From Bacteroidota bacterium (lineage in GTDB: Bacteria; Bacteroidota; Ignavibacteria; Kryptoniales; JAKASW01), in the NCBI GenBank assembly GCA_023480735.1, contig JAMCXB010000008.1, positions 1 to 42,451 of the forward strand: a DNA stretch of 42,451 bases, read 5' to 3'. The notes below the pieces were generated by a model. That model had not been told where the DNA came from, searched no databases, and saw only the letters and a list, made by a program, of their open reading frames with translations. Positions 1 to 42,451 of the stretch are shown here, piece by piece. Every line of letters begins with the position of its first letter. Position 1 is the stretch's first letter. The translations under genes were made by a program, and so were the position numbers.

Positions 1-149
1 CCGGCAAAGAGTTTCTCATCTTCGACAACCGCGACCGTTTTGGGCAGCTTCTTTATGAAAAGTCTAACAGCCCTGGAGAACTGGAAAGCTCTCTCTTCCA
101 AGTCATTCGCATGTCGGTTTACTGCTGAATGTAGTTGACTGCCATCCAT
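1..149 (-). CDS. Four-helix-bundle protein (IVP/S23-like), 3' end outside window
   Basis: A 49-codon N-terminal fragment runs off the left edge. The translation contains LEERAFQFSRAVRLFIKKLP, which matches the typical opening of the four-helix-bundle family first described in 23S rRNA intervening sequences and related to the Avd accessory proteins. The usual function is unknown; nucleic-acid binding is suspected. The chosen ATG (147-149) gives MDGSQLH before the family signature; in-frame ATGs just upstream lie inside the GGAAT repeat tract. It lies 50 bases downstream of dsrK on the same strand, where dsrJ would be expected in many sulfate reducers. Recognition is from the short motif only. 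Confidence 0.6.
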   Translation of the reverse strand, partial: MDGSQLHSAVNRHANDLEERAFQFSRAVRLFIKKLPKTVAVVEDEKLFA

Positions 150-156
150 CTCAGAC

Positions 157-207
157 TCCATCATTCCAGAATCCCATTATTCCATCACTCCGCATTCCAT
201 CATTCCG
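157..207. repeat. GGAATRATGGAAT repeat tract at dsrK 3' end
   Basis: On the minus strand this stretch is a run of degenerate GGAATGATGGAAT-like units: GGAATGATGGAATGCGG, then GGAGTGATGGAATAATGGG, then GGAATGATGG. The tract overlaps the last codons and stop of dsrK and extends up to the start of the four-helix-bundle gene. The same unit type recurs at 4003-4099 and 10114-10150. Confidence 0.75.
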
Positions 208-1819
208 CTTTTTCGCACTGCCCCTCTAACGGCTCTCCACGGAGATCCGTGTCCCTCTGCTTTTCGCCCGTCATGACAAGCGCGTTGCCGACGAGCTCAT
301 GAACTCCGCCGACTTCCACGCCTCCAACCCAATATTCCATTAGAGGCGGCAAAGTCGCCTTGTCGATCGCACAGATGCAGCCGAGGAAATTGACGTCGTG
401 TTTCTCTTTCACAAACCTGACTGCATTGGCTCTCGGCAGTCCGCCTCTCATTCTCATCTCGAGATTTTCGTCAGTCCCAAGCCCGGCGCCGCTTCCACAG
501 CAGAATGTCTGTTCCTTGATCGTGTTCTCCGGCATCTCAAAGAAATGATTGCACGAATTCCTGATTATGTAACGGGGTTCTTCAATCAGGCCCAATGCCC
601 GCGCGGGGTTACATGAATCGTGAAAAGTCACCCGCCTGTTGTTGTTTCGATTCTTATCCAGCTTAATCTTTCCGTTCTTAATGAGATCTGCGGTGAACTC
701 GCATATATGTACCATCTTGGTCGATCTGGCATTCCGGAATTTCGTCCCGGTAATCGGAGAGACCGGCTCTTCCAGGAAATCTGCGGGGCCGTTCAGCGTG
801 TTCATATATTGATGCACCACTCTCCACATGTGACCGCATTCGCCGCCGAGTATCCATTTGACGCCAAGCCGACTGGATTCAGCATACATCTTTGCGTTGA
901 GACTCTTCATGAGGTCATGTGAGATAAACGACCCGAAGTTTCCGCCTTCCGACGCGTACGTGCTCCATGTGTAATCCAGACCTATCTCGTGAAACAGCGC
1001 AAGGTACCCGAGCAGGGTGTAATAATGAGGTGTCCCGAAGTAATCTGCAGATGGAGCAATGAAGAGAATCTCCGCCCCTTTCTTGTTGATCGGGGCCTCG
1101 ACTTTCACTCCCGTTATCGACTCCAACTCATCGACGGCGAAATCGATGCTGTCCTTGAAGCCGTGCGGCTGGATGCCGAGATGATTGCCTGTCCTGAAAC
1201 TGTTGGCAACGGGTGTGACGACCCAGTCGATATTGATTCCTATGAGATTCAGCAGCTCACGGACCAGCAAAGTGATCTCGGCGGTGTCGATGCCGTACGG
1301 ACAAAAAACCGAACATCGCCTGCACTGTGTGCACTGGTAGAAGTAATAGAACCATTCTTTTACGACATCGAGTGTCAGCTCACGTGCGCCTGCAAACTTG
1401 CCGAAGATCTTTCCCGCAAGCGTAAAATCATTTCTGTAAACCGACCTGAGGAGCTCTGCCCGCATGACCGGCATGTTTTTCGGATCTCCGGAGCCGATGA
1501 AGAAATGGCATTTGTCCGCGCATGCCCCGCACCGGACGCAGATGTCCATGAATATCTGCAACGAGCGGAATCTGTGGAGCCTGTCCCGGAGTCCTTCAAG
1601 CAGGATTTCCTTCCAGTTTTCAGGCAGCTTCCAGTCGGGATCGGTCGGCTGCCATTTTCTTGGATTCGGCAGCTCCAGGTATTCGATGTTCTTCGGATTC
1701 CCGCTGTAGTTGAATGTCCCCTCTTTAAAATCGACCGACTGATCCATCCAGCCTTTGGGCGGAAGATTGTACTTGATTTTGCTGGCTAATTCTTCAGGTT
1801 TTAATTTTGATCCGGACAT
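200..1819 (-). CDS. dsrK: Sulfite reduction-associated complex subunit DsrK
   Basis: Cytoplasmic HdrD-like iron-sulfur subunit of the Dsr membrane complex, thought to reduce the DsrC trisulfide with electrons from DsrM. The 539 residues hold two C-x2-C-x2-C-x3-C [4Fe-4S] motifs (Cys94/97/100/104 and Cys163/166/169/173). They also hold the paired CCG-type cysteine regions for the noncubane cluster (HDSCNPARALG, then CCGSGAG). Length fits DsrK. The start follows dsrM after two bases, with AAGGAA as ribosome binding site, so the two are translationally linked. The last codons and the stop lie in a GGAAT repeat, so the C-terminal tail may have been altered by that repeat. The HdrD paralogue at 15393-16901 differs in having Cys-poor spacing in its first cluster. 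Assignment is strong because of the dsrM neighbour and the dsr context. Confidence 0.9.
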   Translation of the reverse strand: MSGSKLKPEELASKIKYNLPPKGWMDQSVDFKEGTFNYSGNPKNIEYLELPNPRKWQPTDPDWKLPENWKEILLEGLRDRLHRFRSLQIFMDICVRCGACADKCHFFIGSGDPKNMPVMRAELLRSVYRNDFTLAGKIFGKFAGARELTLDVVKEWFYYFYQCTQCRRCSVFCPYGIDTAEITLLVRELLNLIGINIDWVVTPVANSFRTGNHLGIQPHGFKDSIDFAVDELESITGVKVEAPINKKGAEILFIAPSADYFGTPHYYTLLGYLALFHEIGLDYTWSTYASEGGNFGSFISHDLMKSLNAKMYAESSRLGVKWILGGECGHMWRVVHQYMNTLNGPADFLEEPVSPITGTKFRNARSTKMVHICEFTADLIKNGKIKLDKNRNNNRRVTFHDSCNPARALGLIEEPRYIIRNSCNHFFEMPENTIKEQTFCCGSGAGLGTDENLEMRMRGGLPRANAVRFVKEKHDVNFLGCICAIDKATLPPLMEYWVGGVEVGGVHELVGNALVMTGEKQRDTDLRGEPLEGQCEKAE

Positions 1820-1821
1820 TT

Positions 1822-2814
1822 CTATTCCTTATCCAAAGGTAATCCCGCTTCTCTCATCTTTTCCCTGAATTCATCTTCGTATTCTTCGTAAGTGTGAACT
1901 CTCACCGGGTGATTCCACGGGTTGACATGCCTCTTCATGCGACTGTTGTTCGCAAGGTTTCTCGTCGGCGAGAGGAACACTCCGGGCATGTGCAGGAGCT
2001 TGCTGAACGGGAAATATGCAAGGAGCACGCAAACCAGGAACAAGTGGACATAGAACAAGACTCCGATTCCCTGGGGAACCACAGGATGAAACGAGAACAA
2101 TCCAACCGCCAGCTCCTTCACATTTACCAGATCGATTCTGAAAAAGTAGCGCATCAGGATTCCGGTAGTCGCTATGCTGAAAATCAGGAAAAGCGGAAAA
2201 TAATCTGATGACAGAGAGATATATCTGAGCTTGGTAACGGTGAGGCGCCTCAAAATCAAGAACGTTAACGCACTCAAAATCAGGACATCCGTTATATAGA
2301 GACCAGGCAAACCTATCTGGAAGAAACCGTCAATCCCATCAAGCCCGAGCACAAAAGGAGGAATCGGTTGCATGAACAGCCTGAGATGTCTCAGGACGAT
2401 AATCAACATCGACCAATGAAACACAATCGCACCGAGCCACAAATACTTGCTGCTGCCGTAAACCAATTTCGGCCCGTTCTTCAGTTCCATTTTCGTATTC
2501 CTGAACAACGACCGAAAGAACAATATCTCGATCGCCATTCTGCCGATAACGCCCAGTGTATTGTGAGGGCTTTCCAATTTGCTGTCCTTGATCCACGGAA
2601 GAGATTTCTGTTGTCCCGCGATAGTTGGAATATGGAACGGCACCGGCGAGGTCGACCATTTGATAACCCGGTAAATTATGCCGACGAGGAAAACGCTCAT
2701 GGCCGCATACGGAAAGACGACGCCGAAGAAAAAATCCAACCGAGGGACACTCGCTCCCAGGAGGGCAGCTGCTATGATTACGAGGACTGCAAAGAGTGAG
2801 AAGATAACATCCAT
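1822..2814 (-). CDS. dsrM: Sulfite reduction-associated complex subunit DsrM
   Basis: Integral membrane b-type cytochrome of the NarI/DsrM family (330 residues), the menaquinol-oxidising partner of DsrK. Several hydrophobic segments are visible: two near the N terminus, one around FHWSMLIIVLRHLRLF, then ITDVLILSALTFLIL, FPLFLIFSIATTGILM and FYVHLFLVCVLLAYFPF. Candidate haem-ligand histidines lie in FHW, RHL, YVH and KLLH. The C-terminal tail HVNPWNHPVRVHTYEEYE is hydrophilic, as in DsrM. The ATG at 2812-2814 is preceded by GAAGGGAA. It lies 100 bases after the RsbRD-domain gene and two bases before dsrK. Confidence 0.9.
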   Translation of the reverse strand: MDVIFSLFAVLVIIAAALLGASVPRLDFFFGVVFPYAAMSVFLVGIIYRVIKWSTSPVPFHIPTIAGQQKSLPWIKDSKLESPHNTLGVIGRMAIEILFFRSLFRNTKMELKNGPKLVYGSSKYLWLGAIVFHWSMLIIVLRHLRLFMQPIPPFVLGLDGIDGFFQIGLPGLYITDVLILSALTFLILRRLTVTKLRYISLSSDYFPLFLIFSIATTGILMRYFFRIDLVNVKELAVGLFSFHPVVPQGIGVLFYVHLFLVCVLLAYFPFSKLLHMPGVFLSPTRNLANNSRMKRHVNPWNHPVRVHTYEEYEDEFREKMREAGLPLDKE

Positions 2815-2914
2815 TGATTTTTCCCTTCACCGCAAAAGGTTCACCGGCAAATCTCACAGGCTTTGTGGAAGTTGTTCAAGAGCTGTGAGTGAATTGAACT
2901 CCCGAATCGCGAGC

Positions 2915-3439
2915 CTAACCATCGCGCTTCACATGCTCGTCGTTCCTGATATCACCATTTTCCGCCGTCGACTGCCGCGATCTCGCCTTTACCTCGTCAA
3001 GCCGAATTCGAAAGAGTTTTTCCCTCGAATCCATATACGAGTCAAAGGCGATCAGAGCCAGATTGTCGATTCTGGATTCAAGTTCCGCAAGTTCATCACT
3101 GGAACAGATCTCACCGGCTTCTTTTTCAATCTCGTTGCGAATGACCTCTTTCAAGTCAAAGACGAACCTGATTGCCTGAGACGGTGAAAACTCCTGAACG
3201 GCCCTGATCCTGACAACATCCTTCAGGAGTGTCTCCGTTACCCGGGAGTCGCTGTCACCGATGAGCTCATCGAATATTGCTCCGGCGCTGCTGGATATCG
3301 TGTAACCGACAGGGTTCGCAAACCGATCCTTCTGCGAAATCAGAAATTTCAGACTTTCTGACGGGTAAGAGCCGAGGATTCTTTGAACCCATTTATCGAC
3401 GATTGCTGATTTCTTCTTTACCAATAGTTCTCGTAGCAT
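2915..3439 (-). CDS. RsbRD N-terminal domain protein in dsr operon
   Basis: A 174-residue protein beginning MLRELLVKKKSAIVDKW and containing the pattern SYPSESLKFL followed by DRFANPVGYT. This resembles the RsbRD N-terminal (globin-like sensor) domain proteins commonly found beside dsrMKJOP in sulfate reducers. It ends in a charged tail with no STAS domain, so it is not a full stressosome RsbR protein. Function is unknown; a sensory or assembly role for the Dsr complex is only inferred. The frame is open further upstream (to 3532), but family-like sequence starts at this ATG. Neither candidate start has a clear ribosome binding site, so the start is uncertain. It lies between dsrC and dsrM. 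Confidence 0.7.
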   Translation of the reverse strand: MLRELLVKKKSAIVDKWVQRILGSYPSESLKFLISQKDRFANPVGYTISSSAGAIFDELIGDSDSRVTETLLKDVVRIRAVQEFSPSQAIRFVFDLKEVIRNEIEKEAGEICSSDELAELESRIDNLALIAFDSYMDSREKLFRIRLDEVKARSRQSTAENGDIRNDEHVKRDG

Positions 3440-3619
3440 AGCGGTCACAAACAATGCCATGGTTCGTTTAGGATTTCGGATTTCGTGCCGCCCAATTCCC
3501 ATTTCAGGCAGTGAGATGTATGTGGCGGCCACTCTTTTTGCCCGTCGGCAGAACAGACCGGCTGTATCTTCCTTTGCGGGCGATCGACTGAAAGACTAGG
3601 AGATGAAGTCCGGGACTTA

Positions 3620-3937
3620 CTAAACGCACCCGGTCGGTTTTGCAAGACCCGCTACTTTGCAGGCTCCTTTTGCGGGACCGGACGGATACAAATCGTAAAT
3701 CTCCTTCAGTGAGAAGCCGGTCTCCTTGCAAACCTTTCTGACCATCGGCGCGATTCCGTACTTCTTGTAATAATCGCGGAGATAATAGACGATCTTCCAG
3801 TGTGCTTCCGTCATCTCTTTCACGTCTTCGGTCGTGGCAAGCGCTTTGGCTACTTCTTCATTCCATTCTTCCGGTTTCTGCATGAAACCGTCTTCGTCGA
3901 CTTCAATCTTGACGCTTCCATATTCAAAGGTCTGCAT
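3620..3937 (-). CDS. dsrC: DsrC sulfur-carrier protein
   Basis: A 105-residue DsrC/TusE-family protein. The flexible C-terminal arm ends GACKVAGLAKPTGCV with the two functional cysteines, Cys93 and the penultimate Cys104, ten residues apart. This marks a true DsrC substrate/partner of DsrAB and DsrMK, not a TusE-only protein. DsrAB loads sulfite-derived sulfur on it to form the trisulfide that DsrMK then reduces. The core motifs HWKIVYYLRDYYKKYGIAP and MVRKVCKETG are intact. An AGGA ribosome binding site lies about eight bases before the ATG. It follows dsrL after a 165-base gap filled largely with a GGAAT inverted repeat. Confidence 0.95.
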   Translation of the reverse strand: MQTFEYGSVKIEVDEDGFMQKPEEWNEEVAKALATTEDVKEMTEAHWKIVYYLRDYYKKYGIAPMVRKVCKETGFSLKEIYDLYPSGPAKGACKVAGLAKPTGCV

Positions 3938-4002
3938 TGTGTTATCCTATCAATTGTTGATGATTATTTGATCTTCACAGGCCCATACCGGTATAGATGA
4001 GC

Positions 4003-4099
4003 TGGACAGTGGAGTAATGGAATATTGGAATGGTAGAGTTGAATCTTCCTGCACGTCAGCGATTCCATTATTCCACAATTCCCCGATTCCATTATTCCG
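4003..4099. repeat. GGAATRATGGAAT inverted-repeat unit between dsrL and dsrC
   Basis: The left arm GGACAGTGGAGTAATGGAAT, continuing ATTGGAATGG, faces a right arm made of GATTCCATTATTCC repeated twice. The arms are complementary and can form an imperfect hairpin in the dsrL-dsrC gap. The opening GGACAGTGGA is shared with the copy at 10114, upstream of dsrA. Confidence 0.75.
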
Positions 4100-4102
4100 T
4101 AA

Positions 4103-5809
4103 TCACCTCATCTCGATGTAGCCGCACGGGCAATTTTCCGCGCACTTGTTGCAACCCTTACAGAAGTCCAGCTTGAACTTGTAAGTGCCGTGCTTCGTGA
4201 CAGGTTTGACTATCGCCTGGTCCTGGCAATAGCTCCAGCAGGTTCCGCAGTCGAAACATGAGCCGCAGCTCATGCATCTCTTTGCTTCATCAATTCCCTG
4301 TTCTTGGGTCAGCGTGGAAGTAATTTCAAGATTCAATCCTTTCCCGAAGGGATCACTTCGTGACAGTCGTTCTTCAGGCGAGAGCTTTACAGCTTCGTTT
4401 CTCAGCTTATTTTCATAGTAGCTTAGAATGACTTTGTCATGAGTAATGACCGGCGGTTTCTGTTCGGGCTCAGGTTGAATGTTCTGAAACCTGTTATGGA
4501 TCGTTTCCGCGGCCATTCTCCCGTTGAAGATTGCTATGGTAACCAACCCCAATTCCAGGTCATCGCCGCCCGCATAAGTATTGGGAACCCCGGTTGTGCC
4601 GCCATCGTCAGCCTTAATCCAGTCCTTTCCTTCGTGAAGGATCTCAAGGCCGGTAAAATCGGGCTCCTGGCTGATGGCTGCGATGACCGTGGAGGCATCC
4701 AAATAGAAATACGAATCAGGAATTGGAACAGGCTTCCTTCTGCCGGATTCATCGGGTTCACCGAGTTCCATCCGCTGGCACTTCATCTTTGTGACCTTGT
4801 CACCATTTCTCTCGAAATCTGCCGGAGCTGCCAGGAATTCCAGTTTAACGCCTTCTTCTTCGGCGCCTGAAATCTCTTCTTTGATCGCAGGCATCTCGTT
4901 CCTCGTCCGCCGGTACACGATAGTCACATCGGCACCGAGGCGCCGCGAAATTCGCGCCGCATCTATGGCAGTATCCCCGGCCCCGACGACAAGAACTTTG
5001 TTCCCGACTTCGACAGCCTCACCTGAGTTGACCCTGTTCAGGAATTCGGTTCCCGTGAAAACGTTCGCCGCTTCTTCGTTGGGAACACCCAGCAATCTTC
5101 CCTTATGCGCACCTATCCCGACAAATATTGCGTCGCAATCTCTCTGCAATTCCTCATAAGGAATATCTCTGCCGACGATCCGGTTGCATTTGATCTCTAC
5201 TCCAAGCTCCTCGATCCTCCTGATTTCCTTGTCCAGTACGTCAGCGGGGAGTCTGTAGTTCGGAATACCATATCTCAACATTCCGCCCGGTTTGCTGAAG
5301 GCTTCATAAACCGTTACGTGGTAACCCCTTCTCGCCAACTGGTATGCGCAAGACAGGCCGGCCGGGCCGGCTCCGATGACGGCGACCTTCTGTGGAAAAA
5401 CGGCTTCGGAAATCCGCCGGAGCTTAAAGCCGTTCTCGAGCGCATAATCACCGACGAATCTTTCGAGGTTGTTAATGCCGACGGCACCGTCCTTGTGGCC
5501 TCGGTTGCATTCGTCTTCGCAGGGATGCGGACAGACTCTGCCGCATATCGAAGGAAGCGGGTTCTTTTCCGTGAGGATTTCCCAGGCCTTCTGAAAAGAC
5601 TCCTGATAAGTTCTCCCGGAATCTTCAGACTGACTGATAACGGTGAGAAACTCTCTGATGTTGGTACCGTTGGGACATCCATTCGAGCAAGGTGGCGTTT
5701 TAGGGACCTGAACAGGTCGTAATGGCGAAGTCTCCACGGCAGAACTGCCTACCGATTGAGACCTCAGACTTCCTAACGGTTTCGATACTCTCTTTACAAC
5801 CTTCGCCAT
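4103..5809 (-). CDS. dsrL: DsrL, NAD(P)H-linked iron-sulfur flavoprotein
   Basis: A 568-residue protein of the glutamate synthase small-subunit-like family. Domains in order: a GltD-type N-terminal Fe-S region with cysteines in CSNGCPNG and ICGRVCPHPCEDECNRG; an FAD Rossmann motif VIGAGPAGLSCAYQL with PGGMLRYGIPNYRLP; an NAD(P)H-binding VVGAGDTAIDAAR; and a C-terminal ferredoxin region with CMSCGSCFDCGTCWSYC and CKGCNKCAENCPCG. This layout is that of DsrL, which exchanges electrons between NAD(P)H and DsrAB/DsrC. The position between dsrN and dsrC supports DsrL over an ordinary glutamate synthase beta subunit, as no large subunit is nearby. DsrL is typical of sulfur oxidisers, but a second group occurs in organisms that reduce sulfur compounds. 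The subtype cannot be set without a tree. Confidence 0.85.
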   Translation of the reverse strand: MAKVVKRVSKPLGSLRSQSVGSSAVETSPLRPVQVPKTPPCSNGCPNGTNIREFLTVISQSEDSGRTYQESFQKAWEILTEKNPLPSICGRVCPHPCEDECNRGHKDGAVGINNLERFVGDYALENGFKLRRISEAVFPQKVAVIGAGPAGLSCAYQLARRGYHVTVYEAFSKPGGMLRYGIPNYRLPADVLDKEIRRIEELGVEIKCNRIVGRDIPYEELQRDCDAIFVGIGAHKGRLLGVPNEEAANVFTGTEFLNRVNSGEAVEVGNKVLVVGAGDTAIDAARISRRLGADVTIVYRRTRNEMPAIKEEISGAEEEGVKLEFLAAPADFERNGDKVTKMKCQRMELGEPDESGRRKPVPIPDSYFYLDASTVIAAISQEPDFTGLEILHEGKDWIKADDGGTTGVPNTYAGGDDLELGLVTIAIFNGRMAAETIHNRFQNIQPEPEQKPPVITHDKVILSYYENKLRNEAVKLSPEERLSRSDPFGKGLNLEITSTLTQEQGIDEAKRCMSCGSCFDCGTCWSYCQDQAIVKPVTKHGTYKFKLDFCKGCNKCAENCPCGYIEMR

Positions 5810-5873
5810 CTGCTATTCTCTATTCAATATTGTTAAAGGAAAACTTACTCATACCTTTTCGTGGTATCATCTC

Positions 5874-7310
5874 TCACACTAGAGCCAGGTTAGCAGCCTT
5901 CTTTGAAGCTCTGTACTTGCTTGCACACTTAATCATCCCGTTCACCCATTCAGGGGAAGAAGTCGCGTGTATGTGCATGTAGCTTGCGAAGACGTTTTTG
6001 TATGTCAACCCGTCTCTTTTATCGAAGCACCCGACTCCACGAGAAAGAGAAAGAGAAAGAGCCGTTTCAATCCCGGTATCCTGGTCAGCGATCTTAGAGT
6101 AGTGAAATTCATGACCTTTGATCGCAGTGCCCACCCTGAAGAACGGATTGTCGCGATCCACAGAAGCTTCGCAGTAGCCATGACCCTGCGGCCTATCGTC
6201 CATAGACACCTTGATCGGCAGGACACCGGACATCGAATATTCTTTTCCATTCCATTCAATACTTCTTGCCAGGTACATCAACCCGCCGCACTCGGCATAG
6301 ATCGGCAAGCCGTTCTCGGCGGACTCTCTGACGCCGGCAATCATTTCCCTGTTCAGGATCAGATCTGTCAGATTCATCTCAGGAAAACCGCCGCCTATGT
6401 AGAGTGCATCCATATCGCCGCTCAATTTCCCCCGGCTGGGAGAAATCGGAATCAACTCTGCACCGGCTGCCTCGAGCATCTCAAGGTTCTCAGGATAGTA
6501 GAATGAAAAAGATTCGTCTTTGAAATAGGCGATTCTTAATCCATTGCCTTCTCCGCCGTGTTCCCGAATAGTTCTGTCGTTTACCGGTGATGGACCGTAC
6601 TCTACCGGAAGCGCTTTCTCAGCAACTTCGACGATTCCCGCTACATCAACATTATCCTCTACGACGTTCTTTGCCTCCTGCAGAAAACACAGGCTCCTCT
6701 GAAACTCACCCGGCATTATTAGTCCGAGATGTCTTGAAGGCAAAATAGATTTTCCCGACAATCTCGGAATTGCTCCAAACACAGGAACACCGGTTGTCGC
6801 TTCGATTGCATCTTTTACGACGCACGCATGTCTCTCGTTTGCCGCGTGATTCAGGATGACGCCCGCAATTTTCACTTCCGGATCGAACTTCACACATCCC
6901 AGGACTGTCGCGGCCGCCGTACGCGTAAGCTTGGAAATGTTCAACACAATTATGACCGGAACCTGCAGCAGCTTAGCGAGCTCTGCTGTGCTGTGAGTCC
7001 CGCTGCTGTCCACTCCGTCGAATAATCCCCTGTTTCCCTCGATGACGCTGACATCATCCTTGCCGGCGTATTTCAGAAACGAATCCTTCGCCGGAGCAAA
7101 TCCCATCAAATATGTATCGAGATTCCTGGCCGGTTTGCCTGAAGCCAGACTCAGCCAGGCGGGATCGATATAGTCCGGGCCTTTCTTGAAGGCAGATACG
7201 CTGAGGCCCCTGCCTCTGAAACACTTGAGAAGACCGCAAGATATTACCGTCTTTCCTGAATCACCTGACAGACCGGCGACAATCACTCTGGGATAATTAC
7301 CGTCAAACAT
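5874..7310 (-). CDS. dsrN: DsrN, CobB/CbiA-type sirohaem amidase
   Basis: A 478-residue cobyrinic acid a,c-diamide synthase-family protein. The N-terminal ATPase domain opens PRVIVAGLSGDSGKTVISCG (P-loop), with KKGPDYIDPAWLSLASG and EGNRGLFDG downstream. The C-terminal class I amidotransferase-like domain includes YIGGGFPEMN and YAECGGLMYLA, with the nucleophilic Cys in AECGG. In dsr operons this protein is DsrN, which amidates sirohaem to the sirohaem amide found in DsrAB. The frame is open to 7526, but the family begins at MFDGNYPRV (ATG 7308-7310), and a longer start would add 72 residues unlike the family. The ribosome binding site is weak. It sits 150 bases after dsrD and 64 before dsrL. 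No cobalamin genes are nearby, which supports the sirohaem role. Confidence 0.87.
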   Translation of the reverse strand: MFDGNYPRVIVAGLSGDSGKTVISCGLLKCFRGRGLSVSAFKKGPDYIDPAWLSLASGKPARNLDTYLMGFAPAKDSFLKYAGKDDVSVIEGNRGLFDGVDSSGTHSTAELAKLLQVPVIIVLNISKLTRTAAATVLGCVKFDPEVKIAGVILNHAANERHACVVKDAIEATTGVPVFGAIPRLSGKSILPSRHLGLIMPGEFQRSLCFLQEAKNVVEDNVDVAGIVEVAEKALPVEYGPSPVNDRTIREHGGEGNGLRIAYFKDESFSFYYPENLEMLEAAGAELIPISPSRGKLSGDMDALYIGGGFPEMNLTDLILNREMIAGVRESAENGLPIYAECGGLMYLARSIEWNGKEYSMSGVLPIKVSMDDRPQGHGYCEASVDRDNPFFRVGTAIKGHEFHYSKIADQDTGIETALSLSLSRGVGCFDKRDGLTYKNVFASYMHIHATSSPEWVNGMIKCASKYRASKKAANLALV

Positions 7311-7459
7311 GGACTTTAGACCTGATCGTGGTAAGCTCCAAACAACAATTAAATCCCAATTGACAAGGAGTAAAACACATTGCAAGCTGCTCCATTTGCG
7401 TTCTTGGCTTTTGGAATTTGTTCGAATCTCGATGTCTGGAACTTGGACCTTGTAGCAAG

Positions 7460-7708
7460 TTAGTTCTCGGCCCCTTCTTTGTGCGGGATCTCGATGAAAC
7501 TTCCGCCGAAATATGTGTAGACGCATTTCCCGCTTTCAATCAGGTCCCTGATTGCGGATTTCGCCACGTTCTTATCGCATCTTTCGCCGAACAACTCCGT
7601 CACCGCCTTTGTCAGATCAGTGGCCTTCCACTTTTTCTGGCCCATGCTGTCTCTTATCATCTTGTACATTGCATCAGAGACTTCTTGAACACTTGCTTGC
7701 TCTGCCAT
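7460..7708 (-). CDS. dsrD: DsrD winged-helix protein
   Basis: An 82-residue protein with the DsrD fold signature: KKWKATDLTKAVTELFG, then CDKNVAKSAIRDLIESGKCVYTYFGGSFIEIP. DsrD is a small winged-helix protein placed directly after dsrB in reductive-type operons and is reported to stimulate DsrAB sulfite reduction; it is generally absent from sulfur oxidisers. It is 11 bases downstream of dsrB, with AAGGAG before the ATG. Length is normal. Its presence argues for a reductive direction of the pathway. Confidence 0.93.
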   Translation of the reverse strand: MAEQASVQEVSDAMYKMIRDSMGQKKWKATDLTKAVTELFGERCDKNVAKSAIRDLIESGKCVYTYFGGSFIEIPHKEGAEN

Positions 7709-7719
7709 GATAGTCTCCT

Positions 7720-8802
7720 TTAATGAGTTAAATGCGTGGAGCGTTTGAATGTCAATCCTGCATGCTTGAAGTCGTCAATATGTTCCTTCTGGAACGGGAT
7801 TCCGGTCAGTTCGAAAAATCTCGGCCAGCCGATGCGGTTGATCCATTCACCCATTCTCTCGTACTTCCTCGCGTTCTTCGCCCAGACCTCTACCAGGTTT
7901 CTTACGGCATCGACAACTTCGGGCCATCTCGGCGGGTTATTGGGCAGGAACGGAATAGCCAGCTTGGAGAACATCGGTTCGCTTCTCGCGTTGGAGACTT
8001 TTCCGCCGACCCATATCGAGACTCCATCGTTCAGCGGATCGTTCAGATGCATTGCCGGACAAACCGTATAGCAGTTCGCGCAGAACATGCATCTCTCTTC
8101 GATGACTTCTACCGATGGAACTCCGTCGATGGTAGCGGGTCTGACGGCAGCCGTCGGACACGCCGAGACTACAGATGGAATCTCGCACATTGCTTTCAAC
8201 TTGGTCCGGTCGACTTTCGGAGGTCGCCGGTGGATTCCAAGGATCGCTATGTCTGAACAGTGTACGGCTCCGCACATGTTCAAACAGCACGCCAGCGCAA
8301 TCCGCAGCTTAGCCGGGAGTTTCATGTCGGTGAAGTAGCCGACCAGCTCATCCATCACCGACTTGACGATACCCGATGCATCCGTGGCCGCCGAGTGACA
8401 GTGCACCCAACCCTGCGTATGCACGATGCTCGAAATCGAATTCGCCATGCCGCCGACCGGGTGACCTAGCACCCTCAGATCCGCTATCAAGGGATCTATC
8501 TTTGATTCATCGGTCAGCAAGAATTCCACATTGTTACGGCTGGTGAATCTCAAGTAGCCGTTCGAATATTTATCAGCCAGATCGGCGTAGGTCCGGATTT
8601 TATCAATACTCAGGAGCCTCGGTGATGCGGCACGAACAGTATAGAGTCTTGCCCCGCTCTGCGAGACCGTTACCATGACTCCGGGCTTCACGATCTCGTG
8701 ATATTTCCATTTCCCGTAGTTTTCTTTTATGATCAGTGGTAAGAACTTTTCGTAATGGGGTGGACCGATATCGGTTTTTCTTTTCGCTTTCACTTCAGCC
8801 AT
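7720..8802 (-). CDS. dsrB: Dissimilatory sulfite reductase subunit beta
   Basis: A 360-residue DsrB. The sirohaem/[4Fe-4S]-binding region reads [20 protein letters not shown], and the inserted ferredoxin domain has [18 protein letters not shown]. The conserved [20 protein letters not shown] stretch follows the family, where TPATDASG is more common. The ORF is open to 8841, but MAEVKAKRK at 8802 is the natural start, overlapping the end of dsrA by eight bases, which implies translational coupling. It pairs with DsrA as an alpha2beta2 enzyme reducing sulfite by six electrons. A tree would tell the reductive bacterial type from the oxidative type. Confidence 0.96.
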
Positions 8803-9994
8803 TATTGTCCTCCTCTTCAAAATATTCTTCGTAAAACACATAAGGATTCTCTCTGGGATGCGCGACCATTTCTGGAATCGGCTCTACGCCAATCGCCTCC
8901 AGGAAATTGCCCATTCCGACCCTCTGAATGAACTCGCCGACTCTCTCGCGGTTCTTGCCGTTTTCGGACCATACCTCATGAATCTTACCCACCAGTTCGA
9001 TGAGTTCCGTATATGGCGGTTCGAGCTTAATGAATGGTATCAGCACCGAAGAAAGGAGCGCTCCTTCGACAATAGGCGCCTTGGCGCCAATGAGAATGCA
9101 AGCTCCGCGATCCTTGCCGGGAGAAAGCGCTTTGGGCATGGCGTTAATGCAGTGCATGCACTTGACGCAGGCTTTGTTATCGATTTTGATTTCCTTCCCA
9201 TCCCACTCCATGCACTTAGCAGGACAATTACCGACGACATCTTTCTGTATGTTCATGCCAGATTTAGCATACTCTGTCACGGCGGCTTTGTCCATCTGGA
9301 TGTCATCTCTCCATGTTCCGATGATCGACATATCGGAGCGAGCAATGGCTGCGACGCAGTCGTTCGGGCAACCTGACATCTTAAATTTCCATTTGTACGG
9401 GAAAGCCGGCCTGTGAAGCTCGTCCTGGTAGTGCATAGTCAGGAAGTAAGTCAGCGCCATCGTGTCATAGCACGCCCATTCGCATCGAGCCATGCCGCAG
9501 CAGCAGCTCGGTGTTCTCACATCGGAGCCGGAACCGCCGAGATCAAATCCCAGGTCGGTCAACTCCTTGAATGTAGGCTCCAATTCATCAGTCTTGGTCC
9601 CGAGAAAAACCAAATCTCCGGTTGAGCCGTGCATATTCGTCAAGCCTGAGCCGTGCTTTTCCCAGATATCACACAACTTTCTCAACACGTCGGACGTGTA
9701 GAACCAGCCGGCCGGTTGGTTGATACGCATTGTGTGGAAGTGAGAGACATTTGGAAACTCCTCCGGCAGATCAGAGTACCTGCCGATTACACCACCGCCG
9801 TATCCGAGGACTCCGACTATGCCGCCATGTTTCCAGTGCCCGATTTTTTCCTCGTACGAACGTTCGAGTTGGCCGAGCAGATCGTCAGCCATCGCATTCT
9901 TTTCCGCTGCGGTTTTTATCTCTTTTACAAAACTGGGCCATGCACCCTTTTCAAGCTCGTCTAGTTTCGGGGTCTTCCTTTTTTTCTCAGGCAT
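8795..9994 (-). CDS. dsrA: Dissimilatory sulfite reductase subunit alpha
   Basis: A 399-residue DsrA, first gene of the operon. The sirohaem/[4Fe-4S] ligands are visible as CGMARC (Cys165 and Cys171) and CPNDC (Cys209 and Cys213). The ferredoxin insert has [10 protein letters not shown] and [15 protein letters not shown]. Other family blocks are [20 protein letters not shown] and [17 protein letters not shown]. The frame is open upstream to 10162, but [10 protein letters not shown] at 9994 is preceded by AAAGGAG at good spacing and matches the usual length. The DsrB start lies within the last codons. All cluster ligands are intact, so the enzyme should be active. Confidence 0.96.
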
Positions 9995-10379
9995 CTTTGC
10001 TCCTTTGTTTAGCTGAACACATTGAAAACATAAACCTGAGTCGGCGCGGAAACAAGAAACAGAGGGTTTTTTGTATTCTGAGTGTTGAATGGGAAACAAT
10101 AGGAGTGTGAATTGGACAGTGGAATAGTGGAATGAAATTATGGAATAGCGACCAGATGACATGGTGAAAAAGGATCAGGTCATAATCGGCAAAACAGGTT
10201 CGTACAAGTTATCCGGACTTTGTTTCTGTTTCGAACGGAGATCTGCGTCACTATCTTGTGTAGATTCTCCCGGACAATAAACGCAGAAAATCGCGGAACC
10301 GCACTCGTCTGCAATAGATAGCCCGGATGCGACAAGGCAGATGGCGTGTTCCGAGCGGACCGCCCCGGATCGATATGAA
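9995..10379. other. dsr operon leader and promoter region
   Basis: About 385 bases without a gene, between dsrA and the transposase-like gene, which is on the same strand upstream. The dsr promoter should lie here, but no clear sigma-70 pair could be assigned. It contains the third GGAAT repeat copy (10114-10150). Nothing else recognised. Confidence 0.5.
10114..10150. repeat. GGAATRATGGAAT repeat upstream of dsrA
   Basis: The plus strand reads GGACAGTGGAATAGTGGAAT, then GAAATTATGGAATAGCG. The first ten bases match the left arm of the 4003-4099 unit. Here only one arm is present. It lies about 120-156 bases upstream of the dsrA start. Confidence 0.7.
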
Positions 10380-11510
10380 TTACTTGACGGGCAGTTGAAG
10401 CGACCTCACGGCAAGCTCGACGACGAATGTCCGCATCTCCGGACTGTCAATCGAAAGCCCTAATGGCTTCGGCAAAGTGCCGCAGTTGAAGTTCTTGAAA
10501 TGAGTTTCACACGGGCATTGGAGGTATAATGAAAGTCTGCTGAAACCTATCGGTAAGGGCTCGAGCATCCACCACGCTATCCAGGCATTGATTATGGGAT
10601 AGGGGTCGTACTTGATCATATGAAATTTCTCGAACCTCGTCTCGAAAGCGCCCAGCAAACCCTCAAAACGCGTAACAGGCTGCTGACTGATCCTTTCTTG
10701 AAGGCGTTTAACAAAGCAGTCTCTCGAATCGAGAACTATCTGCTTCATCCTTTTATCCTTGAATATTACAAGGTAGTCTTCAAACCTGCATGAGTGATCA
10801 TTCATGTGGGCATTAATCGCTTCCCGAATCAACTTTTTTGTATCGACAGAATGAAAAACTTCATCTTTCAGATGTTTGTCATAACAAGTCCTAGTGAAGT
10901 TATGCAGTGTCTCTGAGTAAGGGAAAACCACCTTCAGTGCGTCTTCTATCACTTTAAATCCATAGGACATGAAAGTGGGACAAACAAAGCCCCTGCAATT
11001 CATCCTGTCCAGCAACGCCATCCAGACGTTCTCCGATTCACTCTCACCAATTTCGAAACCCAGCACCGCAGTGGAAAGAGCATCGATCGCGAGCGCAAGA
11101 TACATCGAGTGCTCCCTGCTTTCGCAGACATTTGCCTTGAACTTCTTTCCCACAAGATGAATCAGCCGCGAATCATGTTTGGGCGTAGACGCATCGAGGT
11201 ATTCTTCCCACGAAGAGCAGCCGGACAGGTATTCCCTGATTTTCTGGTTGATCCTGATCGGGGAACTGCGGTAGACGGATCGGAGATCACGGTAGGAACT
11301 TCCGCTGAGGTAAGCTCCTGCCAGTCCGCCAAAATCAGGACTTTGCCGGTCGACGCCGTTCTTAACCCAGGTTCTCTTGCAACAGGTACACCTGTAACGG
11401 AGCTTGTTGGCGGAAGTCTTTCCGTGTTTTACAACTTTTGAACTGTGACAGAAAGGACAAACCAAATCGGTTTGAAGCATCGAACATGCAGTTGATAATT
11501 GTAAGGTCAT
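10380..11510 (-). CDS. Zinc-ribbon DDE transposase-like protein, probably degenerate
   Basis: A 376-residue protein with an N-terminal zinc ribbon (CPFC at about 18-21, CTCC at about 41-44, with KHGKTSANKLRYRC between). This type of ribbon is found at the N terminus of several insertion-sequence transposases. A DDE-like core follows: LALAIDALSTAVLGFEIG supplies a first Asp. The block FKVIEDALKVVFPYSETLHN corresponds to the second Asp region of MULE/IS256-like cores, but the usual Asp just before it is replaced by FMSYG. An acidic position in RFEGLLGAFETRFEKF could be the third. No terminal inverted repeats were seen. It may be an inactive or domesticated transposase. It stands alone between the dsr and Hmc-like operons. 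Family placement is tentative. Confidence 0.6.
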   Translation of the reverse strand: MTLQLSTACSMLQTDLVCPFCHSSKVVKHGKTSANKLRYRCTCCKRTWVKNGVDRQSPDFGGLAGAYLSGSSYRDLRSVYRSSPIRINQKIREYLSGCSSWEEYLDASTPKHDSRLIHLVGKKFKANVCESREHSMYLALAIDALSTAVLGFEIGESESENVWMALLDRMNCRGFVCPTFMSYGFKVIEDALKVVFPYSETLHNFTRTCYDKHLKDEVFHSVDTKKLIREAINAHMNDHSCRFEDYLVIFKDKRMKQIVLDSRDCFVKRLQERISQQPVTRFEGLLGAFETRFEKFHMIKYDPYPIINAWIAWWMLEPLPIGFSRLSLYLQCPCETHFKNFNCGTLPKPLGLSIDSPEMRTFVVELAVRSLQLPVK

Positions 11511-12054
11511 GTATTCTTCCCTGTCTTTGCCCGAATGGGTTAACTTGCCCCGAACAGCCCATTAGTACAGTCAATAAACACAATGGCTCATGTGGCAAAA
11601 CTCCCGTACCGTGTTGCGAGGGTCGAAGTTGATTTAGTTGTACACTCCTGTTCGCCATTTTCTGCATCTCTCTTATTGACCAACTGCTAATAGTCCAATC
11701 TCTGTGCCGGAACTTCCAACTGTAATCTTTTGGTTCGTGTCTTCTTAACGCACGACGCAAAACGTTTAACAAGACAACAGCTGAGAGTACCGCGTGTAAA
11801 TTATTTCTACGAAAGGCGGGGGCACATTGCGCGGCGTACCATGAAAGAGAGACTTTGCCGTCAACTGTAGAACCAGATGTGGCGATCCGCGTTCTAAAGT
11901 GACAAGGAGATGCGGGATAATTGATCTGTACTTCGGATAGTATGAGGCAAGATGGGTCGTTCCACCACAGCTAAAAACATATAGGATGACAGTGTGGGTG
12001 AAGTGGAACTGCCGCGGTCATTAATTCAAATGAACCGGATCGGCGGGCAGACGA
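11511..12054. other. Gene-free stretch upstream of transposase-like gene
   Basis: About 540 bases separating the end of the Hmc-like operon from the transposase-like gene. The frames here are short and unlike known proteins. No repeat arm, hairpin terminator or RNA gene was recognised. Confidence 0.5.
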
Positions 12055-13926
12055 TCACTTCCCTGCTTGCCCAACATCCGGCAACACCACGTTGTCAAAA
12101 TGCGGCAAGGTAACGTCCCATTTCATTCCCGCTTTTAATTCGGGAGGAGTGCCGATTCTATGACACGTCGAGCATTGAGCAAGATTTGGTTTATCTTTTA
12201 CTTTCTTAGCTTCGACCGTATGACACGAAACGCAAAGCTTGTGCATGGCATCCACATAAGAAGGTATGTAGTATTTCTCGGTAGCGTTCTTTTCGTCGGC
12301 AAGGAACTTGTAAGCCGGATGGCAGGCAGTGCACTTCTTCGCCGATTGGGCGGTCCGAGTCACACCAGGGGTGTGGCAGTCATCGCACCTGAGATTAGCT
12401 CCGGAAGCGGATGTATGCCAGTCGTGTTTGAAGAAGTCGACTTCTTTATACATACTCGTATGACACTCCCAACAGCTGCTCAACTTATCACCAGGAAGGC
12501 TCAGATGATGACAGACCCGGCAACTGTCCTTGCCAATCCTGGAAATATGACCCTCATGAGAAAACTCGACGAACTGATCGTCACGGTTGCCATTTATGCA
12601 CAAGGTATCGCACAGCGAATCGACGACGGTTGCGGGTTTCACCGTGATTTGATCGATTCCTTCGGCATGCAATCGATTTCCGGACATCAAGGCCATACCG
12701 AGGGCAAAGCTCAATACAAATGCAAGCGTATGTTTTGTCAGAGATGCCACGCTGGGAATTCCAAGCCAGGTCCGGGATGAGTAGTCAAATGACGGCAGGG
12801 TATGCGGAAGGGACTCCGGATCCTCCGGGCGTATATCCCAGACATGGAAGTTTTCGATCGCAAACAGAAAGACCAATACGGCTGCCGAGACAACTCCGAG
12901 ACTGATGGCAATTTCCATCCAAGATGGCGTGTAGGAGGCTGTGGAATCAAGCATCGCCAAACCGCCCACATCAATTCTGTTGAGGACCATCCCTATCACC
13001 ACCATCGACGAGCCTATCCATTGGACTTTATTGTTTCCGCGATATTTCGGAACGAAGAACAATGCCGCGGGGATAATCGTCGACACCAGAACTTCGACTA
13101 TGAAAAGATTACTCTGCCATTTCCCGTCGAAGATCAGACCGAGTTTTCCCGATACCGTTATGTCTGTCATTTTAGCGACAAAGTATATGGCGAGGACCCA
13201 TGCCGCCGCCCTGCAAAGCTTTGCCACGAGGTGAGTTTCCGGCTCACGGCGGTATAGCCAGTGCGACGCAAGGCTTTCAAAGGCTACCATCATCAATCCA
13301 AGCGCGACAGCCGAAATGAAAAATTCAACGGGTAGTATGTGTGAATACCACAATGGGTAAAGTCTGTAGCGCATTATAAGAAACAATGTCCCCAACGATG
13401 ATTGGTGCAATGTGGAGAGCATTATGCCCAGGAGCACTAGCGGGAAACGAAACTTCATGAGAAAATCTCTGATCCTTGCATACCGGCTGAATTTTTCCAG
13501 CGGGACCGGGCTGAACTCAAGGAGCAATACTGTCGTGTAAAGCATAACGCACCAACCGACCTCGAACAGCGGCGAGTGAGGGTTCCAATAGATTATCATG
13601 TGCCAGATATTCCAGGGCAGTCCGAGATCGACGAGCAAACCGGCCACAACGGCAAGGTAGCCGAGGAACGCTGTCAACACGGCTGGTTTAACCATCGGGT
13701 GACATTCTTCCCTCTTCATTATATAGAAAATTGCGGTGGTCACAAAACCGCCTGCAGCCAGAGCGACTCCTGCCATCACATCGAAGCCTATCCAAAATCC
13801 CCAGGGCGTTCTGTCACTCAGATTGGTCGTCACTCCCAACCCGAAGACGTACCGGTTGAGCGCGACTGCCGCCGCGAAACCCGTCAGAAACCATAAGATC
13901 AGCTTTGTATTTTGCACCCTATTCAT
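12055..13926 (-). CDS. NrfD/HmcC-like membrane protein fused to hexahaem cytochrome c
   Basis: A 623-residue fusion. Residues 1 to about 400 form an NrfD/HmcC/DsrP-type quinone-reactive membrane domain with many transmembrane segments, opening MNRVQNTKLILWFLTGFA and including WGFWIGFDVMAGVALAAGG. After a further hydrophobic segment (LAFVLSFALGMALMSG) comes a C-terminal domain with six CxxCH haem sites at about Cys469, 485, 514, 532, 565 and 585 (CRVCH, CWECH, CDDCH, CTACH, CVSCH, CSTCH). It also holds additional histidines that could serve as distal ligands. In Hmc and Dsr complexes the cytochrome (HmcA, DsrJ) is a separate protein. Here the hydrophobic linker would place the haems outside the membrane. 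The start overlaps the ferredoxin gene by eight bases. It is last in its operon. Confidence 0.88.
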   Translation of the reverse strand: MNRVQNTKLILWFLTGFAAAVALNRYVFGLGVTTNLSDRTPWGFWIGFDVMAGVALAAGGFVTTAIFYIMKREECHPMVKPAVLTAFLGYLAVVAGLLVDLGLPWNIWHMIIYWNPHSPLFEVGWCVMLYTTVLLLEFSPVPLEKFSRYARIRDFLMKFRFPLVLLGIMLSTLHQSSLGTLFLIMRYRLYPLWYSHILPVEFFISAVALGLMMVAFESLASHWLYRREPETHLVAKLCRAAAWVLAIYFVAKMTDITVSGKLGLIFDGKWQSNLFIVEVLVSTIIPAALFFVPKYRGNNKVQWIGSSMVVIGMVLNRIDVGGLAMLDSTASYTPSWMEIAISLGVVSAAVLVFLFAIENFHVWDIRPEDPESLPHTLPSFDYSSRTWLGIPSVASLTKHTLAFVLSFALGMALMSGNRLHAEGIDQITVKPATVVDSLCDTLCINGNRDDQFVEFSHEGHISRIGKDSCRVCHHLSLPGDKLSSCWECHTSMYKEVDFFKHDWHTSASGANLRCDDCHTPGVTRTAQSAKKCTACHPAYKFLADEKNATEKYYIPSYVDAMHKLCVSCHTVEAKKVKDKPNLAQCSTCHRIGTPPELKAGMKWDVTLPHFDNVVLPDVGQAGK

Positions 13927-14689
13927 CGGCGGATTCCTTCTTGTTGCCCCGTTCCTTGTCCATTTTCATCCTGCGACGGATTATCCAGTTGAGTCCGAGC
14001 ATCGCTCCGCCCATTCCGACAAAGGCAAACGGCACCGATTCCATTGCGGCAGCCGTTTCTTTCGGAAGCGGTTTGTCGCCGGGTCTTGTCGGGTATGTAA
14101 GAAAATCGAGATAGATATCCGAAAGATATAGAACGGAAGTGCCACCAACTTCGTGCTCACCCCACACCTTATCGATATATTTGGCGGGGTTCTCTTTGAT
14201 TCTCTTGTGAGCCACTTCGAGGAGCTCATCGCGATCGCCGAAGATCGTTGCCCCTACCGGACAAGCCTCCGTACATGCCGGCTGTTGTCCTGTTTTAATC
14301 CTGTCATAACAAAGGATACATTTCTCCACATGCGGGACAGTCTTGTCCCAGTCGTAACGCGGGATCCCGAACGGACATGCCATCATGCAGTATCGGCATC
14401 CGAGACATTTAGTAATGTCGTACGTTACGGCACCGATTTCGGTTTTGTGCAATGCACCGACCGGGCATACGGAAGCACACGCGGGTTCAAGACAGTGACG
14501 GCATTGTTTGCGGACATAATGATCGCCGGGCCTGCGGATCACCGAGGTCCAATTTTCTGCGGAGAGTCCGTCATTCCTGTCCCAGATCCTAGGCACGTCC
14601 ATTTCGAGATTGTGTACCTGCTTGCAGGCAGAAACGCACTTAAGACAGCCGATACACTTCGTAACATCTGTCAATATTGCTTTGCTCAA
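13919..14689 (-). CDS. Four-cluster ferredoxin subunit (HmcB/DsrO-like) with C-terminal anchor
   Basis: A 256-residue ferredoxin of the HybA/HmcB/DsrO group with four cysteine clusters: CIGCLKCVSAC (Cys12/15/18/22), CRHCLEPACASVC, CLGCRYCMMAC and CILC paired with CTEAC. A C-terminal hydrophobic segment, VPFAFVGMGGAMLGLNWII, is followed by RRRMK and could anchor it. The start is inferred as TTG at 14687-14689, which overlaps the stop of the preceding gene and has AAAGGAGC upstream. The reading frame stays open further upstream, but only as the antisense-free shadow of that gene. No twin-arginine signal precedes the first cluster, unlike DsrO and HmcB, so the clusters may face the cytoplasm. 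It overlaps the NrfD fusion gene by eight bases. Confidence 0.85.
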   Translation of the reverse strand: MSKAILTDVTKCIGCLKCVSACKQVHNLEMDVPRIWDRNDGLSAENWTSVIRRPGDHYVRKQCRHCLEPACASVCPVGALHKTEIGAVTYDITKCLGCRYCMMACPFGIPRYDWDKTVPHVEKCILCYDRIKTGQQPACTEACPVGATIFGDRDELLEVAHKRIKENPAKYIDKVWGEHEVGGTSVLYLSDIYLDFLTYPTRPGDKPLPKETAAAMESVPFAFVGMGGAMLGLNWIIRRRMKMDKERGNKKESADE

Positions 14690-15396
14690 ACCGGTGCTCC
14701 TTTTTTGCTGAGTGTTGCGCAAATATCTTCGTCCGTCTTCGGCGGAAATTTCCATGCCAGCGCATCGATAACCTGCGAGAACGGCGCAAGCACGCAATGC
14801 GCTATCTTTGTGAAAGGTGTCATGAAAAATATCAAGTCGCCTGACAGGACATGAACCAGCATGAGAAACTGATAGACACCTGCGCTGATATTGAGATTCG
14901 CACATACGAATCCGGTGACAAAAGGAAGAAGAAGCAAGAGCAGCCACAAATAGTCCTGCCCCCGGCTGAGCGAGTGTATCGATTTGACCACCAGGCGCTC
15001 GACTAACATGAGAGTCGCAAAGACTATTGTGGCGGCAGTAAGCCAAAAAGCCCACCAGTAAGGAAGAGCGGGCCAGGAAATGCCTACAGAGCTTTTCCAA
15101 AGACTGATGTGTGCGAACAGGAAGACCGGCACAATTATCAGTCCGATATGGAACAGTATCGAAAAAAACGAATACACTTGCCGGTTCCGAAAGACTCTTT
15201 TCACCGGGAAAACCCATTCAAATGTGCGACTGGCTATCAGCCTCCAGGGCATTTTCTTGTCGCCCGCCCTTCGATATACCTTTTGCGCTCCCCAAAAATC
15301 GAGGAATAATATACGCGCTAAGCCCAGAAGCATGATTATGAAGCAAAGCCGGAAAAGCGGACCACGGGCGAACTGCAGCAGAAATCCCATGCTCAC
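14686..15396 (-). CDS. NarI/DsrM/HmcE-like b-type membrane subunit
   Basis: A 236-residue membrane protein with about five hydrophobic segments, including LFRLCFIIMLLGLARILF, FFSILFHIGLIIVPVFLFAH, WAFWLTAATIVFATLMLVE and YLWLLLLLLPFVTGFVC. Histidines in FHIG, FAH and MLVHVLSG are suitable haem b ligands. It resembles the gamma subunit family of nitrate reductase (HmcE, TmcC, DsrM). It probably passes quinol electrons to the HdrD-like protein encoded just upstream, with which it overlaps by four bases (ATGA). The stop overlaps the TTG start of the ferredoxin gene. Confidence 0.82.
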   Translation of the reverse strand: MSMGFLLQFARGPLFRLCFIIMLLGLARILFLDFWGAQKVYRRAGDKKMPWRLIASRTFEWVFPVKRVFRNRQVYSFFSILFHIGLIIVPVFLFAHISLWKSSVGISWPALPYWWAFWLTAATIVFATLMLVERLVVKSIHSLSRGQDYLWLLLLLLPFVTGFVCANLNISAGVYQFLMLVHVLSGDLIFFMTPFTKIAHCVLAPFSQVIDALAWKFPPKTDEDICATLSKKGAPV

Positions 15397-16901
15397 TTCT
15401 CCTTCCCCTCCGAAGAATCACGAGGATCGGAGAGACCGTTATTCTGACCAGCGGTGACTTCCTCTTCTTTCCTGACAAGCAGCGAATCGTCGAACTTGAT
15501 TGCCTTGTAGACCAGGTCATGGAATCCGACGACGCGGCAATCAAGTCCCTGATCTTCAACCAATTCTCTCAGCTGTTTCTTGCAGTTAGCACAGGGTGCC
15601 ACAAGAATTTCACATCCCGATTTTCTGATTTGTTCCGCCTTCAGTTTGCCGCCTATTGTCGTTCTGTACGGCCTCAATTCATCCATCGAGACCGCACCGC
15701 CTCCGCCACCGCAGCATATATTGTCTTCACCCGCAGGAGTCATCTCCACATAATTCTTACAGAATGATCTCAAGACTTCACGCGGCTGGTTCACAATCCA
15801 GCGGTTCCTTGCAAAGTTGCACGGATCATGGTAGGCAATCTTCTCGGTGATTACGTCAGGATTAAGATTGAGCCTCCCCTCCTTCCAGACTTTGTAAGTG
15901 TATTCCAAAATGTTTATCACCGGCACAGAGTCTTCTCCCCCGCAGTAAGTCGGCATGAAATTCTTTGCTACGCGCGACGCATGGCCGCATTCCCCTATTA
16001 GGACATGTTTTCCCTTGAGTCTTCTTGTTTCCTGATCGACATTTTTGATGACTCTTTCCAGTATTCTGTCGTTGTAGAAAAGACCATAGTTGATCGCATC
16101 GAAGTAGCCAGTCCCGATTGTCCAGGAATCCCCTGTCGCCGCAAATACTGCGGCAATTCCCATCAACGAATCCGCTTCCATCAGGTAGTCGCTGACCGGG
16201 GCGAAGAACACGTAGTCGCTGCCTTCTACATCCGTCGGAAATTTTATCTCTACCGATTTCTCTTCAAACATGTCGTCTTCAAGAAATTCGAGAGTGTCTT
16301 TCAAAGCAGGGACCGGCACCGCAGACGTGTTGTGAAACGGGCCTTCAAGCTGCGCGCGTACGCTCACAGCCAGTGCACGCGGGACGATTCCGATTTCGCT
16401 CAAGATGTAACGACCAAGGTGTGTAATAAGTCCGTGATCCAATCCGAGCGGACATTCGAGGGCACATCTTCTGCATGCCGTACAGTTCCAGAAGCTTTCC
16501 GCCACTTCCTGAATTTTCTCATCCGTCAAATACCCGCCGCCGGAAATGCGCCCCTTCAACAATCCACCCATCGTGAAATGACGGCGATACACGTCCAGCA
16601 AAAGCCCCGAACGATAGCACGGGATATCCTTCGGGTCGTCGGTTGCCTGATAGATATGACAAGCGACCGCACATCGCGAACACCTGCCAGTCATGCGGAT
16701 GAAATGATCCAATACCATTTTGTAGTTTGAATGCTTGAGTATTGCCGCAAACACTTCCAGGAATCGACGTGGACGGTCGTTAACGTCACAGTCTTCGACG
16801 TGATAGCGAACATTCAGTTTTTGTCTTTCTACCACTTCCGGTTTTTTAGTAGAGGCCAAGGCTTTCTTACGCTCTTCATCGGTTACAACAGTAGTTCTCA
16901 T
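15393..16901 (-). CDS. HdrD-like CCG-domain iron-sulfur protein (HmcF/TmcB/DsrK paralogue)
   Basis: A 502-residue cytoplasmic protein. The second [4Fe-4S] motif is canonical (Cys140/143/146/150 in CTACRRCALECP). The first reads CSRCAVACH with Cys74, Cys77 and Cys81 only; a fourth ligand is not obvious, although Cys95 in DIPCYRSG is nearby. The C-terminal half has two CCG-type cysteine regions: GECGH and YHDPCNFAR, then CCGGGGGAVSMDE and APCANCKKQL. This architecture is that of HdrD, DsrK, HmcF and TmcB, which handle disulfide or low-potential electron transfer. It heads the overlapping block of four genes. It is a clear paralogue of dsrK at 200-1819, but with distinct cluster spacing and no close neighbour dsrC. 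Confidence 0.85.
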   Translation of the reverse strand: MRTTVVTDEERKKALASTKKPEVVERQKLNVRYHVEDCDVNDRPRRFLEVFAAILKHSNYKMVLDHFIRMTGRCSRCAVACHIYQATDDPKDIPCYRSGLLLDVYRRHFTMGGLLKGRISGGGYLTDEKIQEVAESFWNCTACRRCALECPLGLDHGLITHLGRYILSEIGIVPRALAVSVRAQLEGPFHNTSAVPVPALKDTLEFLEDDMFEEKSVEIKFPTDVEGSDYVFFAPVSDYLMEADSLMGIAAVFAATGDSWTIGTGYFDAINYGLFYNDRILERVIKNVDQETRRLKGKHVLIGECGHASRVAKNFMPTYCGGEDSVPVINILEYTYKVWKEGRLNLNPDVITEKIAYHDPCNFARNRWIVNQPREVLRSFCKNYVEMTPAGEDNICCGGGGGAVSMDELRPYRTTIGGKLKAEQIRKSGCEILVAPCANCKKQLRELVEDQGLDCRVVGFHDLVYKAIKFDDSLLVRKEEEVTAGQNNGLSDPRDSSEGKEK

Positions 16902-17055
16902 TTATTTCCTGTATCTTGAACGAAGATTTGGCTTGATTGAGTGTTCTCCCTTGAGGATGACATGGATTAGCAGCGACGGTTTCCTGAGACTTCCCATTAC
17001 ATCACCCATAATAATTTCAGGCGCTCTTTGAGTGCTAAAATTAATCGGGATGATA

Positions 17056-17424
17056 CTAGCTCGTGGCTTTTCGGCCTCCCTTAGTTGACAGTTTTCTCGA
17101 CCATAAAGGCCATTGGCACAGAACGGATGATTCAGGATACACGCCCTTCCGGCACAGACAGAAATGAGTCGCGATAAAAGCCAAGAAAAGGGCTACAGCG
17201 ATTATATCCGCTATGGACAGACCCGGCAGACAATTTGCAGCCGGTGACGACCCGGTTCTCCAGAACACATTACCTTGAGGCATTGGATTCTGGCCAGAAA
17301 ACGCGAACGTGACCACGATTGGTGTCATGCTCCACAAACCACCTACTCGATAATTCGACATAAAACCGGTTGAAGTCATCAGGAGGAAGAAAGACATGCT
17401 TGCACAAAATCCCATTTGCTTCAT
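17056..17424 (-). CDS. Small unknown membrane protein upstream of Hmc-like operon
   Basis: A 122-residue protein starting MKQMGFCASMSFFLLMTSTG, which looks like a signal peptide or first membrane segment. A second hydrophobic stretch lies at LSIADIIAVALFLAFIATHFC, followed by a basic cysteine-containing tail. AAGGGGG about eight bases before the ATG is a good ribosome binding site and supports this start over the longer open frame to 17571. It lies 154 bases before the HdrD-like gene on the same strand, so co-transcription is possible. No family recognised. A small Hmc-like accessory subunit is one possibility, based only on position. Confidence 0.5.
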   Translation of the reverse strand: MKQMGFCASMSFFLLMTSTGFMSNYRVGGLWSMTPIVVTFAFSGQNPMPQGNVFWRTGSSPAANCLPGLSIADIIAVALFLAFIATHFCLCRKGVYPESSVLCQWPLWSRKLSTKGGRKATS

Positions 17425-17947
17425 TTTGAATCCCCCTTTGGAACGAAGGTCACTTACGTTGCAAGGTTCAATACAATAGCGATTACCCGGATCTTGAGCT
17501 TCAATTGCTCCGGATGTTTTGAGAGATTTGGAATCTCTTGACGGTGATATCTGAGAATACTCAGCGACCATTTCTCGACCCTAGTGTGGGCAAATATTCC
17601 TTAAAAAAATAGAAGGGTGAGGAAATAGAAACAATCAAATACAAACTGTTGTATCCGAAATGTGTCTTATTCAGATAAGGTCAGTTCAAATCATATGTTT
17701 GAATTGCGAGAGGCCATGCCTAACGCCTGACCGGATCACTAACTTTACATTGGTACATAACTGGGGGGCAGGTCATATCCACGACGATAATCTACACAAA
17801 GGTTCGGCTTGAGCCGATGAAAAGTGCCGTCGAACCCTTCAAAAATGACAAAGCTACAGTTACATTTTGGTTAGACGAGCGCAAAAAAGATGCTGAAGAC
17901 AAAAATAACTTTCTTAAAATCCGCTAAACTGTTATATTTTCCCACAA
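17425..17947. other. Intergenic region between small membrane gene and tRNA-Leu
   Basis: About 520 bases between divergent units. It holds a bulged palindrome, TTCAAA-T-CATATG-TTTGAA, at 17685-17703, about 260 bases before the small membrane gene, which could be an operator. An AT-rich TATATT at 17933-17938 lies ten bases before the tRNA and could be its -10 element. Neither is confirmed. Confidence 0.35.
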
Positions 17948-18034
17948 GCCGAGATGGCGGAACTGGTAGACGCACTGGACTCAAAATCCAGCGAGGCTTA
18001 ACCCCTCGTGCGGGTTCGATTCCCGCTCTCGGCA
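17948..18034 (+). tRNA. tRNA-Leu (anticodon CAA)
   Basis: The acceptor strands GCCGAGA and TCTCGGC pair, with A as discriminator base. The anticodon stem CTGGA/TCCAG encloses the loop CTCAAAA, giving anticodon CAA for leucine codon TTG. A long variable arm (GCGAGGCTTAACCCCTCGT) and the T-arm GCGGGTTCGATTCCCGC are normal for a type II leucine tRNA. The CCA end is not encoded (ACT follows). The 3' part is duplicated just downstream. Confidence 0.95.
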
Positions 18035-18100
18035 CTCGGTCAGTTTCTTTAATCCCCATGATGTTTCCTTCTTATATTGGATTTCCCTTTGCATCTCCTC

Positions 18101-18191
18101 TGGACAATGCTTAACCCCTCGGGCGGGTTCTCCCTCAAAGAACTGAAAGTTCTTCGAGGAATCCCTTCGGGAGATTCCCGCTCTCGGCACT
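18101..18191 (+). pseudogene. Decayed partial copy of tRNA-Leu 3' half with 42-base insert
   Basis: After TGGACAAT, which may be a remnant of the anticodon arm, the sequence repeats the tRNA 3' half: GCTTAACCCCTC, GGGCGGGTTC, then GATTCCCGCTCTCGGCACT. The copy is split inside the T-loop by a 42-base insert at 18131-18172. That insert can form two hairpins (AAGAACT/AGTTCTT and TCCC-TTCG-GGGA-like). The anticodon stem is missing, so it cannot be a working tRNA. The match extends two bases past the tRNA end (CT). Confidence 0.7.
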
Positions 18192-18365
18192 GACCCCGAG
18201 TCAAAAATTCAAACCTGCCCTTCTCCTTCTCTCTCGATTTACTTCTTAACTAGATTCCGCAAGGTCGATCCAAGCACGGCTTCGACATTTTCTGCAACCT
18301 TGCCCTTGTGAACCTTATAATCACTATCTTACTCCATCATCACAACAGATATAGGAGCATGTACT

Positions 18366-19295
18366 ATGTCGAAGTATAGAATCCTTTCCCTTGATGGCGG
18401 CGGGATAAGAGGTATAATCACCGCTTCGATCCTTCACCGCCTTAACACTAATCCTCGCACCGCCGGTTTCCTCGACGGGGTCGATCTCATAGCGGGTACT
18501 TCTACCGGCGGCCTGCTGGCACTGGCACTCGCCCACGGATTGAGCCCTGCCGAAATGCGGGACATCTATGCCAAGGAGGGGTCTTACATATTTCATGAGA
18601 CATTTATACGCGACATCGAATCATTGTGGCGTGTGATCGGAGCTGGCTATCCCAATAAGAATCTGGAGAGCGTGCTCATAAACATTTTCGGCTCCACGAC
18701 GCTCGACCAGCTCAGAAAGCAGATCCTGATAACCGCCTTTGACCTTGATAATGAATCCCGTAATCCACTCAGGCGCACATGGAAGCCGAAGATATTCCAC
18801 AACTTCCCCGGAGACGACAGCGACGGCGAACAGCTGGCATACAAAGTCGGGCTCTTCACGAGTGCCGCGCCCACGTATTTCCCTACTTACGAAGGTTACG
18901 TAGACGGCGGAGTATTCGCCAGCAACCCCAGCATGTGTGCCCTGGCGCAGTCGCAGGACCTCAGATTCTTCGAGTCGCCCGAACTGAGCAGCGTCGTACT
19001 TCTATCGCTCGGTACGGGAACATCCCTCGAATACATCGAGGGAATGCGCCACGACTGGGGATACGCTCAGTGGGTGCGACCGATATTGAACGTAATGCTC
19101 GACGGCGTTGCGGGGATTGCCGACTACCAGTGCAGACAAATTCTCAAGAAGAACTACTTCAGACTCGCTCCCGTGTTTCCTCACGACGTTTCGGTTCCGA
19201 TGGATGCTGCGGACAAAATACCTTACATGCTCAGTTTCGCGGATGAGGTCGACATTACCGCTTCGGTAGAATGGCTGGAGCAAAACTGGCGGTAG
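18366..19295 (+). CDS. Patatin-like phospholipase
   Basis: A 309-residue patatin-family acyl hydrolase. The oxyanion-hole motif GGGIRG is at 11-16, the nucleophile elbow GTSTG has Ser46, and the catalytic Asp is Asp180 in DGG. The SAAPTYFP block also matches the family. AGGAG lies eight bases before the ATG. No signal peptide, so cytoplasmic. The full length suggests a working lipase. Patatins occur as CBASS effectors (CapV), but no nucleotide cyclase or other CBASS gene lies nearby, so a housekeeping lipid role is equally likely. It follows the tRNA-Leu partial duplication. Confidence 0.9.
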   Translation: MSKYRILSLDGGGIRGIITASILHRLNTNPRTAGFLDGVDLIAGTSTGGLLALALAHGLSPAEMRDIYAKEGSYIFHETFIRDIESLWRVIGAGYPNKNLESVLINIFGSTTLDQLRKQILITAFDLDNESRNPLRRTWKPKIFHNFPGDDSDGEQLAYKVGLFTSAAPTYFPTYEGYVDGGVFASNPSMCALAQSQDLRFFESPELSSVVLLSLGTGTSLEYIEGMRHDWGYAQWVRPILNVMLDGVAGIADYQCRQILKKNYFRLAPVFPHDVSVPMDAADKIPYMLSFADEVDITASVEWLEQNWR

Positions 19296-19606
19296 CACGA
19301 GTGTCATCACCTGTGCAGCGCCACTATCAACGATGATATTTGCGGTTATGCGCGGGCCGCAACATATAATAAGAGGATTAAACCGATTGAATAGCCGGGA
19401 AAAGGAGTCCATTTTTCCCTGGTAATCATACTGGCTATTTCAGGCGCCGCTTTATGGATGAGAATCGGAATCACCGTCCGATAAGTTGCGCGGCTCGTCA
19501 GACGCACAATCCGTAGAAGGATTCGCGCTCCTTACAAGGTGTCTGCCGCTTGTCCCTTTGGGAAAAGCATCTATCCGGGAGATTCGAACCGATGCCGGTG
19601 ATAAAC
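19296..19606. other. Gene-free stretch between convergent genes
   Basis: About 310 bases between the convergent patatin and unknown membrane-protein genes. Around 19405-19490 the plus strand encodes a short hydrophobic run (FSLVIILAISGAALWM) in an open frame without a convincing start. No terminator hairpin with a T-run was identified. Confidence 0.35.
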
Positions 19607-20152
19607 TCACTTCGCCAAAAGCACCGCTATCGCTCCGATCACCGCCCCGCTAGCCACAGCCGTCGGTACCTCCCACCACTTCCTGGAATCAGGCGCCGGG
19701 ACCGCAACCAAAATCGAATCGTGAATCGTCAGCGTCCTTACCTCGATGGGGGCCGGACTCAAAGTGAACGCCGCGGCGTGAGTCAACGGCTTGTAGCTTG
19801 CGAGGAGCGTATCACCATGAGAGAAATATACTGTGGTGTCTAACGGCTGGGACACATAACGGAACAGGCTCTTTATCGAATCAGTGCCGGTATTCATCCC
19901 GGCGGCAAAAGCACTGTCAACGATCCTGCCGTAATCTATCGGCAAGGGCTTCGCCGGTACTGAAACCGTAACAGTCTCGGGTGGAACCGGAATGTGCTGT
20001 ATCGTCAACAGCGAGTCGATCTTGTGGTTGGCGTGTGTAAGTCTGACTTCCCATCTCATGTTAGTACGATCGACCGCGACAAACCACGTTGCCGCACCGG
20101 CCAAGATCACCAGGAGAAGGACGAATACTAAAAGTCTCAGATTCTCTTTCAT
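19607..20152 (-). CDS. Unknown protein with two membrane segments
   Basis: A 181-residue protein. The N-terminal segment LLVFVLLLVILAGAATWFVA is followed by a periplasmic-type region with VPPETVTVSVPAKPLPIDYG, repeated Thr/Pro/Val-rich strands and DTTVYFSHGDTLLASYKPL. A C-terminal segment, AVASGAVIGAIAVLLAK, ends the protein. A strong AAGGAGG ribosome binding site lies ten bases before the ATG. The layout, anchored at both ends with an extended middle, resembles spanin-like or phage/tail-associated membrane proteins, but no family is recognised. It is monocistronic, facing the patatin gene. Confidence 0.65.
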   Translation of the reverse strand: MKENLRLLVFVLLLVILAGAATWFVAVDRTNMRWEVRLTHANHKIDSLLTIQHIPVPPETVTVSVPAKPLPIDYGRIVDSAFAAGMNTGTDSIKSLFRYVSQPLDTTVYFSHGDTLLASYKPLTHAAAFTLSPAPIEVRTLTIHDSILVAVPAPDSRKWWEVPTAVASGAVIGAIAVLLAK

Positions 20153-20655
20153 TTGCTCAACACCTCCTTCAAACGGTGCAGGAGTCTTTCAAATCCGTTT
20201 TCATGAACCGCCTGTCATTTCTCGCCTGGACTCTGGCTTAAGCCTGTTATTGTACCACCATACACGAATCCGTCAAAAGGTAACGAATACTCTGACTGAA
20301 GGCAAGGGAAATCTGTGTAGTGGGGTAATGCCTCACTGAAAGGGTTATTTCTCTCGCAAAGGCGCCAAGAACGCAAAGGAATGTTGACGAGCGGTTCGCT
20401 TTGCGAGCTCGTATGTTGACAAGGAGAGGAAAGAGTTGTTCTTTAGAAGGAAGTGGCTTGAGGGAATGGGAGAGCGTTTTGCGTGAAGATACGTCAGAAG
20501 GCGATACCGTCGCAAAGATATTACTCCCCATTCCCTAAGGCTTCTTTAAGACTGAACAGTATTTAGGGACCGCATCCCGTATAAAACTGCGAGAGTAGTC
20601 AAAGAAGAAGCTTAAGCCACCATTGTACCAAAGAACAACATAAGGATAACTAACT
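20153..20655. other. Intergenic region with CGCAAAG-type repeat and IS110 left flank
   Basis: About 500 bases. At 20349-20378 the plus strand carries CTCGCAAAGGCGCCAAGAAC followed by GCAAAGG, a repeat type often seen around GxxExxY genes in other genomes. Related CGCAAAG recurs near 20510. No GxxExxY gene is adjacent. The last ~120 bases form the non-coding left flank of the IS110 transposase gene. Confidence 0.45.
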
Positions 20656-21735
20656 ATGCAAAAGGACGAACAAATAATCAAGCAGGTTGTCGGTATCGAC
20701 GTTTCCAAGGACTCACTGGAAGTCAGCTTCGGAACACTGTCTTCTCATGCCGAGAAGGAGTTGTCTGTCAGCATCTCTTTTTCAAATAACGTGATTGGGT
20801 TCAGAAAACTGCTTTCCTGGACGAAGAAGAATAAAGTGACAGATACCTGCCCTGTCGTCTTTGTCATGGAAGCAACCGGTGTTTACTACGAGAACCTCGC
20901 TTACTTCCTTAACGACCATCAAGAACAGGTTGTTGTCCTTCTTCCGAACAAAACAAAGAACTACGCGAAGACCCTCGACCTTAAGTCCAAAACAGACAAA
21001 ATCGACTCCCGTATGCTGACCCAGTTCGGTCTCGAACGCAAGTTCAACCTCTGGCATGTTCCCACGCCTCTGCTCAAGGATCTAAAAATCTTGTGCCGTG
21101 AGTACAGTACGATCACAAAACGGACAGTACAAATCAAAAATCAGCTCCATGCCAAGGGGTACTCCTATAAACCTCCTAAGGGCACCGTCAGCCGTTTAAA
21201 ACAACAACTGAAGTTCTCAGAGCGTCAGTTAACCCAGATCGAACAAGAGATCGAAGAACTTCTCAGCCAGGACCCGGACCTCAACGGCAAAATCAACAAA
21301 ATAGCCGCCATCAAGGGGGTCGGCATCATGACGGCCATACGCGTAGTAGCTGAAACCAATGGCTTTGCTCTTATTGAGAACGGCAAGCAGCTCGCAAGCT
21401 ATGTCGGCCTCGACGTCGTCCACAACCAGTCAGGCAACAGAGAAAGAAAATCCTCTATCTCCAGAAAAGGCAACAAGTTCATCCGCCAGGCTCTCTACAT
21501 GCCCGCCATCTGTGCCTGCCGGTATGACAAGACACTCAAAGACTTCTACATCAGATTGGCTATGAGAAAGAACATCAAGAAAATCGCCGTCGTTGCTGCC
21601 GAGAGAAAACTTCTCTTACTTATCTATACTCTCTGGAAGAACAACTCTCAATACGACCCCGATTATCTTCTAAATAAAAACAACCACCAACATAAGTCCC
21701 CGTTGATCCCTTGACTCTTAACACAGTATCTTTGC
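20550..21735 (+). mobile_element. IS110-family insertion sequence (ends approximate)
   Basis: The element is defined by its transposase at 20656-21714. IS110 elements have no or poor terminal inverted repeats, so the ends are not visible. The heptamer ACAGTAT occurs shortly before the gene (20559) and shortly after it (21724), which may reflect the end/core sequence. The boundaries given are an estimate. Confidence 0.5.
20656..21714 (+). CDS. IS110-family transposase (RuvC-like DEDD plus Tnp_20)
   Basis: A 352-residue recombinase. The N-terminal DEDD RuvC-like domain shows VVGIDVSKDSLEVSFG (Asp15), FVMEATGVYYENLA and KTDKIDSRMLTQFG. The C-terminal transposase_20 domain has IKGVGIMTAIRVVAE, SYVGLDVVHNQSGNRERKSS (conserved Ser region) and ISRKGNKFIRQALY. 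Full length and no frameshift, so probably active. AAGGATAACTAACT precedes the ATG. IS110 enzymes are guided by a bridge RNA made from the non-coding end of the element. Confidence 0.93.
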   Translation: MQKDEQIIKQVVGIDVSKDSLEVSFGTLSSHAEKELSVSISFSNNVIGFRKLLSWTKKNKVTDTCPVVFVMEATGVYYENLAYFLNDHQEQVVVLLPNKTKNYAKTLDLKSKTDKIDSRMLTQFGLERKFNLWHVPTPLLKDLKILCREYSTITKRTVQIKNQLHAKGYSYKPPKGTVSRLKQQLKFSERQLTQIEQEIEELLSQDPDLNGKINKIAAIKGVGIMTAIRVVAETNGFALIENGKQLASYVGLDVVHNQSGNRERKSSISRKGNKFIRQALYMPAICACRYDKTLKDFYIRLAMRKNIKKIAVVAAERKLLLLIYTLWKNNSQYDPDYLLNKNNHQHKSPLIP

Positions 21736-21846
21736 GGCTTGGCCAGAAACCATAAGTGTGGGGGTACGTAGTGGGCTATTTTGAGTCATCTCCCGAACCT
21801 GTCCATGAGGTCTCCGTGCTTCTATGTCTCTCGTGGTCAAATTGAA

Positions 21847-21989
21847 ACACGAGACACGCCTGCGTGCTTGCCTGCGCAAAGCCGATGCTTCGCTTCGGCG
21901 TAGGCAGGCCGGAACATGCCTCAGGAATACTTCGCCTGCCTGCGCGTAGCTGCTTCGGCGGAGGCAGGGCGTGCAGGCACACGAGACAC
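21847..21989. repeat. Palindromic MITE-like insertion between 11-bp direct repeats
   Basis: A 121-base core (21858-21978) lies between two copies of ACACGAGACAC. The core starts GCCTGC and ends GCAGGC. It is full of hairpin-forming words (GATGCTTCGCTTCGGCGTAG, GCTTCGGCGGAGGCAGG). It lies downstream of the IS110 gene in a 300-base gap that otherwise shows nothing. The flanking repeats could be a target-site duplication. However, the word TGTCTCTCGTG at 21824-21834 is a near inverted copy, so they may be part of a hairpin family. Confidence 0.55.
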
Positions 21990-22015
21990 AAGGAGAAATA
22001 TTCTTCTTAGACAGC

Positions 22016-22639
22016 CTACTGGAGCGCTTTTATGTCGTTAATTATGTCGGCGAAGTCCATGTGACTCCCCGTGTAGACTCCCCGGACCCTTCCCTGGCCA
22101 TCGATGAGAACGCACTCATCCGGATGCCTGATGAAATAGACCAGCTTTCCGGTTTTGGTGTGCGATGAATCGACCATCGTATACTTTATCTTGACTCTGT
22201 TCAACACAGAATCGATGTCGGTCTTCGTCCCCGTTAGGAAGTCCCAATCATCGAATTTGATCCCTCGCTCTTCGGCATACCGCTTCAAAACCGGAGGAGT
22301 ATCGCGGTTCGGGTCATAGGTCAGAGACACAAACTTAACTCCCTTGATTCCCTGCATCGATAGCGAGTCCTGAAGCTCGTGAAGGTTTCTCGTAGTCATG
22401 GGGCAAACATACGGACAATGAGTGTAAATGAATGACATCATGACCAGTTTTCCCTTGAAGTCGGATGGGAATACGACTCTCTCGCTGTCCTGGTTTACAA
22501 AACTCGTATGCAAACCGGCAAATGTATAAATCTTCGGAAGAGATTTTGATGTGCCGGAGCATCCGGTAATTACCATGGTAAGAATTGTAATTGTGGAAAG
22601 GATAAAAAGCGACTTCCCCTTGTCATGCAGGGGTTTCAT
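22016..22639 (-). CDS. SCO1/SenC-type lipoprotein
   Basis: A 207-residue thioredoxin-fold protein. An N-terminal signal ends in the lipobox MVITGC, so it is probably a lipoprotein. The copper-binding/redox motif is CPYVC (Cys75 and Cys79 from this start). The distal histidine lies in FIRHPDECVLID, and TYDPNRDTPPVLKRYA is a family block. Sco proteins deliver copper to cytochrome oxidase CuA or act as thiol reductases. No oxidase genes are in this window. The frame is open to an ATG at 22702, which would add 21 polar residues before the signal, and neither start has a strong ribosome binding site. It is 115 bases downstream of the TonB receptor gene and could be co-transcribed. Confidence 0.87.
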   Translation of the reverse strand: MKPLHDKGKSLFILSTITILTMVITGCSGTSKSLPKIYTFAGLHTSFVNQDSERVVFPSDFKGKLVMMSFIYTHCPYVCPMTTRNLHELQDSLSMQGIKGVKFVSLTYDPNRDTPPVLKRYAEERGIKFDDWDFLTGTKTDIDSVLNRVKIKYTMVDSSHTKTGKLVYFIRHPDECVLIDGQGRVRGVYTGSHMDFADIINDIKALQ

Positions 22640-22817
22640 TGCATCATGAAATCCCGAAAAGGTTGTCCTGGCTGAATGAACTGGAACGTCAAATGTTTTC
22701 ATTATACTCTACTTAAAACAAAGAAAGAGGATGTAAGTTCCTTCGCATTCAATCTATCAGGCAAAGGCTGCCCCGGAGTCAAGGCGGGCTCGTCACCAGC
22801 CCCACTCACCGACAAAA

Positions 22818-25220
22818 TTAGAACAAAAGGTTGTAGTTCAATCTGAAACCCCGGCCGGGCTGAGGCAGGAAGTCCTTTATGACGGACAGGTTATCGCGAT
22901 AGACCTGGTTGAAAAGGTTGTCGCAATGAAGACCAATATTGCTTACCAAGCCTGCCGACACGAGGCGTATGCCGAAGCCGATATCGACGACCCCATACCC
23001 TGCGGTATAGGTATCACCGACGCCGAGTCGTGTCTGGCTTGCCGTCAGCCGCCATTCTATGATTCCTGAATATGTCGCGTCCTGATACGTCAACCGTAGG
23101 AAACCATGGAGCGGAGGAATGAACGGAAGCGGAATATTGTTTTGCGTGTCTTCGGCGTTCACATAGCTGGCGCTTCCTTCAAGGGCAACGTACTGCACCG
23201 GCTCGACCGTAGCGCTTGCTTCGAATCCCATCAAACGGGCGGCGGTTGCCGAGAACTGACGTATAGGCAAGTTCTCAATGGTATCGCCTGTAAGATAGGC
23301 GTAGATATAGTGATTGATGAAGTTCACGTAGGGAGATACCTCGAACGAAAACCCCGTGAAGCGCCCCTTCAACGAAGCGTCGACTCCAAGCGCCGTCTCA
23401 GGGCCGAGGTTGGCATCTCCGATAGAATAGGTGTTGCTCGCCGCATCCGCGCCGTTCGCGAAGAGTTCCTGAACGGTCGGAGCGCGGAAGGAGCGCGCTA
23501 TACTGAGCGAAGCCGTCATTTCAGGAGAGATGTTTTGAATCGCCCCCAGCGACGCCGTCAATGCATTATGGGACTGGGTGACGTCGAGAGTCTGGAAGAC
23601 CGGATCCAAAGACGCCGCGTATGGCAAAGTATGAATTCGATTAAAATCATAGCGCAGCCCTGCCTGAAAACGAGTGCCGGCATCGAGCACGTATTCCTCA
23701 TAACCGTACCCCGCCAGTCCGGTAGTCAGGGAATTTGGTCCTAAAGGCTGCTCTCCTTCGATTGTGAGGTTTTCAAAGTTTGCCCAAAGACCGACAGTGC
23801 CCCGGAATGCGCCGATCTGCTGGTGCTGAAATTGCAGCGTCACGTTCAACGTCTGCTTGTGGAATTGATTTGCCTGCGGGTTAGACACTCCCGTAGAGTC
23901 TTGCAACGTCGGATACTCGGAGTGGTTGTAGTCCACATAATCGGCATTCAATCTGATTTGCCTCACCAGCGATCCTTCTACTACCCACAGCCCGCGCATT
24001 TCGACAAGGTTCCTGTTCTGCGTTATCAGAGAAGTAGTGGGCGGATCAATAAGCCAGTTCGGGTTAGGCGGCGTGCCGGGAATACCGTATGTCATTTGAT
24101 AATGCTGATATCCGACTCCTACCATGCCGAAGTCGCCCTGGTATGAATAGCCCGCACCTTCCTCCTGACTCCTGTCAAAGGATTGAGGTATGCGGCTCAG
24201 GTGGAATGTCTGGATTCCGTCAAAATAGTTACCGGAAGGGATGCGGGTATCCTGCGCGTGAAGCCCGCCCGCCGAGACGGCGAAGGCGTTCCCGCCATCG
24301 CTGTAGACTCCGTTGAAGTAACCGGTATACTCGTCGCTGACGGTGTTCCCCGCCAGCGAGACAGTCCCGGAAAAAGGTCTCGTGGATACGGCAGGGACAA
24401 TATTTGTTATAACATTTATTAACCCTCCGATCGCATTCGGACCGTACATGATGCTTGCTGGACCCCTGATGACATCGATTCGTGATATGCTCGCCGGCAG
24501 TATCGGCATGGAATGGGCCGGGTCATACGTCGAGACATCGCCCGAGCGAAGACCATCTTCCAGAATCAAAACATTATTGTCTGATAGACCGCGTATCATC
24601 GGACGTGCTGGTGCAGCACCGTTGTAACGAACGGATACTCCCGGCATATCGGATATTTCCTGAGCGAAGCTCTGACCCGGACTGTTCTGCAGTTCGACTC
24701 TCGACATCGATTCCGCAGGTTGATACTGTTCATTTGCGGGTCCGGCGTAAGGTGATGCAGAAACGACCACTCCCTCCGCCCGAATAGCCGACTGCTGAAG
24801 CTCGAATGAGGTGTGCGCGGCATTGTCTGTTATGTGAACAGTGCCGGTCTTTGACGCGTAGCCTATGCATCGGACATAAATCTTGTAAATTCCTGCAGGG
24901 ACTTCAGGAAAAGAAAATTTACCGTTCCCATCGGTGTAGGTCGCCCGGTCTAATCCAAGGAGCAGGACCGTCGCACCGACGACGGGCTTGTTGCCGCTTC
25001 TCACGCTCCCTCGCACCTCGCCCGTCGAAGCATCTGTCGCTGCTTCGCCGGAACCGAACGAGTCATGATTGGCAGAGCTCGGCTCAACCGGTGACAGATT
25101 AACCGGTAGGGTTCCAGTTTGAGATAAAGCTGATTTCCGGGAAAACGCCGGACGTGAGAATTGTAGAACAACCATACAAGCAAGAATCATCGAAAATAAT
25201 ATGGAAATTCTGGGTCTCAT
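22818..25220 (-). CDS. TonB-dependent outer-membrane receptor
   Basis: An 800-residue receptor. A signal peptide (ISILFSMILACMVVLQFS) is followed by a carboxypeptidase-regulatory-like beta-sandwich (GEVRGSVRSGNKPVVGATVL). The plug domain (ISDMPGVSV, RGLSDNNVLILEDGLRSGDV, RIDVIRGPASIMYGPNAIGG) and a 22-strand-type barrel end in aromatic FRLNYNLLF, the usual Omp insertion signal. It proves a diderm envelope. The plug stretch DGLRSGDVSTYDPAHSMPI resembles metal (ZnuD-like) receptors, which with the adjacent Sco gene suggests metal uptake, possibly copper or zinc. That substrate is an inference. Upstream lies the hybrid kinase gene end at 25348. Confidence 0.93.
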   Translation of the reverse strand: MRPRISILFSMILACMVVLQFSRPAFSRKSALSQTGTLPVNLSPVEPSSANHDSFGSGEAATDASTGEVRGSVRSGNKPVVGATVLLLGLDRATYTDGNGKFSFPEVPAGIYKIYVRCIGYASKTGTVHITDNAAHTSFELQQSAIRAEGVVVSASPYAGPANEQYQPAESMSRVELQNSPGQSFAQEISDMPGVSVRYNGAAPARPMIRGLSDNNVLILEDGLRSGDVSTYDPAHSMPILPASISRIDVIRGPASIMYGPNAIGGLINVITNIVPAVSTRPFSGTVSLAGNTVSDEYTGYFNGVYSDGGNAFAVSAGGLHAQDTRIPSGNYFDGIQTFHLSRIPQSFDRSQEEGAGYSYQGDFGMVGVGYQHYQMTYGIPGTPPNPNWLIDPPTTSLITQNRNLVEMRGLWVVEGSLVRQIRLNADYVDYNHSEYPTLQDSTGVSNPQANQFHKQTLNVTLQFQHQQIGAFRGTVGLWANFENLTIEGEQPLGPNSLTTGLAGYGYEEYVLDAGTRFQAGLRYDFNRIHTLPYAASLDPVFQTLDVTQSHNALTASLGAIQNISPEMTASLSIARSFRAPTVQELFANGADAASNTYSIGDANLGPETALGVDASLKGRFTGFSFEVSPYVNFINHYIYAYLTGDTIENLPIRQFSATAARLMGFEASATVEPVQYVALEGSASYVNAEDTQNNIPLPFIPPLHGFLRLTYQDATYSGIIEWRLTASQTRLGVGDTYTAGYGVVDIGFGIRLVSAGLVSNIGLHCDNLFNQVYRDNLSVIKDFLPQPGRGFRLNYNLLF

Positions 25221-25347
25221 TTAAGGATGTCTCATTATGTTGGAAAACTAGTTGGTGGCAACAACACTTTATAAAAACTTGGAAGATTGTGTAACTTTTT
25301 CAATAGACGAGTTGCAGAAAGGGAAAGTTCCTGATCACTACTGTCTT

Positions 25348-28300
25348 CTATGCATCGAGTACTTCGCGGACTTTCTGTGAAAGATCTTTTGGGGTATAAG
25401 GCTTCGGGACTATATCAGAAGCGCCGTTCCTGAATATGTCTGATTTTTCTTCGGGATCGATAAAACCGGTTGCGATAACGAATTTAATTGTCGGATTGAT
25501 CGACTTTATCTTTTTAAGGACATCCTTTCCCGAAAGTTTTGGAAGTCCCAGATCTGAAAGGACCAGGTTGATGTTGCGCTGATTCCTTTCATAAACACTA
25601 ATCCCTTCCTCTCCGTCAGAAGCCGTGATTACGTTATAACCTTTAGATGTCAACACCTCATAAGCCAACTCGCGGAGCATCTCTTCGTCTTCGATCACTA
25701 ATATTGTCTCTTTGCCACCGGATGTTTCTCTGTCGGACATATTCTCTCCATTTGCCTCTACGGGTATGGGCTTAACGGGGAAATACAGATAGAATGTCGT
25801 GCCCCTGCCTAAATGGCTCTCCACGTCAATAAAGCCGTCGTGATTTTCCATTATTCCGAACACCACCGACAGGCCAAGTCCAGTTCCCTTGCCGGGCTCT
25901 TTGGTTGTAAAAAAGGGTTCAAAAATGTGCTGGCGTGTTACTTCGTCCATTCCTACGCCCATGTCGCTCACTTCAAGCAAGATGTATTTGGAAAAGGTCG
26001 CGTTACGGTAACGCGCGCGCACGGTTTCTCCAGTAACCTCGCGCGCTGCGATCGTGAGTGTACCGTTTCCCGACATGGCGTCCCGCGCGTTGACGCACAA
26101 ATTCAGGAGCGCCTGGTGTATCTGGGTGGAATCTCCGCTGATATGCGGGAGGTCGGGAGAGAGGCTGCATGAAAGGGTCATAGTCTTTGGAAATGCCTCA
26201 TGAAAGAGTCTTTGTATTTCTTTCACTGAATCGTTCAATGAGACGGAGGTGAAGCTCGCGTTAGTCTTTCTGGCAAAAGTCAGCATCTGGCGGACCAGCG
26301 ATGCGCCGCGCTCTGCCGCCTTCACGATGGCATTGAAACTCTTCGAGAGCCCATCGGATTGGCCCAGCTTCTCTTCAATCAGCGAAGAGTGTCCGAGTAT
26401 TATCCCGAGTATGTTGTTGAAATCGTGCGCTATGCCGCTGGCAAGCGTCCCGAGGCTTTCCATCTTCTGAGCCTGCAGGAACTGCACCTGAAGCTGCTTT
26501 CGTTCCGTAACATCATCAAAGACTTCGAGCAGCGCCTTCTTGCCGTTGTACATTAGACCGGTGTAGCTGATTTGGAACGTGCGGCCTCCAAGCACCCCGG
26601 TAGTTTCGATCGTCTTTGATTTTCCTATCTCCAGGCCCTCGGAGAGCGGGCACCCTGCGCACTGTTTCAGATCGTCCTTGTACACCGTCCAGCACTTTCT
26701 CCCGATCATGTCGGCGTGGAAAGTGTCCTTGAATTTCTCGCTCATGAAAAGAAGGTTCCCGGTGCCATCCACGATGGAGATACCGAACGGCAGCGTTTTT
26801 ATCAGCATCTCGTTGAAAGAGTTCAGCTGCCTGAGCGATTCTTCAGCCCGCTTGCGCTTCGTGATGTCGCTCACGATAACCTGGACGGCATCGATATTAC
26901 CGTTCCTCTTAAGCAGGGACGCCGACAGCGAGAACCAGAACTCCTTCCCGTCGTCACGCCTGACCCCTATCTCGAACGGAGCGACATACCTTCTCGACAG
27001 TATATCGTAAAACGCCCGTTCAATCTGTATCAGGGGTTTTCCCAGAAAAACAAAATTCAGATCCTTGAATTGCCTTCCTACCAGTTCATCTCTTCTCTTG
27101 CCGGAAACCGTTTCCGCGGCAGGATTGCAGTCAACTATTATCCCTTCCGGATCGATGATGAAAATCGTCTCGGGGGAGGATGTAAACAGACTGCGGTATT
27201 TATTCTCACTTTCCAGGAGCGCCTTCTCGGCCTGCTTGCGCTCCGTGATATCCCGAATAACTGAAAGCGCTTCTCTATCGGAGAGTCTGACCACCCGGTC
27301 TTCGTAGAACCGTGCGTCTCCTTCCTTCGAAGGGAGTTCGTATTCGAATGTCTCAATTCTGTCGGTCTCGATCGCCTTCTCTATGGCGTTCATCGCGGGC
27401 TTCCATACGTTGGATGGCATCACGTCTTTTATGTTTTTTCCGAGAAAAGCGTCGGGAAGGAGAAATAGTGCCGATTCGTCCGGTGCGCGGAAATCCAACA
27501 AAATCCCTTCCTTAGTTACCCTGAAGAGTATGTCCGGAACGGCATTTATAATAGCGCGGTTTTGCTCCTCGCTTACGCGCAGGGCCCTTTCTATACGTTT
27601 GTTCTCCGTAACATCGCGAGCCACTGTCGAAACTCCAGTGATGTCTCCGGACGGGCTCTTGATTGGGGACAGCGTGATTGAGACGTCGATCAGTGTGCCG
27701 TCTTTTCGCGCACGCACGGTGTCATAATGAGCGATCTCTTCACCCTGCTTGACTCTGTCAATCAGCTGAGGAATTTCATCTTTGTAGTCCGTAGGGGCCA
27801 GGATCGAAATCGGCCGGCCAAGCGCCTCTGCTGGCGTGTATCCGTATGTTCTTTGAGCGCCCATGTTCCAGGATGTAATATTTCCATTCAGGCCTTTTCC
27901 GATAATTGCATCACTGGAGGAGTCGACGATGGCTGCCAAGTGCGCACTGGCGTCTTCAGCCCGCTTACGTTCCGTTATGTCACGGCCGAATGCACAGACC
28001 AACTCCCGGTCGCTAAATTTCATATAATTGAACCTGATCTCTGCCGGAAAAATCCTGCCGTCCTTGGTGCAGTGTGTCACTTCATGGATGTGCGATCCGG
28101 CATTCTTGAGCGATTCCCACGCCATACGCCAGCTATCGCGATTAAGCCTTGGATCGATGTCCCGTACGTTCAGGTTCAAGAGCTCCTCACGTGTGTATCC
28201 GAGAGATTCACACGCGGCCTCGTTGACGTCTATGAACTGCCCATCTGAATTCATCCAATATACTGAATCCGAGGCACGCTCCACAGTAAAGCGGGTGAGC

Positions 28301-29799
28301 CGTAAAGCCTCCTCCGCGGCCTTCTGTTCGGTGATATCTTCGAAAGTGCCATCGTAATAAAGGACTTTGCCTTCTGCGTCCTTTATGGCTCTCGCACTCT
28401 CACGCACAAAGATGGTAGAACCGTCTTTCCTGACCCAGGCACTCTCCAACCCCGAGATAACCCCGTCTCGTTCCAACCTTTCACGAAACTCACTGCGGGA
28501 GTACCCGGGTTCGAATCCGGCGCTCTCCAGGTTTCGACAGGCAAGCTCATCAAAATTCTCATAACCCAGCATTCGAACGACCGCCGGGTTTACCATCAAA
28601 ATCCTCCCGTCGGGCGTCGTACGATAAATTCCTATCGTCGCGTTATCGAACAGGCTATGGAAGCGTTCTTCACTCGCTCTCAGCGCCTCTTCGGCCTGCT
28701 TGCGCTCGGAGATATCTGTCGCTATAACCTGAAAACCAACGAACCGCCCGTTCTTGTTGAGCGGGACTTCCCTGACAAGTACTGATCGGCTGATGCCGTT
28801 CTTGGTAACGACTCTTGCATCGTAGGTTTTGGACTCGGTTTCACGGTCTGTGGGTTGACTTGCACGAAGAAAATCGGCGTCATCGGGGTAAACAAAACTA
28901 ACGATACTTTTCCCAACTGCCTCGTCGCTTCGGTAACCTGTGAGCATTTCGAAGCCTTTATTCACCCTCTCAATTTTTCGTTGAGCGTCGATTGAGAAAA
29001 CCGCGTCTGATGTACTCTCCAACATTTCTGCATAGAGTGAAAAGGCATAATTAGCTTCCCGAACCACCTCGCCCTGCGCGAGCGTGCCGCGAATGTATGC
29101 GGCCAAAAATGCGAGACTCCCGATCATTATGCTGCCTGGCAGGACAGTGTCGCTTAATCCAAGCGTGGGATGTAAGAAGAGCGTCAGAAATGCAAAGGAG
29201 GGGAGCCCAATTTGAATGAACCGCGACTCATATAGAACCATAGGAACAAAAGCGATCGCAAGAAGGAGCATCAACTCAACCGGCTCCGACGTGAAGTTTA
29301 AATACCACCCAACCGCCAGAATGATTCCGTATCTCAGAGTGAGTATCGGTTTATCGGACAGAAAGTCCTTGAATATTTCGTCAGCTATGATGGAAAGAAA
29401 AAGTAATAAATAAACAATCTTAGCGGGATCCGAAAAGGAGCCGGGTTCAAATGACACAATCTTCGAGATGACAGCTAACGTGAAAAGGATATAGGCAACT
29501 CTGGAGAGGACAGTGCTTGAGTGCAGGTCAATCTTTCCGTCCAAGAATAACCTCGACTCATTCGTTCTCCACCAGAGAATGGCACCAAAGAGAAGGAGGA
29601 GAGCAACGGGAAAAGTGGAAATTTCTATAGGCTCATAATAATTCGGAAAGCTCCCGCTCAGGAGTAGAAAAATTGCAAGCGCCCCCAGAATTCCAAGGAC
29701 CGTGAGTAACAGGTTCCGGAAAACCCTGACAGAAAAAGGCTTGGCACTCTGAATCTCGGTGCGTTGTGGCAAAGATGACGGCTCTATTTCAGTCTTCAT
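25348..29799 (-). CDS. Hybrid histidine kinase with seven PAS domains and C-terminal receiver
   Basis: A 1483-residue membrane sensor. About seven hydrophobic segments fill residues 25-240. Seven PAS domains follow; recognisable openings include LESTSDAVFSID, FDNATIGIYR, ERASDSVYWMN, VDSSSDAIIGK, INAVPDILFR and FTSSPETIFI, mostly separated by DITERKQAE-type linkers. The seventh (KTLPFGISIVDG) carries KCWTVYKDDLKQCAGCPL, a C-x10-C-x2-C motif. HisKA has the phospho-acceptor in LASGIAHDFNN. The HATPase domain shows GVGMDE and GTGLGLSVVFG. The receiver opens TILVIEDEEM with its Asp in DLVLSDLGLP. No separate response regulator or Hpt protein lies next to it, so its output is unknown. Confidence 0.93.
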   Translation of the reverse strand: MKTEIEPSSLPQRTEIQSAKPFSVRVFRNLLLTVLGILGALAIFLLLSGSFPNYYEPIEISTFPVALLLLFGAILWWRTNESRLFLDGKIDLHSSTVLSRVAYILFTLAVISKIVSFEPGSFSDPAKIVYLLLFLSIIADEIFKDFLSDKPILTLRYGIILAVGWYLNFTSEPVELMLLLAIAFVPMVLYESRFIQIGLPSFAFLTLFLHPTLGLSDTVLPGSIMIGSLAFLAAYIRGTLAQGEVVREANYAFSLYAEMLESTSDAVFSIDAQRKIERVNKGFEMLTGYRSDEAVGKSIVSFVYPDDADFLRASQPTDRETESKTYDARVVTKNGISRSVLVREVPLNKNGRFVGFQVIATDISERKQAEEALRASEERFHSLFDNATIGIYRTTPDGRILMVNPAVVRMLGYENFDELACRNLESAGFEPGYSRSEFRERLERDGVISGLESAWVRKDGSTIFVRESARAIKDAEGKVLYYDGTFEDITEQKAAEEALRLTRFTVERASDSVYWMNSDGQFIDVNEAACESLGYTREELLNLNVRDIDPRLNRDSWRMAWESLKNAGSHIHEVTHCTKDGRIFPAEIRFNYMKFSDRELVCAFGRDITERKRAEDASAHLAAIVDSSSDAIIGKGLNGNITSWNMGAQRTYGYTPAEALGRPISILAPTDYKDEIPQLIDRVKQGEEIAHYDTVRARKDGTLIDVSITLSPIKSPSGDITGVSTVARDVTENKRIERALRVSEEQNRAIINAVPDILFRVTKEGILLDFRAPDESALFLLPDAFLGKNIKDVMPSNVWKPAMNAIEKAIETDRIETFEYELPSKEGDARFYEDRVVRLSDREALSVIRDITERKQAEKALLESENKYRSLFTSSPETIFIIDPEGIIVDCNPAAETVSGKRRDELVGRQFKDLNFVFLGKPLIQIERAFYDILSRRYVAPFEIGVRRDDGKEFWFSLSASLLKRNGNIDAVQVIVSDITKRKRAEESLRQLNSFNEMLIKTLPFGISIVDGTGNLLFMSEKFKDTFHADMIGRKCWTVYKDDLKQCAGCPLSEGLEIGKSKTIETTGVLGGRTFQISYTGLMYNGKKALLEVFDDVTERKQLQVQFLQAQKMESLGTLASGIAHDFNNILGIILGHSSLIEEKLGQSDGLSKSFNAIVKAAERGASLVRQMLTFARKTNASFTSVSLNDSVKEIQRLFHEAFPKTMTLSCSLSPDLPHISGDSTQIHQALLNLCVNARDAMSGNGTLTIAAREVTGETVRARYRNATFSKYILLEVSDMGVGMDEVTRQHIFEPFFTTKEPGKGTGLGLSVVFGIMENHDGFIDVESHLGRGTTFYLYFPVKPIPVEANGENMSDRETSGGKETILVIEDEEMLRELAYEVLTSKGYNVITASDGEEGISVYERNQRNINLVLSDLGLPKLSGKDVLKKIKSINPTIKFVIATGFIDPEEKSDIFRNGASDIVPKPYTPKDLSQKVREVLDA

Positions 29800-30063
29800 T
29801 TCAGAACTGTATCAAATCGATCATCAGTCGAAGTCTGGATATATACTTCTTCCTTCTCTTATCTATCGGCATTTTGAATGAAATTCTTAATTCCCTGATA
29901 ATCCGCCATGCCTGCCATACATCCAGGTGACGATTCTCACCGTCTGTGGAGCTTCGATTAGGGTTGCCCCGGCTTCTTCAACTCCCGACTGACAAAAATT
30001 TACCGGAGTGCTGTAATAAAAGCAATTTGCGGAAGGAAATGGGGAGGCCGCGGCACAATTGTG

Positions 30064-30148
30064 AACCACCACCGGCAAAGCCGGCGGCTTCTGTGAGGCA
30101 TCGATTTAAATCGACGCCTCGCAAAAGCACGAAACCCGAAAGGGTTTT
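30064..30148. repeat. Three consecutive hairpins including a 26-base palindrome
   Basis: In order: CCACCACCGGC against GCCGGCGGC (30065-30088); a palindrome with arms GAGGC and GCCTC around TCGATTTAAATCGA (30095-30120, one mismatch pair); and AAACCC-GAAA-GGGTTT (30132-30147). Tight runs of such hairpins are typical of REP/RAYT-type or IS200-related ends. No transposase is adjacent. Confidence 0.7.
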
Positions 30149-30228
30149 CAGCGCCCTCAAGCCGTCCAATTTGTCGTTCTCGTCTCGCAAGGCCGGATAA
30201 ACTCCGGCGGGCTACCCCTCTCTCATTT

Positions 30229-30350
30229 CGTCAATCCCGCACGCTCTTGGCGGGAATCCAGTCCGCCACTCAAAGACCGAACCTGGCTTATCCACATTAT
30301 TCGATTACAACTGTTACATGGATTCCCGCTTGAAGCATGCAGGAATGACA
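30229..30350. repeat. REP-like inverted pair (CCCGC...GCGGGAATCCA)
   Basis: The left unit (30229-30261) reads CGTCAATCCCGCACGCTCTT then GGCGGGAATCCAG. The right unit (30317-30350) is its inverted relative, CATGGATTCCCGCTTGAAGC then ATGCAGGAATGACA. Widespread GTCATTCCCGC repeats of many genomes have this form. Together they make a small mobile-looking palindromic element. Confidence 0.65.
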
Positions 30351-30459
30351 TATTGGGTAGATGTCTGATTCTTTTTAGACAGCCACTCCGCCTTTTCAAG
30401 CCTTTCATTATGATGAATGGCGGTGGTTTCACAAATTTGCCGCATACCCAAGGAAATAA

Positions 30460-30795
30460 AAGTTAGATCCTCCGAAAAGTGCAAAGCTGACTTGCATTCC
30501 TAACGGGTCACACAGGATAAGTATCCTCGCGGGGGCGCAAAGCCCGCAGAGAAATAATCCCGTCATTAACCTGCTCAATCAGCTCTTTGACGCCCTTGAC
30601 GGGACATTCACTGCAGTAGGCAGCGAGGCTTACGTGGAATCCCTGAGCTTTTACAACACGGTCCGTGATGCTGCGAAGAGAAACGTTCCAGGGTCCGACG
30701 CGATATACCAGGACCTGCGAAAACGCTTCCCCGGCCGGTCCGGGGTGCAGAAGGCGGCGCCGCCTCAAACTGTCCCCTCAGCCTCCAAAGGCTGA
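30460..30795 (+). pseudogene. Gene remnant without start codon
   Basis: An open frame of 111 codons between stops with no ATG, GTG or TTG at its head. The second half looks like real protein: NPVINLLNQLFDALDGTFTA, then VGSEAYVESLSFYNTVRDAA and VPGSDAIYQDLRKRFPGR. The GSEAY...FYN...DL..RFPGR layout recalls hypothetical proteins of unknown function, but I cannot name the family. It is probably the 3' end of a gene whose 5' part was lost to the repeats upstream. The opposite-strand frames here look like shadows. Confidence 0.4.
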
Positions 30796-30880
30796 CCGGC
30801 TGCTCCACGACCAAAAAAGGGGTTCCGGCCCGCTCCTCCGGGACCCCCTGTTGATGTGCCCCTTTAACATCATAATAACA

Positions 30881-31090
30881 GAAGGGATTCTTGCCCGACC
30901 ACCTTTTTCTGATTCAAAGTAAGAAAAAGCTCACTCCGAACCGGCTCATCCTCACTCGAAGATGGAAGAAGCTCACTTCACCATGCCCTTTTCTCTCTCG
31001 AAGTGAGAACGAGCTCACTCTCGACCAGCTCGTCCTCATTCAGGGGTAGAAAGAGCTCACTCTGAACCAGTTCGTCCTCACCCCGGAGTA
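30881..31090. repeat. Tandem 42-bp repeats (five units, first degenerate)
   Basis: Units start at 30881 (degenerate), 30923, 30965, 31007 and 31049. Each is 42 bases. The typical unit opens GAAAGAGCTCACTCTGAACC and continues AGTTCGTCCTCA. The first half (GAGCTCACT) is best conserved. 42 is a multiple of three. In one plus frame the last units give ELTLDQLVLIQG and ELTLNQFVLTPE; in one minus frame they give GEDELVQSELFL. All frames are interrupted elsewhere, so a coding role is unproven. There are no unique spacers, so this is not a CRISPR array. Confidence 0.8.
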
Positions 31091-31222
31091 GAAAAAGGTA
31101 CCGTAGCGGGAGAAGCAACAACAGGATGGACACTTAGAAGGGGGCAATTCGGGGATGGTCAGCGTTATTCTTGGGAGGCTTGACCCGGGTGTGCGGCAAA
31201 TTTGTGAAGAAGGACAAAATTA

Positions 31223-31275
31223 ACCACATAGGCACATCAGAACACATAGATTTATTTCTTATGTGTCTATGTGTT
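31223..31275. repeat. Inverted repeat of CACATAG type
   Basis: The plus strand reads CCACATAGGCACATC, AACACATAGA, then after a short loop ATGTGTCTATGTGTT. AACACATAGA (31241-31250) pairs exactly with TCTATGTGTT (31266-31275). CACATAGGCACAT pairs with ATGTGTCTATGTG with one mismatch, giving alternative hairpins. It lies about 100 bases before the restriction-gene remnant. Confidence 0.65.
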
Positions 31276-31375
31276 TCACATAATTACATTCTTGTCGCAG
31301 ATCCGCTTGACCCTGTAAGCTTGCATTTCCCGCATCCCCTCAATAATTTTAGACAATTAACCGATCGGGCTTAGA

Positions 31376-31579
31376 GTGGAACAAGCGTTTAGAGCTGTTA
31401 CGAGGCTGGTAGAAGATTTCAGGGCAAACGAACGGAATTATCTCTCGCCGACTTACCAGGAATCGCACGTCAGGCAGGATTTTATAGACAAGTTTTTCAT
31501 CGCGCTGGGCTGGGATGTTACGCATGAAAGGCAGAAGAACCCGCATGAGCACTATTGTGCGAAAGGAGCAGAGACTTAA
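31376..31579 (+). pseudogene. N-terminal fragment of Eco57I-like type IIG restriction-modification enzyme
   Basis: A GTG start gives MEQAFRAVTRLVEDFRANER, then YLSPTYQESHVRQDFIDKFF and IALGWDVTHERQKNPHEH, the typical N terminus of long Eco57I/type IIG fused restriction-methylases (about 1000 residues). Homologous-looking sequence ends at about codon 60, where the frame runs into HYCAKGAET and a stop. The nuclease active site and the methylase are absent. The C-terminal tail of the same enzyme type appears at 32968-33081, so the middle of the gene has been replaced. Confidence 0.7.
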
Positions 31580-32300
31580 AACATTCCCTGCTTGGCACAG
31601 GCTGCTCTTCCGTTCAGCTGACATCGCCTCAAAGGACGGATTACTTTCGCATCCCAAGGACACTGTCAGACTTTTGGGTGCGAGGCAGTGGATGCTGACG
31701 GAAAGAGGAATAGATAAAGCACTGAAGCTGTCTGGGATACCGATTGAACAGAAGAGTGAATTGCCCGTGGTCACTTATGAGGTTGAAAGGGTAAAAAAGG
31801 AAATTGAGGCCGGAAAGAGACAGAAAGACTACGACCCAATTGACAATAGAAAGAAACCGAAAGCGATTACTCGTGAATCACTTCTGCGAAGAAGAGGTTT
31901 TAGACAGGCCGTCATTGAGACATACGACTACAGTTGCTCCATTTGCGGCCTCAAGGTTTCATCGCCAAAATCACTGCTGTGGGAAGTTGAAGCGGCGCAC
32001 ATTGTCCCGCATCGTCTATCGGGGAAAGACGATATTTGGAATGGAATTGCTTTGTGCCACTTTCATCACTGGTGTTTTGATGTCGGTTGGTTTGCACTCA
32101 CACCTGATTATGCTATAGAGGTAAACAGTAGGCTCTCCGAATTGCCAGTAGATTATGGGGTGATGCGGGAATTGGATATTCTTCGCGGGTCGATTAAATC
32201 GAATCAGAAAATTAGCCTTCCAAGAAGGCAGAATGACTATCCCCATGAGAATGCCATCCTGTGGCACAGGAAGAATATATTCATGAAGGGAGCGGTGTAA
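31515..32300 (+). CDS. HNH endonuclease with N-terminal winged-helix-like region, 5' truncated
   Basis: The open frame is 261 residues, but its first ~25 overlap the previous fragment in another frame and look spurious. Family-like sequence begins near PAWHRLLFRSADIASKDGLL, with LTERGIDKALKL recalling the Mrr_N winged helix seen in restriction proteins. The HNH core is complete: CSICG, then WEVEAAHIVPHRLSGKDDIW, NGIALC and HFHHWCFD, with CxxC and LC as probable zinc ligands. Thus the catalytic part could work, but the 5' end has been cut at the junction near 31560. ORF boundaries are those of the longest frame; the native start is probably lost. Confidence 0.7.
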   Translation: MLRMKGRRTRMSTIVRKEQRLKTFPAWHRLLFRSADIASKDGLLSHPKDTVRLLGARQWMLTERGIDKALKLSGIPIEQKSELPVVTYEVERVKKEIEAGKRQKDYDPIDNRKKPKAITRESLLRRRGFRQAVIETYDYSCSICGLKVSSPKSLLWEVEAAHIVPHRLSGKDDIWNGIALCHFHHWCFDVGWFALTPDYAIEVNSRLSELPVDYGVMRELDILRGSIKSNQKISLPRRQNDYPHENAILWHRKNIFMKGAV

Positions 32301-32302
32301 GG

Positions 32303-32509
32303 ATGAACTCAAATGAGATTGTATACCGGCTCACAGTCGCTGACATTCAGAATGTTGCTGAGAGTACTTTGAACAGGAAACTGAATGACATCGAGGTCGC
32401 GACCGTTGCTGAACGCATTACGGAAACCGTCAATTGGTACGATCCAATTTGGTTTGCGGTCCTTGATCTAGAAAATCGGCAGCCGGCGGAAAAATCACCA
32501 AGAAGATAG
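32303..32509 (+). CDS. Small unknown protein after HNH gene
   Basis: A 68-residue protein beginning MNSNEIVYRLTVADIQNVAE, two bases after the HNH stop. AGGAGCGG-like bases are not present, but GTGTAAGG precedes it. VYRLTVADIQNVAESTLNRK, then DIEVATVAERITE, suggests a short helical protein of the kind that sits next to restriction genes. I do not recognise a named family. The frame continues to a stop with a low-complexity end (NRQPAEKSPRR), which may be a frameshifted tail. Confidence 0.45.
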   Translation: MNSNEIVYRLTVADIQNVAESTLNRKLNDIEVATVAERITETVNWYDPIWFAVLDLENRQPAEKSPRR

Positions 32510-32545
32510 CTGAGATTCACGCAATGGGCCTTAAGTTCTATATCT

Positions 32546-32971
32546 ATGGAACCAGTGTTCTGTAAGCGTAAATTCCGGTCAGAACTGGGGGGTAACAGCT
32601 CCCAATACAAAGCCTTGGAGGCTAGCATCGTAAACGCCATTCGTGTCCTGAAGCGATCAGGGTCGGTTAGGAATGTCCAACCATTCCTCGGAATGTGCTA
32701 TGGTAGAATGAAGAGGAAGGATACCGGCAAATATTTGAAGGTCAGCGGACAGGATTTCTGGTATTTCATAAGCGGTAATCCGAACCTGTACACAGACATA
32801 GTGGAACCAATAGGGTCTCGTGCAAAAGAACATAATGATCGCTACCTACATGAAAGGGCCGCCCTGATAAACACTTTCACCAGAGAGATGTTCGACGAGT
32901 TCTGCGCCGATGGAAGAATCGATTGGAAGAGGCTCGTCCAGTTCAACAGCGGGAATCTGAAGGTGGTGTGA
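32546..32971 (+). CDS. PmeII-like type II restriction endonuclease, C-terminal part
   Basis: A 141-residue frame containing YGRMKRKDTGKYLKVSGQDF, then WYFISGNPNLYTDIVEPIG and KEHNDRYL, ending DGRIDWKRLVQFNSGNLKV. These blocks match the end of PmeII-family type II restriction endonucleases as I recall them. The N-terminal half of that family is missing, and the ATG used (32546) has no ribosome binding site, so this is probably a 5'-truncated remnant. The stop overlaps the start of the type IIG C-terminal remnant. The assignment is from memory of the family and should be searched. Confidence 0.5.
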   Translation: MEPVFCKRKFRSELGGNSSQYKALEASIVNAIRVLKRSGSVRNVQPFLGMCYGRMKRKDTGKYLKVSGQDFWYFISGNPNLYTDIVEPIGSRAKEHNDRYLHERAALINTFTREMFDEFCADGRIDWKRLVQFNSGNLKVV

Positions 32972-33081
32972 TCCACGCAAGCAGCGCGAATCGGCTCGAC
33001 CGGCAGATCGATCAGGCTGTCTATGAGATCTATGGCCTGACGGAGGAGGAGATAAAAGTAGTGGAGGGAAAAAACGTCTGA
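32968..33081 (+). pseudogene. C-terminal tail of Eco57I-like type IIG enzyme
   Basis: The frame gives ANRLDRQIDQAVYEIYGLTE then EEIKVVEGKNV and a stop. The words IDQ-VYE-YGLTEEEI..VEG are the standard end of Eco57I-type restriction-modification methylases. Only 37 codons remain, beginning where the PmeII-like frame stops. Together with 31376-31579 it represents the two ends of what was one gene. The stop codon is the first part of the inverted-repeat unit that precedes the GxxExxY gene. Confidence 0.65.
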
Positions 33082-33187
33082 ACCGCAGATTACGACCGCT
33101 GATTACACTGATTACGCAGATGACGCCGATTGAAAGGATGCTCTAATCTGCGTAATCCAATAATCTGCATAAATCCGCGGTTCAGAC
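33076..33187. repeat. Inverted-repeat unit upstream of GxxExxY gene
   Basis: The ends GTCTGAACCGC (33076-33086) and GCGGTTCAGAC (33177-33187) are an exact 11-base inverted repeat. The interior is made of GATTAC/GTAATC-type words (ACTGATTACGCAGATGACGC, TAATCTGCGTAATCC) that also pair. The right end is followed by AATGGAGG, which supplies the ribosome binding site of the GxxExxY gene. A related unit follows that gene. Confidence 0.8.
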
Positions 33188-33202
33188 AATGGAGGCGATG
33201 AC

Positions 33203-33613
33203 ATGAAAGAGGAAGAATACAAGTACTCCGAAATAACTCACAAGATCATCGGTGCAGCCATGAAAGTACATTCAACACTTGGAAACGGTTTTCAGGAGGT
33301 CATCTATCAGAGGGCATTGGCGATCGAATTGAGCAGTGCGGGGGTGGAATTTACACGTGAAGTCGAAATGCCGATACACTATGGCAGCGAGGAAATCGGG
33401 ACGCGGAGAGCAGACTTTGTAGTTGAAGGCAAAATTCTTGTAGAATTGAAGGCATTAGTTGAACTGGAGGACGTGCATCTCGCTCAGGCGTTAAATTACT
33501 TGGAAGCTTATGGGCTCGAGATCGGGCTGCTCATCAATTTTGGATCGAAGCGGTTGGAATTCAGGAGGCTCACCAACGAGCGGAAGCTTAAAGCACAGCA
33601 GGCAAAGCAATGA
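33203..33613 (+). CDS. GxxExxY protein (PD-(D/E)XK-like)
   Basis: A 136-residue protein of the GxxExxY family. The naming motif is GNGFQEVIYQRAL. The nuclease-like residues lie in RRADFVVEGKILVELKAL (Asp, then Glu-x-Lys), as in the PD-(D/E)XK fold. Function is unknown; many bacteria carry copies bracketed by repeats. GGAGG seven bases before the ATG comes from the flanking repeat unit. Full length. It sits between two related inverted-repeat units, at the end of the restriction-gene remnants. Confidence 0.92.
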   Translation: MKEEEYKYSEITHKIIGAAMKVHSTLGNGFQEVIYQRALAIELSSAGVEFTREVEMPIHYGSEEIGTRRADFVVEGKILVELKALVELEDVHLAQALNYLEAYGLEIGLLINFGSKRLEFRRLTNERKLKAQQAKQ

Positions 33614-33631
33614 CCACAGATGGACGAAGCT

Positions 33632-33756
33632 GTCTGAACCGCAGATAATCTTGATGAAATGATGAAGGATGATAAAAGAGGAGCGTAAATATTCTGTAAT
33701 AAGAAAAGTCCTTATCAGCGTAATCATGTTCATCAGCGGTCAATCTGCGGTCAGAC
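33632..33756. repeat. Inverted-repeat unit downstream of GxxExxY gene
   Basis: GTCTGAACCGCAGAT (33632-33646) faces ATCTGCGGTCAGAC (33743-33756), inverted with one base missing. Both ends match those of the unit at 33076-33187 and the same CAATGGAGG follows. It lies between the convergent GxxExxY and kdpE genes and could also act as a terminator. Confidence 0.8.
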
Positions 33757-33814
33757 AATGGAGGAATCAGAGGGGATAATTGAAAAGTCTCCATCGATTT
33801 GACCGCTAATTTTC

Positions 33815-34537
33815 TTAAGGAAGTTCGGCCTCCACCTGCAGCCTGTAACCTATCCCCGACTCTGTGAGGATAATTTTGGGATCCGTTGGATCGTCTTCGA
33901 TCTTCTTACGAAGCTGGCCGATATAAACCCGGGTATACTGCGTCTCCTCAGCAAATGTCGGTCCCCACACCTGTTCAAGAATATACTTATGTGTCAGAAC
34001 CCTTCCAGCATTCCTGATTAAGAGCGCCAGGAGAGCATACTCAGTCGCAGTGAGTCTGATGCTTTCGTTTCCCTTTTTCACCGTTCTTGCGGACAAATCA
34101 ACCTGCAAGTCTCGCACGGTGAACACCGGTTTTTCCTGTGGAAAGAGCTTGTGCCTAAGGGCTGTACGGACCCGCGCAAGAAGCTCTCCCGTACGAAAAG
34201 GCTTGGTGAGATAATCGTCTGCCCCAGCATCAAGACAAGTGATTATATCGCCCTCCGCGCTCCTCACCGAAAGCACCAGGACAGGGACCTCGGACCATTC
34301 GCGGATTTTCTTCAGGACTTCCACTCCATCGAGGTCCGGCAGGCCAAGGTCCAGTACAATGAGCTCCGGTCGCTCCGAAGCCGCCTTTGTTATTCCTTCT
34401 TTTCCCGAAATGGCAAAGTGGACGGAATAGCCGTTAGATTCAAGAGTAAGCTCGAGAAGTTTTCGTATCTGGGCCTCATCGTCGATGACAAGTATTACCG
34501 CCCCACCCGGTGAGGCACCTTCTGACTTGTCGTTCAA
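33815..34537 (-). CDS. kdpE: KdpE response regulator
   Basis: A 240-residue OmpR-family regulator. The receiver domain has VILVIDDEAQI, phospho-acceptor Asp in LIVLDLGLPDLDG, and Lys in DDYLTKPF. The winged-helix domain has RLTATEYALLALLIRNAGRV and YTRVYIGQLRKKIEDDPTDP. It is the cognate partner of KdpD, whose stop overlaps its start by four bases. It activates the kdpFABC operon under potassium limitation. Order kdpD-kdpE at the end of the operon is usual. Confidence 0.94.
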   Translation of the reverse strand: MNDKSEGASPGGAVILVIDDEAQIRKLLELTLESNGYSVHFAISGKEGITKAASERPELIVLDLGLPDLDGVEVLKKIREWSEVPVLVLSVRSAEGDIITCLDAGADDYLTKPFRTGELLARVRTALRHKLFPQEKPVFTVRDLQVDLSARTVKKGNESIRLTATEYALLALLIRNAGRVLTHKYILEQVWGPTFAEETQYTRVYIGQLRKKIEDDPTDPKIILTESGIGYRLQVEAELP

Positions 34538-37218
34538 ACGGTCGCCTTCAGGTCATTGCTGACACTTTCAGACAAGGGCAGTTTCACGATGAATTCCGCT
34601 CCACCCTGCGGCCGGTTTCTTGCCGAGATTGTGCCGTGATGCGCTTCAACAAAACCCTTTGTGATAGTCAGACCCAGCCCCGTTCCCCCCGCATTGCCGC
34701 CCGAAGCCCGGTAGAACTTTTCGAACACCCTGTCAATATCTTCGGCCGGCAACCCGGGCCCGTTGTCCGAAACTGATATAACGCATTCTTGTTTGATAAC
34801 CGATACGTTTATCGTTATATCCGTTCCGGGAGGCGTGTGCAGAGCGGCATTGTGAATGAGATTGGTGAGAGCCTGCTCTATCAGGCCGAAATCGAGCTTT
34901 ATCAGCGGAACCGCACCGGGAATGTCTACGGTTGTCGGATGGCCTTCAAGCTCTTTTTCAAGGCTCTTCAGCGAGTGCCCTATGATATCCCTTATATCGC
35001 ACCAGTCCAGCTTGGGCTTTATCATTCCCGATTCGAGTCTGGTCATATCCAGTAGATTTGCCACAAGCCGGTTGAGCCGCTCGGCGGCTAAATGTATTTC
35101 ATTGAGCTGGACCTGGCTGAGGTCCGCACGCACAGCGTCAGGCCGGTCGATCAAGTTTTCCGAAACGCCCATTATTGTGGCTATCGGCGTCCTGAACTCA
35201 TGCGAGATAGAATTGAACAGAGTTTTATAAAGCCGTTCTGATTCCGCGACGACAACCGAACGCCTGTTAACATCGTTGAGAAGCTCGCGCTCTATTGCAG
35301 AAGTTATCTGCGAAATGAAATTCTCCAGCAGATTCTCCTGATCGAAAGACAGTTTCATATTGTCGCGGAGCCTGACACCTATTACGCCGAGCGGATAACG
35401 CGGTCCGGACATCGGGAAATAGGTTGCCTGCGCCGAAGGAAGCGTGTCGGTATACTTCCCCGCTTTCTTCTCGTTCCAATAAACCCACGCCGCCACTCCG
35501 AAGTCCTTCTGATCTGGAAAGAATGAACTCGCCGGATGGGCCGAGGAGGCCATCTCTCCTTCGGCGTCTCCAAGTATGACAGCAACATCCGCGTCGAAGT
35601 ACTTTTTAATATTCGATACGGCGGTCTTGATAACCTCATCCTGTGAATGAGCCGACGATAGATCCTTAGTCAGCGCAAACAGCGCCGATGTTCTCGCCTC
35701 GCGCTGCCTGATTATGCGTTCTCTCTTCCTTACCTGTGCAGAAAGAAGGCCGGTCACCGTCGCTACCAGGAAAAACATGGCTGCGAGAAGGCTGTCTTCA
35801 AGATTGCTGATGGAGAACGTGAAGCGCGGCGGTATGAACAGAAAGTCCCACGACAGCGCCCCAACCGCCGCTGCCAGGACCGTAGGACCGGGTCCGACCT
35901 TCAGAGGTAGCAGCGACACAAGCAGAAGCAGAATGAAAGACACCGTCCTGTACCCCACGAGCTCCTGGAAGGGAAAACAGACCATCGCAGCAAAGAGTAC
36001 GAGGACTACTGCTAGCAGATACTGGAGCGGACTCGACTGAGGCTTCGGGAGGATATTCGGTATTTTTTTCTTTGACGGGCTGTCCTCCTGTCCGACTATG
36101 TAGATATCAAGATCGGTGCTTCGCTGCATCAGATCATCGATGAGCCGCACCGCGCGAGAGAAGACAAAACGGTCCGGTTTACCGACAAGTATTTGGCTTG
36201 CGTTCTGTTCGCGCGCTACTCTGATCAGGCTGTCGGCTATGTTGACGCCCGAAGTAGTCACTACTTCCGCGCCAAGTTCGCGGGCAAGCTTCATATTCTT
36301 TGCGAGCTGCTCCTTCTGTTCCATGGACAGTTTGTCCGACTGGTCGACATAGACCACGACCCACGATGCATCCATCGTATAGGAGACTCTTCTCGCCCAT
36401 CGGATAACGGAAATAGAATGCGGGCTCGGACTTATCGCGGCGATCAGCCGCTGCCCGGATTTCCATGCGCTCGATATACGTTGTCCCTTCCTGTATTCGC
36501 GGATTTGCCTGTCCACCCGTTCGGCAGTCATGCGCAGAGCCATCTCTCTAAGCGCCGAGAGGTTTCCCTGCTTGAAGAAGTTGTCGACGGCCTGTCTCGA
36601 TCGCTCCGCGGTGTAGACCTTCCCCTCCTGGAGCCGCTTAAGCAGTTCATCCGGAGAAATGTCGATCACCTTGATCTCGTCGGCAGCGTCGAAAATAGAA
36701 TCGGGCACGGTTTCCCTGACGATGCTTCCGGTTATTTGTGCGACTGTATCGGCCCTGCTTTCGAGATGCTGAACATTCAGAGTGGTGTAGACGTCGATCC
36801 CATTATCCAGTATTTCAAGCACATCCTGGTAACGACGGGCGTGACGACTCCCGGGAGCATTCGTATGTGCGAGCTCGTCCACCAGGACGACCTTCGGCTT
36901 CCTGGCCAGAATAGCATCGATGTCCATCTCCTCAAGCTCTGTCCCACGATACTCAATTTTCTTGCGCGGGATTACCTCCAGACCCAGCACGAGCTCGGCC
37001 GTCTCCATTCGCTTGTGTGTTTCGATGTAACCGACGACGACGTCAATCCCCTTCGCTGCGGCTTCCCTCGCCTCGCTCAGCATAGCATAAGTCTTGCCCA
37101 CTCCGGCACACATTCCGAAGAAGATCTTGAGCTTCCCCTTCTCGCTCTTCTCTTCCTCTTTCTTCAACATCCTGAGAAGTTCGTCGGGATCGGGGCGGGA
37201 ATACTCTGTATCTTGCAT
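34534..37218 (-). CDS. kdpD: KdpD sensor histidine kinase
   Basis: An 894-residue sensor. The N-terminal KdpD domain carries a Walker A FFGMCAGVGKTYAMLSEA (about 33-50) and VLVDELAHTNAPGSRHARRY. A universal-stress-like domain follows (ERLIAAISPSPHSISVIRWA-like region). Four membrane segments, a GAF-like region, HisKA with the His in FNSISHEFRTPIATIMG, and an ATPase domain ending GGTGLGLTITKGFVEAHHG complete it. Length matches KdpD. It lies 19 bases after kdpC, overlaps kdpE, and should sense potassium or turgor. Confidence 0.95.
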   Translation of the reverse strand: MQDTEYSRPDPDELLRMLKKEEEKSEKGKLKIFFGMCAGVGKTYAMLSEAREAAAKGIDVVVGYIETHKRMETAELVLGLEVIPRKKIEYRGTELEEMDIDAILARKPKVVLVDELAHTNAPGSRHARRYQDVLEILDNGIDVYTTLNVQHLESRADTVAQITGSIVRETVPDSIFDAADEIKVIDISPDELLKRLQEGKVYTAERSRQAVDNFFKQGNLSALREMALRMTAERVDRQIREYRKGQRISSAWKSGQRLIAAISPSPHSISVIRWARRVSYTMDASWVVVYVDQSDKLSMEQKEQLAKNMKLARELGAEVVTTSGVNIADSLIRVAREQNASQILVGKPDRFVFSRAVRLIDDLMQRSTDLDIYIVGQEDSPSKKKIPNILPKPQSSPLQYLLAVVLVLFAAMVCFPFQELVGYRTVSFILLLLVSLLPLKVGPGPTVLAAAVGALSWDFLFIPPRFTFSISNLEDSLLAAMFFLVATVTGLLSAQVRKRERIIRQREARTSALFALTKDLSSAHSQDEVIKTAVSNIKKYFDADVAVILGDAEGEMASSAHPASSFFPDQKDFGVAAWVYWNEKKAGKYTDTLPSAQATYFPMSGPRYPLGVIGVRLRDNMKLSFDQENLLENFISQITSAIERELLNDVNRRSVVVAESERLYKTLFNSISHEFRTPIATIMGVSENLIDRPDAVRADLSQVQLNEIHLAAERLNRLVANLLDMTRLESGMIKPKLDWCDIRDIIGHSLKSLEKELEGHPTTVDIPGAVPLIKLDFGLIEQALTNLIHNAALHTPPGTDITINVSVIKQECVISVSDNGPGLPAEDIDRVFEKFYRASGGNAGGTGLGLTITKGFVEAHHGTISARNRPQGGAEFIVKLPLSESVSNDLKATV

Positions 37219-37237
37219 TTGTTTTAATTTAAACAGA

Positions 37238-37825
37238 TTATTTGCGAGTTACACCCAGTGTGTCGAGTGCGAGATTAAGCATCAGCACATTGACTCTCGG
37301 CTCGCCGAGAAAACCAAGCTGCGGTCCTTCGAGGTGAGATTTCACGAGTCTCACCAACTCCCTTTTTTCTTTCGCATCAAAATGTCTGGCGTGTGCTACC
37401 CTGTCTATTTGAAGCTCCGCAGCTTTCGGACTGATGTCCGGATCGAGTCCGCTTCCGGAAGCATACAACATATCCGGGGGCACCTGTGTGTTTGAAGGAA
37501 GTCCGTTCAAGCGAATGAAATTATTCCTCCTCATCTCTACCAATTCCTTCAAAGTATCGCTTGTCGGTCCGTAATTGCTCGCGCCCGACGGCAGCGGATT
37601 GTAATTGACGGCCGACGGCCGCGGCCAGAAATATTTATCGCTCGCGAAATTCTGCCCGATTAGACTTGAGCCGACAAGCTTGCCGTTAATTCTGATCATG
37701 CTCCCGTTCGCTTGTTTCGGAAAGACGATCTGGGCTATCCCGGTCATGGCCAGAGGATATATTATCCCGGTCAGGACAGTCATCGCAAGCAACATTTTCA
37801 TCGAATCCCAAATATGTTTCTTCAT
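37238..37825 (-). CDS. kdpC: Potassium-transporting ATPase subunit C
   Basis: A 195-residue KdpC. One N-terminal membrane segment (LLAMTVLTGIIYPLAMTGIA) is followed by a periplasmic part with GSSLIGQNFASDKYFWPRPS and DMLYASGSGLDPDISPKAAE, both KdpC signatures. It stabilises the KdpFABC complex. It follows kdpB by 54 bases. Confidence 0.95.
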   Translation of the reverse strand: MKKHIWDSMKMLLAMTVLTGIIYPLAMTGIAQIVFPKQANGSMIRINGKLVGSSLIGQNFASDKYFWPRPSAVNYNPLPSGASNYGPTSDTLKELVEMRRNNFIRLNGLPSNTQVPPDMLYASGSGLDPDISPKAAELQIDRVAHARHFDAKEKRELVRLVKSHLEGPQLGFLGEPRVNVLMLNLALDTLGVTRK

Positions 37826-37879
37826 TTTGTCACCACCATTATTCTACCTTCTTTTTCTTCCCATGTGCTTTGCGGCTCC

Positions 37880-39985
37880 TTATACAATCTTCAACGCGTT
37901 TATCAGGATGTCTATCAGTTTTATCCCGATGAATGGGGCTATCAGTCCGCCGGCGCCGTAGATCCACAGGTTCCTGCGCAATACTGCACTCGCACCGACG
38001 GGTCTGTATTTTACCCCCTTCAGCGCAAGCGGGACGAGTAGAATTATGATTATTGCGTTGAAGATCACGGCGCTCAGTATGGCGCTCTGCGGCGAGCCGA
38101 GCCTCATTATATTCAATGCTGCAAGCGGGCCGAACGGTTTGCCGAATGCGTAGAGTGTCCCCGTCATCGCTGGTATGATCGCGAAGTACTTCGACACGTC
38201 GTTTGCGATGCTGAATGTCGTCAGCGCACCGCGCGTCATGAGAAGTTTCTTGCCAGTCTCGACGACTTCGATGAGCTTCGTCGGGTTGCTGTCGAGGTCG
38301 ACCATATTTCCGGCTTCGCGCGCCGCCTGTGTTCCGCTGTTCATCGCGATGCCTACGTCCGCCTGCGCCAGCGCGGGGGCGTCGTTCGTCCCGTCGCCGA
38401 TCATGCCGACAAGGTGACCATTGGCCTGCTCCGCCCTGATCCTCCCGAGCTTGTCTTCGGGCTTCGCCTCAGCGATGAAATCATCGACTCCCGCTTCTGC
38501 TGCTATTGCCGCCGCCGTCAAAGCATTGTCGCCCGTAATCATTACAGTCTTGATCCCCATCTTACGGAGCTGCGCAAATCTCTCTTTGATTCCGCCTTTC
38601 ACTACGTCCTTCAATTGCACGATTCCGAGGATATCTCCGTTCTCCACGACGACCAGCGGGGTAGAGCCCTGGCGGGCAATTTCTTCAAGATTTCTCTGCA
38701 CCGATTGCGGGAAGGCTTTACCGAGCTCGACGACATATTTCTTTATCGCTTCACCCGAACCTTTGCGTATGGAGCGTGGACCGACTCCGTCGATGGCCGG
38801 TATCTCCACTCCGCTCATTTTCGTCTGCGCAGAAAACGGGATGAATGTGGCACCGACGTCCCGCACATCCTTCGCCCTGAGTCCGTACTTTTCTTTAGCG
38901 AGGACGACAATTGATCTCCCTTCGGGAGTCTCGTCCGCAATCGACGAGAGCTGTGCGGCATCGGCCAGGCGTTCAACCGAAATCCCCGGTGCGGCGATGA
39001 AGTCGCTCGCCATCCTGTTTCCGAGCGTGATGGTGCCTGTCTTGTCGAGAAGCAACACGTCGACGTCGCCTGCCGCCTCTGCCGCGCGGCCGCTCGTCGC
39101 GATTACGTTCTTCCTGATGAGCCGGTCCATGCCGCTGATGCCGATCGCGCTCAGGAGTCCGCCGATGGTCGTGGGAATGAGGCAGACGAGCAGAGACGCG
39201 AGTATCGGCAATGTTATAAACTCATGAACTGAAGTGCCCGATGCTTTCCCGCTGTATATCATGAACGGCGGGAAGGTAGCGACGGCAAGCAAGAACACTA
39301 TAGTCAATGCCGAGAGTAGTATTGTAAGCGCGATTTCATTCGGAGTCTTCTGGCGTTTCGCACCTTCGACAAGACCGATTATCCTATCCATGAAGGTTGA
39401 GCCCGGCTCCGCGGTGATACGTATGACGATCCTGTCGCTGAGCACTTTCGTCCCGCCCGTCACGGCGCTCCTCTCCTCACCGCTCTCACGTATAACCGGG
39501 GCGGACTCGCCTGTGATCGCGGACTCGTCAACACTTGCTATACCATCTATCACCACGCCGTCGACCGGGATCACGTCTCCGGCTTCGCAAACGACTATGT
39601 CGTCCGTCCGCAGGTCGAGAGCGTTTACCCTGGTCTCTTTGCCGTCGTCGATTCTTCTCGCCATCGTTTCGGACCGCGCCTTCCTGAGCGTCTCGGCTTG
39701 AGCCTTTCCGCGCCCCTCGGCAATGGCCTCCGCAAAATTCGCGAACAGAACGGTGATCCAAAGCCAGAAAGTTATTTGAATATTGAAGAGCGACTCGTGA
39801 CCAGTCACGATTTCCCGTATGACCACGTAAGTCGAAATCACCGCAACGACCTCGACCACAAACATTACGGGGTTTTTGATCAGCGTCTTCGGATTCAGCT
39901 TCTTCACCGAATCCACGAGTGCCTGAAGAACTATCTTTCTATTGAAAGTGGAGGCCAATCTATGATCTAATTTCTTATCCATCAT
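37880..39985 (-). CDS. kdpB: Potassium-transporting P-type ATPase subunit B
   Basis: A 701-residue P-type ATPase. It shows the TGES actuator loop ([14 protein letters not shown]), the phosphorylation site DKTGTITLG, and the hinge [16 protein letters not shown]. Membrane regions around [16 protein letters not shown] and [15 protein letters not shown] fit KdpB. It provides ATP hydrolysis for potassium uptake through KdpA. The first two codons are both ATG, so the start may be 39982. It follows kdpA by 52 bases. Confidence 0.96.
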
Positions 39986-40037
39986 TGTTCCTTAACGCTG
40001 CAGTTAATCTGTCAAGCTTGATTAGAAACTCTAAACC

Positions 40038-41753
40038 TTAGAATGTTTTTCCTGCCAACATCAGGAAATGCTCGACAATCGGACCGAGGGCCAGCACCGG
40101 GAAGAAGGTCAGTGCCGCGACTATGATTATCACGCCGATCAGCAGGAAACCGAAGAGCGCCGTATCGGTCGGGAAAGTTCCGGCAGAGGGCGGGACCGAT
40201 TTCTTATTCGCGAGACTCCCCGCGACGGCGAGATACGCCACGATGGGAACGAACCTCCCTATCAGCATGTCGATGCCCTGGGTAATATTGTAAAAGACTG
40301 TGTTCGTACTCAGTCCGGCGAATGCGCTCCCGTTGTTTGCCGCACACGATGTGAACGCGTATAAAATTTCAGAAAGACCGTGCGGTCCGCCGTTGTTCAA
40401 AGCCGATAACCCGACTTTCGTCACCGATGCAATCGCCGTGAATATCAGTATGGCGACACCCGGCGCCAGGACACCGATGACAGACATCTTTACTTCGTAT
40501 GCTTCAATTTTCTTTCCCAAATATTCGGGCGTCCTTCCGACCATAAGGCCCGCTATGAAAACGGTCAGCAAGACGAAGAGGAGCATACTCGCAAGTCCTG
40601 AACCGATTCCGCCGAAAATCACTTCGCCGTACATCATGTTTACAAGCGCGACCAGGCCTGAAAGAGGGGTAAGGCTGTCGTGCATTGAATTGACGGAGCC
40701 GTTAGAGGTAACGGTCGTGGCGGTCTCCCATAAGATGCTGTTGGTAACACCGAACCGGGTTTCCTTACCTTCCATCGACGGAGTCGAGACATAAGGAGGA
40801 TGAAAATTGTACTCCGAGTAAAGCGAGACACCGAGCATCACGCAAAAGACCGCGAGCATCACTCCCCAGATCACCCAACCCTGCCTCGGCGAGCCGACCA
40901 TCTTTCCGTATGTATAAACGCTTGCCGATGCGATAAGGAGAATCGAAAGCATCTCGAAGAAATTGGTTATCGGCGTCGGGTTCTCGAACGGATGTGTACT
41001 GTTGGTGTTGAAGAATCCGCCGCCGTTCGTGCCAAGCTGCTTTATCGCAATCTGCGAAGCCGCCGGTCCGATGGCTATAACCTGCTTCTGACCCTCAAGC
41101 GTCGTAGCATGAGCATAACCCGACAATGTCTGGACAGTTCCCTGCCCCACGAGAATCAATGCCAGGATTACCGAGAGCGGAAGAAGAACGTATAGTGTCA
41201 TGCGAACAAGATCGGCCCAGAAATTTCCTAAACCTTCGGTAGACTTCCGTGTTATGCCGCGGATAAGTGCCAGGAGAACCGCCATGCCTCCGGCGGCGCT
41301 CACAAAATTGTGCACGGTAAGTCCGGCCATCTGGACAAAATAACTCAGCGTCGTCTCGCCGGCATACGACTGCCAGTTTGTGTTCGTCATGAAACTGACG
41401 GCGGTGTTGAACGCAAGATCCCACGAGACATTCGGAAGATGCTGCGGATTCAGGGGCAAGTAAGCCTGCGTCACCTGAAGCAGCCACAGCACAACTAGTC
41501 CGACAAGACTGAACGCGATGACCGCAGACAGATACGACTTCCAGTCCATCTCGCAATCGGGATCGATGCGGCAAATCTTATAGAGCCATTTCTCGAGTCC
41601 GCCTAATACCGGAGTAAGAAAATTCCTCTCCCCGTTGACCGCCTTTGCCATGAAGGCTCCGAGCGGCGGAGTGAGCAATATCAGTGCGAGAAGAAAGACA
41701 CCGATCTGGACGATGTCATGCATTCCGAATATTCCGAACGTTGCGATAAACAT
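40038..41753 (-). CDS. kdpA: Potassium-transporting ATPase subunit A
   Basis: A 571-residue channel-like KdpA with about ten membrane segments. Selectivity-filter-type loops are visible in NTNWQSYAGETTLSYFVQ, LGTNGGGFFNTNSTHPFENP, GFGGIGSGL-like stretch EVIFGGIGSGLASML, and TSCAANNGSAFAGLS. The ATG at 41751-41753 (MFIATFGIFGMHD) almost abuts the kdpF stop; the frame is open for seven more codons that overlap kdpF. It is normal in length. Confidence 0.95.
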   Translation of the reverse strand: MFIATFGIFGMHDIVQIGVFLLALILLTPPLGAFMAKAVNGERNFLTPVLGGLEKWLYKICRIDPDCEMDWKSYLSAVIAFSLVGLVVLWLLQVTQAYLPLNPQHLPNVSWDLAFNTAVSFMTNTNWQSYAGETTLSYFVQMAGLTVHNFVSAAGGMAVLLALIRGITRKSTEGLGNFWADLVRMTLYVLLPLSVILALILVGQGTVQTLSGYAHATTLEGQKQVIAIGPAASQIAIKQLGTNGGGFFNTNSTHPFENPTPITNFFEMLSILLIASASVYTYGKMVGSPRQGWVIWGVMLAVFCVMLGVSLYSEYNFHPPYVSTPSMEGKETRFGVTNSILWETATTVTSNGSVNSMHDSLTPLSGLVALVNMMYGEVIFGGIGSGLASMLLFVLLTVFIAGLMVGRTPEYLGKKIEAYEVKMSVIGVLAPGVAILIFTAIASVTKVGLSALNNGGPHGLSEILYAFTSCAANNGSAFAGLSTNTVFYNITQGIDMLIGRFVPIVAYLAVAGSLANKKSVPPSAGTFPTDTALFGFLLIGVIIIVAALTFFPVLALGPIVEHFLMLAGKTF

Positions 41754-41754
41754 A

Positions 41755-41832
41755 TCAGAACTTCTCCGGTTCAATCAGAGTATAAACCAGATATACCAAG
41801 AGGGCGACCGAAATTACGAGTCCGATTATCAT
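41755..41832 (-). CDS. kdpF: KdpF small membrane subunit
   Basis: A 25-residue single-span peptide, MIIGLVISVALLVYLVYTLI followed by EPEKF, with the typical KdpF ending (PEKF). It is encoded immediately upstream of kdpA; its TGA stop is one base from the kdpA ATG. KdpF stabilises the KdpABC complex. It is too short for usual ORF cut-offs. Confidence 0.9.
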   Translation of the reverse strand: MIIGLVISVALLVYLVYTLIEPEKF

Positions 41833-42189
41833 ATCAGCCTACGACCTTTATTCTTGTTGCGGATAAATATGGGAGGAATTGAGCGCAGCGGCAATTAAAG
41901 AGTCGTAAAGAGATGGGAAATAGGTATAAGTAAATTATAAAGATCTCGACGACAATGTCTGATTCACTTTGGAAACCCAAACATTCGGTATGTCTTCAAA
42001 CTTTCAGGGGAATTGGGGGACTTTACAAACAGGGCGCTGGGCTGCGACGGGTGGCAGATGTCCCATCGGTCAATCGTGCGTACAAGGTTGGATAAATGCA
42101 CTGGTTTACACGGATCGTCAACTCTGCTTTTCCTTCGCAGTGCCCTTAGGCACGGCCTGTTTGTAATAACCGCAGCAAAGGCAAGAAGA
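41833..42189. other. kdp operon leader and upstream region
   Basis: About 360 bases upstream of kdpF. TATAAT on the minus strand at 41934-41939 could be a -10 box, about 100 bases before kdpF, but no -35 partner at good spacing was found. No c-di-AMP riboswitch was recognised. Otherwise no gene seen. Confidence 0.4.
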
Positions 42190-42279
42190 AGCTCCGTAGG
42201 AGCGACCTGTAAAAAGATGAACGTGTATTTTAGATTTTCAATTGTTTACAATGTTGTACAGGCCGCTCCTAACGGAGCT
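42190..42279. repeat. Palindromic MITE-like element at right edge
   Basis: AGCTCCGTAGGAGCGACCTG (from 42190) and CAGGCCGCTCCTAACGGAGC (to 42278) are near-perfect inverted arms with one extra base and one mismatch, around a ~45-base AT-rich centre. Repeats of this GCTCCGTAGGAGCG kind are scattered in several bacterial genomes. No transposase is adjacent in the window. Confidence 0.75.
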
Positions 42280-42451
42280 AAATATTTTTCATCTGGGGAC
42301 GAACTACAAACAGGCCGCCCTTATCGCCTATGGAAAAGAATGTCAAGAGAAAAGAGTATCCCGTTAACAAAAAGTTTGCTTTTTGTTTTCTGACATTTGG
42401 TCTCACAGCCGCCATGTTGCCAGTGCACCAAGTAAGGGCAGAGTATGCGGT

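Follow-up and report, generated by a model that had tools for sequence, protein, structure and literature searches.

The Hmc complex (HmcABCDEF) of Desulfovibrio combines an HdrD-like, a NarI-like, a ferredoxin and an NrfD subunit with a periplasmic multiheme cytochrome, the separate 16-heme HmcA, and DsrMKJOP has the same general make-up, with the three-heme DsrJ as its cytochrome. Qrc (QrcABCD) and Nhc (NhcABCD) share a module of ferredoxin, NrfD and multiheme cytochrome; to our knowledge, Qrc has no HdrD/NarI pair. Such a pair is also absent from Nhc as outlined in portions of PMC8076601 and PMC4215793, while Tmc (TmcABCD) has HdrD-like and NarI-like subunits and, in the portion of PMC4215793 that describes it, no NrfD subunit. 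Second HdrD/NarI pairs, denoted dsrM-2/dsrK-2, occur in dsr-carrying genomes, sometimes near dsrAB, according to parts of PMC6018796 and PMC6338057.

The window analysed here is an entire contig of 42,451 bases, in which four ORFs, all open and intact, make up the operon F-E-B-C on the minus strand, which also carries the dsr-cluster genes of the window described below. The short overlaps reported by the first-pass annotation are real: F and E share 4 bases, B and C share 8, and E and B share 4 (TTGA), provided that the TTG at 14689 is the start codon of B. Compared with Hmc, this leaves no gap for a gene such as hmcD. The operon was also correctly placed about 2 kb upstream of dsrA on the same strand, the distance from the end of C to the first in-frame ATG of the dsrA ORF (10162) being 1.9 kb. 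Pfam and NCBIfam matches confirmed the proposed subunit classes, namely a CCG/4Fe-4S HdrD-like protein (F), a NarI-like protein (E), a four-cluster ferredoxin (B) and an NrfD protein joined to a class III-type cytochrome (C). The best matches were F to DsrK (6e-82), C to HmcC (6e-90), B to HmcB (1e-73) and E to TmcC (2e-31), E-values that exclude chance similarity. All four subunits score under the cut-offs of their best-matching Hmc, Tmc and Dsr families, and F-E-B-C looks, from its sequence, like an unnamed membrane electron-transfer complex. Its motifs and domains (CCG motif, two 4Fe-4S sites, di-heme b subunit, four-cluster ferredoxin, NrfD and periplasmic c-hemes) are those of the broad kind of CCG-containing NarI/NrfD respiratory complexes.

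The HdrD-like subunit F (15393..16901, 502 aa; PF02754 CCG and PF13183) carries two 4Fe-4S motifs and one complete CCG motif, whose cysteines are all present in each of the 32 aligned rows. Its best NCBIfam match, DsrK (NF045796), reached 276 bits against a cut-off of 400. The scores against HmcF (NF045711; 199.5 bits, cut-off 750) and TmcB (200 bits, cut-off 735) were lower still, while a positive control, L089, scored 824 bits with the HmcF profile. In the tree, F forms its own clade of 34 rows, apart from DsrK, from Hmc/Tmc-like proteins and from a third clade of 11 dsrK-2-like proteins that are ≈30% identical to F and were assigned by position, e.g., L145, 1.1 kb after dsrC. Some loci (L013, L015 and L037) hold both F and a dsrK-2-like protein. 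The cut-offs and the tree together rule out that F is HmcF, TmcB, DsrK or dsrK-2. By analogy with DsrK, F is taken as cytoplasmic. The structure model of F (pLDDT 80) had the expected EtfD/HdrB-like fold, and a search of solved structures returned one distant match each for F and C and none for E.

The NarI-like subunit E (14686..15396, 236 aa, GTG start; PF02665) scored 109 bits with TmcC (cut-off 240) and 107 bits with HmcE (cut-off 275). From the conservation of histidines, H83, H96, H182 and H200 are the probable haem b ligands. The ferredoxin subunit B (13919..14689) scored 248 bits with HmcB, its best NCBIfam match (cut-off 420). Its start is most reasonably placed at the TTG at 14689, which has an AAGGAG 7 bases ahead and fits the N-termini of the orthologues. 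When the termini of the orthologues were read by eye, a C-terminal hydrophobic helix and an invariant RR were apparent, and no signal peptide, Tat or other, was seen in the window's B or in any orthologue with a readable start (L039 is truncated and falls outside this reading). In this respect B differs from its Hmc counterpart. A Tat signal on the ferredoxin subunit was visible by eye in L087, L088 and L089; like the window's B, many unfused relatives among L053-L083 have none. The C-terminal RR, together with the N-in topology estimated for C, suggests that B is periplasmic, although the absence of a signal peptide runs counter to this placement.

Subunit C (12055..13926; PF03916 and PF02085) is an NrfD-like membrane protein fused to a six-heme cytochrome c. 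According to the topology estimate, the NrfD-like part covers residues 1 to about 390 with ten helices, and an 11th helix joins it to the cytochrome domain (residues about 450-590; 12157..12579), which contains six CxxCH motifs and six other conserved histidines. Of 45 rows, 42 have the full set of motifs and histidines; two of the others are truncated and one carries a single change. The hemes thus number six, fused to NrfD, rather than sixteen in a separate protein as in Hmc or three as in DsrJ. C scored 302 bits with HmcC (cut-off 550), 125 with QrcD (cut-off 570), 34 to 36 with DsrP (cut-off 350) and 31.8 with HmcA (NF045713; cut-off 400). All fused NrfD-cytochrome proteins examined formed one clade, with 55 fused proteins inside and 36 unfused ones outside, and the Hmc-type proteins of L085 and L089 fell in other clades than F and C. 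The model of C (pLDDT 68) showed the expected ActC/NrfD-like fold, with a heme domain too poorly modelled to read.

Downstream of the operon lies a dsr cluster that starts with dsrA (8795..10162; TIGR02064, 580 bits, matching from residue 67 of the ORF) and dsrB (7720..8841; TIGR02066, 511 bits). It continues with a cobB/dsrN-like gene (5874..7526), identified by a profile match and named dsrN from its position and part of PMC6018796, and a gene for a NAD(P)-binding iron-sulfur flavoprotein (4103..5809; NF009410, 581 bits) called DsrL-like by position. These are followed by dsrC (3620..3937; PF04358), with two cysteines near the C-terminus of its product, an RsbRD_N-domain gene (2915..3532; PF14361), dsrM (1822..2814; NF038037, 534 bits, cut-off 300) and a dsrK distinct from F (200..1819; NF045796, 730 bits, cut-off 400). 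The last 199 bases of the contig (1..199) hold the start of an unrelated ORF where L151 has dsrJ. The gap between C and dsrA is occupied by a 376-aa IS1/IS256-like ORF. This is not a chance insertion, since a homologue sits between C and dsrA in all eight close loci that reach dsrA. Neither an 82-aa ORF between dsrB and cobB nor a 49-aa fragment at the contig end had a match in Pfam and NCBIfam scans; our guess is that the former is DsrD and the latter a four-helix-bundle protein. The closest relative examined, the L010/L151 contig, has a C 90% identical to that of the window and the gene order F-E-B-C, transposase-like ORF, dsrAB, 103-aa ORF, cobB, dsrL-like, dsrC, RsbRD_N, dsrM, dsrK, dsrJ, dsrO and dsrP, with a separate, three-heme dsrJ.

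The link to dsr genes that the first-pass annotation drew from this neighbourhood extends to dsr-carrying genomes of several phyla, where the same genes recur. Our first, multi-phylum sample comprised 43 genomes chosen by conserved peptides of C, and is therefore biased towards relatives of C. F was present at 33 of 44 C loci; dsrA was over the cut-off in 29 of these 33 genomes, and dsrA or DsrP was found in 32. F was missing from the other 11 loci (L024, L034, L036, L039, L040, L042, L044-L047 and L055), two of which, L039 and L042, lie where the contig breaks off upstream. None of the genomes holding these 11 loci is among the 33 counted apart from G016, the genome of L034, whose F is at L025. 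Among 132 Zixibacteria genomes, F occurred in 42, with dsrA over the cut-off in 35 and some dsr evidence in all 42, whereas F was absent from all 77 genomes lacking such evidence (Fisher 5e-15 for the strict dsrA table, kinship uncorrected). F is not essential, since 12 of 47 dsrA-positive Zixibacteria lack it. In the window's own class, a full-length fused C was found in 7 of 197 genomes, all of them within the eight that have dsrA over the cut-off; near the window, however, the linkage reflects one physical cluster, and these co-occurrences are not independent. F is rare in the phylum of the Desulfobacterales MAG G247, with at least 5 of 297 genomes at 725 bits or more, a count for which at most five candidates per genome were scored and which may miss some F proteins.

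Six Myxococcota loci have a fused C and no F, and none of their genomes has dsrA; the genome-wide search for F covered two of these genomes, G030 and G037, the latter with a DsrP match over the cut-off. In all six, E has lost H83 and H200. Further F-less fused C proteins occur at L036 (G026, no dsrA), L024 (G015, dsrA and DsrP present) and L034, the F-less second copy in G016, whose E retains all four histidines. The Myxococcota loci, L036 and L024 show that a fused C by itself does not follow the dsr genes and that genomes with dsr can do without F. F is accompanied by neither dsrA nor DsrP in G005, in G026 and, as a long-branch row of the F clade, in the Bdellovibrionales genome G032.

The subunit composition, conserved cofactor motifs, single clade of fused C and strong co-occurrence with dsr are the grounds on which we consider that F-E-B-C probably serves the Dsr pathway as an extra Hmc-like transmembrane electron-transfer complex alongside DsrMKJOP. 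The role envisaged at first pass, as a link between the DsrC cycle, the quinone pool and electron carriers of the periplasm, is likely by analogy with suggestions made for Hmc and Tmc. On the periplasmic side, electrons would pass into or out of the complex via six c-hemes with bis-His ligation. They would be exchanged with menaquinone at C/B and by way of the b hemes of E and would arrive at the CCG iron-sulfur site of F, where the disulfide or trisulfide of cytoplasmic DsrC may be reduced or, in reverse, give up electrons. In NrfD proteins, charge movement is thought to be coupled to the menaquinone step, so that energy conservation by the complex would be possible. It may also offer sulfite respiration a route for electrons in or out that does not run through the three-heme DsrJ.

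A less probable reading, though one we take seriously, is that of a general conduit between periplasm and cytoplasm, with ferredoxin or a thiol protein other than DsrC as its partner, carried by dsr genomes through a shared low-potential anaerobic life style. Part of PMC4215793 describes the partner of Hmc and Tmc on the cytoplasmic side as unknown and suggests DsrC or ferredoxin, and the fused C of the six Myxococcota loci, which have no F and lie in genomes with no dsrA, would suit such a conduit. Against it stand the restriction of F, within Zixibacteria, to genomes with dsr evidence, its position next to dsrAB on the contigs of close relatives of the window and the genomic context of a related HdrD class. 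This class, which scores next after F in Zixibacteria (404-425 bits), adjoins DsrC-like genes in four of four loci of ≈12 kb (L243-L246); no DsrC-like gene was seen in its three short loci (3.6-3.9 kb, L266-L268). It is very unlikely that the complex runs in the oxidative direction, with F oxidising DsrC-bound sulfur and the c-hemes handing the electrons on to an acceptor in the periplasm or outside the cell, as during sulfur oxidation or disproportionation: the DsrL-like gene within the cluster fits this direction, as does the reversal of a reductive-type Dsr proposed for DsrL-bearing Acidobacteria in part of PMC6018796, but sequence cannot reveal direction.

The suggestion that F-E-B-C replaces DsrJOP, supplying the missing periplasmic and quinone module to a retained DsrMK catalytic pair, is extremely improbable and in its general form contradicted by relatives. 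The subunit classes would fit, no DsrP was found in the window's own MAG, none reached the cut-off in 7 of the 29 dsrA-positive genomes of the first sample whose C locus includes F (one, G042, holding a truncated DsrP), and three F-carrying dsrA-positive Zixibacteria (G011, G275 and G319) had no DsrP match at E ≤ 1e-60. However, DsrP was over the cut-off in the other 22 genomes of the first sample, 39 of the 42 Zixibacteria with F had a match at that E-value, and L151 has dsrJ, dsrO and dsrP after dsrK. The operon is mostly found together with DsrMKJOP genes, one of the outcomes named at first pass as refuting the idea. Since the window's contig ends 199 bases past dsrK and its MAG is incomplete, the missing DsrP there is no evidence of loss.

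Returning to an additional complex beside DsrMKJOP, F-type HdrD proteins represent an additional marker class, which annotation may label as DsrK although they are part of another complex. Outside Desulfobacterota, MAGs are the sole source of knowledge on many lineages with dsr genes, and the route by which electrons feed their sulfite reduction has mostly been deduced from DsrMKJOP. F-E-B-C, which follows dsr across phyla and has twice the heme count of DsrJ fused to a quinone subunit, is a concrete, testable candidate for this link. A bolder and, in our view, unlikely reading is that it constitutes a distinct, single-origin, energy-conserving class, its signal-less B seated in the membrane unlike that of Hmc, which connects DsrC-dependent sulfite respiration directly with multiheme cytochromes in the periplasm or outside the cell. 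If so, uncultured Bacteroidota, Zixibacteria, Calditrichota, Myxococcota and others would be able to take up or dump electrons via the Dsr pathway independently of DsrMKJOP.

The genes F (15393-16901; HdrD-like CCG protein), E (14686-15396; NarI-like), B (13919-14689; four-cluster ferredoxin, with a TTG start inferred at 14689) and C (12055-13926; NrfD, then a class III-type cytochrome) lie on the minus strand, and their reading frames overlap by 4 (F/E), 4 (E/B) and 8 (B/C) bases. The reading frames, overlaps and Pfam and NCBIfam classes agree with the four-gene operon upstream of dsrA described in the first-pass annotation. On the same strand, 3′ of C, follow a 376-aa transposase-like ORF (10380-11510), dsrA, dsrB, an 82-aa ORF (7460-7708), cobB, a DsrL-like gene, dsrC, an RsbRD_N gene, dsrM and dsrK. 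The 376-aa ORF matches transposases weakly and has an IS1/IS256-like zinc ribbon; since a homologue sits between C and dsrA in all eight close loci that reach dsrA (L010-L013, L015-L018), it could encode a domesticated DNA-binding protein. The 82-aa ORF, in the place of dsrD between dsrB and cobB, gave no family match, and is 82-90% identical to same-place ORFs in six relatives (L010-L012, L015-L017).

In F, eight ferredoxin-type cysteines, C305 and the CCG cysteines 361, 396, 397, 437 and 440 are kept in all 32 aligned rows. C carries six CxxCH motifs along with six further histidines that are conserved (457, 460, 474, 501, 504 and 562). Of 45 rows, 42 hold the full set; the others are two truncated rows and L048, in which C532 is missing. 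The match in number between motifs and histidines suggests that all six hemes are bis-His and serve electron transfer, not catalysis. Four histidines of E are kept in 34/42 rows; H200 is missing in L024, H182 in L051, and both H83 and H200 in six F-less Myxococcota loci (L040, L044-L047, L055). By analogy with NarI, H83 and H200 would presumably hold one heme b, which perhaps faces the cytoplasmic subunit. The joint loss of F and this heme fits an electron path between F and E. The F-less L024, which has lost H200 alone, fits such a path only half, and L034, which has no adjacent F yet keeps all four histidines, speaks against it. None of the six F-less Myxococcota genomes has dsrA, and one (G037) has a DsrP match over the cut-off; F was searched for genome-wide in two of them, G030 and G037.

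A hydropathy and charge estimate over 45 aligned proteins gave C 11 helices with the N-terminus inside, which would place its heme domain in the periplasm. By eye, B of the window showed no signal peptide, nor did any orthologue whose start could be read, whereas Hmc-type B proteins (L087-L089) have Tat-like signals. Many relatives with an unfused NrfD among L053-L083 also lack a signal on B, so the trait extends beyond the fused complex. The C-terminus of B carries a hydrophobic helix and an RR pair kept in 43/43 rows; by the positive-inside rule, this pair would put the clusters outside. The absent signal and the RR pair thus give conflicting indications of the membrane side on which B lies.

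In a tree of HdrD-like proteins (90 rows, two of them distant outliers), F formed a single clade of 34 rows with an SH-aLRT of 100. It was separate from DsrK (33 rows), from a group with Desulfocurvus and Desulfobacterales Hmc-type proteins (10 rows) and from the third paralogue clade (11 rows), which includes an L145 gene 1.1 kb after dsrC; the method was a quick one, with uncertain deep joins and a long-branch warning. F scored 199.5 bits against the HmcF family NF045711, compared to 824 bits for the HmcF control from L089. In a tree of the NrfD part of C (91 rows), the 55 fused sequences formed one clade (100/98) and all 36 unfused ones, including the Hmc-type, fell outside, so the fusion looks single-origin.

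A single search with C yielded 80 loci. F, E, B and C are in the same order at 33 of the 44 loci L010-L052 and L055. In L028 and L031-L033, F is still ahead of E but separated from it by other genes and 1.4 to 3.7 kb, and some operon genes are split or cut by contig ends in L020, L051 and L052. In L010-L013 and L015-L018, dsrA lies downstream of the operon on the same strand, at a distance of 1.5 to 8.4 kb; L014 was too short to judge, and no dsr genes were seen within the flanks of the remaining loci. By record titles and tree labels, the hosts are Bacteroidota, Kryptoniota, Ignavibacteriota, Zixibacteria, Calditrichota, Myxococcota, Fibrobacterota, Chloroflexota, Acidobacteriota (L024, without F) and Bdellovibrionota (L042, F not at the locus). 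Divergent copies of the operon, likewise with six CxxCH, occur in L252-L254; in the genomes of the first two (G320, G339), a closer copy is present as well. Response regulator and histidine kinase genes (Pfam) lie downstream of the operon at L022:11829-14600, and by similarity regulator/kinase genes also follow it in L013, L015, L019, L020, L025 and L035. The rrf1/rrf2 regulators follow the hmc operon. Directly upstream of F, L022:6227-7006 encodes a weakly MrpORP-like protein with a Nitro_FeMo-Co match, with counterparts in L019, L023, L026, L027 and L029 (six loci in all).

The first-pass annotation had proposed looking for this gene order in dsrAB-positive genomes. Among the 43 genomes carrying the C loci, 31 have dsrA and 28 DsrP over the cut-off. 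F is at the C locus in 33, of which 29 have dsrA and 32 dsrA or DsrP; the exception is G005. Neither gene was found in G026, with an F-clade protein away from the C locus, nor, over the cut-off, in G032 (Bdellovibrionales), which holds a long-branch F-clade row. G015 (L024) has dsrA and DsrP with no F at its locus, and F is therefore not needed for dsr.

In 197 genomes sampled from the window's class, full-length fused C occurs in seven, all among the eight with dsrA over the cut-off. All seven belong to the window's genus, whose six other genomes in the sample have neither; these genes form a single linked cluster that was probably acquired or lost as a unit. Among 132 Zixibacteria genomes, 47 have dsrA over the cut-off, 42 have F and 35 both (Fisher p = 5e-15, strict dsrA table, uncorrected for kinship). 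F was called there when a genome's best match reached about 500 bits or more, fragments counted (the next class starts at 425), and G011 was included although its F is split over two contigs. The seven F carriers without full dsrA have dsrA/B fragments (five) or DsrP (two), 12 dsrA-positive genomes lack F, and F occurs in 0/77 genomes with no dsrA over the cut-off, no fragment and no DsrP. Among 297 genomes sampled from the phylum to which the Desulfobacterales MAG G247 belongs, matches to F scored at least 725 bits in five, near 556 in two and near 390 in three.

The suggestion that the complex replaces DsrJOP is not borne out as a general rule. DsrP is over the cut-off in 22 of the 29 C-locus genomes with F and dsrA, and at E<=1e-60 in 39/42 Zixibacteria F carriers (absent from G011, G275 and G319). 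In the near relatives L151, L152, L155 and L156, dsrK is followed by a gene for a DsrO-like ferredoxin, with DsrP on the same stretch; L151 has a dsrJ encoding three CxxCH motifs, a dsrO whose product bears a Tat-like signal, and dsrP. The window, one entire MAG contig of 42,451 bases, stops 199 bases past dsrK, within an ORF (3-149, minus strand) that starts right after dsrK and does not resemble the dsrJ that L151 has there. This 49-aa fragment gave no Pfam or NCBIfam match, and we take it to resemble four-helix-bundle insertion proteins; the terminal 200 bases occur once in the MAG. No DsrP over the cut-off was found in the MAG, the sole match being C itself (36 bits). Because the contig breaks after dsrK and the MAG is incomplete (72 contigs, 90.45% estimated completeness, 2.8 Mb versus 3.4 to 5.0 Mb for 12 other same-genus genomes in the class sample), the missing dsrJOP is uninformative.

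The HdrD class next below F (404 to 425 bits, Zixibacteria) adjoins DsrC-like and DsrM-like genes in 4/4 loci (L243-L246, about 12 kb each), which supports DsrC as a likely partner of such HdrD proteins, though it is no proof for F. In three short loci from the phylum of G247 (L266-L268; 388 to 392 bits, 3.6-3.9 kb), a DsrM-like gene is present and no DsrC-like gene was seen. The proteins encoded at L243:6370-7038 and L244:4286-5068 contain a tandem pair of DsrC-like domains (a Pfam result for L243) and are missing the cysteine that normally sits at the extreme C-terminus; these Zixibacteria genes adjoin a DsrM-like and an HdrD-like gene.

No description of the operon was found in a search of open-access literature that covered passages of PMC6018796, PMC8528874, PMC10591310, PMC8076601, PMC10553843, PMC10564751, PMC13047784, PMC10504309, PMC6338057, PMC4215793 and PMC12998232. 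The text of PMC6338057 describes dsrM-2/dsrK-2, with zero occurrences of HdrD, Hmc or NrfD. For Hmc and Tmc, a comparable joining of c-hemes, menaquinone and the DsrC cycle is suggested in PMC4215793, which gives their cytoplasmic partner as unknown, DsrC or ferredoxin. F-E-B-C is a real, recurring, Dsr-associated complex of the Hmc/Dsr kind and not a general replacement of DsrJOP; it would work beside DsrMKJOP, and probably joins c-hemes on the periplasmic side, menaquinone and the DsrC cycle of the cytoplasm in one complex.
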